In this document: one piece after another, positions 1-64,000 of the stretch | Layout: each line of letters starts with the position of its first letter | How positions within the stretch are numbered: position 1 is the first letter of the stretch | NCBI GenBank assembly: GCA_009193035.1 | Contig: SWDT01000047.1 | Span: forward strand, 124,001 to 188,000 | DNA: 64,000 nt | From: Halicephalobus mephisto | Taxonomy: Eukaryota; Nematoda; Chromadorea; Rhabditida; Panagrolaimidae | Direction: 5' to 3' | Notes under the pieces: generated by a model | Database searches by the model: none | Told to the model about the DNA's origin: nothing | What the model saw: the letters and a program-made list of their open reading frames with translations, nothing else | Translations under genes and position numbers: made by a program

Positions 1-19
1 TTTACAAGCGAATTTTCAG

Positions 20-1624
20 ATTGTTCCTGCAGTAACTCGCAAATTATCGTTCCTTGTTATACGTATTTCTTTACTGGCCTCGTCGGAAAGGAAAACAGTT
101 ATGGATACTGCAGCAACATGAATTGTAGCTATAATGTAAGTCATTTGGACTAAATTTCACTAAAATACTGATTCAGGTTATTGTCAATGAAACTTGCTCC
201 GATTCATCTTTAACAATGTCGATTTATACCGATCTGAGACTTAACTCTTCTGATTCTTTAGCGGTGTATGAAAACGGAATATTAAGGAAGAATATAACGG
301 CATATACGGCGAATGATGCAAACTTCATATTTCCTCCGCATGCCAATATTAGCATCAAATTTATATCTGGACCTTTACTCACCGAATTTTATTCAGAACC
401 TCAGGTAACGCTTGTTGCAGCTACCATGACTTCACCAACTGTTCTCAAAATTGAATTGGATGACGAGAATCCTGTTGAAGCCGTTGATTATCCAAGATCA
501 AATGCTGGATACATGAACGTCACTGTTCCCCCAGGATATACTTTGGAAGTTTTCTTAGCTGCACAAAACGCCACTTATCTGAATTCGATGTACCTCTTTC
601 AACTCTATGATGGAAACCAATATGTTGGAAAGTGAAGTTTTTACAGTAGTCTGAGATCATTTAGTAACGTTTTCAGTTTAACCGCGTTTACATCAAATAC
701 GCAAACGTCCAGTTATATTCCTTGGAAGTACACATCCAAAACAGGAAATGTGTTAATCGGAACTACTTCTCAGATCTACCACGCCTGCACATTCTTCTTC
801 AGAATTGTTGAAATTCATTCAAAGAACTGCCATGGATCAAATGTTTTCCAGCTGGAGTCTAATTATGCTCAACCAGAGACAACTCTGAACATCGCGGGAT
901 CTTCTAGAGGCTGTGTTTTCACTGTTCTCGCTTATTCTGCTATTTCCCCAATACAAGTGACTCTCACGCAATTGCACACAGTTTCTACGTCCAATGTGAC
1001 ATTCTTCGCACAGATTGATCCTAAGTACGAACTTTTTTCTTTCAACACTAACAACCAGTTGAATTGGGTGGGCGTAGTGTTGAAAGGCCCGTTTAATTCC
1101 TTCATTCTTCCAGATGACAATGGAGCCATGATTAAATTCGTCGGTAGTCGATGTAAGTCATGTTATTATGATTTTGAATACATACTTGATTACAGCCTAC
1201 AATTACGTCGGGTATAATTCCAGCATCATAAACGGGATCGTCTACTCCGATAGTTACACGGATCCCAATGCTCAAATATACCCGAATGGAAAAGTGACAT
1301 ATTTAAACATATTCATCGATGCAGATTTCGTTTTTACTTGTAGATCCTTAGATCTAGCTGCAAACGACAAAGTCTACGTCGGCAACACACTGTAAGTATT
1401 TCTTTCCCATGATCATTAATGAGTGGCTTTTTTGCAGAATGACGTCTGTGGGACAGGAAGTTAAACTTCAGGGCTTATATCCAAATATCACATACTACTC
1501 CTACACTAAAGGGAGAAGAGGCTTCCTACTTGATTATATCATTACGAAACAGAGCAGTTCGACAGGTACAACTCTCGGGTTGAGTTTGTTGATAATGTTT
1601 TCACTGGGGCTTTTCTTTTTGTAA
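20..1624 (+). CDS. CUB-like domain surface protein, 3' part (5' end outside window)
   Basis: Exons 20-135, 177-631, 677-1152, 1196-1391 and 1438-1624 join in phase with GT/AG sites; bases 1-19 look like the end of an intron. The protein is extracellular in type: many N-glycosylation sequons, sparse cysteines, and a tail rich in Ser/Thr followed by a hydrophobic stretch (LGLSLLIMFSLGLFFL), which suggests a GPI anchor. It matches the downstream gene at 2291-6072: both contain a C-x-C start followed by YCSNMNC-S, and that exon has the same coding length (114 nt plus split codon) in both. CUB-like proteins of this type are secreted or gut-surface proteins in Caenorhabditis, several induced by infection; a role here is inference. 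The introns at 632 and 1153 are absent from the paralogue, so intron gain or loss has occurred since duplication. Confidence 0.8.
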
Positions 1625-2290
1625 TTATCATCAAATAATTAATTAACTGATTTGATTGAAATTCACCACATGCTGATTAAACTGAGTTAAACGGATCATA
1701 TAGACAGATTATCATGTTTGTTGTTTTACAGTATCTTCATTCATGAATAAATTCATTCATGTTCAAATGTCGAAATTAGCTTTATGTTTTAGATTTGTGA
1801 AATTAATATTTTGAATCTGTAGTTCGATTTTATGAAATTTTTGTTAAATGGGAGAGTATTGAAGGTATATGAAAAGTTGTATGTACTGTGGATGAAAAAA
1901 GAAGCAAATTTGCTTATTGTGTTAGCGAAAGTTGAATGAAAGATATTTAGCGTGTTCTTGTTCTATTTTAACTAATTTTAATATATACATGTGTATAACT
2001 AGATATATTTTGTCACAGAGTAACAATATTTAATTTATTGTTTGACAAAATGATTAGAAATACACAAAGGTGATGTTCGAAGTGAATGAATACTGTAGAT
2101 CATTTTTTTAAGAGATCTTCAACACAATTCAACGAACTCTGAATGTGTTTTTAGTATGCACTGATATAGTGCACCATTCATGTTGAAATTCTGACATCAA
2201 TAAGCTGATTTGTTTGAGCCACACCCTCATGCATTCCTTTTCTTTCATATAAGCATAATAACCAGCCGTTTTCTAATCAGTTTCGGAAAA
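1625..2290. other. Intergenic spacer between the CUB-like genes
   Basis: AT-rich. It holds a possible AATAAA poly(A) signal near 1746 for the upstream gene and the presumed promoter of the next gene. I see no further gene or repeat. Confidence 0.5.
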
Positions 2291-5200
2291 ATGACGCTGA
2301 GAACTCTTCCTCTATTCCGTAAGCTTTGATCTTTAATTTTTTCATCAAAATATGATGATTTTCAGTGATTTTTTTGGCTTTTTTTGTCACAGCAGAAGCA
2401 GATATTAGAAAATTCATCTGCTCGAAGGATAATCCAGTTTTTAAAATAAACTCGGGAGAAGTCGTATTGTTCGAATCCCCGAGTTTTCCTCAAACAATAA
2501 AAGCCAGTGATGATGGAAACAATTTGGAATGTGCAGCCACTTTTACTGTAGTTTAGATCTTTTAAATTAAATTAATAAAATAATTATTCAGAGATCAGAT
2601 CAAAAAAATAACGGTCTTTGGTTTGCCTTCACCAATGGATATACTTACATGTTTGAAATTCAAGACATGAATGGAACTGCAACAAAACTAATTCCAGGGG
2701 AACTTTACAACGATAATCTAGTGTAAGTTTATATAATTAACTTTCTTACAAAGGTCCTAGAAATTTCCATTCTGATCATTTCTGAATAGCATTTATTTTT
2801 GACTTTTATAATAGTATGATTACAGCACTGATATCTGAAACCCGAAATTCCAGAAGTGTCTGGGAAATTATAAAAATTCTTATTGAGAAAATTCCCAATG
2901 ATATTAACTTTTGCTTTTTAAAACAATATGACTTTTAGGGTTTATGATTCAACAAAATCTTCATCAGATACATTCTTCCACTATGGTCCATACGATATAA
3001 GCTTGAAGTACGGCTACATAACGTTTCCTAACATCGATGAACTTCCATGGCGAGCTTTCCAGGCGGTTGTGTATGCCCCTTCAACGTCTAACTTGAAAAC
3101 GAACTGCTGGCTTTCCGATCAGGTCTTCAGTTTTTCTGATGAAATCCAAGTGATCCCGATCATATCTTTCGAGGCCAGTAATATCTCCGAATTTTGCCAG
3201 TGGACCTTTACTGTTCCTGATGGATTCCAATTGAAAATCAATACAAGACACTTCACACTATTGGAGAACGAACAAGTCCTCGTTATCTCTGATTCCGGGA
3301 AATCAGAGAAGATAAACGAGTCTTCCGTGATGTACCTCGACGGAAAAAAATTTCAAATCCAATATAATAGAACTGTCCACAATATGGATGAAATTGGGAT
3401 TGTTGCTTTCATCAGTGCTTCCAAGAAATCTCAGTCAATGCTAGTTGATTGCATCAACTTCAAAGTAGACAATAACGGAGCATACGTCTACAGTAATCTA
3501 GACACACAAAACGGATATGGAAACAACATTGTAAGTAGTGAGTTTAGTTTTTTAAAACTATTTGCAGAATTGTTTGACTTCGTTCAATGTATCGAGTAAT
3601 AAAATCCACGAAGTCTCTTTCACAAACGACTTCATGGAACTGATGGCCGACGTTCTTCAATTACAGTTCCATCCAGACGGAGATTCATTTGATTTACTTC
3701 CATATAACAACTATCTGCTCAATCCCAATTCCGCTTCTTTCCCTACTCATTTGAGGTTTATATCTGATGGAAGTATCGTCCAAAGTGGATTTGAGATGAT
3801 TGTTGAGCCTAAAGGTTTGTTTAGTTAAGATTAAGATCTTAAAATTCAATAAGAATTTACAACTGAAAGCAGAAATTGATGATTGTGAAAAATTTTCTTA
3901 AATATCACAATTCATGTTAGAGAAATTTCGTAACAATAGCCATTTCTAATCATACTATTACAAAAAGTGAAAATAGTTGCGATGAAATCCTAAAGATGAT
4001 CTTAGTGAAAATTTTTCTAATTTCTAGAAGTTTATAATGTCCTGTAATCTTAAACATGGTAAATCAAATTTTCAAAAATCTACTTTGATCTAGATTGCAA
4101 TATCGTTGTTTGGTAATTTCAGATTGTGACTGTTCTGTTCCGGATTTCATAATCCCCTGTAACAGTAAGTCTTCGTTTCTTCCGATTACAGCAGACAATA
4201 AGATGTTTTACTGCAGTAATATGAATTGTTCTTGGAATGTTAGTTTTTTTATTTTTCGATTGTTAAAATTTAATTTTAGCTTATCTCGAATACACAATGT
4301 CCGGATTCAATTATTAAAATCGACATATATCCGAATTTACGAGATTCTTCATTGGCTTTTGATCAGTTCAGTCTTTTCGCTAATGGAAAAATGGAAAGTA
4401 ATATTACTAGTGCTAAACCCCAAGAGTTGAAAAAACATCTATTTGAATACGGAACTTCCCTCACTGCTCGGTTCATTGCTAGACATAATGGAGATCTTCC
4501 GGTAGCTATAGCTCCATTTCTGACTATCTATATTACCCATATGACGGTAAACAATACCATAAATCTGCACTTAACCGATACGAATCAAGCTTCTGCTGTC
4601 AACTTGGCCGGTTGGTCGTCCTCGTCTCTGATTACGGTCAACTCTTCAAATGACATCCTTGACCTTTTCGTCGTCGGAGATCCTTTAGTGGTCATGCTTC
4701 TTAATCGATACTCTGTCTATGACGGAAATGAGTATTTAGGAACTTTGAAAGACGGAAATCCGGCTTCTGGAGCTAGTCCAATGAGATTCACTTCTGAAAT
4801 CGGGAAATTTTCGATTTTAAATGATGTCGGAGATGACTATCCAGTGACTTTGTTTTTCCGAAAGAAATCCTCTTATAGTACTGCATGTCCAAATAGCAAT
4901 AATGTCTTTCAAATGTCTCCTGCCTTATCTTCAGTCACATTGAAGACGGATAACCTTTGTGCTTACACTTTTGTCAACTACGGAAAAGGCCTTCAGAAAA
5001 TGAGAATCTCAAATCTCCAACAGACATCCAAAAATTCCGAAGTTAATTTCTTCTCCCCCGATATCAACTACAATGTACAATATTTCAACTTTACCGATTC
5101 CACAGCCAGCTCTTGGAACGACGTCGTCTTGAAAGGATTGTACAATACTCTTTTCATGAAGTCTGGTACTGTATCAATGAACGTTCATGACGAGGAATTT

Positions 5201-6072
5201 AATCCTACAAATGATACAACTTTAAAAGGAATACTGTACTCAGACAACTACGGAAGACCAAGCGTGTCAATTGCTGACGGCGTTGCTCGGATTCTTGGAA
5301 TAATTAGCAATACAGACAACTCAACAACAACATTCACCTGTCAAGTAATGGGTAACGGCATTCTTCAAATCACTCAACAAGGGAAACTCTACAAGTGAGT
5401 TTACATCTTTTTGACTATCTCTTATGACCAGTTGTCACTATATATCAATTCTTTATTCTACAAAAAAGGAACACAACACTTGGCGAATGATAGTATCGCT
5501 TTAGAGAATTTTTTTCGTATCGCGACCACAAGACATTTTGGCATTTAAAAGAACATTGAAATCAGTAGTCACAACATAGTCAATTTTTGATCATAGTATT
5601 AAGTAATAAGTAGCAGAAAGAAGAATAGAAGTTCTTATAAACTGTGAGTTCAAATCAAAAACAACTCAAAATGGCGCCAATTTATTTTTAGATGAAGTTT
5701 TTATATCTCTCGAGACAAATTCTGAAAAATCTCAATCTGGTTCGGATTAGATTTTTCTGGAACAGTCCTAATTTAATCCGTTATGGTTTTTGATATAGAC
5801 TCGAGCATTTCGAAAGTTAGCTTTTCCCAGAACACTCTAAAAGTTATCTAACAAACGTTTAATTATAATTTATTTCAAGGATTGAAAAACCAGGCCAATC
5901 TGTCGTTATTAATTCTCCAGGAGAAATTATGGTCAATTACTCAACAACTTCCCCAATGGATACCGGAGCTTTGTTAATCTACGAGAAGAAAATAAACACG
6001 AGTTCTTCGTCGACAGTTTGTTTCAACATCGCTGCACTACTAATCTTAGTCTTCGTTAAAATTATTAATTAA
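2291..6072 (+). CDS. CUB-like domain surface protein, complete (about 868 aa)
   Basis: Eight exons: 2291-2318, 2366-2550, 2592-2722, 2939-3530, 3568-3814, 4123-4238, 4280-5394, 5880-6072; coding total 2607 nt, a multiple of three. The ATG at 2291 gives a signal peptide (MTLRTLPLFLIFLAFFVTAEA) only after splicing of a 47-nt first intron. Two or more CUB-like units follow, with conserved C-D-C and YCSNMNCSWN segments near residue 440. The last exon encodes a Ser/Thr-rich stretch and a hydrophobic end (AALLILVFVKIIN), so a GPI anchor is likely. An AATAAA lies near 6146. It is a tandem paralogue of the gene at 20-1624. Function is not known from sequence; members of the family in C. elegans include pathogen-response genes. 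Confidence 0.82.
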
Positions 6073-7091
6073 ATTTAAATTAACAATTTTTCATTGTTTG
6101 ATTGCTCAATATCTGGAGCACTTTACTAAATAGAATTTGATTATAAATAAAACTGCAATTTAACTTTTTAAGTACTAAAGTTTCATTGAAATTTCTAAAA
6201 TCTTTCAGTTTAATAATGAAAGATTTGCATACCTTCAGGATGTTGTGGAAACTTCTGGAATATTCTAGAATTCAATCAAATTTTAAATTTTTTCAATATC
6301 TAATTAAGCTTTTTAAATTCTCTCCTTAAGAAAGTTAAAAATAAGCTTTGTTATGAAATTATCGATGCAGATTTCCAGAACATTCAAAGTAATTTCGAAA
6401 TCATTTGTTTCTTATTGTTGACGAAACCGACTAATATCAGGAAGTTAAGAACGGACGATAGCCAAATCTATGTATTGTTGACACATCTCCAGAATTAACT
6501 AGTTAGAGGATATAACGCAAAACAGAACTTCCAGTGGAGTAAGAGTTTCACTTCATTTTCATTATCATTGTTAATCGTCATTATTTTTCTACTCTAATAT
6601 TTCACTGCTACTTGTCTCGTTATATTTTGTAGCTTGTTTCTCGTTATGAGTGTTATTACGGGAAGAGAAGATGTCGTTCTTACTTTCTCTATCATTAGGG
6701 AAGATTGTGGCTAACCTAATTGATTAACTTGCGAGAAATCATAAACACTGCCTAATGCCTCAAAGTACCAAACCACCAAATTATGATTACTTAGAATTCT
6801 TCCTTTTCCACTCCAGCTGCACATAAAAGGTCATGCTTTAACTCTCATAAGCATTACATACTCTTATCGTATTTACTTTTCTTAATATGATTTGTTTCCT
6901 TCCAAGTTAACGAGATTTCTGTTAAACAATAACTTACTTTTCTGCTACTTTAGATATACACAGAGAAAAGTGGAATATATTAAGGAAATTCATCATTGTA
7001 GAAAACTATAATCTGTACCGAAGTCAAATAAGAACTTTCTATACTAATTCAGCTCCATTAAAGAAGAATCCTGATTTACAACTCTCTCAAG
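6073..7091. other. Intergenic, no gene seen
   Basis: AT-rich spacer holding the 3' end of the CUB-like gene (AATAAA near 6146) and the presumed promoter of the chemoreceptor gene. Motifs of the TTCTAGAA type occur at 6250-6290 but are common across the window. Confidence 0.45.
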
Positions 7092-9141
7092 ATGCCATCT
7101 AACATGACTTTTGAAGTTTATGATAGTCTGATATATCACTATTTTCTGTCGGCTTCTGGAGTCATCGCTGCAATCTCGGGCTTCCTTGGGATGTATTTTA
7201 CTCTTTTCAAATCTCCTCCCAGTTTCGGGCACTACAAGTATTTTCTTTTCAATATCTGTTTTTGGTCCTTTATGAATGATTTCTATTTCACTGTGATCTA
7301 CAGACCGAAGGTCATGTTCCCCAACATCATCATCTGTCCTACAGGGATTTTGAAAACAGAAAACGAATACTGGGGCTATGCTGCTTATGTAAGAAGCAAA
7401 ATCAAATTAATCTTAAAAATTTAATTTTCAGTGTGCATTTATGGTGTTTTTTGGTGCCACTTCGATTTCGATCATAAGTGCTTTTGTATATAGGTACCTG
7501 ACTCTGAAGAGCAATCTTGCTATCTTACTGAAACCAGCTTCTCTAGTGACTCTGGGAGTTTTACATTTATTCTACGAAGCTCCTTCTATTATTCTTGATA
7601 TTGTTGCTGCAATACAGTACAAAGACAAGTTCATAGCTGCTGTAGTGAAGGTATATAATTTTCCAAAGTTTTACAATTACTAGAATCTCCCAACATTGAA
7701 AGAAATTCCTGAAACTAACTTTTTAATTTGATAATTTTGAAAATTCATGTTGAGACAATTTCGCACTAATGTTCGATTTCAAGTTTTGTAATACAGTGGA
7801 TTTGTGATAAATGGAACTCGGAAATGCCATTTGATTTTTAACATTCCCTAAGTTGAACATTCGATAACTGAGAAATCGTCATAAGTGGAACGTTTTCCCG
7901 ATCCCTTCGAGCTCCACTTATCGCGAGTCCACTGTAGTATGATTGAAATTCAGCAAAAGCGTCTAGAATATTCTGAAAATCCAGTAGATTCTGAAGTTCT
8001 CTCGAAAGCATTAAAAGATTCAGAACCAATATCTGAAAACTCAAAATCTAACAACTTTTATAAAGTTTTAAAAAGTCACTTCAAGATAACTTATTATAAT
8101 ATTTATTTTTATTTTTTGCAATAATACAAATTTAAAAAATAACTTATAAATTTTGTTTTAAAAACATTCAGAAAACATTATTATAAAATACACTATAAAA
8201 TCAAAGATTTTTTAGGACTACCCAAATATCGCTAAATATTTGATCGGCCAAGGATGTGCGGTTTTACACATTTCCTTTGGAATCACCTTTGCTTACATTA
8301 TTGCCTGTTTTTTCGGCATCGGATTAGGAATCCCGATTTCTTCTTTCTTCATTTACAAGTGCTTCTCGAAACTGAGAGCTCAGAGACAATACATGTCTTC
8401 AAGCACGTTCCGTCTTCAGAAAAATCTCCTGATTTCTTTGGTATTCCAACTTCTAGCACCTGTTTGTGGCTTGTTTGGTCCATTTCTAGTAGTTGCTTAT
8501 CTGTGCTTCATAGGAGGCGAAAATCTGGAGTGTAGGTTTTATTAGGAAGAATTCTACGCGATGTTGAATTTTTCATATAATTTGGAACAAAAATTACAAC
8601 TATTTTCGGACTTCAAGAAAGTACTTAGAATACAGTAATAAGATTGATTCTGAATCTGATGCCAGAAGCTGGTGTTTAATGAAACTTTGGAAATCTCGGA
8701 GATTAGATATTATTCGAAAAATAAACAAAGTCGGATAAATCCTATCTAGTCGATTTATGAAAGCTCAAATATCAAAATCCGAAATTCGTATATCTACATT
8801 TCGAATGTGAACTTTGTACATTCTGAACATAAAATGAGAATTCAAATTTAACTACCATATTCTAGGTCCTTTTTCGCAAATCTGAGAATATTCGTAATTT
8901 TTATACAAAATAGTAATTACTCAAATTCAACAATTTTTTAGCTTACGGTATGACTGCGATGATCTGCGGGACATTTCACTCTTTTCTGAATACTGTAATG
9001 ATGGTGTACTTTGTACCTCATTACAGGAGGACATTTTCGAGCATCATTCTCAAGAAACACATTACACCTAGTTCTGCAGACAACCTCCAGAGGGACAGAA
9101 GTCAAATAAGAACAAACAATCATACGGTCGGTGTCCAATAA
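7092..9141 (+). CDS. Serpentine 7TM chemoreceptor, srh/sri-like (343 aa)
   Basis: Exons 7092-7388, 7432-7650, 8216-8531 and 8942-9141 join in phase. Hydrophobic segments give seven membrane spans: GVIAAISGFLGMYF, FNICFWSFMNDFYF, MVFFGATSISIISAF, PASLVTLGVLHLFYE, ITFAYIIACFFGIGLGI, LLISLVFQLLAPVCGLFG and the span starting MTAMICGTFHSFLNTV. The FWSF..D segment in TM2, a Pro in the next loop and a PHYRRTF segment after TM7 recall the Srh/Sri families of nematode odorant receptors, normally in ciliated sensory neurons. Assignment to one family is uncertain. Intron 2 (7651-8215) contains a Tigger-like MITE. An AATAAA lies near 9173. Confidence 0.8.
7794..7934. mobile_element. Tigger/pogo-like MITE in GPCR intron 2
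   Basis: The ends form an imperfect inverted repeat starting CAGTGGA and ending TCCACTG, flanked by TA on both sides (7792-7793 and 7935-7936). Inner parts pair as GTGATAAATGGAACTC and GAGCTCCACTTATCGC. About 141 bp and non-coding. CAGT-starting ends with TA target duplication are typical of Tc1/mariner-related pogo/Tigger elements. Confidence 0.7.
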
Positions 9142-9308
9142 AATAATTCTGAAGTTCACAAAAATATCGAAATAAAAATAAAACCTGGAATTTATGTACA
9201 GTATTCATACAGATCGTCTGATTTAAAATTATTTTTTAAAGAAGGAATTTATAAAAACATAATTATTCTTAAATTTTTTTCGTGATAATAATGACTGTAT
9301 TTCTTGTC

Positions 9309-9446
9309 GCAGAAAGTGAGAAAATTCTTATCACGAAAACCCTGGAGATTCAGAAACTCAATTTGCACGCCAAACGAGAGGCAGAATCAGAGGAACACAG
9401 GAGCGACGACAGAGAACCGGACGAAGTCGTGAAGAGTTATTCTTAA
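9309..9446 (+). pseudogene. Dispersed copy of a short 3' terminal exon, copy A
   Basis: An open frame of 46 codons begins right after CTTGTC with AESEKILITKTLEIQKLN and ends at TAA 9444-9446. An AATAAA follows near 9470, then a run ending in CCCTTA. Two other copies (20079 and 20706 minus) keep the same frame and the same 3' flank, including AATAAA and TTAACAA-type sequence. No upstream exons are visible, so this is either a duplicated gene tail or the 3' end of a repeat element. The source gene was not recognised. Confidence 0.45.
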
Positions 9447-10649
9447 TTATTTTGTATTGTTGACTACTGGAATAAAGTGACCAGTTAACAATTGTCAATT
9501 AAGGGATAGGTTAGAATCCCTTACATTTCTGATGCAAAGGTCACTTTGTACATCAAATGGATTTTGTAGACTTGTCTGTTTTGTCTACTTTTCTGTTCAT
9601 TTATCTCTCTACTTATCTGTTTATCCATGGATCCACTTGTATATCCATCAAACGAATATTGAATGAGAAATTTTTAAAAAGATAATGTTAAATTTATTTT
9701 TGGATGTTTCAGATAAAGCATTATTGTGAATCTTATGATGCTAATGGTTAACAATTCCAAATAATATTGCTTGAATGTGAACTCTGAAGATCATTCGTAA
9801 CTGCCTCAGGATAGGGTTTTCGATTCGACATTGTTTACAAGAGAAAGTAGTTACAACTAATTTAACCTTGGAATGTCATCAGATTCAGTGTACTTTGGAG
9901 AAAGACCCCTTGTTGTGACTTCTGTCTAGTTACTCCTTTATTCATATCTCAAAATTCGGTAATTAAACAATTTACAAAAGACACAATATAATATAAATTA
10001 ACGCTATGAAAAGATAGTTCTTGTTTTTAAACAAGTAAAGAATGGTTTTTTGTTTCTGCTCGACATAGTGGTTGTACTCTGCTGATCGAGAAGTTACAGT
10101 ATTCTTTACACTCTCTGTTATGTTCTTAAAAGATCAATAATCAAGTTCGTGGACAAAAATAAAGTGATTTGTGCTCCGAAATTGATTTTCACTTTTGCTT
10201 ATTTGTGGTTTTCTTCATATGTCATAAGTCATTCAATTTCAGTCATATACTATCAAACTATCAAAAAATGATAAATTTCATCAAAATAAATTTAAAATTT
10301 TATTTTTCAAAAATAAAAACGAACATTGACCCCGTCGCAAATGCTGCTTCATTTATTTCTATATTCTGTGCTTAGTTACCGGTCCTACAAAGGACATGGA
10401 ATGTTTAAAGTATAGAAAATGATCTTTGAAAAAACAAATAAAAATATCTTTGACTTTTCATTGAATCCATTAATAACCTAAAGTCTCATGAAAACTCTGC
10501 ACTTAACATAGAATAGAAGCAAATTCGGGGTCTTGAATTATGACTTCTTCATAGATGTAACTGCAACTGGTGTCTAAACTGGTTTCAGTTCCGAAAATCC
10601 ATTGATCACACTAGAAAATACGGGGACTTTAAAAGACTATATTCAAGTA

Positions 10650-11135
10650 TAAACAAAAAGCGTAACTTTTGATTCAGTAACAATTGCCAAATGTGACTAA
10701 AATGTAATACAGTTGAATCTCGATATAAGGCACCCTGAAGGCACCGGACAAATCGCGCCTTATATCATGGAATGCCTTTTATCGAGGGTCGAATATGACT
10801 AAAATTCCTTAAAATCGTGCCTTATAGCCTAGGTACGTTATATCGAGATTCCACTGTAATTGTCACATTTTTTATGACTATTTAGTATTTGTGACTAAAT
10901 TACAACGTAATAGTAACGACTTGTGTTTGTTACTGTACTAAAAGTTTCTTTTTTATGTACTTACAAACGTAAATACTATTATTACATGCAAGTTTGTAAC
11001 AATTACCTACTGTGACAAAAGTTAACACAATTGTCACTTTTTTCATGACTATTTAGTATTCACGACTAAATTACAACGTAATAGTGACAATTTGTGTTTT
11101 TTACTGTACTGAAAGTTGCTTTTTTGTATGTAGAA
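10650..11135. mobile_element. MITE family 1 (GTAACTTTT ends), with internal duplication
   Basis: Left end AAACAAAAAGCGTAACTTTT; right end pairs as AAAGTTGCTTTTTTG. Core motifs are CAGTAACAATTGC, GACTATTTAGTATT and ACGTAATAGT. The right half is duplicated (10860-10960 and 11030-11135), and a Tigger-like MITE at 10710-10856 sits inside. Other copies: 11961-12121, 12604-12770, 22131-22538, 50712-51447. Confidence 0.6.
10710..10856. mobile_element. Tigger/pogo-like MITE nested in MITE family 1
   Basis: Ends CAGTTGAATCTCGATATAAG and its near-perfect inverse CGTTATATCGAGATTCCACTG; TA duplications at 10708-10709 and 10857-10858; about 147 bp. It interrupts the MITE family 1 copy, so it inserted later. 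Confidence 0.75.
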
Positions 11136-11788
11136 ATAACAACAAAAATCGTGAAGTTTCATACAGATTTTTTGCAATCTTCAAGAATATAGTGAGGATT
11201 TTTAGGATTTTAGAATCTTGTAAAAAATTTTGTAATCTTCTGAAAGATTCTGGATTAATGAAAAACTTTAGGAATTTCGAAAATTCTGAAATATTACAAA
11301 AGACTACAGAAGCTTCTAAAATCATTCAGAATCAAATGAAAATTCTGAAATCTTCCGAATTCTATGAACATGTTTGGAACATTTGAAAATCAAAAAGGAG
11401 TTTCTAAAGTCCTTCAGAACCTAGTGAAAACTTCTGAATTATTGCAAAACCTAGAATCAAGTGATTTTTTCAATATTCTGTAGTCCAATAAAAATATTTA
11501 AAATTATCTCAAATCAAAACCGATTGAATTTTCTAAAAAATTTTGCTGGAACAACTTCCATTTTTTATTTTTACAATAATATGATTTTTTGAATAGATGA
11601 ACCACGAATTTTTGATTTTCTGTCGACTTAAAAAATCAGGGAAATTCCTACTTTATCGACTTTTAGAAGTTTGAAAACCGAATTTTGATGAATTAACTAT
11701 TTTGTGACAAGTTGACAAATGGGGCAAGACTCTCCGATCAGGGATTTTATTTTTGATCAAAAAGTTCGGCCAGACCAGTTAATTAATG

Positions 11789-14700
11789 ATGGCTGATGAC
11801 CCTGCTGTTGTGAATTTTCAAAAAAAATCTTCCGATTCAGACATGGATCAAGAAGAAAAAACGGATGAAGAAGGATTAGAGATGAAGGTAAGTCCGGATA
11901 TAAATCGTCATTAATAATCCGTTTAATTAACAAACAAAATAGGTAGAATTACGAAGTTATAGTACATACAAAAAACGTAACTTTTGGTCCCGTAACAATT
12001 ACTTACTGTGACAAAAATGTAACACAATCGTCGCATTTTTCGTGGATATTTAGTATTTGTGACGAAAATTATGCCGATTTGCATTTGTTACTGTACCAAA
12101 AGTTGTTTTTTTGTATGTAGTACGGTAAGTGGACAGAATATTATTGAGAATTCTTAGTTTTCAGAATTTGTTTGACAATTCTGGAGCCTTCGAGAACTAC
12201 GGAATAATTACTTTTTTAAATTTTCGATCTCAACTGGAAAACTTTAAAAATCCGTGTTAAAATAATTTCTTCGAAAATTTATACCAAAAATTTCTTTGTT
12301 TAAAATCATTTTTAAAATTTTAAAGAACTATTTAAATGCAAAATTTAACAATTTTCTATTCCAATCAGGAAGTTTTGGATATATTTGTTCAAACAATTTC
12401 TACAAAAATTTATTGTAAACATTTCTATTTTTTACAGTGACGCAATGATTTTCAATTTTTTAAAGGTCATTGAAATGGAAAAAGAAGGTCATTTTCGGTG
12501 AATTTTATCCCTACAATCCGTGAATATCATTTTAGAACACCTGTAAGGTTTTGAATTTTTGGAAATGAACTAAATATTTTGGAAATTTCTAGAATCATGT
12601 ATAATTAAAAAAAGTAATTTTTGATTCCATAACAATTGCGAAATGTAATAAAAATGTGACGATTGTGTCACACTTTTCATGAATATTTGAGATTTGTGAT
12701 AAAAATTGGAACGTAATTGTGACGATTTGCATTTGTTACTGTATCAAAAGTTACGCTTCTTTTTGTGTGTAATTGTTGTGTTCTAGTTATAATCTTGTTA
12801 AGGTAGAAACAGGAAGAATATTACTAATCTTTACTCAACAATAAGACAGACAATAATTATATATCTTCCCTACAAGCCAACTGAGAGTCGCTTATGCTCT
12901 ATAGTGCTGCGTATTATCAAAATTGAGACTCAGAGTTCGAGATTCTAATTCTTCGTATTAAGACACGATTCATGAATAATTGTGATTCGAGAAATCTAGA
13001 TATCCAATTTCATCGACTTAAATGAAAGAATATTTTACAGTAAGAAAAATTCATAGATGTGCCTTAACACGAAAAATTAGAATTTCGATTTCTAATTCTG
13101 AATTTTAATTTTGATAATATGGACCACAGTATTTCATTATTTCTGATCTTCAGGTTGTCTCTTCAAATCCTCTCTTTCTAATATAGTTTCTATCTCGACA
13201 TATCTGAACTTAAAACATCTAAAAATCCGCATTGAAAAATTTTTGATTTTTATAATATTGCTATTTTTAGAATCTACTTAAAATTTTGAAGTTTGTTAAT
13301 TCATATAAAACAAAACTCCATCAGTTTCGATCTCTACCGACAAGATCGGAAAATCTGAATCAAGATAATATTTTCGAAATTTTGATTTTTATAATAAAAT
13401 TATTTCCAAAATTTATTGAATATTTTCAGTTTTTTAAAATTACGTAAAAATTCGTAATTTCCGGTCTTAATCGGAGAAGTTTAAAAATTTCCGACAAAAA
13501 CATTTTCGAAATTTTATGATAAATATCTTCAATTGAAGAAAATCCGAAGAGCAAACTATTTTTAAAAATTTCGCAATTAAAAAATCATAAAAAAACTCGT
13601 TTTGAAAATTTTGAAATGAATTTTTATCATTCGGTTATCTTTGTTTATCTTCGATTTTTGAATATTTTTATCGATTATGGTCATCGGAAATTATTAAATT
13701 CACTGAAATGTTAATTTTTGATAATTATTCAAAAACCTAAGAAAACAATGATAAATACATTTTTTACATTTTATTCCTATTTCGTAAAAATAAAAAAAAC
13801 CTACAATAATTTTAAAATTAATTTTAATTTTTTGAATTCACAGTGAAATTTGAGAAAAAATAAAAAAAATTCGAAATTTTTTAAAAATAAATCCAAAAAA
13901 CTACAGTTATACAAAATGTAAATCATTTTTAAAAAAAATGAAAATAGTAATTTTATTAATTTTTATAGTCTATTTTTGTGCAATTTCAATTTTTAATTAT
14001 TTTTAAATTTAAATTTTTCTAACAAAATCGTTATGATTGAAAATATGGAATTTTATATATATAATTGTGCAGTTCAGAGCTTTGAAGAAAATAAATCAGT
14101 TCTTTTATAATAACGAGATTTCAGATAAAAGCAAAACTTCAATTTGATGACGTACCGGTAGAATTGGGACCTCCTTCGATTTCTGAACGAAGAAATGAGA
14201 GTTTCCAAGACGTCGATCTTGAGATAAACGACCAGAAGGATAAGAGACAGTATTCGAGTTACACATTGCCGAGGGAAACTAGGAAAAAAAGCCTCGGGGA
14301 AAAAATCAAGGTAAAATCACTCTTAAAAATCATGATTTCGAAAATTTTCTGGAACTATAAAAACTCAAAGAATTTTTGAGAATATTATTGGAATTTCTGA
14401 AGTTTTCTATAATCTTCAAAAATGTCATTAAAACTTCAAAATTCTTCCATAATCTCATGGAAAGATATAAAACACTCTAGAATCCAATCAAAATTCCAAG
14501 AATCATCCAACATATCGGATTTTCAAAATCAATGTTAAAGCAATTTTTAAACAACTTTTAACTTTAATTTTTACAGTACTAAAATCTGTTTGAAGTAATC
14601 TTATAAGTTCTAGAATGCCCTCGGAAGGAGTAAAGTAGAGGAGACTTTTGGTGCGAGGTTCTCAGCTTCTGCGCATGAAGCCAGAGATCGTCGTCTGAGA

Positions 14701-17700
14701 TCCATTGATTCTCTGGATTCAGAAGTTTCAACCATAGGATGTCCTCCGAAAACTTTAGAGAGACCACCAATGATCGACTTCTACAGACACTCCGCTCATG
14801 GAGAGGAGAAATCTCGTCCGACGATGACGGAGCTGATTCGTGGAAGTGAAAACGAAGACGAAACTATCGAGGAATTCGAAGAAAAGAACGCGAAAATTGT
14901 GGAATCACAACTGCAATCAACGAAAAATGGACAATCGAACAAAATCCACCCATCCGAGAAGGAACTTCAAAAGCCTACGGATGACCAACCAAAGAACAAA
15001 TACGGATGGATTCAAGGAGTTCTAATCCGATGTGTGGCGAACATCTTCGGTGTCATGCTTTTCCTAAGAATGTCCTGGGTTTCTGGACAAGCAGGAATCC
15101 TGATGGGTTCTATGATCGTCTGCTTAGCTTCCCTCGTTACAATGATCACATCTGTTTCCATGAGCGCCATCTGCACTAACGGATTCGTCAAAGGCGGAGG
15201 AGCTTACTACTTGGTAAATCGGCATTTGAAACACGCAATTCAATAACTTATTCAGATTTCCCGTTCTCTCGGTCCAGAATTCGGAGGATCGATTGGAGTT
15301 CTCTTCAGTATAGCCAATGCCGTCGGAGCCGCCATGTATATAGTCGGTTTTGCTGAAAACTGTCGAGATGTTATGGTCGACCATGACATTACTATCTTTG
15401 ATGGAGGACTGAATGATGTCAGAGTTATCGGATTAAGTAAGTAATTGTCCATTATTTGTGCCTAATTGGCTCTATCTGATTATCTATAATTCCTTTTTGT
15501 ATAGTAGTTCAGTTGTGTGCTTGTCTATTTGGTCATTTATCCATAAATCCACTTATGGATATAGCAAATATATATTTAATCAGAAATGTTCTGAATGCTC
15601 ACGCTAAAGTTTTTTCGTCAATGCTCCAGATGACACAACACTAGGAGATATAACATCACAAACATCATAACTTCTAGATATGCATTTCTTGGATGAAAAT
15701 TATGAATATCATTTCTGATTGTTTCTATTTAGAACTTATTATTTTGCATTGCTTCCATGAGAAACTGATAATAATTAACCTAACTTTGAAATTCTATTGA
15801 TCTCAATGTTCTCGAAAAAGGAGTCTTCATGTTATTTATATTCTTTAAACTCATTAATTTTCAGTAACCTGTGTGATTCTGATGACAATCGTATTCATCG
15901 GTCTCGGATTCGAGTCAAAAATGCAACTAATCCTCCTTTGTATTCTCTCCGCTGCCCTCGCTGACTTCTATATTGGGTCCTTTATTCCTCCCGATCACAG
16001 TCAGCAACTGAAAGGAATGACGGGGTACTCTTGGGCAACTTTTCAGGAGAACCTCTACCCGTCCTTCAGACAAGGGTATAACTACTTTTCTGTCTTTTCC
16101 ATTTATTTCCCTGCTGCTACTGGCATCATGGCTGGAGCCAACATCTCCGGAGATCTGAAGAACCCCACTAAGGCTATTCCAAAAGGAACTTTACTTGCTA
16201 TTGCCATTACAACTGGTGCTTATCTGTCCTTGGTGTGGATAATGGGGGCTTCTGTCATCAGAGATGCTGATGGGATCAATGTCCCTGAACTCTTGAATGC
16301 TTCAACAGCTCTGATAAATAACGGATGGTGGCCAAGTTCGGTTTTCGCTACATTATTTGGAAAAGGTTACCAAAACTATCACCAACCAGAATGTGTGAAC
16401 GACTCCAGTTGCAAATATGGGCTCATAAACAATTTCCAGGTGAATATTTAGTTTTATTTGACGCTAAAATCCCTTCGAAATTTGTAATTTTATCTAGAAT
16501 TTAATGAAATGTTCTAAAATTTCCCTGATTTTTATTCAAGCTTCTAGAATACTCAAATCTTATGGAACCTTTTAGAATATCCCGAAATTTCTAGAAATTA
16601 AAATTCAATATCTGAGAACTTGATTTTTAACCTTTTCTCAGAATTTAAGAAATTTCCTTGAAAGTAATTTTGTAAACATTTGAAGTTCTAATTTTTAGAA
16701 TAATATTATATTAATTTGTTTCAGATTTTCGAAGTCATCGCAGCGTTCGGCCCATTGGTATTTTTCGGCATGGCTTCATCTACCCTCTCTTCCGCCTTAC
16801 TTTGCCTTGTTTCTGGTCCTAAGATCTTCCAAGCCATCTGCAAGGACAAGATCTTCCCTTACATTTCCTACTTCGCCACAGGGTATGGAAAGAATCTGGA
16901 GCCAAGAAAGGCCTACTTCCTCTGTTTCATAATTGCTTGTTTGATCATTGGTATCGGAGACTTGAACACCATCGCCCCGATTATTTCCAACTTTTACCTC
17001 TGTACCTATGCCTTGATTAATTTTGCTTGTTTCGATACGTCATTCGCCAAGTCCCCTGGATTCAGACCAAGTTTCAAATACTACAACCTCTGGGTCAGTC
17101 TAATTGGAGCACTTCTGTGTATATGCATCATGTTCGTCATCTCTTGGTTCAACGCTTTGTTGACCTTCATGTTCTTCGGACTTTTATTCCTCTACATGAC
17201 TCATAGGAAACCAGATGTGAATTGGGGATCTTCAACTCAAGCTCATAGTTACCGTCACGCTCTCCAATACGTACAGAAGTTAGAAGGCATCGGAGAACAT
17301 GTTAAAAACTACCGTCCACAGATATTAGTATTGACAGGAAATCCAGCTGCAAGACCTAGTTTGGTAGATTTTGCTTATGCAATTACAAAGGGAAATAGTC
17401 TTCTCATCTGCGGTCACGTCGTTCCGGTAAGTTGATTTTTTGACTTTATATATTATGAAGCAGAGCAATAACTGTTGTGATTTCTTCAATCATATATGGA
17501 CACTACAATGTGTAGTAACTTTGGAAGATAGATAAGGACTAATATATTTTTTGCGGGCTTCATTTAGAAGTTTCTAGATCTAAGCTGAACATAGTTTTAA
17601 AGCATTAATTGTGGAATCATGTAAAATTAGAAAACTCACCAAGAATGAAAATCATCAAGTAGTCTTGTTTAATTCATATAACATTCTGGAAATTCTTATT

Positions 17701-19239
17701 GAGATTCTTATATAACAAAACCGATTTCTAATTTTTATAATTTGATTTTCTTTAAAAATCTGACTTTAGTACTCGCTCAATGACTCTGTCCATCAGATGA
17801 TGCACAAACTTCGAGAACAAATGAAACAATGGTTCCGAAAACGCCACATAAAATCCTTCTACCTCTCCGTGGCGAATTCAGATTTCCGTCAAGGGATTCA
17901 GAGTCTCATTCAAATTTCTGGATTGGGTAGACTGAAACCGAATATCTTGTTGATCGGGTTCAAACAAGACTGGGCTTCCAATGGAGTCGAAGGACTAAAA
18001 GAGATCAACAATTATTTTGGAGCTATTCGAGATGCTTTCTCAAGTCAACTGGCTGTCTGTATTCTCAGAAACGGTCAAAATAGACTTGATTTCAGTGAAG
18101 TTATCCAGAAGCATAATCTGCTTTCTGGATTCCCGAAAATTGAACCAGTGAACGAGCGGGCCTCTGCAAAAGGGCATTTCAAGATCAAAGGAAGAAGAGC
18201 AAGCGCTGTTTTGATGAATACGATCAACTTCAACCAGAACCCAGATGTAGAAGCTGCTCGAAACGTAGTTAGTATGGATTCTACCGGAGACGCAAGAAAA
18301 CTAAGTGATACTGAATCCAGTGAAATGTCGGTGGAAAGCAGTTTGAGAGGGATTCCAAAGCACTACAATGAAGAGCAAGTTGAGGTTTTGACTTCCATCA
18401 ACAAGTTCCAATTCAAAGTCAAGAAAGGAACGATCGACGTCTGGTGGCTCTACGACGATGGTGGATTGAGTTTGCTCATCCCCTACTTGCTAACTCAAGG
18501 CAAAAGCTATCTCGAGGTTGGTTTTTAGAAGCAGATGTTATAATTAAACAAAAAACGATAGTTTTGTGAGTCTTTCAATTACTGTGTAGAGCAAGTGAGA
18601 ATAGAAAATGATAAATATAGTAAATTGAAACAAATTTGACTATTTTTATCCTCATCCTCTTTTGAGAGTTTTAATTTGCTAAAAAATATCAACTTGTATT
18701 TAAATAATTTCAAAAAATCTTTTTAATTGAAAAAAATCATTTAGTAATTATGTTTCTAGAACTCTAATCTGCGTGTTTTCACTTTATCATCGCATTCGAA
18801 AAGAATCGACGAACAAGAACGGAATCTGGCTTCTCTGTTGACGAAGTTCAGAATCGACTGTGCCGAAGTGACTGTTTTGTCCGATTACTCCAGAGCCCCG
18901 AGTCCGAAGCTGCTCAGTGACTTCGAGGACCTCATTACGCCCTTCATCTACGACGACACAACTTCGGAATCCTCGTCCACCCCTTCTAAAGACGGTCTGA
19001 TCTCCAAGACTGAACTTATTTCTCAACAGGAAAGGACCTGGAAGACCCTGAGGACCGCGGAGCAGCTGCAGAAGTACTCCTCGAAGAGCGACCTCATTGT
19101 GATTACCCTCCCTGTACCCCGAAAAGGCCTCATCAGCGGTTGTCTCTACATGGCCTGGCTCGACGTCATGACTCGAGGACTTCCCCCCACCCTCTTCGTC
19201 CGCGGTAATCAACAATCTGTTCTTACTTTTTATTCTTAG
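11789..19239 (+). CDS. NKCC-type cation-chloride cotransporter, tandem copy 1 (about 1189 aa)
   Basis: Eight exons: 11789-11887, 14125-14310 (start +/-1), 14614-15213, 15256-15436, 15865-16439, 16725-17426, 17770-18516, 18760-19239. The family is SLC12A, NKCC branch: a cytosolic N-terminus with the PP-IDFYR...[10 protein letters not shown] segment, 12 membrane spans beginning [13 protein letters not shown], and a long cytosolic C-terminus ending QSVLTFYS exactly as in NKCC1. Visible ion-site features: NIFG in TM1, AMYIVGFAE in TM3 (Tyr codon at 15337, K+ site), FPAATG in TM6 and TLSSAL in TM8 (Na+ site). So electroneutral Na-K-2Cl transport is expected. The N-terminus has no RFxV/I motif; the place where copy 2 has GRFKF reads AKLQF. 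AATAAA at about 19258. My count of exon 2 is one base short of phase; I treat this as a counting limit because homology is continuous. Confidence 0.9.
11961..12121. mobile_element. MITE family 1 copy in intron 1 of NKCC copy 1
   Basis: Inverted ends ACATACAAAAAACGTAACTT and AAGTTGTTTTTTTGTATGT; flanked by AGTAC-like sequence. Same core as 10650-11135. Confidence 0.65.
12604..12770. mobile_element. MITE family 1 copy, second in intron 1 of NKCC copy 1
   Basis: Left end is degraded (AAAAAAAGTAATTTTTGATT); right end CAAAAGTTACGCTTCTTTTT is well kept. Core CAATTGCGAAATGT and GACGATTTGCATTTG match the family. Confidence 0.6.
12800..13200. repeat. Intronic repeat shared with NKCC copy 3 introns
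   Basis: Contains AGGAAGAATATTACTAATC, ACAATAAGACAG, a CTTATGCTCTATAGTGCT segment and a later TTCAGGTTGTCTCTTC-type segment. Related ordered blocks occur at 34040-34240 and 34255-34430 in intron 2 of copy 3. Either an old repeat or conserved intron sequence. Confidence 0.35.
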
Positions 19240-19589
19240 AAGTCGACAATTTGAAACAAATAAACCTTTTCTAAATCATCAATTGTGCATAAATAAAAAT
19301 ACTGTTTATTTTTCTGCATGAGAAACAAAATAAGTCTCTTTCGATTGGGTACTTTAGTACTGATTGTAATTATTTCAAATATCAATGAATCCTTTAATTA
19401 ATATGTATTAATCGACATATATGGATAGACAGAGGCTTTCATACCCCATGTAATTTGAGTTGAGAAGTTGCTAGGTCTGTCTAGGCAGAACACAGTATCC
19501 TAAATATTTAGCCGTTTCTCTTGCTGGTCCTTATAATGCACTAAGAAGTTCTAAAATTTTTCAATTAATTGATTCAAAAATCTTCAATC

Positions 19590-19700
19590 ATGTCAACAGA
19601 CAGAAACGTTGGAGCTAGAAAGTTACTACAAAATATTCCTTTCAAATTTATCACTATCCTTGGAGGTGTATTAGTTTACATAGGAATTCAGTTCTTATGA
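19590..19700 (+). CDS. Possible 36-aa membrane micropeptide
   Basis: ATG at 19590, TGA at 19698-19700, AATAAA at about 19747. The product begins MSTDRNVGARKLLQNIP and ends with a hydrophobic run FITILGGVLVYIGIQFL, a tail-anchor-like layout with a basic segment before the span. Codons are less AT-extreme than the flanks. No homologue was recognised. It lies 350 bp after NKCC copy 1 on the same strand. Confidence 0.35.
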   Translation: MSTDRNVGARKLLQNIPFKFITILGGVLVYIGIQFL

Positions 19701-20078
19701 TTTGCTTTGGTGAATCTTCCAAATTCATGAAGAATTTCCTTTTTAAAAATAAAATCAACGACTCTTAAATCAAATTAAAAATTACATTAACTTTACTGTT
19801 TATTACTATGGATGAAATATAAAATAATTAAAAATATATTCAAAACTTTTATCTGATATTCTATAACTAATAAATTATGAACTATAGTCAATGCAGAAAT
19901 TTATGTTAAACGTTTTAACTATAAGTCAATCGATTTTAATTTTTAGAAGAATTATATTTAAAAATTCCACAAAACATTGTTTTACAAAGTGAATTATTTA
20001 TTTTGTATCAATAGTTTTGTGTTATAAAGTTCTGTTGAAATGAGATGTTGGAATATGAAGAAAATAAAGTGGGTTGTT

Positions 20079-20210
20079 GCGGAAAGCGAGAAGACTCCTA
20101 ACACGAAAACCCTGGAGATGCAGAAACTCAATTTGCGCGCCAAAGGAGCGGTGGAAAAAAGTAGAAGCGATGCTACGGGACCGGACGACGTCGCAAAGAG
20201 TTATTGTTGA
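20079..20210 (+). pseudogene. Dispersed 3' terminal exon, copy B
   Basis: Forty-four codons with the same frame as copy A (AESEKTPNTKTLEMQKLN...), ending at TGA 20208-20210, with AATAAA at about 20231 and TTGTCAATTAAGG after it. The two-codon difference from copies A and C is in phase. Confidence 0.45.
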
Positions 20211-20490
20211 TTTGTACTGTTGACTACTGGAATAAAGTGACCAGTTAACCATTGTCAATTAAGGGAAGAATCCAGAAAACCCTTACATGGGTACAATTAA
20301 CTCTTAACGATAACTATAAAGTTTGCATTTTCATATCAAATCTTGGGGATCTGCTAGTCTGTTTTATTTTAACAGTATTATTAAAATTAACCATTATCAA
20401 TTATGTTTTCCTTCAGGAATTGAGTTTAAAAAATAAGATTCTCCCGTAAATATGGCATATTTCTGAAATAAGTATTGTTTTACGTTACTG

Positions 20491-20710
20491 TAAGGGATTC
20501 TAACCTATTTCCTTAATTGACAGTTGTTAACTCTTGGCTTTATTCCAGCAATCAACAATACAAAGTAGTTAAGAACAACTCTTTGCGACTTGGTCTCGTT
20601 CCCTCTTGTCGCTCCTGTGTTCCTCTGATTCTGCCTCTTGTTTGACGCGCAAATTGAGCTTCTGAATCTCCAGGGTTTTCGTGATAGGAATTTTCTCGCT
20701 TTCTGCGACA
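20491..20710 (-). pseudogene. Dispersed 3' terminal exon, copy C, inverted to copy B
   Basis: On the minus strand the frame runs from 20706 to the stop at 20571-20569, 46 codons, the same length as copy A (AESEKIPITKTLEIQKLN...). AATAAA and the CCCTTA end are also kept. Copies B and C lie tail to tail about 280 bp apart, forming a foldback unit. Confidence 0.45.
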
Positions 20711-22130
20711 GTTACGTCTCTGTCGTTCGTCTGCTTGTGTACCTATTTCTATGTCTATCAAGCAAATATTTTGTGAAAAGTTGTCAGAACTTTGATGTTA
20801 AATCCACTCTATGTTTCAGATGAACAAATAATGAAAATTATAATACCTCAAAAATTGTACATTTTACACATATTTTACTTGGATTTATATTTTACAGATC
20901 ATTCATAAATACTTCGGAATGAAATTTATGATTTGAACGTACTTTCACGAGACAAAGTTCGTAATCAATATGAATTTGGAATTTCATCCATCTCAATGAC
21001 CTCTGGGGAAGTTTTCAGTTTGTCTTATCTTTGCATGATCAACAACCAAAGTTGTGAGCGGAGAGCGTCAAACATTCGCAGAAACAAAAAACATTACTTA
21101 TTTCATTTTGTGGTTGATAAAAATTGGCAAACTTTTGTTGAATTATCAATAAATAACGTAATAACATTAATTTTATTAAAAACGATCCAAATTGAATGAT
21201 TTATGTTTAAAAAAGTGAAAAAAATCATGATTGGTTTTGAACCAAATGATAAATTTTCCATTTTTTAAATATGAAGTAATTCTACATCACAAAATAAAAT
21301 TTCAATCAAAAATTATTCGTTTCAGGACTACCACTTAATTTTCAATTATCTTTATTTTTATACAAATTTATTGCACTTTTTATTATTTATCAAAAATGAC
21401 GAAATAGTACTCGTTTCGTCCGAAATTACAAAAATCATGATTTATATTAAAATAAAAATCAGTTCTGAATCGAATGATTTTAAATTCCTTGCTCATATGC
21501 TTTTTTATTTCTGAAAAATATAAAACTTCACGAAATTTGGAAAATAACTTGTTTAAAAATGAAAGAATTAAGTTATCGTTCTTTGATTTTTCATTGAATT
21601 CATTAATAACTTGAGTGTAATAAAAACTGCACTCTGCGTACACCAGAAACAAACATATGATCATGAAGTGTGATTTTTACCGAAATAATTGCACTTGTCC
21701 CGAAACTGGTTTTCATTTCTGCAAAGTGGTTGATCACAGCAGAAAACGATATTCTTTCAAACATTAAAGATAAATTTTAATTTATTTCAAGAAATTCCAA
21801 AATTTTTCAATTCAAACCTAAAATTACGAAATTTAGCACTTGGGATTTTCGAAAATAAAATCATAAGTACTGCCAAAATTAGAAAACGATGTTATTGCAA
21901 AACAATTTTGACAAAAATTCGTGGAAGTTAGGAAGTAAAGTAACCTACGCAACAAGTTTGGTTATGCGTTGTCTTGTGATCTTGTTCAATTTCGAAATTG
22001 ATGTTTTGACATATTTTGTTAGATGAATTTCGAGACTTCTGAAACGAAACCATGTGATATGCATATGTCTATTCACTTTGATTTATTAATTATGATACAG
22101 CTCAAGGATATCCAAAATGCCATAACACTA

Positions 22131-22538
22131 CACACAAAGCGTAACTTTTGGTTCAGTAACAATTGCGAAATGTGACAAACATGTAACACAATCGTCACAT
22201 TTTTCATGACTATTTAGTATTTGAGACTAAATTACAACGTAATAGTAACGATTTGTATTTATTACTATGCTAAAAGTTGCTTTTTTATATAGTTACAAAC
22301 GTAAATACTATTATTATACGCAAGGTTGTAACAATTACCTACTGTGACAAATATGTAACGTAATAGTGACGATTTGCATTTATTACTATGCTGAAGGTTA
22401 CTTTTTTATGTAGTTACAAACGTAAATACTATTATTATACGCAAGGTTGTAACAATTACCTATTGTATTAAAAATGTAATATAATAGTAACGATTTATAT
22501 TTATTACTATGCTAAAAGTTGCTTTTTTACGTACAATA
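22131..22538. mobile_element. MITE family 1, expanded copy
   Basis: Starts ACACAAAGCGTAACTTTTGG and contains three successive right-end-like units ending AAAGTTGCTTTTTTA or a variant, at about 22290, 22410 and 22535. It shows internal tandem growth of the element. Confidence 0.55.
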
Positions 22539-22806
22539 GCTCTTCGAAGATAAATTTCTATACTTTTGCAAAAAATTTAAAATGCTGGATTGAGGAAAAC
22601 TAATTACAATAGTTTGTATATTTGAGCGAAATAAACTTCAGATTTTTTTGATAAATTAGAAAAATGAAGATAAACATTATTTTTGATTTTCTGAACTTGG
22701 AACCTAAATTTGATGAATTAACTACTTTCTGACAAGTTGATAAATGAGGACAGTTTTCTCCGATCAAAGACTTATTTTTGATCAACTTTGGCTCACGCAA
22801 TCAAAG

Positions 22807-25800
22807 ATGGCTGATGACCCTGCTGCTGTGAATTTTCAAAAAAAATCTTCCAATTCAGACATGGATCAAGAAGAAAAAACGAACGATGAAGGACTACAGA
22901 TGAAGTTTAACTCGGATGTAAGTCTTAGTAATTTATATTTAATTAGAAAAATAACTAATGTTTATAAACTTTTTTGAATTACTGTATTTAAAAAATCATA
23001 AAATATTGTGGAAGATTTTTTTCAAAATTTATCGAATATTTTTGAAATTTATTCTGACACAAAATTGAAAATTCGCAAAAAAAATTTATTTGAGACGATG
23101 GTATTAAAAATTAAATATTTTTTTGTATTTTATTTCTAGAAAACTCATCAGCGTTTGTAAATAACTTCTAAAATGAGTTATTTGCAGTACGATTTTTCTG
23201 ATTTTTATAGAAAGTTTGTATTTTATAATTTTTGCAATAAAATCTAAGAAGACAGCAAAAGTTTCAAATCACAGAGCTCAAAGATCTGCAAATGTTTATA
23301 AATAGATTCGTCGTAAGGTGATTTTGAAACCCGTTATGATCAAAAGCACACTTTATACGTTCTGCAATTAATTTAAAAAAATTCAAAAATCTACGTATTA
23401 GCGAAGTGTGTCTCAATATCGAAGAAATTCTAAAATTCTAAATCCTTAAAATCAATTTTTTAAATATTTTTGTATTTTTTATTTATTCAAACTTTTTCGA
23501 AATTATCTCATCAAATTCATTCTGATCGGAAGTACGGAATTTGACGTCAAAGATTACAAAATTCGAATCTTCGAAAAAACCACAGTGATTATTATTAATT
23601 TTTAGGTAAAAGGAAGGTTTAAATTCAATGAAGTGACTATGGAACCCCAACCCCAACTCCCTCCGGTTTCTGAACGAAGAAATGAGAGTTTCCAAGACGT
23701 CGATCTTGAGATAAACGACCAGAAGGATAAGAGACAGTATTCGAGTTACACATTGCCGGGAGAAAACAAGAAAAAAAGTCTCGGGGAAAAAATCAAGGTA
23801 AAATCAATATCATTAAGAATGTAGAAAATCTGAAAATTTCACAGAAATTCCTAAAGCGTTTTATGATTTAGTTAAAACTTTTACAACTTTTTAAAATTAA
23901 AAGTTCTTGAAATTTCTAAAAGATTTTCGAGAATCGGTTTGAAGCAATTTATACTTTTTAAACAATATGATTCAGTTGAGATAATCTCAGATATTCTAGA
24001 ATGTCCTCGGAAGGAACAAGGTCGAGGAGACCTTCGGGGCACGATTCTCGGCTTCTGCTCATGAAATCAGAGGCCGTCGATTGAATTCCATTAATTCTGT
24101 ACACTCAGAAGGCTCCAACATTGGCTGTCCTTCGAAGACTTTTGAGATGCCTCCGATGATAGACTTCTATCGGCATTCCCTTCAAGGAGAAGACAAATCT
24201 CGTCCGACGATGAAGGACCTGATTCGTGGAAGTGAAAACGAAGACGAAACCATCGAGGAATTTGAGGAAAAAAACGCGAAAATTGTGGAATCACAGTTAA
24301 AATTTACGAAAAATGGGCATTCAAACAAAATTCATCCATCCGATAAGGAACTTCAAAAGACTACAGATGACCAACCGAAGAACAAATACGGATGGATTCA
24401 AGGAGTTCTAATCCGATGTGTGGCGAACATCTTCGGTGTCATGCTTTTCCTGAGAATGTCCTGGGTTGCTGGACAAGCAGGAATCTTGATGGGTTCTATG
24501 ATCGTCTGCTTAGCTTCTACCGTTACGACCATTACGGCTCTCTCCATGAGCGCCATCTCCACTAACGGACTTGTCAAAGGCGGAGGAGCTTACTACTTGG
24601 TAAATCAGTATTTGAAACACGCAATTCAATAACTTATTCAGATTTCCCGTTCTCTCGGTCCAGAATTCGGAGGATCGATTGGAGTCCTCTTCAGTATAGC
24701 CAATGCCGTCGGAGCAGCTATGCACATCGTCGGATTTGCCGAAACCTGTCGAGACCTCATGGTCGGCCGGGATATGACCATTTTCGATGGCGGAATAAAC
24801 GATGTCAGAGTTATCGGATTAAGTAAGTATTTATTTGTCCTAAACATTAAAGCTACTTTGCTCATTTGACTGTCCATTTACTTTTGGATTTGTTGATATA
24901 TCCAACAAATAAGTATTTGATCAGAAGCTTCTACGAAATAGAAATTAAGTTGCTTTCGTAAACATTTCAGATGAAACATTATTAAGAGTTATAATGTCTC
25001 AAAAACTAAATTTGTACATGCATATTACATTGATGTAAATTCAGGAGATCGAATATGTTCTAGAATAAGACTCTCGATTCAAATAGTTTCATATAGAAAG
25101 AATAATAGTTGATGTAATTTTATAACTTTGTTAATCATAGGGTTCTCAAAAAAGCATTTTGTTTTATTGATGAAAGTTAAATTAATTTATTTCCAGTAAC
25201 CTGTGTGATTCTGATATCCATCGTGTTCATCGGCCTTGATTTCGAATCTAAGATGCAGTTGTTCCTCATTATCATCATCTTCGCCGCTCTCGCTGACTTC
25301 TACATTGGGTCCTTCATTCCTCCTGATCATGGCGACCAGTTGATGGGAATAACGGGGTACTCTTGGGCAACTTTTCAGGAGAACCTCTACCCGTCCTTCA
25401 GACTAGGGTATAACTACTTTTCCGTTTTTGGTATTTACTTCCCTGCTGCTACTGGCATCATGGCTGGAGCTAACATCTCCGGGGATCTGAAGAACCCAGG
25501 TAAAGCCATCCCAAAGGGAACTCTACTGGCTATTGCCATTACAACCAGTGGCTACCTCTCTTTGGTTTGGATCACAGGAGCGTCTGTTGTTAGAGATGCT
25601 GATGGAATCAATGTCCCTGAGCTCTTAAACACCTCAATGACTTTGATGAACAATGGATGGTGGCCGAGCATGATCTTCACCAAAGTATTCGGGAAGGGCT
25701 ACCAAAACTACTACCAACCGGAATGTGTGGGCACTTCAAGTTGCAAATACGGGCTCATGAACAACTTCCAGGTAAATTTTGTACTTTATTCAACGTTGAG

Positions 25801-28800
25801 ATTTATGGGGAAGTTTCAAAAGCTTTTAAAATCTAGTACAAACTCTAGACAATGCTTCAAACTAAGAACTTCGAAAGCTTTCAGAAGAATTTGAGAATTC
25901 GTTCTGAGATAGCTTCATAAAAATATTGATTTTTATTTCTACAGTAATTTAACAATATATTCACTTCAGATTGTCGACGTGATATCAGTGTTCGCTCCTT
26001 TGGTGTTCTTTGGAATGGCCGCGTCCAGTCTTTCTTCCGCCTTACTTTGCCTCGTTTCTGGTCCTAAGATCTTCCAAGCCATCTGCAAGGACAAGATCTT
26101 CCCTTACATTTCCTACTTCGCCACAGGGTATGGAAAGAATCTGGAACCAAGAAAGGCTTACTTCCTCTGTTTCATAATCGCTTGTTTGATCATTGGTATC
26201 GGAGACTTGAACACCATCGCCCCGATTATTTCCAACTTTTACCTCTGTACCTATGCCTTGATTAATTTTGCTTGTTTCGATACGTCATTCGCCAAGTCCC
26301 CTGGATTCAGACCAAGTTTTAAATACTACAACCTCTGGGTCAGTCTAATTGGAGCACTTCTGTGTATATGCATCATGTTCATCATCTCTTGGTTCAACGC
26401 TTTGTTGACCTTCATGTTCTTCGGACTTTTGTTCCTCTACATGACTCATAGGAAACCAGATGTGAATTGGGGATCTTCAACTCAAGCTCATAGTTACCGC
26501 CACGCTCTCCAATACGTACAGAAATTAGAAGGCATCGGAGAACATGTTAAAAACTACCGTCCACAGATATTAGTATTGACAGGAAATCCAGCTGCAAGAC
26601 CGAGTTTCGTGGACTTTGCTTACGCAATTACAAAGGGAAATAGTCTTCTCATCTGCGGTCACGTCGTTCCGGTGAGTTTGTTTTTTAAATTCCACATACA
26701 ATAAGTAAGATAATTCATCTTTGAGGGGTACTATGATATCAACTATGATTTCTTAAACACTAACCTTACTTAACACGTTGACGACAATACGAGTCATTTC
26801 TGGGTCGTAAGTTGGTGGCGCGTTGGGACAATACGACCCAGAAATGAGTCGTAAGAAACGAACGCCAAAAAAACGGCTGGTCCCAATCGCCGCCAGCCAA
26901 AAACACGCTCGGTCGTCAACGTGTTAATATAAGGTTTTGAGTGAAAAATACTTACACCGTAAGCTTTCTATTAGGTAGTGAGATGAAACTGAGTGGATAA
27001 GACAGAAATATGCAGTTAAGTAAGGTACTTTCTATATCATCAAAATTATTTAAATATATTAGTAACAAGGTATTTTTATGCTCTCAAGACGGTTTAAATA
27101 TATTAGAAAATATGATCATAAACTTATAAAAATGTATAATGTTATTAGGAAGTTCGACATCAACATATACACATTCTGTTTTTCGAATGGAAAAAATTTC
27201 CAATAATTACTAAATTCGTCATTTTCTTCATGATCTTAAACATTCCTTAGGTCAAAGAATAAGACACGATTTCGTAATTCTATTAAAGATTAATCTCCAA
27301 CTTTGTAAATTGCCCTACCGAAAACGGATTTCTTCATTCATATCATGAAAATATATTTTTAATTTTATTTATAATTTTATTTTTTAAAAAATCTGACTTC
27401 AGTACTCGCTCAATGACTCTGTCCATCAGATGATGAACAAACTTCGAGAACAACTGAAGCCCTGGTTCCGGAAACGTCACATAAAATCTTTCTACATGTC
27501 CGTTGCGAATACAGACTTCCGTCAAGGGATTCAGAGCCTTATACAGAGTACTGGATTAGGTAGACTGAAACCGAATATCTTGTTGATCGGGTTCAAACAA
27601 GACTGGGCTTCCAATGGAGTCGAAGGATTAAATCAAATTAAGAATTACTTCGGAGCGATCCAGGATGCGTTCTCGAGCGAACTGGCCGTCTGTATTCTCA
27701 GAAACGGTGATGAAGGATTGGACTTCAGTGAGGTCATCCAGAAACATAATCTGCTTTCCGGATTCCCGAAAATCGAACCGGTAAATATAAGGTCTTCCAT
27801 GAAAGGCCACTTCAGGATCAAGGGCAGAAGAGCTAGTCTTGTCTTGGCCAATGCCGTCAACTTCAACCAGAATCCAGATGCCGAAGCTGCTCAAACCATC
27901 AGCAGAACGGATTCTGTTGGAGAAGCAAGGAAGTCCAGCGACACCGAATCCAGTGAAATGTCGGTGGAAAGCAGTTTGAGAGGGATTCCAAAGCACTACA
28001 ATGAAGAGCAAGTTGAGGTTTTGACTTCCATCAACAAGTTCCAGTTCAAAGTCAAGAAAGGAACGATCGACGTCTGGTGGCTCTACGACGATGGTGGATT
28101 GAGTTTGCTCATCCCCTACTTGCTAACTCAAGGCAAAAGCTATCTCGAGGTCAGGCTTAAAAAATGATTAACAACAATTACAATTTTAAAAAAATATGAT
28201 TTTCGAATTTTTTGAAGCTATTTCAGAGAGTGGGATTTATCACAAGAGAAAAAACTGATAATCCATAGTTCAAATTTCCTGATTCATTTTTATTTATTTT
28301 ATCCAAGTTTTAAATTTCTAAAAAGATCCACAAATTTGTATCAAAACGATTTTGAATATTTTATTTTTTAATTTTTATAAAAATAGTAATTATTGAATAA
28401 TTATGTTTTCAGCACTCTAATCTGCGTGTTTTCACTTTATCATCGCATTCGAAAAGAATCGACGAACAAGAACGGAATCTGGCTTCTCTGTTGACGAAGT
28501 TCAGAATCGACTGTGCCGAAGTGACTGTTTTGTCCGATTACTCCAGAGCCCCGAGTCCGAAGCTGCTCAGTGACTTCGAGGACCTCATTACGCCCTTCAT
28601 CTACGACGACACAACTTCGGAGTCCTCGTCCACCCCTTCTAAAGACGGTCTGATCTCCAAGACTGAACTTATTTCTCAACAGGAAAGGACCTGGAAGACC
28701 CTGAGGACCGCGGAGCAGCTGCAGAAGTACTCCTCGAAGAGCGACCTCATCGTGATTACCCTCCCTGTACCCCGAAAAGGCCTCATCAGCGGTTGTCTCT

Positions 28801-28892
28801 ACATGGCCTGGCTCGACGTCATGACTCGAGGACTTCCCCCTACCCTCTTCGTCCGCGGTAATCAACAATCTGTTCTTACTTTTTATTCTTAA
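22807..28892 (+). CDS. NKCC-type cotransporter, tandem copy 2, with NCC-like TM3 histidine (about 1195 aa)
   Basis: Exons 22807-22917, 23606-23797, 24000-24599, 24642-24822, 25197-25771, 25970-26671, 27403-28149, 28413-28892 (last start +/-1). From exon 3 on, every exon has the same length as in copy 1. Same architecture: IDFYRHS and [10 protein letters not shown] in the N-terminus, [13 protein letters not shown] in TM1, FPAATG, SSLSSAL, and a C-terminus ending QSVLTFYS. Notable residue: TM3 reads AMHIVGFAE, His329 by my count (CAC at 24723-24725), where copies 1 and 3 have Tyr. In NKCC1 this Tyr coordinates K+; in vertebrate NCC it is His. The N-terminus reads GRFKF, a near-miss of the RFxV/I docking motif. 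An in-frame ATG at 22744 could extend the protein, but MADDPA is the start shared with copy 1. AATAAA near 28919. Confidence 0.9.
26770..26927. mobile_element. piggyBac-like MITE (TTAA-flanked) in intron 6 of NKCC copy 2
   Basis: Perfect terminal inverted repeat TTAACACGTTGACGAC at both ends, so the element sits between TTAA sites. An inner hairpin is formed by GAGTCATTTCTGGGTCGTA and TACGACCCAGAAATGAGTC. About 158 bp, far richer in GC than the intron around it. TTAA target duplication is the mark of piggyBac elements. Confidence 0.75.
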
Positions 28893-29299
28893 ATTCATAA
28901 ACATCGATTTTAGAAAAAAATAAAATTTCGTAATTACTCATCGATTTCGAAAAAGAAAACCAATTTTCTGTATTATTTAAAAAAATTAAAATTCGTTATT
29001 TGCTCAATCGATAAGACGGAATTTGGCGTTTTTTGGCTAAAGACAAAAGCAAATAAGCTCAAAAGGTATTTTTCCACATTTTGCAGTTTTTTTGGGATCT
29101 TTGATTTTTATCTTTATAATTTTCAAAATCACTTTTTCTGTCTGATCGGATTTTTTCTAAAAGATAATGTAGGTCGTCTTCGGCGTACTTTTTTCTCCAT
29201 GACCTTAAGGAAAAATATAAAATATTATAAATTCTGAAATTTCGTAAGTTTTAATAAATGTTTTTAGAAATTTTCGAAATCACATAAATATTAATTTTT

Positions 29300-29870
29300 A
29301 CAATTTTGGTCCTGACTGGAAAATTCTAAAAATTTTAATATGAATTTTTGCAGAATTTTAAATAAGAAAATGTTTTTAAAACTATGTAGAATAATGTAAA
29401 AGTTAATTTTTACAATTTCGGTCCTGACTGGAAAGTTCTAAAAATTCGTGTTGAGAGAATTTTTTGGAATTTTAAAGATTTTAATTTTTTAATAAATATA
29501 AATATTATTCTATAATTTTCTAAATATTTCTAAAAACTTAAAATCTAAGTTCCACAATTTCGGTCTTGACTGGAAAGTTTTAAAAATTCGTGTTGAGAGA
29601 ATTTTTTGGAATTTTAAATATTTTAATTTTTTTAATAAATATAAATATTATTTTATAGTTTACTAAATATTTCTAAAAACTTAAAATCTAAGTTCCACAA
29701 TTTCTGTCTTGACTGGAAAGTTCTAAAAATTCGTGTTGAGAGAATTTTTTGGAATTTTAAGTATTTTAATTTTCTAAATATTTCTAAAAACTTAAAATCT
29801 AAGTTCCACAATTTTTATTCTTAATTGGAAAATTCCCAAAAATTTGTCAGAATTTTAAACTGAAAATTTA
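29300..29870 (+). repeat. Cluster of five dispersed-core repeats
   Basis: The core GTCCTGACTGGAAAGTTCTA followed by AAAAATTCGTGTTGAGAGAA recurs near 29309, 29420, 29559, 29704 and 29818 (last degraded), with a period of about 140 bp. Spacers are AT-rich and partly alike (CTTAAAATCTAAGTTCCACA). The same core occurs on either strand near 50640, 53040-53300, 56260-56670 and 62790-62930. Confidence 0.6.
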
Positions 29871-29959
29871 TTTTTCAATAATATTATACTTTTTGAAAAA
29901 TTTAATTGCGGTCATAAATGAAGAAAATTATCTTTAAAATTGAGATGATTATCAGTGGT

Positions 29960-30110
29960 CTTTGATTTGATGACCTAAGGAGGCCTACGCTTCTTCCGGT
30001 ACTGGCCCCCATGGAGATTTCCTTCTCCATTTCGGTTTACGTCGAGAAAGCCGCAGGCCGGGTTTGTCCTCTTCGCCGGTCAAGTGGGCGATGTCCGCGG
30101 GCAGTCGGAA
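29960..30110. promoter_or_regulatory. GC-rich island, possible promoter/leader of NKCC copy 3
   Basis: An isolated stretch with clearly higher GC (GGCCTACGCTTCTTCCGG, GCCGCAGGCCGGG, GATGTCCGCGGGCAGTCGG) in a region that is otherwise mostly A and T. There is no long open frame with splice support. It lies 2.3 kb before the first coding exon of copy 3. Confidence 0.3.
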
Positions 30111-30620
30111 CTAGAATTATTTTGACCGTTTTGTCTTCTTTCGAACAGAAAATCCGGCATTTATTCATTCTACAACGATTTTGAAAATTTTTAATCGAAA
30201 TTCATATATCAATTTTTTTTTAAAAATAAAAATTTTTAAAGATTTTTTTCTCGTTGCTGTGGGAGATTTTCCATCTTTTTTCGGTTTCGCTACTGAATAG
30301 GACCGTTGCTTCGGGGAAATGCCTTGAGAAAACTTCCGAAAATCACGTGAACGATTAAGAAAAATCACCGTAAAAATTTTCAATGATTAATGATAGTGAT
30401 TCCAAGCCAAACAAGCCGTCGAGTGGCCGGTTTGACTGGTTTGTGGCCATTTTTCACAACTGAAATTGATTGAAAAGCTGGCAGCTGGCGGCAAACCGGG
30501 GCCAAATAGTTCTGCGGTTGATTGGCTTTTTATTATTTGGGATTTTAATAAACTTCCTTTATTCTTTTTAAAACTTATTTTTTCATATATATTTTTTGTT
30601 TCCATATTCACCCGTAAGTT

Positions 30621-30910
30621 GTCACCTATGATTTCTTCTACTTTTTATATTATTTTAACAAAATTTTTGGGATTTTTGTGAATTATTTTTTTACCTAATT
30701 TCTTCCATGGACTTTTTCCTAATTTTCCTACTTTTTTCATATATCATTATTTTATGTTTTTCCTCTAATCTCGCCTATAGGTCGTTACCTATGATTTCTT
30801 CTACTTTTTATATTATTTTAACAAAATTTTTGGGATTTTTGTGAATTATTTTTTTACCTAATTTCTTCTGTGAACTTTTTCCTACTTTTTTCATATATCA
30901 TTATTTCATG
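30621..30910 (+). repeat. Tandem duplication, 163-bp period
   Basis: The segment starting CACCTATGATTTCTTCTACT recurs at about 30784, and both copies continue through ACAAAATTTTTGGGATTTTT and CCTAATTTCTTC. The copies are nearly identical, so the duplication is recent. Confidence 0.8.
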
Positions 30911-32325
30911 TTTTTTCTTCTAATTTCGTCTACAGGTTCCCCATGATCCCCTGCGTTTTTCTCTTTCATCAACTTTTTAGGATCTTTAGAGGTCATTGTT
31001 TTTTACCTAATGTTATCCATAGTTTTTTTCCTATTTTTCTGTTATTTTAATATTTCTTTATGTTTATGATTAATCTATGTTTTCGTTTTCTTATCATACG
31101 CCCTTTATTTTGATTTTTACAATTTTTTCTTTGTTTTAATTTTGTTTAAATATCTACATGGATCACAATTTTATACAATTTTTATTTTCAATCTAATCTG
31201 TGGATGCTTTTTATGTTATTTTAATGAAATTTTTACAAATTATTTTTGATCAATTTCCTATTTTATGTTATATATAGGTTTTTTCATAATTTTTTATTAC
31301 TTTTTTCATAATTTTTTATTACTTTTTTATATTTTTTAAATATATTTTTTTATTTGTTTTTTATTTTCTAAGCCCCTTGATTTTTACTAATTTTTTGAAC
31401 TTAAATAAATTTCGCTTATTTTCATAATTTATTGTTTCGTGTGTTTTTCTTTTCCAGTGGCATTGATAGATTTTTTCCAAGATTTCTACCGGTTCTTCTT
31501 TCAATTTAGTCAACTTTGTTTAATTTGTATATAAATCATTGTTCCTTATTTTTTGTATTTTTATTCGTCTTTTGTCGTGACTTTTGCTAATTTTTCTTTT
31601 TAGTTAATTTCATTTTTATACAAATTGTTATGCATTTTTTTTGGTTAATTTTATTTTTATACGAATTGTTATGCATTTTTTTTGGTTAATTTTATTTTTA
31701 TACAAATTGTTATGCATTTCTTTTTTATTTAATCCTTAAATCCCTTGAAATCCTTAGAAAATTCACAATTTTAATGAACTTTAGTTTTTATGTATAATTT
31801 TTTATTTTTCTTATCTAACATTCTTAGACCATCAACATTTCTAAATTTTTTCTGATTTTAATCAATTTGTATGAATCATTGTCTAGATTTTTTTGCAATT
31901 TCAGAAACCTTTTGCGATTCTTCTTGGTTTTTCTAAATTTTAATTGGTCTACTTTTTGTGAATCATTATTTTATGGATTTTCCCTAACATTATTCGTGGA
32001 TTGTTAGCCAAAGTTTCCACGAGTTTTTCCCATAGTTTAATCAATTTTGTTTATTTTTTATGTGAATCATTGTCCGTATATTTTTTGTAATCTCATTTAC
32101 GGACCCCTTTATTATGTTTCTCACTAGTTTTTTAATGGATTTATTTTTTATGTATTGTTATTTCTTATTTTTTAAATATCATTCATAGTTCCTTCCGCAA
32201 AAGTTCCCACAAAAATTTTCCGATGTTTTTTCCTGTTTCGTAGAATGTTCAATATTCGTCGTTAAGCATTGTTCTCTTGAATTAGTCTCATATTTGTTTT
32301 AAGCTTACAATTTCAATTGATAGCT

Positions 32326-32338
32326 TTTTATTTGCAGA
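32326..32338 (+). promoter_or_regulatory. Putative trans-splice acceptor of NKCC copy 3
   Basis: CTTTTTATTTGCAG lies 72 nt upstream of the ATG at 32411, with no coding exon visible before it. A strong acceptor just before a start codon is what a spliced-leader site looks like. A cis intron from the upstream GC-rich islands is the alternative. Confidence 0.4.
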
Positions 32339-32410
32339 ATATATGATGAATCAGTTTTAACCTTTGTTGAATTACAATTTGAAAAGGATCTATATTACTG
32401 AGGTCCAAAC

Positions 32411-35400
32411 ATGTCTAGTAAAAATAATGCATCAAGACGATATTCTGATGATCCTCTGCTTCCTAAATATGATGGAAATGAAAGACGAGGAAGTAATTCT
32501 AGCAGATTTCAAGTATGTTTATTTTTAAATTTGAAAAAAGTAGAATTTAAAGTTTTTGAAATAGAATAAAAAAGTTTTGAAATTTTCTAAAATGTTGTGG
32601 GAACTTTTAGAATCTTTTGGGAATTCCAAAGAAATTTTTAATCTCTAAGAATTTCATAAAAGTTTCTAAATTTTTTTAAAGTTCAGTGAATTTAAAAAAA
32701 TTTTATATTTTTAGAATTTTAATGTTTTTTAATTTTAAGAAATTTTTATTTTTCTGGAATTTTCGAGAATTTTAACTTTTTAAAATTTTATTTTTCTGGA
32801 ATTTTCGAGAAGTTTAAGATTGAAATTTTTAAAATGAAAATCTATGACTTTGGGTTTTAAGTTTTAAAGAAATTGTATTACTTTATGTTGGAAAAAATCG
32901 TAAAAATTTCTTAATTTTCATAATATTGTGATTGTTTGATGAAGGAAGAGTTTACAAAAGCTGCTAAGTACACTCACGAGTTTTGCGGCACTGCGCGAAG
33001 TTGCTACAAGTATGGGTGGGACGTTGGTCTAACTGCTTTATTAGCTATCTTCATTAATGATTCGTTGCTTCCTTAGTGAAGTGGATGATGTCTTGCTTTT
33101 GTGCTTTATCAAATCTTTTTGGTCGTTGAACTTAAAAGAATTTTTTTTTAAATCATAGATCATTAAAATTCGTAACATTTAAATGGTATTTGATCATATT
33201 TTTGATTTTTTTGTTTTAAAAATTCGCTTTTTCGGACATTTTTTGTTTGTGCAAGAACATCTAAGCCGACGAAATCTATTCATTGATGCCATTTATTCCA
33301 TTCTAGACCAATGGCTTGTAAATTGAATTTTTTTAAAATGGCATTTTTAATTTTTTTTTGTTAGTTTTCAGTGAAATTTTATTATTTTGTAAGGATTAAA
33401 AGTATCTGATTAAACGCGGAAGTTTTTGAAAAATTTAAAAGCCTCTTATTTTTTAGTTTAAGTGGGGTTAATGAAATTGTCAAGATGAGAAAAATTTCAT
33501 CAAGATTTATGGTGAGATAAAAAAATATACTTTTTTAATTTTTGTTTTAAAGAAAATTTTTTTAGGTAACGAAATCTGATGAAGAATCAGCAAATTTTCA
33601 AGAAATGAATCCTCAAGAAGAACTTATTAAAAATGGATTAGATATCAATATGGAAGAATCATTAAGGAAAGTTAGTTCTGCTGGTCGATTTAAGGTTTTT
33701 ACAAATCCGAATTCTAATCAAAGGGATAGAGCAGAAACAGCGCCTCCAGATACCAAGGAAGATGAAACAAATGGAACCCGTGTTCATTTTTCTGTTGATG
33801 AAAAAGATTCGCCGAATTTTAATGACACTGTAGGATCGGAAAATGTGGATTCTACCTTGGCTCATACAAAAAGTTGGAGGTGAGTACTTTTTAGTTTAAT
33901 AAGAAAAATATTTTTAAAATGGTTTATATAAAAAATTTTAATATTTTTAAAATTTGTTAATTTTAGTTTTTATGATTTTGATTACTTTTTTGGAAAATTA
34001 AATGGAATTAGTCTAGAAATGTAATTTTAAAAATATTAGAATGGAAAACAAAAAGATATTAATGGTTTTTACTAGAACAATAAGATGCAATTTTTGTAAT
34101 TTTCATAAGACCATTGAGCGTCTTTTATGTCCTACAGTATTCCACACTGCTTGATATTCAGGCTATCAATTCAGGTCCTTTTTGGTTTAATTTCTGTCTT
34201 AATAGTTATGAATTTAGTTTTGTTTTTTATTTTTAAGTTATTATTGGGATAGAAAACAGAAAAATATTAATAATCTATACTAGGACAATAAGGCAGGTAT
34301 AATTTTTATATCATTCTATAAAATAAAACCAAGAAACTCACTTATGTTCTACAGTATTCTAAGTTTTCTGATATTCAGGTTATTGCCTCAGGTCATTTCT
34401 TTCTAATCTAATTTCTGTTCCAATAAAGAAATTAGAACTTGACAAATAATTAAGAGATTTACGTCTTTAAAGTTGTTTGGAATTTGTTGTTTTTGAATTT
34501 TTTAAAAGTACATTTAGCTGATGAGCTGTAAGATGAATTTGTAATTTGTTATGTAGCGTCATTTTAAAGTAAAATTTTTCAGACAATGTGCTACATTAGA
34601 ACATCCTCCGATTATCGATTTTTATCGAAATACGATGGGACCTGATGGTATTACAAATACGAGACCTTCGATGATGGAACTTATTAGAGGAGAAAAAGTT
34701 GAACAAGATGACTTGAAAGACTTTAAAGATAAAAATGTTGAAATTGTTGAAAGTCAAATGACACCTGAAAGAGATCCTAAATTATTAGAACAATTTCAAC
34801 CTCCTCCATCAACTCCAAGATCGAAATTTGGATGGATAGAAGGAGTTTTTTTTCGATGTATTTTGAATATTTTTGGTGTTATGCTATATCTTCGAGTAAG
34901 TTGGGTTGCTGGACAAGCAGGAATCCTACTTGGTACGTTGGTTGTGTTATTAGCATCATTGGTAACAACAATAACGACTTTGTCTACGTGTGCTATATGT
35001 ACTAATGGAGTAAGTTTTTAAAGTTTTAATTTAATAATTTTAATAATTTAGATTTGATGAATTATGTAGGTGTTGTGATTTTTTAAAATATTAGTAGTTT
35101 TATATATGAAAGTTAATTTTAGAGGATGGACAGAGGGTTATGTACTCTGTATGTTGTGGTTCAGAAAGTTTCGGGTAGATTGTATTTCTAAAAAATCAAA
35201 GAATTTTTTAAAATTATGAAATAACGTAAAATTGAGATTTTAGAAAATTTTCATTTTTAAAAAGTTTTGAAATTTTTGTTGAAATAAGTTTATAAAAAAA
35301 TTATTTTCATTTTGTAATATATAGTTAATTACGGTGGTTAGTGAATATTTGAACACAAGTATCTAAAATTGAGATTTTAGAAAATTTTGATTTTTAAAAA

Positions 35401-38400
35401 GTTTTGAAATTTTTCTTGAGATAATTTTATAAAAACATTTTTTAATTTCATAATGTGATCGATTATAGGATGTCAAAGGTGGAGGAGCGTACTTTCTTAT
35501 TAGTCGGTCGTTGGGACCTGAATTTGGTGGATCTATTGGATTAATTTTTTCTGTTGCTAATGCTGTTGGAGCTGCTATGTATGTTGTTGGTTTTGCAGAA
35601 ACTGTGAGAGATTTATTATTAGAATACGGTATAACGATATTTGATGGAGGAATGAATGATGTGAGGTTAATTGGATTGGGTAAGTTTAGCTCTAAAAGTA
35701 AAAATTAATGGTTATTTTTAGTTACTTGTATTATACTAATGGGTATCGTATTCATTGGGACTGGTTTTGAATCAAAAATGCAAATGGGATTATTGGTTAT
35801 ATTAACTGTGTCGATTTTGGATTACTTTTTTGGAACTTTTATACCAGTTAATGATGAACAAAAACTTAAAGGTGTTACTGGATACAGTACAGCAACATTG
35901 TCGGATAATTTTCTTCCTAAATTTCGTGATGGATATAATTTTTTCACTGTGTTTTCTATATATTTCCCAGCAGCAACAGGAATCATGGCAGGAGCTAATA
36001 TTTCTGGAGATTTGGCAAATCCTCAAAAAGCTATTCCATTAGGAACTTTGTTGGCTATATTTGTAACTACAATGGTTTATATAGCGACTATATGGTCAAC
36101 TGGTTCTACATGTGTTAGAGATGCTAATGGAGTGGATTTTCCGATGTTGGATCCTAATTCTAGTTCGATATTTGGAAGTTATATTGAACCAGAATGTACA
36201 TTTAATGGAACATGTAAATATGGTTTGATGAATTATTTTCAAGTTATGGAAGTAGAAGCATTTTGGGGACCGTTGATTACAGCTGGAATTTTTGCAGCAA
36301 CTTTGAGTTCTGCTTTGGCTAGTTTGGTTAGTGCACCGAAAATTTTCCAAGCTGTTTGTAAAGATAGATTATTTCCATATATTAATTATTTTTCAAAAGG
36401 ATCGGGAAAAGATGAAGAACCAAGAAGAGCCTATATCCTGGGATTTGTTATTTCGATGATAATGATACTTATTGGAGATTTGAACGCAATTGCACCTATT
36501 ATATCGAATTTTTTCTTGTGTTCGTATGCATTAATTAATTATGCATGTTTTGACAATAGTTTTGCTGATTCACCTGGATTTAGACCTGGATTTAAATATT
36601 ATAATATGTGGGTTAGTCTTATTGGAGCACTTTTGTGTGTTATTGTAATGTTTATTGTGTCATGGTCAACTGCATTATTGACGTTTATATTTTTTGGAAT
36701 ATTATTTATGTATATTGCACATAGGAAACCAGATGTTAATTGGGGATCATCAACTCAAGCTCATAGTTATAGAACAGCGTTATTAGGAGTTACTAAATTG
36801 GAACATACAGATGAACATGTTAAAAATTATCGTCCACAGATATTAGTATTGACAGGTAATCCTGCTGCAAGACCTAGTTTAGTGGATTTTGCATATAATA
36901 TTACAAGAGGAAATAGTTTAATGGTTTGTGGATATGTTGTACCGGTGAGATTTTTTAATTTATATTTAAAAAAGTTTTGTAATTTAGTTTAAAAAATTAA
37001 TTTATCCTTGAAAAATGTTTTTTTAATTTATGTTTAAAAAAGTTATTTAGAAAATTGTTTTAATTTACTTTTAAAGTTTTATTTGAATTTATTTTTTTAA
37101 AATGTGTTTTTTAGTATCCTCCATGTGATTCTGTATTTACTGTTATTAGAAGATTGAATGTGCAATTACGTGATTGGCTTAAAAAACGACACATTAAATC
37201 ATTTTACACATCTGTAGCTAATCCTAATTTGAGAGCAGGAGCTCAAGCTTTGTTGCAGACAGTTGGACTTGGAAGATTGAAACCGAATATTGTTCTTGTT
37301 GGTTTTAAACAAAATTGGGCATCGAAAGGATTAGAAAAATTATCATCGATAAATGAATATTTTGGAATTATTCAAGATGTATTCGATAATAATATGAGTA
37401 TGATGGTTTTAAGAAATGCAGGAGGAGGATTGGATTTTAGTGATTTAATGAGAGAACAGAATTTGGGAGATGTTTCGAAATTGAAATTACCTGAAGTTAC
37501 TGCTGCAACAGCTTTGGAAAGAAATGAGTGAGTTTTTTAGAATTAGATTACTGTGAAAATGGGATTTTGTGGTTTTTAGAATGGGAATTTTTATAATATT
37601 TTGGAATCTTTAAAAATTTAGTAAGAATTTCTAGAATTATTTAGAATTTAGTAGGTTTTTAGAATGGGAATTTTTATAATATTTTGGAATTTAACAGAAA
37701 TTTTTGGAATCTTTAAAAATTTAGTAAGAATTTCTAGAATTATTTAGAATTTAGTAGGTTTTTAAAATTCAATATGACTTGAAAATTAAATTTTAGAAAC
37801 TTCATTAAAATATAGGGAATTTGAAGTATTTAAAATTATTTGGAATTTAGTGAAAATTTCTAGAATCTTTGAAAATTTAAGTTTTTAGAAAATTCTGGAA
37901 ATACATCTCGAGTTAATTTTGTAATAATTTCTATTTCTGAATTTTGCAAGTATATTATTAGAAATTAGTGTTTTTACGAAAATATCTGAACATGAATTTT
38001 TAGAAACTTTGATTTTTGATGTTTCTGCTGTTTTGAAAGTTTTTCGTAAAATTTAAATTGCAAAATTAAATGTTTTAGAAGTGGAAAAGTATCGAATGTT
38101 TCGGAAGAAAATCGACCTAATCCGGAATCAGACATGACACATGAAACAACATCTGGAGCAACTGATGAATTGGAAGATGAAGATTCACCCTTGAATATTT
38201 TGAATGATTATATGGATGATTCGGATGAAGAAACTGAATCTGATGAAGAACAAGAAGAAAATTCATCGAAACCGAGAGATCCATCGACAACAACAGATTG
38301 TAGTGAATCTGAAAATGGGAAATTGAAAATAGATAAATATTCTGAAGAATGTTCTCAACAACAGACGAAAATAAAATTTACAGAAGATGTAGAAGCAAAT

Positions 38401-39360
38401 ATTCATATGTCTGAAAAAAATCATTTTGAAAAGATGAGTTTAATCAGACGACGGAGGTAAGTTTTTTTTGTTTTTTATAGCTTCGACGGGCTTGCTATCG
38501 CTTTGGAATGCAGGATATTTATTTTTAATTTTTTGAAGGAAGAAACGAAGGGCACGGAACACCATTTTTGGGATAATGAGGTTAGAAATGGATGTTTGGT
38601 GTTGTTTAACTTGTTTGTGCTTGTTTGTCCTGATTAACTGTTTTAATTTTGTTTAATTTTTTAAAGATTTTTTTAAATTTAAAATTTTAGTTCACGACGA
38701 TTGACGGCTGCTCAGAGGGAATTGTTGTCTTCTATCAATAGATTTCAAAGAAAAGTCAAAAAAGCGATTATTGATGTGTGGTGGTTATATGATGATGGAG
38801 GATTAACGTTGTTGATACCGTATTTGTTGACTCAACCGAAATCTTATCTGGAAAATGCACAATTGAGAGTATTTACTATTTCGACATCTAGTTCGGGAAT
38901 GGAACAAGAAGCAAGAAATATGGCTGCGTTGTTAAGTAAATTTAGGATTAATTTTAGTGATGTTAATGTTATACCGGATATTAACAAAAAACCGCAATTG
39001 GAAACGTAAGGTTTTTTAATTTTTTGAATAATAAGTTGTGTTTTTAGGAGACAAGAATTTGAAAAATTGATACAGCCATTTAGATGTCAAGTATCTGATG
39101 GGAATTTTAAAGAAGGAATGATCACAGAAACGGAATTGTCGTCTCAGAAAGACAAGACTCAAAGACAGTTAAGAATTTCAGAACTTTTAAGACAACATTC
39201 AAATGAAGCGGATTTGATTGTTTTGACATTACCTGTACCGAGAAAAGGTCTAGTAAGTAGCTGTCTATATATGGCATGGGTCGATGTTATGACGAAAAAT
39301 CTTCCACCGACATTGTTAGTTAGAGGAAATCAGCAATCTGTTCTTACTTTTTATTCTTAG
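32411..39360 (+). CDS. NKCC-type cotransporter, tandem copy 3, diverged and AT-codon-rich (1231 aa)
   Basis: Exons 32411-32512, 33566-33879, 34583-35009, 35469-35679, 35722-36944, 37115-37527, 38079-38456, 38691-39005, 39048-39360; coding total 3696 nt, in phase. It is the most NKCC1-like of the three. Two RFxV SPAK/OSR1 docking motifs are present: SRFQ at the end of exon 1 joins V at the start of exon 2, and GRFKV lies near residue 72. A Thr sits before PPIIDFYR, like the NKCC1 regulatory Thr. TM1 [15 protein letters not shown]3 [11 protein letters not shown] (Tyr codon 35580), FPAATG and TLSSAL suit Na-K-2Cl transport. An acidic Ser-rich insert (residues about 915-1015) lies in the C-terminal domain; the end is QSVLTFYS. 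The exon plan differs from copies 1 and 2, and third positions are mostly A/T. AATAAA near 39427. Confidence 0.9.
32939..33076 (+). CDS. Possible 45-aa membrane micropeptide inside intron 1 of NKCC copy 3
   Basis: ATG at 32939, TAG at 33074-33076. The predicted product begins [16 protein letters not shown], continues [14 protein letters not shown] and ends [15 protein letters not shown]: a short basic/polar segment, two cysteines and one hydrophobic span at the C-terminus. This stretch has ordinary codon-like composition inside an intron that is otherwise almost only A and T. No AATAAA or acceptor was found next to it. The YGW segment before the span faintly recalls small outer-membrane mitochondrial subunits, but I do not recognise the family. 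It could also be an unspliced alternative exon. Confidence 0.35.
   Translation: MKEEFTKAAKYTHEFCGTARSCYKYGWDVGLTALLAIFINDSLLP
34040..34430 (+). repeat. Duplicated block in intron 2 of NKCC copy 3
   Basis: Two units of about 200-240 bp share the order GACAATAAGRYR, TTATGTYCTACAGTATTC, TGATATTCAGGYTAT, TCAGGTC and TAATTTCTGT. A related unit lies in intron 1 of copy 1 (12800-13200). Confidence 0.5.
35090..35172 (+). repeat. Intronic block shared with RRP9 intron 1
   Basis: TAGTAGTTTTATATATGAAA, then GAGGATGGACAGAGGGTTAT and GTACTCTGT. The same order with few changes is at 44180-44258. Confidence 0.7.
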
Positions 39361-39699
39361 TCCGGAATTGCAGGACGAATGTATTGTTGTTACTTATGTT
39401 ATGCTGGTCGAAATTGCCTTAACAAAAGAATAAACTGCGTTAAGATAGTTGAAATGGAGTTTTTAGAAATAGGATTGATATATGGAGATTTGGGAATTAA
39501 GGAATTTCAGTTTATGTGGAAATAGGATAGGGGTTGATGTGGGGAGAGAGGACTGTGCTATTTTTAGCGTATTCGAGTTGTGGATGGTTTGGGATTGAAG
39601 AGCTGGAGTAATCCACAGTTTTGATGTCGGTGAAGGGATTTGTGAGTTGTTATGTTTTTACTTGATTATAAAACACAATATAAGAATAGGAAGAATATT

Positions 39700-39860
39700 A
39701 CTAAATATCACAACTACACCCGGGGAGGACTGTCGATACACCGGAGTGTTCCCTTTTGTGCTCTTCAGTGGAGAGAAGGGACTGGTAAGACTTCTGTATT
39801 CTGAACATCCCCGGTTATGGGGACTGTGCGTTCATAACATGAGTGATGAAGTATTGAATG
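39700..39860. ncRNA. Possible structured RNA of unknown class
   Basis: An isolated GC-richer stretch with two clear hairpins: TCCCTTTTGTG...GAGAAGGGA near 39748-39780 and TCCCCGGTTATGGGGA near 39808-39823. No coding frame with support; a GTAAGA within it could be a donor, so a leader exon is an alternative. Confidence 0.2.
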
Positions 39861-40056
39861 AAAAGAGATTGAAGTTAGGGGTTCTAAACAACCTCTGAAG
39901 CAGCAATTCATGGTTCTTCATTTTTAACTAGAATTTAACACACTTTTTCGAATCAGCATCTCGGAAGCATACATTGTGTGGAGCTTGTAGTTGAAGTTAA
40001 CGAGGTCTTATTCGTGTCCACTCAGCCCCGTCATATCATGGGAAATGTGCAAATTT

Positions 40057-40292
40057 TTAACCATCATCGAAATTTGAATTTCTGGTGGTATGGAAATTCA
40101 GAATGAATAAAAAAGCAAACTATTGCTCAAAACAGAGATTATTCGTCTTCTTTTTGTTCCTACCTTCTGGTCGTTCTTAATGAGTGGGGATCGGGCTTCT
40201 TCCTCATCGATAGACTGGCAGCAATGCTTAAGCTGTCGTCCTCATTGGTGATCCTCGAAGCGATGGCATAGCTATCTTCCTCATTTTCACGA
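40057..40292 (-). CDS. Minus-strand 3' coding fragment with an 11-13 aa acidic repeat
   Basis: Exon 40292-40164 (acceptor CTACAAG, donor GTAGGA) and a short last exon 40081-40057 join in phase. The frame contains the imperfect repeat NEEDSYAIAS / NEDDSLSIAAS, then a basic stretch SMRKKPDPHSLRTTRR and an end NSNFDDG. The DNA shows the same repeat as a 33-bp period. Upstream exons were not found in 40300-41640, so this may be the tail of a gene, or a remnant. Function unknown. Confidence 0.35.
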
Positions 40293-41639
40293 CTTGTAGC
40301 GGCAAAATAGCAGATTAGATATTCGATTAAAGACAATTATAGCCACTTTGTTTGTTGTTGGTGATCAGAAAGTAAGAACAAAAAAAGAAAAAGCCAAAGA
40401 CCTTCTGGAAGAGGGAGATGGGAAGGATTCACTTTTATTTCTAGAATTGTAGGAGTCGAAACGGTTTTTGCATATAAGGTTGGTGAAAATTTCTCGTCAT
40501 ATAAGCAGTGGATATCGGTTAGGTCAGCAGTAGTAGTAGTTGAATTTTAGTGGTTGGCGCATGTGAATGAGTGTAGGCATAAAGATCGGAGTTAAACCGC
40601 AAACGGCCTAAACAGAATGCCAAAAACTCTGCCCAGTCAGCCGACGCCTGGGAGGTGAGACTAAAGCGTTAGTCAGTTTTTGAGGAACTTCAGCTTCCAA
40701 CTGGTCCGAGTTTGATCTCGGTCAAATGAGAACCCTTCCTCGCTTTGTTCTATGCTTATGTTGAAATAAATAAGCTTAATTGCTAACAGTAAGAACCAAT
40801 GGTTTTCCATCCCATCAAGAAGCACTCAAGATGTCACACCATCGACATCCAACCAATAACAATCCCTCTGATACTACAGCGGAAAGCAAACAGAAAAATT
40901 ATGAAACAAGCGTTTCGAAATCGGATATATATAAAGAGCCTCACTTTACTATTTGAATCAGACCAATTTGTTAGGCTGGTCATTTTATTAAATCATTTGT
41001 TTTCAGGAATCATATTTTGAATATATTTTTTATGTTTTTTTCAGAATCATTTTTTATAACGGTCTCTTTCAAAAAATATTTGTTAATACGCGCAAGGCCA
41101 ATCGTCCCATAAGCTTTTTTAGAAAGTTTGAGGCTTCTGAAGCATAATATGAAAAGAGATTTTTTCTAAAAGTTCTTTTAGGGGGTGTAACCACGTTCAT
41201 CTTTAAAAACAAATATACAATGTGTAGCTCCATAGGATTTCTCAGATTTAAAAATGGACTTCAAATTCAGATTCCTCATGTCTAAAACCCTACAAAACGA
41301 CACTAAAATCATTGATTTTGACCTTGGGAATCGTGAGAAAAGTTAAAATTAAGTTCTATATAAGTAAGCATCTTCTAATGCCGCAAAGTTGTATTTATAA
41401 CACTTTTTCAAATCGTGTAATTCATTGTTTTTTTCTGTGCTAAACTTACCCACTTTCAAAACTTATTAAGACGATTTTAAGTTTAAAAAACAGAATTAAT
41501 AAGATTTTTTGCGCCTAGTGTAGCTAAGACTTAGTCACAATGTCATTGCTAAACATACATTTTTTGGCAGATAAAAAGTAAAAACAACTCCATTTTAACA
41601 GATTTGTTTTTACCGTTTTCAAGTTTAAACTTATTCGGA

Positions 41640-42327
41640 AATATTGGCTAGAGTACCGTATCATGCCCGTGGAGTTGCGAAGTATACTTTACCTCATATG
41701 ATTCTCCTCAACGAGCTGAATACGATGGTGAAAATCCCAGGGCGCGGAAATAACTCTGTGAACCGCGCAATTCAGTTGTAATTTGTGCCGAATGAGGTTT
41801 TCGTAGAACGTGAACTTGAGTCTTGACACGAAACCTTGAGGCGCCATTGAAAATAATTTGAATTTTGGCGGATTTTACCATTTGTTTACAATCGTAATTT
41901 TCTTTCGTTCAGTTTTGGCTATTATTTTGTATTCTTTCGTATTTATTTCAAGCGTTAAATTCAATTTCTACGTGAAGATGAATCGTTCACGGCTGTCGAA
42001 AATTGCCGCTAGGGATTTAACGGCGATTGAATGGTGTTAGAGGGCCTGCTCCCGATTCAACGTATTTATCGTCGGCATCTTAGTCTTAGGGTTAAACTCT
42101 ATGCTCTAGGTTTTAGGCTCTGGACTCTAGGCTCTAAGCTCTAAGCTTAGGCTCAGTCTTTGGCTCGTGTGATATCTGTGAAAATCTCGGAAATTTATAA
42201 TTTTGAACTAAGTTGTTTCCGCGCCCTGGGATTTCCACCATCATATTCAGCTCGTTGAGGGGAATCGTATGAGGTAATGTGTACTTCGTAATTCCACGGG
42301 CATGATACGGTACTCTTACCAAAATAT
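41640..42327. mobile_element. Non-autonomous element with about 110-bp terminal inverted repeats
   Basis: The left arm (41640-41757) contains GAGTACCGTATCATGCCCGT, CTCAACGAGCTGAATA and AATCCCAGGGCGCGGAAA. The right arm (42205-42327) is its inverse with few differences. The middle is unrelated; it has a short frame (41858-42040) without support and a degenerate TTAGGC/GCTCTAG run at 42080-42170. No transposase. The right end stops about 8 bp before the splice acceptor of the exon at 42336. Confidence 0.75.
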
Positions 42328-42335
42328 TTTTTTAG

Positions 42336-42799
42336 CTTAACGTTTCCTGTCAAAAATATTCCTACAATAGCACGTGCTGCTGCTATTGGAACTTGTGGTC
42401 AGGATCTTCTTAATATGGGAAAAGATTTTGTATCCGAATTTTGTGCTCATGGTGAAGATACAGATGTGTTTGTTAAAAAGACTATTAACTATTGGCAAAC
42501 AGTAAAGCCAGATTATAATGTGTGTGTTTTAAACAATAAATGGAATCATAATGTTAGCATTGAAGACGGAATGCATATGCATATCGAAGTTCCTAAAAAA
42601 GGATTCGGAAGCCATGGATTTGATGTTTATGTTTTCAAGGTAAATATATTATCTGTTACTTGTTTGTTATTAAATTTTATATTTTTAGTCAGGTGTAATT
42701 ACTCGACATGGCGATGGTGGTTGGATCAACTGGGGATTTGCCGGGAAATTCCAAAAAAAAAATGATGCTACTGTCGAATTTTTTGATCCTAATGTATAA
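42336..42799 (+). CDS. Small protein with HGDGGWINWGFAG motif, 5' end not found
   Basis: Exons 42336-42639 and 42689-42799 join in phase and end with TAA. The product of about 138 aa contains IGTCGQDLLNMGKDFV, NNKWNHNVSIEDGMHMHIEV and, at the end, GVITRHGDGGWINWGFAGKF. The final Gly/Trp-rich motif is the most conserved-looking part. I do not recognise the family with confidence. No start exon or signal peptide was found upstream, because the long-TIR element ends at the acceptor. The gene may use an exon further up, be trans-spliced, or be truncated by the element. An in-frame ATG at 42415 would give a shorter product. Confidence 0.6.
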
Positions 42800-43351
42800 T
42801 CGAGATCAAATCAAAGAATGGAATCTAATACGAAATAACCTTTTAGATCATCTTTTATTTCATCTTTCTATTTCTCAATATAATATTTTATGTGCTTTGG
42901 TTTTTCATTGTTTTAACTTTTTTAGTTTTTTTCAAACTAGAAAATTCTAAATATAGTTTTTCCTCAAAGTTTAGTTGTCTTTTTTACTAATTACGTTTAT
43001 GTTATGTAAAATTTATTATAAATTTATAATTATCTGATTTCGAGATAACTGTTTACAAAAAAAATACAACAATCTTCTCTCAAGTTGATTGATTTACCAG
43101 TTCGAGAAAAATCAAGTTAAACCAAATTTGTTCCCGAACTTTTTACCCCTCCGTCCGACTTAAAAATTTATCTTATGATTTCGAAGGTTTTTCTAGTTTG
43201 ATATTTTTGTACAATTTACATGTAAATTGAATAGAATTGACCCAAAAATGTCTTATAAACTTCAATATTTTGTCTTAAAATGTGTGGTTATTGTGAGGCT
43301 TTTTTGGGGGCAGTGGGCTGAAGGCACTGGGCGTACCTAGGCAGTAGTAGT

Positions 43352-43683
43352 GTTGATTCTACTCAATTAAACTTGATTTCAGAAAACCTATGTTAATTAT
43401 ACTCAGTTATATTCAATCTTCTGTTGAACTACAGCCCTGCCGTCGATTGTATTCAGTTAGAATCAGATAATATAAAACCGTAATCAGGAGTTCTTAATTG
43501 TTGATTCTACTCAGTTAAACTTGATTTCAGAAAACCTGTATTGACTATACTCAGTTATATTCAATCTTCTGTTGGCATATAATCCTGTCGTCGATTGCAC
43601 TCAAAATCAGATAATATAAAACCGTAATCAGGAACTCTTAATTGTTGATTCCATCCAGTTAAACTTGATTTCAGAAAACCTGC
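43352..43683 (+). repeat. 148-bp satellite, two and a quarter units
   Basis: Units begin at about 43352, 43501 and 43648 with TTGATTCYAYYCAGTTAAAC and contain TATACTCAGTTATATTCAAT, CTTCTGTTG and AAAACCGTAATCAGGA. The third unit is cut at the RRP9 promoter. The same satellite is found at 59015-59630 in both orientations. Confidence 0.8.
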
Positions 43684-43812
43684 GTCACAATCCTTTCTTT
43701 ATATGAATTGACAGAGCGCGGAACTGTCGTCGGCAACGTGCGGAAGGAGCGCGGTTTTTCAGACAGTTCTTTCGTTTTCTGATTTTTTTTTCTAAATTTT
43801 TTCCTCTTTTTA

Positions 43813-43828
43813 ACCTTTTTTATTTCAG
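43813..43828 (+). promoter_or_regulatory. Putative spliced-leader acceptor of RRP9
   Basis: CCTTTTTTATTTCAG followed eight bases later by the ATG at 43837; no upstream coding exon. Fits trans-splicing of the first gene of an operon. Confidence 0.5.
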
Positions 43829-43836
43829 GTTCAATC

Positions 43837-45763
43837 ATGGGGTTCTTTATGCGGTCTAAAGGTAAACGTGAGGCTCCGAAGTCGAAAAAGGATAAATCGG
43901 AGTCAGGAAAAAAAAGTACCAAACGACCCAAGTTGAATGTTAACGAAGAGGACATTTCGTCGGACGAAGAAGACCTTTTCAACGATAGGAAGAACGCGAA
44001 ATATAAGGAATATAGTGACGACGATTATGAAGATGTCCAAAGTAAAGCCTACAGAGAAGCAAAAGAGTTGTTGGAAAAAGTTAAAGTAAGTTTTTTTTCA
44101 TATATGAATTTCCACAAAAACCAAGACAACTAATTTCCGACGGGATATTTCGATGTTTTTTATGATTTTTTGGTTATTTGTTAGTAGTTTTATATATGAA
44201 AGCTAATCTTAGAGGATGGACAGAGGGTTATGTACCCTGTGTGCCGCAAGTCGGAGAGTTCTGAATATATTTAGAATATGATTTCAAAAGTGGGCTGTGA
44301 AATCTCTAAAGTTACTCAGTAGGCATCTCGCGAAACTGGGATTTTAATCTTATTTAATTTTTAAGAAATTCGGCAGAGCGAATTTGTGACAATTTTCGTT
44401 TTTAATTCTTATTGTATACTAATAATTGCGGAATTACATGAGTTTGCTGAGTAATCACCCACAAACTGAAATTTTAGGCTAGTTTAATCTCTAGGAAGTC
44501 TACTTTAGAATGGCCTAGAGTGGTTTCTGTTTTAATTTGCATAATCATGGTTTTTAGGGTGTCGATGATGAAGGACCTACCGATGATGAAGACAACGAGG
44601 CCATTTCTCACCGGCTGATTAGGGATGTCCAGGAGAAAAGGGGATTACTACATAGGAAAATCGCTGACAAATGCGTGGTTGAAGACTCGATTACCAGTTA
44701 TCGTCCTCATCGGTTTTCGCCTGTTGCGATTGCGGTTTCTCGCGACTCTCAATTCATCGTCAGTTGTGGTAAAGACGGTTCTGTCGTGAAATGTACGTTT
44801 TAAAGTTTATCTCAATCTAGTTTATTTTTCCAGATAGCCTAAAAGAGAACAAAAAGGTCGGAGTAATTAAGAGCTCCAAAGATTCCCCCAACGATCATAA
44901 AGGCCATATTCTTGCTATCGCGATTTCTCCTGACGACAGATACTTGGTCACTGGCGGAGTCGACAGAATCATCAAGGTTTGGAAGTTCGACACTTTGCAA
45001 TTCTTCAAAAATCTCGGTGAGCACAAAGGACCCGTTACTTCCCTTGTTTTCCGACAGTCAAGTGTTTTGGAGATGTTTTCTGGAAGCACTGATCGGACGA
45101 TCAAAGTGTGGAATCTGGATCAGATGGGATTTGCTGACGTCATGTTTGGTCATCAAGATGGAATTTGCCAGCTGGATATGATGTCGAAACCACGAGTGCT
45201 CAGTTGTGGCGGACAAGACAGGACTGTTCGAATTTTCAAAGTTATGGAAGAAAGTCAGCTGGTTTTCAACGGATTTAGTGACTGTATTAGTATTGATACG
45301 GTAGCGTTTATCGATGAAGATCACTTTGTTTCTGGTTCAGCAAATGGTAGTATTTATGTTTGGGGGGTTTCGAGAAAGAAACCCCTAGCTGTATTGAAGC
45401 AGATCCACGGTTTTGATTCCAACACTGGTGAAGCGAGATGGATTACTTCTGTAGCTGCTGTCCATAATACTGACCTAATTGCCAGTGGTAGTAGTGATGG
45501 ATTTTTGAGATTTTATAAAGTTTCGTCTGATTATAAATCACTGACAGTTGTCAAAGAAGTAGAATTGGTAAGTTTTAAGTTTTGTAATTTTAATTATTTT
45601 TGATTTTTTTTAGAAAGGATTTATCAATGATCTTCGATTTATTGAAAATGGAAAAAAACTTGTTTGTGCTGTTGGACAAGAACATAAGAACGGTAGATGG
45701 TGGAAAGTAAACGACGCAAAAAATAGTATTGTTGTTTTGTCCTTGAATTATGATGATGAATGA
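43837..45763 (+). CDS. RRP9: U3 snoRNP 55-kDa WD40 protein (RRP9/U3-55K), 455 aa
   Basis: Exons 43837-44085, 44558-44792, 44834-45567, 45614-45763. The first 100 residues are basic and acidic (a nucleolar-type N-terminus), followed by a linker with HRKIAD and a seven-bladed WD40 propeller from about residue 135, with blades such as GHILAIAISPDDRYLVTGG and RTIKVWNLDQMGF. The end HKNGRWWKVNDAKNSIVVL matches the diagnostic tail of this family (GRWWRIKEARNSV in human). The protein binds the B/C motif of U3 snoRNA and acts in the nucleolus in 18S rRNA processing. The stop lies 198 bp before the next gene on the same strand, which has an acceptor directly at its ATG, so the two are probably one operon. 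Intron 1 carries the block shared with NKCC copy 3. Confidence 0.9.
44180..44258 (+). repeat. Intronic block shared with NKCC copy 3 intron 3
   Basis: TAGTAGTTTTATATATGAAA and GAGGATGGACAGAGGGTTAT as at 35090-35172; about 80 bp with few changes, in an intron in both cases and in the same orientation relative to the gene. Confidence 0.7.
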
Positions 45764-45961
45764 GAAAATTGTTTATTATTTGTTGATTTTTTAAAATTTT
45801 AACAATTTTAAATTTATTAATTTGAAAAAAATGCGTTTTTTATCGCATTGTTATTTTTTAAAATTTTTTTTAGATTTTTTGTACTTTTTAGATTTAATTT
45901 TTGTTTATTTTTTATTTTTGGATTTGTTTTTAATTTCTCAATTTTTAAAATGTATTTTTAG
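45764..45961 (+). promoter_or_regulatory. Intercistronic region with SL2-type acceptor
   Basis: Between the RRP9 stop and the Nup85 ATG: a short stem AATGCG/CGCATT with T-rich loop (45830-45849), then a long T-rich tract, then TGTATTTTTAG touching the ATG at 45962. A stem-loop plus U-rich element before the acceptor is the known layout of C. elegans SL2 trans-splice signals. No AATAAA was seen for RRP9. Confidence 0.5.
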
Positions 45962-48204
45962 ATGGCTTTACCGTACCATGCAAACCCTAATGCTATTGAA
46001 GTTCGACTTATGAATGACAAGAAAAGAAAACATTGGGAATTGATTGCTAATCGACATTGGCCTTGGAATAATATAGATGAACTTAAGAAAAGTACTGAAT
46101 TTGGGGATCTTTATCAACGTGAAGGTCCTGATCGATCTCCGTATGCTAGCAAATTAGCATTGATGACGATAGAACGGATGTTTTCTGTTTTCGAACGAGT
46201 CAGGATTGAATCTATCAATGGAGGAGGAGATATTGCTATTGAACAGTGAGTTTTCTTTTATATGTGATTTTGGAACAATTGGATATGCTTCACAGTGAGC
46301 AGATATTGTGGCTTTTGAAGCAGAAGCTTTAAAGGTATTATAGTTGAAATTGCAGAATGTGTTCTAGGAAGATAGAATGCTTTTCTGTTGCTGTGTTATA
46401 GGGAATTGCAATAGTTCCGAAATGATGAACTGTATAGTATGCCTTAAAAATGGAGTTTTCAGGTCTATGGTGTTTGCTCAAATGTACCGAGAAGCCATTG
46501 CGTTTGTTGCTAATGTTGTTGCGGAATCTAAACAAGGTGGATCTGGAGATGATGCTTTTGAAAATGCTGTTTTTGTTGGGAATGTTATTTGGGGACTTGT
46601 GGAATCTATATTCATGCGTCCAAGTAGTATGTTTTTTTAATTTAAAGAATTTATATTTTTGCTTTTTTACAGATCGTTCTATTGTTGCTGATTTGGTCGA
46701 ATGGGCTAACACTACTTTTGGAACTGCTCGAGAACAACTTTGTGAAATTCAAAGAATGAATTCCTTTGGAGCTAAGAGAATTGAAGAAGAAGACTTATTT
46801 TGGGAAGCTATTATTAATCAAATTCTTGTTGGACAATTTCGGTCAGCAGGGAATATTTTGGAAATGTCGTCGGATTATCGTCATAATACAAATTTCCAAA
46901 GAATGGTTGGAATACTTCAATTGTTCGATTGTCATCAACTTCATGTAGAAAAAACGGCTCCGAAGTTTATTTTGGCTTTAAAGGAAGTGGAAAAAAATGC
47001 TCGATTTTTCGCAAAAAGTGAACCCTTGATGTTTATTTGTAATTTGTTGATGGGTGATATTCAATCTTTTGAAGTTGTGGCTAATCGTCTTTCGAAACCA
47101 TGGTATGAACTTCTTCCGGCTTATATTTTATTCAAAATGCCGACAGCAACTTTTTATGATTTGAACAAATGTGCGAAAGATCTTCATAATGTTGTTGGAA
47201 AACCGGATGAAGATGGAATTATAGGTGAAATTATTTTGGATCTTATGAGAACGGAATGGATTAGAGCGATGAAAACTTTGGCTTCTGTTAAATCAATGTT
47301 GTGGATTTCTGCTCATTTGTTTGATTTGATTTTGAAGACAGCTCAAGATGTTTGTACGGAAGAAATAGAAGATCTTAGAGATGAAGTATTTGTGCAATTT
47401 TCGAAGGAATTATTTAAAACTAAAGGATCAGTTCCATTGTTAAGACCGGCAGTAGAATATATGATGTCTACTAGATTGTTTAAACATGATGTTGTTGAAC
47501 CGATTTTGATTATTGTTGCAGAAGATGATCATTTTGAATCGATGGAATTGTTGGAAGAAATATTGTCGATTTGTAAGGAAAATGGATTGTATGAAGCTTG
47601 TAATCAAATTACAAGAGCGATGGCGATATATGCGTTGAGAGAAGGAAATTGGCAAGGTGCTGTTATTGCGGCATGTAGAAATGAAGGCAGACAATTGATG
47701 GATATGGTAGCTCATTTTATTATGATTCATGCTCCGCCGAATGAAATTAAGTCTTGTATTGATCTTGATGCTTTTGAATCGACAGTTGCCCATAGTGATA
47801 TGATGTTGTTTTTGTTGCATTATAATCATTTTCACAAAGCTGTTAAACATGGGAATATTGCTGAATGTACTAGATTACTACATCATATTATTATTAGTAA
47901 CTTGGCGCCTCAGGAATTTTTGTTTATTTTGTTCGATAACTTGGCTCAGATTTTGGATGCTACTTATAGAAGTTCGGATGTGAGTAATTTTTTATATATG
48001 ATGATTAAAGTGGTTTTTTAGAAAACATTGCTAAATAAGGAAGCGATTTCGACACTTCAGAGATGTTTAGCAATGTATCAGAAACAAAGTGAATTACGGG
48101 CTGCTGGATCAGTGAGGAAAATGGAACAAACAGAGGAAATTAATCGTCAGTTGACGTATTTTCATCAAGTTTTGTGTTATGCTCAGGCTAAAACAGCTCC
48201 TTAA
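45962..48204 (+). CDS. NUP85: Nuclear pore protein Nup85, 644 aa
   Basis: Exons 45962-46245, 46463-46623, 46673-47979, 48022-48204, in phase. Helical throughout, as expected for the Nup85 ACE1-type fold of the Y (Nup107-160) complex, the outer-ring scaffold of the pore. Diagnostic segments: SKPWYELLPAYILFKMPT near the middle, REGNWQGAVIAACR, and ECTRLLHHIIISNLAPQEF, which aligns with the C-terminal ELLASRIAPKSFW-type segment of human Nup85. Length is close to the usual 650. The ATG directly follows an acceptor, so the start is set by trans-splicing. It probably forms an operon with RRP9. The C. elegans counterpart is called npp-2. Confidence 0.88.
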
Positions 48205-48533
48205 CTGCTATTTGACAAGTATTTTGACTATTTTTTTTTGTTTTTATGATCTCTTTTGAGTTGAGTTAACTAAACAAGGTTCGAGTAAGTGATAGTGGAT
48301 GGGAGGATGGAAGTGGGATGTTGTGGTGGTTTTTGGGATTGAGGTTTTTTAGGACGCGAAATCAAAATTGATAGTTTTTCGATTTTCTACTGGTATTGAA
48401 GATTTTAAAATAGATTTTAGATATGTTTTAAAAGAAATAATTGATTAAAATTTGTAATAATTATTAAAATTTATGATTTTTGTGTTTTTTATTGAAGTAG
48501 TTTTAAATTTAAAAAATTTTATTTTTATATAAA
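48205..48533. terminator. 3' ends of Nup85 and the C-type lectin gene (tail to tail)
   Basis: 330 bp between converging stops. On the minus strand AATAAA (TTTATT at 48488-48493) serves the lectin gene. No clear signal for Nup85. Confidence 0.5.
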
Positions 48534-51500
48534 TTAACCTCCAAAAGGAATCAGAATATTTGACATTCTTCCTGATTTCAGGAGGACTTCGGGATCGGCT
48601 TCTTTTTCTCCAGAAGTATTTTCGAAATTTGTTGGAGGTGTTGCCGATGGCGGTTTTATGTGTACTTTTGTTGTGAATTTTTCATCAGGACCCCAGAAGA
48701 AGAGTTGAGGACTCTGGGTTGGTGGAGATTGGGGTTCTGGGAAAATTTCGTTATTTTTAGGTTGTTTAAAAGGTTCTAAATTATTTTCAAAAATTAATTT
48801 TGTATTAAATAAATCAAATTCAAAATTTCCAAAATCATGTTCGAGTTTTTCGTTGATTGTTTGAGTCGGTTTCAGATTACAGATAAAAGGAAATTTTTCG
48901 AAGCAATCTGATTGATTCCATTTGAGATTGTCCAACCAGTAAATACAGTCTCCAGAATCCAACTCTACTTCGAGATGTCTGCTTTTTTCGGATTCGTATT
49001 TTTCCAATCTGCTTCCATCCGACCACTCGAAGGGTCCGAGATCCGACCTCTTGAAGCCGATCCAGAATTTTTCTCCGACGTATTCTGAAAAACAAAATTA
49101 TTAATATTAAAGATTTGGGAAATTTTATAAATAAATAATTTAGAAATTATTCGATAATTTTCTTATATCAATCGTTGGGACTCGAGGTGGTTTTTTTGAT
49201 TAAATGGTTTCAGCACGACCACCGTAGTCTTACAGGATTTACATTGTTGTATTGTTGTACTGTTGTACTGTTGTACTGTTATATTGTTATATTTTTGTAC
49301 TGTTATATTGTTATATTTTTGTACTGTTATATTGTTTTATTGTTGTATTGTTGTATTGTTATATTGTTTTATTGTTGTTTTATTATGTTTATGGAAAATT
49401 GTGACTTGTCGTTCTATAAAGACTGAAGTATATCTCTCCCTACTCTCTGTACGGCAAGTCACAACATTAACACACTTTTGGTTTAAATTTTCTTAACTTT
49501 ATTTAAATCTTCTTAGATTATTTAATATTTACTTAACTTTATTCAGGTTTTTCTAGATTATTTAATATTTACTTAACTTTATTTAAATCTTCTTAGATTA
49601 TTTAATATTTTCTTTTACTTTTATTTTTCTAATTTAAATGCTAGTAGGTTAGTTCAGATTTTTTTAGAACTGATCTAGAGATGTATAAAAATTAATTCCT
49701 ACAGTTAATGGGCAAAGTACATCATTTGAAATCTATTTTATCTCGTACTTAAGTTTTATAAAAATTAATATTTTTCCCTCATCCGGATATGTACGATTTA
49801 CATATGATCTAAGAATAAATATAAAAAGTAATATATAAATTGAAAGTAATATATAAATTGAAAATAATCTATAAATTTTAAATAATATATAATTTAAAAA
49901 TAATATATAAATTTTAAATAATCTATAATTTAACAGTAATATATAAATTGGAAATAATATATAAATTAAAAATAATAGATAAATTAAAAGTAATATATAA
50001 ATTGAAAAAAATATATGAATTAAAAGTAATATATGAATTTTAAATAATAGATAATTTAAAAGTAATATATGAATTTTAAATAATAGATAATTTAAAAATA
50101 AACCAACCTTCTTCATCCATGTCCGCGAAAGAATCGTTTCTGACGCTTCCAACGAAATCAGAAACCAATTTTTTTATTTCCTTGGTTTTGGAGAAGAATT
50201 TTCTGAATCCTCGGATGTTTTTGTTTTGGAGACCCCCTATGAAGGCGATCGTAGACGGAGTTACTTTGGTTTTTACACCTTTGTTTTTCAACAAAGTTAT
50301 GGCGGATTCATCGTGGAGAATCCAAGGATCAGTTTTGTAAGCATCTTTTTTTGAAACAAATTCTTCGTTTATTTGTGTTTTTGAAACAGAAGATTCGATT
50401 CCTTGATTTTTGGATTCAGAAGTAACTCCAGAAGGCGGACAAAGCTTCGAAGTGATTTCTTTCACGATCGTTTTTGATTCTTGAGAATGAATCAGATGGA
50501 AATTAGAAGTCGCGATTTTTTGGAGATTGACGTAATCGAGATCTGATCCTACTCCGATCGCGAACGAAGTAAAATACTGAAAATCGTAATTTTATAAAAA
50601 TTAATATTATTTATTTCAAAATTCCCAAAATTGTCTCAACACGAATTTTCAGAATTTTCCAATTGAGACCGAAATTATAAAATTTTAATCCGTGTTTCTG
50701 GAAAGATTTAAACACAAAAAAACGTAACTTTTGGTGCAGTAAAAAATGAAAATCGTCACTATTTTGTTGCAATTTTCGTTACAAATTCCAAATACAGTAG
50801 AACTTGGATATGAGATACCCCATAGAGACCGGGTAAAGCATATGTCATAAGAAAGGATATATTATAGCGGGGATATCTTATATCCAAGTTCTACTGTATT
50901 AAAGATTTCCAAAATTTCGAAATCATATATCAAAATTCTCTTACTTTTCGAATCCTCATATATCAAAATTCTCCTAATTTCCAAAACCATATACAGTCGG
51001 ACGTGTATATGAGATATCCCCGGGACCGGACAAAGGGTATCTTATAAGAAAGGATATATTATAGCAAGTTAATTTTGAAAACAGATCAATCAAACTCATT
51101 CACTCACACCGCATGTTATAACAAAGGATATGTCATAGCGGGGATATCATATCCAAGTTCTATTGTATTTCAAGTTTAGAAACCTCGAAATACAGTCAAC
51201 TTTGGATATGAGATATCCCCTTGAAACCGACCGAAGTATATATTATAAGAAAGGATATATCATAGCAAAGTAAATTTGAACGCAGACTAACCAAACTCAC
51301 TCACACCGTATGTTATAACAAAGGATATATCATAGCGGGGATATCATATCCAAGCTCTACTGTATTATGAAACATGTGAAAATTGTGTTCATTTTCGTCA
51401 CATTTTGCAATTGTTACTGAACCAAAAGTTACGCTTTGTGTGTAGTGTTAATAAATTAAGGGAACGTGCTATATTTCTTTACACCTAATAAAACTTTACA

Positions 51501-54500
51501 TTTTCGTTTTTCATCAATTCGAAATCGTCGAGGGAATCGTTGCTGAATCCAGGAGTCAAAGTTAACATCCAAACGAAATCAGTTTCTTTTTTGTCGGCGG
51601 TCCTCATGGCCAGGTCCGCGACGTCCACGAGACTGTCCCCCAGTCTGTTCCCTGGAGACCTCCTCCATCCTACAGTAGCCAAGGCTCTTCTGAAGTCGTC
51701 CAAAGTGTCGAAGGATTTCCTTTCAATTTCGACAACTGCAGGACCTTCTGTTCCTGTCTGGACGAGAGTCAACTTCCAGAATTCCGTCACTTCGTGAATC
51801 CCCGTCACGATTGAATCCACCAATCTCAAAGCTTTGTCGAATCCGTACCAGTTCATCTTCGCCGATCCATCTATCGCGAAAATCAGATCTATTTCCAAAT
51901 CCTCGCACATCTCAAACAAACATTCTTTTCTTCTTTCGAAAAACGTTGCCAGAGGCTCTGTTTGATCAAAGTAATCCATCTGCGTTCTTCTGGATTCTTT
52001 CGTCAGCACACATTGCTTCATCGATCTGAAATTAATAAAAATTTAAAAAAAGTAAAAATTCAGATTTTTTAGGGAAATTAAAAAATTTCGAAAATTAAAA
52101 AAATAAATTTAAAATTTCAAAAAGTTAAAAAATAAATTTAAAATTCAAATTTTTTAGGAAAATTTCAAAAATTAAAAAAGGTTTAAAATTTTCAAAAATT
52201 TAAAAATTCCGAAAATTAAAAAAGGTTTAGAATTTTAAGAATTAAAAAATTAATATTTCAGAAATTAAAGAATTAAAATTTCGAAAATTAAAAAAAGGTT
52301 TAGAATTTCAAAAATTAATATTTCGAAAATTAAAAAGTAAATATTTCAGAAATTTAAGAATTAAAATTTCGAAAATTAAAAAAAAATTGCTATGTCAGAA
52401 ATTAAAAAATTAATATTTCGAAAATTAAAAAAAATTAAAATTTCAGAAATTAAAAAGTAAATTTGACTTGCTCGTAGTAGATGACGGATTTGCAAGGTTC
52501 CTTCTCCTTGGTCAGACATTGTTCGCATCGCCAGCACTTGGTCAGACATTCCCTTTCTGTCAAGTTATCGTGGATCCTGTCCGCGAATCCGACGAGAGAA
52601 GAATGTTTGAATTTTGAGAAACAGCTCCGGATTCCGATTATCTCTCCTTTTCTTTTTTTAGATGTTCTTGAATTTTTTGACGTCAAGGATTCTGATTCTT
52701 CCGATTCTGAAAATTTGCATTTTTAAAAATTTTTAAATTTAAAAAAACCTAAATCGCAAATTTTTTCGTAATAATCTATGTTTCCGGAAATCTCGGGATC
52801 TTCGACAAAAACAACTTCAGTGTCGTTTTTGGTTTTGTCGTTGAGGACGCATTCTTTGGATTCCCTGTACCACAACGCCGATTTGCAAATCTGGTCGTAT
52901 CTTTCCTCGGCTTTGGCGCATTCCTCGACACATTGTTCAGCTGTTTTTATGTTCGATGGAGACATCTGGAAATCAAAAATCAGAAAAATTCTGTTATTAT
53001 GAAATTTAAAAATTAAAATTGTTAAAAAATGTCCCAACACGAATTTCTAGATCTTTCCAATTAGGACCCAAAATTGTGGAATTTTAGTATTTATATTTTT
53101 TTAGAAATACAATTTCAATCATTTTAAAAAAAATTGAAAATAAAAATTTCTACAAAAATGTCCCAACACGAATTTCTAGATCTTTCCAGTTGGGACCAAA
53201 ATTATGAAATTTTAATATTTATATTTTTTTACAAAAATTTAATAAAAATTACATTATTTTAAAAATTAAAATTGTTAAAAAATGTCCCAACACGAACTTT
53301 CCAGTTGGGACCCGAAATTGTGAAATTTTAGTATTTATATAGTTCTACAGAATGATATAATTATAAAAATTGAAAATTTAAATTTTTACAAAAATGTCTT
53401 AACACGAATTTTTAAAACTTGCTAATAATTAAATTAATCTATTCCACAATTTTAATTCTGCGTTATTTTGTAATTTTACAGGATTTCGTAACTTATATTT
53501 TTTAAATATATTCTGGCTAGATAAAAATGAAAATTTCTAGATTACGGTATATAAGATACATAACTTTCTAATTTTGAAAGTTCATCACAAATTACAGTAC
53601 TCATGTGTATTTCAGAAATTAAGATTTTTATTACAGTACCCTTTCAAAAGTAGATACTTTTATTTTCTTTGAATTTGTTTAAGAAATCATAATTACTATT
53701 ACAGTATTCTTTCAAAAATAAATATTTTTTAAAGGAAAATTAATATTTAAAAAATCATAATTATTATTACAGTATCTTTCCAAAAATAAGGTTCTTTTAG
53801 TTTTTGAAGAAAAATTATTAAGAAATTACGATTACTATTACAGTATTCCTTCAAAAATAAGATTCTTTTGGTTTTGAAGAAAAATTATTAAGAAATTACG
53901 ATTACTATTACAGTATCCTTTCAAAAATAAATATTTTTTAAAGGAAAATTAATATTTAAGAAATCATAATTACTATTACAGTATTTCTCCAAAAATAAGG
54001 TTCTTTCAGTTTTTTAAGGAAAATTATTAAAAAATTACGATTACTATTACAGTATTCCTTCAAAAATAAGATTCTTTTGGTTTTGAAGAAAAATTATTAA
54101 GAAATTACGATTACTATTACAGTATCCTTTCAAAAATAAATATTTTTTCAAAAAAAAATTATTATTTAAGAAATTATAATTTCTATTACAGTATTCCTTC
54201 AAAAATAAGATTCTTTTAGTTTTTTAAGGAAAATTATTAAGAAATTACGATTACTATTACAGTATCCCTTCAAAAATAAATATTTTTTCAAAAAAAAATT
54301 ATTATTTAAGAAATTATAATTTCTATTACAGTATTCCTTCAAAAACAAATACCTGTCTTTTTGAACTTATTCAAAAAATTATGATTAATAATACGGTACT
54401 TTTTCAAAAAAGGAGTTTTTTGTTTTTGAAAAAAAATTACTTACGACAGAAGCCCCTAGAATCGCGGCTCCTTTTATCATTGTGAAACAATCCATGAAGT

Positions 54501-55231
54501 GGGGATCTGACTGGTCGAAGAATTTCAAAACGGCTTCATTGGCGTTTTTCAGATGTCCGATGAATCTGGCTTCTTTCTCTGATTGGATTGTTGCCAAAGA
54601 AGCCCCATAACGTTGACGACATTCTTGGTCTCCGTCGAACCAGGAACTTTCATGAGAACTAAAATTCTGCATAAATTAAAAAATTTTTGAAAAATCTGAA
54701 AATTTTTGAAAATTTTTGAAAAATTCAGTGTCAAATTTGGAAATTTTTTATTTTTATGCAAATTTTTCGAACATTTTAAAACTTTTGAAAATTTTTTGAA
54801 AGTTTTTAAAATTTAATATTTAATTCTGAAATTTTATATAACCTTGTGAATTTTGAAAATTCTTTTAAAACTTTTTCGAATTTTTTTAAATTTTTGGAAT
54901 TTTCTAAAATCTCATAATTTTTTGAAATTTTTCAAAATTTATTAAAATTTTTCGAATTTTTTGGAATTTTCTAAAATCTCATATATCTTTTTGAAACCTT
55001 CCAGAATCTTTCAGAATCCATGCTTAAAGAATGAATATCAGAAAATTCATCTAGGAAAAATTTCGTAATAAAATTATTCTTTTATTTTTGGAATACTTTA
55101 TTTTTTATTTAAATCACAAACCTTTTGAACCAACACCTGTCATTGTAATAAGTCCAGCCCTGAGGGCATACCATAGCTTCGGAAATTTTAAAAATAACCA
55201 AAATGAAAAATAAAAATTCTCTTGTGACCAT
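48534..55231 (-). CDS. Secreted protein with split C-type lectin domain, two PAN modules and vWA (about 773 aa)
   Basis: Seven exons, minus strand: 55231-55122, 54658-54445, 52965-52749, 52706-52472, 52025-51500, 50576-50108, 49084-48534; total 2322 nt, all phases fit. Order: signal peptide (MVTREFLFFILVIFKISEA); first half of a C-type lectin domain (CPQGWTYYNDRCWF, then SWFDGDQECRQRYGASLATI and FIGHL); PAN 1 (DCFTMIKGAAILG ... CVEECAKAEE ... CKSALWY); PAN 2 (SCFSKFKHSSLVGFAD ... CLTKCWRCEQC ... CKSVIYY); vWA (IDLIFAIDGSAKMNWYGFDK ... FTSFAIGVGSDLDYVNL); linker; second half of the lectin domain (YVGEKFWIGFKR, FEWSDGS, CIYWLDNLKWNQSDCFEKFP, ending FIC); proline-rich tail. The vWA metal site is degenerate (DGSAK instead of DxSxS). 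Intron 52471-52026 has a GC donor. Likely an extracellular adhesion or immune-type protein. Confidence 0.8.
49250..49400. repeat. Microsatellite TTGTACTGTTATA/TTGTATTGTTG
   Basis: About 15 imperfect units of 8-16 bp inside the last intron of the lectin gene (minus strand). Long open frames here are products of the repeat. Confidence 0.8.
49440..49620. repeat. Tandem repeat of about 57 bp
   Basis: Units share CTTAACTTTATTTAAATCTT and CTTAGATTATTTAATATTTA; about three copies, same intron. Confidence 0.7.
49800..50100. repeat. AT-rich tandem repeat TAATATATAAATTGAAAG
   Basis: About 15 units of 16-20 bp with alternating TAATATATAAATT and TAATAGATAATTT forms. It ends at the exon border of the lectin gene. 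Confidence 0.8.
50795..50896. mobile_element. Nested Tigger-like MITE 1
   Basis: CAGTAGAACTTGGATATGAG and its inverse CTTATATCCAAGTTCTACTG; TA at both sides; 102 bp. Confidence 0.8.
50994..51165. mobile_element. Nested Tigger-like MITE 2
   Basis: Left end CAGTCGGACGTGTATATGAG, right end ATCATATCCAAGTTCTATTG; TA at both sides; about 172 bp. Confidence 0.75.
51193..51362. mobile_element. Nested Tigger-like MITE 3
   Basis: Left end CAGTCAACTTTGGATATGAG, right end ATCATATCCAAGCTCTACTG; TA at both sides; about 170 bp. Interior closely resembles MITE 2 (AACCAAACTCACTCACACCG-type segment). Confidence 0.75.
52040..52460. repeat. Low-complexity tandem repeat AATTTCGAAAATTAAAAAA
   Basis: Fills almost the whole intron of the lectin gene that has the GC donor; units of about 20-30 bp. 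Confidence 0.75.
53030..53430 (-). repeat. Dispersed-core repeats in lectin-gene intron
   Basis: Minus-strand copies of the core: ATGTCCCAACACGAATTTCT and CTTTCCAGTTGGGACC near 53031, 53160 and 53286, and a degraded one near 53396; period about 125 bp. Confidence 0.6.
53640..54400 (+). repeat. Tandem array with TACTATTACAGTAT motif, about 10 units
   Basis: Units of roughly 65-75 bp: AATTACGATTACTATTACAG, TATTCCTTCAAAAATAAGAT, TCTTTTRGTTTT. Two alternating subtypes (AAATATTTTTTA and AGATTCTTTTGG) suggest a higher-order dimer. Lies in the 1.5-kb intron of the lectin gene. Confidence 0.8.
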
Positions 55232-55309
55232 AATAAAAAAGAAAAACGATAAAAAAGAAAAATCTAAAATGAAAAGAACAAATATGGTCAGAAACGAGTT
55301 CAAGTGGGT

Positions 55310-55800
55310 TTCTGTGTTTCATTTTATCAAAGTTGACAGTCACAGTTCGACATCAAACCTCGAAGCCAAAATTGACGGTTGTAAGTCAAAATCAAAGTGG
55401 ATCATTAATGTTCAAAGTCAAAGTTGATCATCAAAATTTGAGGTTAAAGTTCGACATCAGAGTTAATCATTAATGTTCAAAGTCAAAGTGACCATCAAAG
55501 TTCGACATCAAAAGTGATCATCAAAATTTGAAGTTAAAGTTCGACATCAGAGTTAATCATTAATGTTCAAAGTCAAAGTGACCATCGAAATTGATCATCA
55601 AAATTGATCATCAAAATTTGAGGTTGAAGTTCGAAATCAAAGTTCATCATTAATGTTCAAAGTCAAAGTTAATCATCGAATTTCAAAATCAAAGTGACCA
55701 TCAAAATTCGAAATCAGAGTTAATCATTAATGTTCAAAATCAAAGTGACTATCGAATTTCGAAATCAAAGTTCAAAATCGAAATTAGAATTTTCCATGTT
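55310..55800 (-). repeat. 13-bp minisatellite family, left array
   Basis: Units such as AAAGTTCGACATC, AAAGTGACCATC and AGAGTTAATCATT, part of a longer order of about 90 bp repeated four times. Its inverse occurs at 63290-63830. Confidence 0.75.
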
Positions 55801-56254
55801 AAAAAGCAACTTATGAGTCATGTTCGAATTAGAAAAATCGATTTAATTTTCAAACATCAATTTAGATAAAAAAATTTTTCGAAAAAATTAAATTTTTTTA
55901 ATGCAAAAAAAATTAAAATTTCAATTTCGAACTTTGAGTTACGACTTCGACAATATTAAGACAGATCTCTAATCTCATTACGATTGTTTTTAAAAAATTC
56001 GAAATCAAATTTAAAAAAAAAATGAGGTTGTCGTTTCAAATTTAGTCCCGAGTCATCCATTAAGTTCCAAGTCGGCTTCTTCGTCCTCAAATTGCCCAAT
56101 TGTTCAATTTTCTTTTTAAAATTTTCCAAATTTATATATAATTATAAAAAGCACATTTTTTGCAGAAAAACAATCTTAATATAACTATTTAGGATTTTGC
56201 AGTTGAAATTATAATTTTGTAAAAATTTAAATTTTTAAACAAAATTTTCAAAAA

Positions 56255-56680
56255 AAGTCTCAGCGCGAAATTTTAAAGTTTTCCAGTCGGGACCAAGGAA
56301 TATAATTTTGTGTTTTTATAATTCAGAAAAATCCAAAAACTATAATTTTGTAAAAATTTAAATTTTTAAATAAAATTCTCAAAAAGTTTTAACTCGACAT
56401 TTTAAAGTTTTCCAGTCGGGACCAAGGAATATAATTTTGTGTTTTTATAATTCCGAAAAATTCAAAAACTATAATTTTGTAAAAAATTTAAATTTTTAAA
56501 AAGTTTTAGCGCGAAATTTTAAAGTTTTCCAGTTGAGACCGAAAAGTATAATTTTTTATTTTTATAATTCCGAAAAATCCAAAAACAATAATTTTGTAAA
56601 AAATTTAAATTTTTAAACAAAATTTTCAAAAATAATCTCAGCACGAAATTTTAAAATTTTCCAGTCGGGACCAAAATTAA
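56255..56680 (-). repeat. Four dispersed-core repeats
   Basis: GTCTCAGCGCGAAATTTTAA followed by AGTTTTCCAGTCGGGACCAA near 56258, 56390, 56505 and 56637, period about 125 bp; flanks contain ATATAATTTTGTGTTTTTAT. Confidence 0.65.
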
Positions 56681-56984
56681 AATATTTTATTATTTTAGAA
56701 AATTTTAAAATTATTGATTATGTTTGGAAAATTTACAAACTTGTTTGATATTCTGCAATTTTTTCCAAATATCGTAATTCAAAATTCGCCACAGACAAGC
56801 TGTTTTGTTCATTTTCGAAAATAAAATTTCGAAAAATTAAAAAATGTACTAATTTTTAAAAAACTTAAACTTTACTATTTTTTTTAACCGTTGTCAAAAC
56901 GACAATTTTTAAGTCTCAAAGACGACACAACTTCATTTTCTAAAATAGACCCAAGTACAAAAATTAAAAGACCGGCGACGCTCC

Positions 56985-57942
56985 GGAGCTAATTAACGGC
57001 TGTATGGAAGTTGGTCCCCAGCGGCATTTGCCCCTTTGACTGGCGCTGGTTTCGAAGTTTTTTATAAATTAATTTCCTTGTTAAAACATTAATTTAAGTA
57101 CTGAAGAAATCGATGTAAAAAAGGAAAGTAGATAAAGCTGACGAAATAGGGGAGGCAGTGTTCCTGGGGCAGTGTCAGTGGGAGAAGAAGGACCACTGGC
57201 GAGGAATGCCGCTGGGGACTATCCATGGGCAATATTCGCCCCGGGAGCAGCTGTTACCGGGGACCAAACATCATCAGGGAGCAAATCTCGCTGAGGGACA
57301 TTTGCCTCAGGGAGTAACTACCTCTGGGGAACAAATATCGGTCAGGACTAACTGTTACTGAAGAGTAATTCCTGTTGAGGGGACATTTGCCACTGGGAAA
57401 CAAATATCATGAGGAGACATTTGCTGCTAAGGAAGAAATATCATTAGGGAACATTTGCCGTTAGAGATTAATTACTGTTGGGGAAGAAATATCATTAGGG
57501 AGTAATTATCGCTAAGGAGGAAGTATAATCAAAAAATATTTATTGCTGGGGAACATATGCCGCTGGGGGTGGATATCACTAGGAAGAGTATTTGCTGCTG
57601 GGGAACATTTGCTGTTAGAGATTAACTACTGTTGGGGAAGAAATATCATTAGGGAGTAATTATCGCTAAGGAGGAAATATTATCAAAAAATATTTATTGC
57701 TGGGGAACATATGCCGCTGGGGGTGGATATCACTAGGAATAGTATTTGCCGCTGGGGAAGAAATATTATTGAGGAGCATTTCCTGTTAAAGCTTAACTGC
57801 TGCTGGGGAACATATGCCGCTGGGGGTGGATGTCACTGGAGGGAAAATTTGCCGCTGGGGAGGAAGTATAATCAGAAAACATTTGTTTTTGGGGAATATT
57901 TGCCGTTGGGGGAGCAACTGCCATACAGCTTAATTAACTGGT
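56985..57942. mobile_element. Foldback-type element with 24-bp minisatellite, left copy
   Basis: Starts GCTAATTAACGGCTGTATGG and ends GCCATACAGCTTAATTAAC, forming terminal inverted repeats. Inside are about 30 imperfect units around GGGGAACATTTGCCGCTGG. A non-repetitive head segment (57020-57360) is shared at high identity, inverted, with 61130-61495. Open frames in it are repeat products. Confidence 0.7.
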
Positions 57943-58727
57943 CAAGAACAGAAGCACCTGGGAGCTTCAGATGGAGGGCGGGACCGAGTTTCTCATCAAG
58001 CCCTCCGACGGCCCGGTTTTCCTTTTTCCTTTCGGTCGACCCTGTCAAAAGTGTCATTTGCCTTGGGGCAACTTTCTTCTTGATGACTACTTTTCCGATC
58101 TTGTAATTGTTCCAGACTCTATTGTTTTAAATTTAAAAAAATTTTAAAAACATTTTTACTTTCAAAATAAAAAATTTAAAATAAATTTTCTAACTTATTT
58201 AAAAAAATTAAGAATTTTTAAATTAAAAAAAAACTAATTTTCTAACTCATTTAAAAAAAATTTTCGAATATTTAATTTTAAAAATTCTAATTTTTTTAAT
58301 TTTTAAAGTTATTTTTAGAATTTTTAAAATTTATATTTTTTTAAAATTCTAATTTTTATTTTTAGAATTTTTAAAATTTATATTTATATTTTTATTTTTA
58401 GAATTTTTTAAAATTTATATTTTTTAAAAATTCTAATTTTTATTTTTAAAGTTATTTTTAAAATTCTAATTTTTATTTTTAAAATTTTTTAAAATTCTAA
58501 TTTTTATTTTTGGAATTTTTTTAAAATTTTAATTTTTTAAAATTATAATTTTAATTTTTTAAAATTATAATTTTAATTTTTTAAAATTTTATTTTTTTTT
58601 AACTTTAATTTTTGAAATATTTTTATTTTTTTGAATATCTTCCAACTTTTATTTTTAATTATTATAATTTTAGATAATTTATTCTTTTTGGATAAATTTT
58701 TAAATCCAAATGTGACTAGTTATTTCG

Positions 58728-61700
58728 ATGAGATTCAAGGCCTTTTGGTTGACCTCTATTTTCCGATATTACTGTATTTTTATTTTGTTACTTCCACAAG
58801 GTTTGTTGAATTTTATTGATTAAAAATTTATTAAATGAAATAACTTCAGCGACAGGATTACTGTGTTATGATGGATCAAATTGCGAATCGCACTGTAACC
58901 AGTGCGAGGGCGTCGCGTGCCTCAGAATCGTCAGGTATTCGGATTTTTTTTTTAAAAAATGATGGAACCCGTCTTTGGCGAGTTCTTTGATCGGGTAGCT
59001 ACACTCAGGTTTTCTGAAATCAGGCTTAAGTGGATGAAATGAACACTTAAGAGCTCCTGATTACGGTTTTATATTATCTGATTCTGAATACAATCGACGA
59101 CAGGACTGCATGCCAATAGAAGATTAAATATACCTAAGTATAGTCAACACAGGTTTTCTGAAATCAGGCTTAACTGAATGGAATCAACAATTAAGAACTC
59201 CTGATTACGGTTTTATATTATCTGATTCTGAATACAATTGATGGCAGGATTGCATGTCAATAGAAGATTAAATATAACTGAGTATATTCAACGTACTAAT
59301 ATGCTTTTAACTAGAAACAAGCATGGTCCAAATATGTTAATTATACTCAATTACAATCAATTTTCTGTTGGACTACAGTCCTGCCATCAATTGTATTCAG
59401 AATCGAATAATATAAAACCGTAATCAGGAGTTCCTAAGTGTTCATTCCATCCAGTTAAGCCTGACTTCAAAAAACCTGAGTGTTGACTATACTCAGTTAT
59501 ATTCAATCTTCTGTTGGCATGCAATTCTGCCATCAATTGCACTCAAAATCAGATAATATAAAACCGTAATCAGGAGTTCTTAAATGTTCATTCCATTCAG
59601 TTAGACCTGATTTCAGAAAATTTATGCAATTACGAAATAACTGTTACAAAATCAATGCGCAGGTTACTGTAGTTCTTATGAGATCCGTGATATTCGCTTT
59701 GAGACAATTTCATGACAGCACCCATTTTTGCTCTTTTATAAGATTATAATTTTTATGGAATTAAATTATTTCAAGAAAACTTAAAAAATGGGGAAAATAC
59801 AATTAGCACCTAACAAGAGGAAACGGAAAGGCCTCAATGTCCTTTGAAATCTTTTCATTCAAAGAGTTCGTTAAAGGGACACTAACCAAGCTCGTAAGAA
59901 AAATTAATCCAGCATTATTCGTGATGGGACCAGTTTTTGGTTTTTCATAAGTCATTTTTAAAAATTTTCAAAATTGATTTTACTATAAAATTTAAAACTT
60001 TTCAGTTATTAAATAGTAAAAAAAAGTAATTTAACATTATTCGTGGTGGGACCAGTTTTTGATTTTTAATAGGTTATTTTAAAAAATTTTCAAAATTTAT
60101 TCTATTATAAAATTTAAAACTTTTTAATTACTAAATAATAAAAAAATTAATCTAATATTATTTGTGACGAAATCAATATTTTTTTTATTTTTTTACAAAT
60201 TTCAATCAATAATTCTGACTCGAAACATTTTATTTAATTTTAAAATTATATATTAAAAATTGAAACTTTAATAATTAAAAATGAATGACAAATTTCGCGT
60301 TAAGACCGATATTTTTAAATTTTAAATTTTTCTAATTTTTAAATTTTTTTATTTTTTATTTTTAAATTTTCTAATTTTTCTAATTTTTTTATTTTTAAAT
60401 TTTTAAATTTTCTAATTTTCTAATTTTTAAATTTTTTTATTTTTTATTTTAATCAATAGTTCCGACACGAAATGCCTGATTTAGTCGTCAAGTACAATGT
60501 TGTTTCTTGGTCTCTTAAGAACTAAATTGTTGTCGACAGTTTTCTCGCCAGCTTTTCCCATCAGACATAGCCTTTTCGAAAAGAAACTTGCCGAGCTTCG
60601 GATTCATTGCAGGTGGACTAACTGGCTCTATTTGCATCTATATATGAATTACAAATTGACTTCTTTTCGAGAAATTTTGCTTCGACATTGAAAGTTATAT
60701 CATCTTCAAAAACAGTTGTATGACAGTTACTTCTTAGTGACAAATGTTTCTTACCGACATTTGTTCTCCAGAAGCAGTTACTTCCCCAGCGGCAAATGTT
60801 TCCTGATAATATTTCCTCCTTAGCGATAATTACTCCCTAATGATATTTCTTCCCCAGCAGTAGTTAATCTCTAACAGCAAATGTTCCCTAGCAGCAAATA
60901 CTCTTCCTAGTGATATCCACCCCCAGCGGCATATGTTCCCCAGCAACAAATGTTTTCTGATAATATTTCCTCCTTAGCGATAATTACTCCCTAATGATAT
61001 TTCTTCCCCAGCAGCAATTAATCTCTAACAGCAAATGTTCCCTAATGATATTTCTTCCTTAGCAGCAAATGTCTCCTCATGATATTTGTTCCCTAGTGGC
61101 AAATGTCCCCTCAACAGGAATTACTCTTCAGTAACAGTTAGTTCTGACCGATATTTGTTCCCCAGAGGTAGTTACTGCCAGAGGCAAATGCTTCTCAGCG
61201 AGATTTGCTCCCTGATGATGTTTGGTCCCCGGCAACAGCTGCTCCCGGGGCGAATATTGCCCATGGATAGTCCCCAGCGGCATTCCTCGCCAGTGGTCCT
61301 TCCTCTCCCACTGACACTGCCCCAGGAACACTGCCTCCCCTATTTCGTCAGCTTTATCTACTTTCCTTTTTTACATCGATTTCTGCAGTACTTAAATTAA
61401 TGTTTTAACAAGGAAATTAATTTATAAAAAATTTCGAAACCAGCGCGAGTCAAAGGGGCAAATGCCGCTGGGGACCAATTGCCATATAGCCTAAAAACAA
61501 GGTGACAGGAACAGTCATGCCATTTGCAGCTCTAAATTCAGCTTTTCATGCCCGGTCGCGCGTATGAAGTCGGTTAGTCCAGAACTGAGATCTGGCTCTC
61601 GTCCCAAATGAAAATTGGATTGAATGTCCGCTTCCCTTTTTCCAATTGTGACATTTTTGGAAAAACTGTCTTTTTGATTTTAACTCAATTATCGAATTTT

Positions 61701-62470
61701 CTTAATTAACAAGCAATGAGGCCACAATTTCAGAAGCAATATGAAGAACGTGGGAAACTAAATCCGATCCGTGGGATTTTTACGCTTTTCTGGGTGATAA
61801 TAGCCACTGGAAATTCTGAAGTAATCTGAGTCATTAATGATACACTTATAAAAATGGAAATTTTTTCCTACAAAAATTTAAAAAAAACAAAATAAATTCA
61901 AAAATAAAAAAAATAATTTAAAAAAAAATGAAAAAAAAAATAAATTCAAAAATTGAAAAGAAAATTTTTTTCAAAAATAAAAAAAAAATAAAAAAAACAA
62001 AATAAATTTTAAAAAAAAATAATTTTTAAAAAATTGAAAAAGAAAATTCTTTTGAAAAGTAAAAAAAAATAAATTTTAAAATTAGAAAAAAATAATTTCT
62101 AAAAAAATTTTAAAATTATTTTTTTTATTTAAAAAATTACGAAATTTTGATAAAAAATTCAAATTTTTGAATGAAAATTAAAAATAAATAAAATTTGGAA
62201 AATAATTAAAATAATTAAATTTTCAGACAACAAAACAACGATTTTTTTTATTCTTCGAGAAATTACCGGATTTCGGACGAGCCGGATATCGCGATGACCT
62301 GTCTTCCGGTGGACACCAGATCCTACGATTTGGAACCCGCAGGTTGCAGAACGAATCCCGTAAACAACGTCAAGACATGTGTCTGTTACGATTACGATTA
62401 TTGTAATCATTCTTCGAGAACATTCCTGCCATTTTCCGTTGTCATTCCGTTTGTTTTTCGATTTCGGTGA
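58728..62470 (+). CDS. Small secreted Cys-rich protein, ET-module/Ly6-like (133 aa)
   Basis: Three short exons, 58728-58800, 58850-58934 and 62227-62470 (402 nt), join in phase. The first gives a signal peptide (MRFKAFWLTSIF, then YYCIFILLLPQATG). The mature part begins LLCYDGSNCESHCNQCEGVA and ends with GCRTNPVNNVKTCVCYD and DYCN, the cysteine pattern of nematode ET modules and Ly6-type three-finger proteins (final CN pair). A hydrophobic C-terminus (FLPFSVVIPFVF) allows a GPI anchor. The second intron is 3.3 kb, large for this window, and holds the 148-bp satellite and the right foldback element. Function unknown. Exons are too short for simple frame scans, so it is easily missed. Confidence 0.78.
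59015..59630. repeat. 148-bp satellite, inverted pair of arrays
   Basis: 59015-59300 carries the satellite in minus orientation (CTCCTGATTACGGTTTTATA twice); 59335-59630 carries it in plus orientation (AAAACCGTAATCAGGAGTTC twice). The two arms meet at about 59310. Same unit as 43352-43683. Confidence 0.8.
59900..60480. repeat. Low-complexity intron DNA with short duplication
   Basis: GTGGGACCAGTTTTTG with AATTTTCAAAATT-type flanks occurs twice (59930 and 60045), then A/T-only sequence. Confidence 0.5.
60720..61495. mobile_element. Foldback-type element with 24-bp minisatellite, right copy (inverted)
   Basis: Inverse of the element at 56985-57942: minisatellite CCCAGCGGCAAATGTTCCCC-type units, then the head segment with CCCATGGATAGTCCCCAGCG, ending GGGGACCAATTGCCATATAG. 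Its inner end is less clear. Lies in intron 2 of the Cys-rich gene. Confidence 0.7.
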
Positions 62471-62774
62471 TTTTTGGTTTCCTCATATCTAAATACTGTA
62501 AAATTAAAGAACAAATGTGTTTTTAAAGAACAAAAAAATCGATAATTTTCGTTGCGGGAGTTCCTGAATGAATTTTATTTTTTCTATTTTAAAATTAAAA
62601 AATTTTTTTATTTATAAAATTAATTTTTTTTTTATTTTTTAAATTAATTTTTTTTTTATTTATAAAATTAATTTTTTTTTTATTTTTTTAATTTTTCCTT
62701 TATTTTTTAAATTAATTTTTTTTTATTTTTTTAATTTTACAAAAATATATAAACATGAAATTTTTCACTTTTTG

Positions 62775-62950
62775 GTCCTGACTGGAAAGTTTTAAATTTT
62801 CGTGCTGAGACTATTTTTGGAATTTCTTTTTAAAAATTCTTTATTTTTGTAATTATATAATTTTTAAATTTTCTAACATCTTAAAAATACAAAATTTCTT
62901 ACTTTTTAGTCCTGACTGGAAAGTTTTAAATTTTCGTGTTGAGACTTTTT
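62775..62950 (+). repeat. Two dispersed-core repeats
   Basis: GTCCTGACTGGAAAGTTTTA followed by AATTTTCGTGYTGAGAC at 62783 and 62906, same orientation as the 29300 cluster. Confidence 0.65.
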
Positions 62951-63289
62951 TTTAAAATTTTTATTTTTCGAAATAAAATAAATTCAGAATTTTATAAACA
63001 CAAAATTCTAAAATTTTAAAAATAATTTTTTAAATAATTTTATTATTTTTAAATTGTAAAAATTCAATAGAAATTTTTTAATTTTAAAAATGTATTAAAA
63101 ACAAAAAAATTCAGTCGGAACTTTCAAAACGAAGTTTATTTAATAAATTTTTACATTTATAAAAAACATTAATTTTCTGATTAGAGGTCTATAAAATAGT
63201 CGATTTTAAAATTAAAATGAAAGTTAAAATTTTAATTTTAATTTTAATTAAAGTAGAAAATTTGTAAGTTGTACTTGAACAAGCTGCTC

Positions 63290-63830
63290 CCGGCGTTGCA
63301 AGCAAACTGCATATTTGATTTTGATGATAACTGTGAATCTGAAGTCGACTTTGGTTTTGACTATGACTGTGAGGTCGATGTGGAAACCGAATTTTGATGT
63401 TGAACATTAACGGCCAACTTCGATTTCGAACTTTGATGACCAACTTTGATGTCGAACTTTGATGACCAACTTTGATTTCGAACTTTGATGATCAACTTTG
63501 ATCTCGAACTTTGACGTCAAACTTTGTCGAACTTGGATGATCAACTTTGACATTGAACTCTGATTGTTAACTTTGATTTCGAACTTTGATGACCAACTTT
63601 GTCGAACTCTGATGGTCAACTTTGATGATCAACTTTGACATTGAACTCTGATTGTCAACTCTGACTACCAACTTCGACCTCAAACTTTGATGTCGAACTT
63701 TGACTGCCAACTTTGATAGTTAACTTTAATAGCTAACTTCGATTTCAAATTTCGATGGCCAACTTCGACCTCAAACTTTGATAGTCAACTTTGATGTCGA
63801 ACTTTGATTCCAACTTTTGTGGTGATTTTG
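63290..63830 (+). repeat. 13-bp minisatellite family, right array
   Basis: About 40 units of AACTTTGATGNCG / AACTTTGATGACC. It is the inverse of the array at 55310-55800. Confidence 0.85.
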
Positions 63831-64000
63831 ATTGTGACTCTGAGTGGACTACTTTATAGACTTCGTCATTGGTTCTTTAAAGTTGCTCAAGGTGAAAAAT
63901 GCGAAAATAGCATTTTTCACGAAACAGACCCTCATTTTGGATTAATTAATAACAAAGTTTGGTCTTTCGTGAATGAAACAAGTATGTCTTGTTGACAGCT

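What the first reader, a model, noticed from the sequence alone, without database searches (positions are those of the whole stretch)
24642..24822. NKCC copy 2 has the NCC-type Tyr-to-His change at the K+ site
TM3 of copy 2 reads AMHIVGFAE (CAC at 24723-24725), while copies 1 and 3 read AMYIVGFAE and AMYVVGFAE. In NKCC1 structures this TM3 Tyr helps to coordinate K+, and vertebrate NCC, which does not move K+, has His there (AMHTVGFAE). The Na+-site serines (LSSAL), the TM1 NIFG and the TM6 FPAATG segments are kept. So copy 2 may be a Na-Cl cotransporter that arose from an NKCC inside a nematode tandem array, convergent with NCC.
Basis: partly seen in the sequence, partly recalled or inferred. 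Interest (0 to 1): 0.9.

Follow-up and report, generated by a model that had tools for sequence, protein, structure and literature searches.

The report
Nematode salt transporter losing potassium site
One of three neighbouring nematode genes for a sodium-potassium-chloride transporter has swapped the tyrosine of its potassium site for the histidine used by the kidney sodium-chloride transporter, and carries the cysteine that goes with it there, so it likely moves salt without potassium, a change that appears to have arisen several separate times in animals.

Summary
Copy 2 is an intact 8-exon gene (22807-28892, 1195 aa) with His329 (CAC, 24723-24725) where copies 1 and 3 have Tyr; the other four K+ ligands and the Na+-site serines are kept. 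Trees place copy 2 beside copy 1 (100/100) and reject a clade with vertebrate NCC (AU p 1e-4), so the change is independent. It is not unique: His needs five changes on the trees (vertebrate NCC, apple snail, Limulus, the nematode Plectus, copy 2), Asn at least four, one in a nematode clade that holds a fourth gene of this genome. A TM8 position (human NCC C472) goes with it: Ser in 194 of 197 Tyr-type sequences, in 1 of 54 His/Asn-type; it ranks first of 484 columns. Copy 2 has Cys there. Copy 1 has Tyr plus Cys, a rare mixed state, but gene conversion may have copied the Cys. dN/dS between copies 1 and 2 is 0.16. Best reading: copy 2 is likely a K+-independent Na-Cl cotransporter that evolved from an NKCC. 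Transport is untested; published swaps at this site (NCC H234Y, NKCC1 Y383F) kill transport, so an inactive or regulatory copy is a real rival.

The parts
22807..28892 (+). copy 2, complete NKCC-type gene, 8 coding exons: 22807-22917, 23606-23797, 24000-24599, 24642-24822, 25197-25771, 25970-26671, 27403-28149, 28413-28892; 1195 aa
   Evidence: open reading across all eight exons with AG/GT borders; best PDB match SLC12A2 (7d10), E 1.5e-262
24723..24725 (+). CAC, His329 in TM3: the K+-site position (Tyr305 zebrafish NKCC1, Tyr383 human NKCC1, His234 human NCC)
   Evidence: residue role from passages of PMC10043231, PMC9784483, PMC7035313
26048..26050 (+). TGC, Cys580 in TM8: position of human NCC C472 (Ser in nearly all Tyr-type sequences)
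   Evidence: equation with C472 by counting from the paired serines (inference from the motif)
24426..24431 (+). Asn244-Ile245 in TM1, retained cation-site residues
25442..25453 (+). Pro444 to Thr447 in TM6, retained cation-site residues
26033..26038 (+). Ser575-Ser576 in TM8, Na+-site serines
24716..24800 (+). divergent island holding the His codon: 23 of the 24 copy 1/copy 2 differences of this exon; 1 difference in the 74 bases before it
26033..26600 (+). probable gene-conversion tract between copies 1 and 2 (9 differences); the 60 bases before it hold 20; includes the Cys580 codon
27963..28892 (+). second near-identical stretch in coding sequence, end of exon 7 and exon 8 (exon 8: dS 0.026)
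11789..19239 (+). copy 1, NKCC-type gene, exons 11789-11887, 14125-14310, 14614-15213, 15256-15436, 15865-16439, 16725-17426, 17770-18516, 18760-19239; 1189 aa; Tyr in TM3, Cys in TM8
32411..39360 (+). copy 3, NKCC-type gene, 9 coding exons, 1231 aa; Tyr in TM3, Ser in TM8; nearest row Halicephalobus sp. NKZ332 P0008

Best explanation
Copy 2 is an intact NKCC paralogue under purifying selection in which the K+-site tyrosine of TM3 is histidine and the TM8 serine is cysteine, and it likely works as a K+-independent Na+-Cl- cotransporter that arose separately from vertebrate NCC. Shown: the residues, the intact gene, its place next to copy 1, low dN/dS, and the TM3-TM8 coupling across animals. 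Inferred: the tyrosine hydroxyl that helps hold K+ is gone; the remaining ligands (Asn244, Ile245, Pro444, Thr447) with His329 would hold Na+ instead, as reported for the human NCC structure; and Cys580 would fit the pocket to the new residue. Copy 3, and likely copy 1 with its unusual Tyr plus Cys pair, would still carry K+. The order of the two changes is open: Cys first as a permissive step, or Cys copied to copy 1 by gene conversion.
For: His329 stands opposite the Tyr of human NKCC1 in the phmmer alignment and aligns with His of vertebrate NCC. All other K+ ligands and the Na+ serines kept. Copy 1/copy 2 dN 0.061, dS 0.380 (0.16); 0.09-0.15 in exons 3-7, 0.42-0.51 in the short N-terminal exons 1-2. 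c1+c2 clade 100* (91 rows) and 100/100 (58 of those 91); with Panagrolaimus P0005 and Panagrellus P0007, both Tyr+Ser, 99* and 100/99. Clade with three vertebrate His rows (two NCC, one horse SLC12A10) rejected, p-AU 1.06e-4, lnL 352 lower (quick tree). TM8 column: Ser in 194 of 197 Tyr-type, 1 of 54 His/Asn-type, of the 251 Na+-type sequences with all sites filled; first of 484 columns by departure over nine lineage groups; independent pairs 6 same way, 0 opposite, 1 equal on average of 7, median sign-test p 0.031. In human NCC, C472 and H234 contact the same chlorthalidone hydroxyl, and C472A and H234A severely impair transport (PMC12365235, passages). Insect aeCCC2 and CG31547 did not raise Rb+ uptake (PMC6468792, passages); Anopheles and moth sequences that I take, untested, to be of that type read Asn at TM3 and Asn at the TM8 position where read.
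Against: No transport, expression or read data. NCC H234Y and H234A and NKCC1 Y383F are inactive (PMC9645730, PMC7035313), so one swap can simply break the site; the NCC mutants were also unstable, and H234Q was only moderately reduced. [quoted passage not shown] aeCCC2 Li+ uptake was Cl--independent, and SLC12A10 is called apparently electrogenic (PMC11381001), so loss of the Tyr need not give electroneutral Na-Cl cotransport. Cys580 is shared with Tyr-type copy 1, so it does not by itself mark a changed ion choice. Plectus P0121 has His with Ser, and P0065 and P0184 have Tyr with Cys. With the narrower label Cys instead of not-Ser, the pair test has 5 pairs, none opposite, median p 0.25. No orthologue of copy 2 in another species was in the best-120 lists, so the His rests on one assembly.
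Confidence: 0.58

Rival explanations
1. Copy 2 no longer transports, or barely does, and acts as a partner or regulator in dimers with copies 1 and 3; the histidine disables the K+ site without making a Na+ site.
For: Tyr to Phe kills human NKCC1 (PMC7035313); NCC His to Tyr kills NCC (PMC9645730); these transporters are dimers (recalled).
Against: The other ligand and Na+ residues are kept and dN/dS over exons 3-7 is 0.09-0.15, so the pore is still selected; the residue chosen is the NCC one, and the TM8 residue is the NCC one too.
Confidence: 0.2
2. Copy 2 still needs or carries K+ (or NH4+), with lower affinity; His is a tolerated change.
For: Four of five K+ ligands kept; in KCC4 two of five ligands could be changed without significant loss (PMC11994965).
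Against: The Tyr is one of the ligands that did matter in KCC4 (Y216F 62%, mock 38%) and is Tyr in 66 of 66 Tyr-type nematode-set sequences aligned (that set was chosen as Tyr-type, so this shows only how rare departures are together).
Confidence: 0.13
3. Copy 2 is a Na+ leak or Na+-only pathway, as reported for mosquito aeCCC2.
For: aeCCC2 raised Li+ but not Rb+ uptake, and this was Cl--independent (PMC6468792); SLC12A10 is called apparently electrogenic (PMC11381001); Asn-type sequences of the insect and fish kinds are.
Against: Cl- sites of copy 2 look intact (TM1 GVM, TM6 GIM, TM10 Tyr648); the insect branch is far more divergent (1.1 changes per column) than copy 2 (0.07).
Confidence: 0.06
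4. The CAC is a base error or an assembly mix.
For: Cannot be checked against reads here.
Against: Two of three bases of the codon differ from copy 1 and it lies in an island with 23 differences in 85 bases, so it is not a collapsed copy 1; the frame is clean over 1195 codons.
Confidence: 0.03

Closest known systems
Nematode NKCC (SLC12A1/2-type; nkcc-1 family)
   Same: Sequence and four of five K+ ligands; sister to copy 1 and nested among nematode NKCCs
   Different: His for Tyr at the TM3 K+ ligand; Cys for Ser in TM8; no RFxV-type motif in the N-terminus, where copy 3 has two
Vertebrate NCC (SLC12A3)
   Same: His in TM3, Cys at the TM8 C472 position, same remaining ligands
   Different: Separate origin (AU p 1e-4); TM6 FPAAT where NCC rows have FPSAT
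Insect CCC2/CCC3 (aeCCC2, CG31547)
   Same: An animal NKCC-type lineage with no Rb+ uptake in the published assays; sequences taken to be of this type lack the TM3 Tyr
   Different: Asn in TM3 and Asn in TM8, far more divergent
Nematode Asn clade (Toxocara P0089, Parascaris, Steinernema, Meloidogyne, Panagrolaimus, Strongyloides, Rhabditophanes; fourth gene of this genome, L009)
   Same: Also lacks the Tyr and has Cys in TM8
   Different: Asn not His, Cys or Gly in place of the TM1 Asn in all eight rows, separate clade 100*

Membership tests
Na+-dependent cation-chloride cotransporter (SLC12A1-3 group) | Sequence homology over the TM core and C-terminal domain | tested here: met
   PDB SLC12A2 match, E 1.5e-262, residues 148-1195
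Na+-dependent cation-chloride cotransporter (SLC12A1-3 group) | Paired Ser of the TM8 Na+ site | tested here: met
   Ser575-Ser576
NKCC by descent | Nested among NKCCs, not NCC | tested here: met
NKCC by mechanism | TM3 Tyr at the K+ site | tested here: not met
   His329
NKCC by mechanism | K+-dependent, loop-diuretic-sensitive transport | not testable with these tools
   needs uptake assays
NCC (SLC12A3) | Descent from the vertebrate NCC lineage | tested here: not met
   AU p 1.06e-4
NCC (SLC12A3) | TM3 His | tested here: met
NCC (SLC12A3) | TM8 Cys at the C472 position | tested here: met
   Cys580; shared with copy 1
NCC (SLC12A3) | K+-independent, thiazide-sensitive Na-Cl uptake | not testable with these tools
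   needs uptake assays

The most novel reading that the evidence does not exclude
Animals have converted K+-dependent NKCCs into K+-independent transporters again and again through the same two pocket positions, TM3 Tyr to His or Asn and TM8 Ser to Cys (or Phe, Tyr, Asn, Ala), and copies 1 and 2 catch this mid-way: a Tyr+Cys copy beside a His+Cys copy that is 91% identical over the TM core, with gene conversion shuttling the TM8 half between them.
Probability: 0.42. Interest if true: 0.82.

Novelty: new variant of a known kind. Interest (0 to 1): 0.66.

Why it matters
[quoted passage not shown] The coupled TM8 position is a concrete candidate for that missing partner, and the copy 1/copy 2 pair, 91% identical over the TM core, gives a clean test system. 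It would also show that NCC-type salt uptake can be re-evolved by gene duplication in small invertebrates.

Tried and rejected
Tried without result: a search for fused copy 1/copy 2 annotations and for short fragments, besides the full-length search, listed no Halicephalobus orthologue of copy 2; only the copy 3 relative P0008 was listed. Each list shows the best 120 of 5439, 2210 and 362 hits, and searches scored only the candidates sharing most words. Literature searches for convergent NCC-type change in invertebrates (five papers listed) and for C472 with S538 (one listed) brought up no title or abstract on a TM3-TM8 coupling; this covers those searches and this open-access library only. 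Of the papers cited I saw passages or search listings, none whole.

Rejected: copy 2 as true NCC (AU test); copy 2 as decayed gene (clean frame, dN/dS 0.16); the idea that His is unique. TM6 Gly440 of copy 2, seen also in some other His/Asn types, was checked as a partner and dropped: 5 of 9 lineage groups depart, no excess.

Limits: exon borders of copies 1 and 3 were wrong and corrected (copy 1 exon 1 last; the alignments used a copy 1 longer by four N-terminal residues, outside the columns used). In one search one listed site (TM10 Tyr) was placed wrongly and is not used; the right residue is Tyr648. The ranking leaves copy 1 out of the Tyr group, counts vertebrate NCC and the fish SLC12A10-type rows as two groups although they are one clade, and scores Plectus (one Ala, one Ser) as departing; its p values are naive. 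The tree used 58 of the 91 rows, which used 91 of the 131 rows; I chose the rows, dropping near-duplicates and, also long rows. Change counts do not depend on a root; that Tyr is the old state rests on its majority and on the KCC outgroup row.

Full report
What is there. The window lies in a 59.9 Mb genome of 331 contigs. Three NKCC-type genes stand head to tail on the plus strand: copy 1 (11789-19239), copy 2 (22807-28892) and copy 3 (32411-39360). Copy 3 groups with a protein of Halicephalobus sp. NKZ332 (P0008), so the source is likely a Halicephalobus; genome size, and the window's G+C of about 32%, are near those published for H. mephisto (61.4 Mb, 32.1%; PMC6872716, passages). That is inference. 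A fourth gene of the group lies on another contig (L009).

The observation. Copy 2 has CAC (His329) at 24723-24725, in the exon 24642-24822; copies 1 and 3 have Tyr. The aligned residue is Tyr383 in human NKCC1 and His234 in human NCC. Passages of PMC10043231, PMC9784483 and PMC7035313 say that the Tyr hydroxyl coordinates K+ and that NCC has His. The four other ligands and the Na+ serines are kept.

Is the gene alive? Frame and splice borders are clean over 1195 codons. Copies 1 and 2 differ with dN 0.061 and dS 0.380; ratios in exons 3-7 run from 0.09 to 0.15, and are 0.51 and 0.42 in the short N-terminal exons 1 and 2. Of 296 positions conserved in at least 95% of 66 Tyr-type homologues (62 named nematodes, 4 unnamed), copy 2 alone departs at 3, copy 1 alone at 2, both at 13; His329 is one of the three.

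Where it comes from. With the TM3 column left out, copy 2 is sister to copy 1 (100*; 100/100) inside a panagrolaimid group whose other two members have Tyr and Ser. A clade of copy 2 with three vertebrate His rows (P0151, P0157, P0237) is rejected (p-AU 1.06e-4). The His is thus separate from that of NCC.

It has happened before. On both trees His needs five changes, all forced by starred branches: vertebrate NCC, Pomacea (P0105), Limulus (P0176), Plectus sambesii (P0085, P0121) and copy 2. Asn needs four or five, four forced: fish SLC12A10-type rows inside the NCC clade, Lepidoptera, a tardigrade, and a clade of eight nematode rows (Toxocara, Parascaris, Steinernema, Meloidogyne, Panagrolaimus, Strongyloides, Rhabditophanes and the fourth gene here). 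Loss of Tyr overall needs eight changes; starred branches force five of them on the quick tree and seven on the careful one. P0166 (tardigrade) and P0176 (Limulus) sit on long branches and their places are less sure.

The partner position. In TM8, four residues after the Na+ serines (human NCC C472; Cys580 in copy 2), 194 of 197 Tyr-type sequences have Ser, while 53 of 54 His/Asn-type do not (His: Cys 25, Ala 2, Phe 1, Ser 1; Asn: Cys 9, Asn 9, Phe 4, Tyr 3). These are the 251 of 347 aligned rows that had the Na+ serines and all four sites filled (340 had the sites filled); seven fused or chimeric proteins were left out beforehand. Scanned over 484 columns, this is the top column by far (naive p 1.2e-18 against 2.6e-7 for the next). 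Independent pairs on starred branches: about 6 of 7 go the same way, none the other way, median p 0.031 (label not-Ser); with the narrower label Cys on the larger tree, 5 pairs, none opposite, median p 0.25. In human NCC, H234 and C472 both touch the 1-hydroxyl of chlorthalidone, and H234A and C472A severely impair transport; eel beta-NCC has Asn and Phe at the two places, and human NCC H234N still worked well enough to be tested for inhibition (PMC12365235, passages).

Copy 1 is odd. It has Tyr with Cys, one of 3 such among 197. Either the Cys came first, as a permissive step, or it was spread by gene conversion: differences between copies 1 and 2 drop from 20 in 25973-26032 to 9 in 26033-26600, and the Cys codon (26048-26050) is just inside the flat stretch. 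The His codon is in a divergent island (23 differences in 24716-24800) next to another flat stretch (1 in 24642-24715). Exon 8 is also nearly identical (dS 0.026).

How it likely works. In human NCC the K+ place holds a Na+ ion, near His234 (PMC11381001, PMC9645730, passages). Copy 2 has that His, that Cys and the same other ligands, so it is likely a K+-independent Na-Cl cotransporter. Support from elsewhere: aeCCC2 and CG31547 do not raise Rb+ uptake (PMC6468792), and Anopheles and moth sequences that I take, without direct test, to be of that type carry Asn at TM3. Against: single swaps inactivate NCC and NKCC1, aeCCC2 Li+ uptake was Cl--independent, SLC12A10 is called apparently electrogenic, and nothing has been measured for copy 2. 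Copies 1 and 2 lack the N-terminal RFxV-type motifs that copy 3 has twice, so they may be controlled differently (motif role recalled).

Verdict. A real, well-placed change in a gene under selection, convergent with NCC, and one of a series. The new part is the coupled TM8 position and the copy 1/copy 2 pair. Papers were seen as passages (find mode), not whole.

Noticed in passing
L009:3698-7000 (G000:C184): Fourth NKCC-type gene of this genome, TM3 NASMNCVGLAE: member of a clade of eight nematode rows with Asn at the K+ site and Cys in TM8; the TM1 Asn is Cys or Gly in all eight. Gene model partial.
   Followed up: partly
32411-33879: Copy 3 carries RFQV (made across the first splice junction) and RFKV near its N-terminus; copies 1 and 2 have neither, only KFRI near the C-terminus that all three share.
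   Followed up: partly
26770-26927: Nested inverted repeats (16-base perfect outer arms, 22-base inner arms) of mobile-element look in intron 6 of copy 2, which is 731 bases against 343 in copy 1.
   Followed up: partly
29412-29780: Tandem array of a 143-base AT-rich unit, 2.6 copies, 94% matching, just after copy 2; further arrays at 30578-30889 and 31597-31725.
   Followed up: partly
46438-48021: Nup85 nucleoporin (Pfam PF07575, E 4.7e-51), with a WD40-repeat reading frame before it at 44821-45603.
   Followed up: partly
48534-52042: Minus-strand reading frames with C-type lectin (48537-49097) and VWA (51488-52042) domains; perhaps one gene.
   Followed up: partly
7062-7424: Piece of a chemoreceptor of the Srh/Sri type.
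   Followed up: partly
P0003 and P0004 (Anopheles): Proteins named bumetanide-sensitive Na-K-Cl cotransporter consist of two transporter halves, both with Asn at the TM3 K+ site; the TM8 site reads Asn in one half of P0003 and both halves of P0004.
   Followed up: partly
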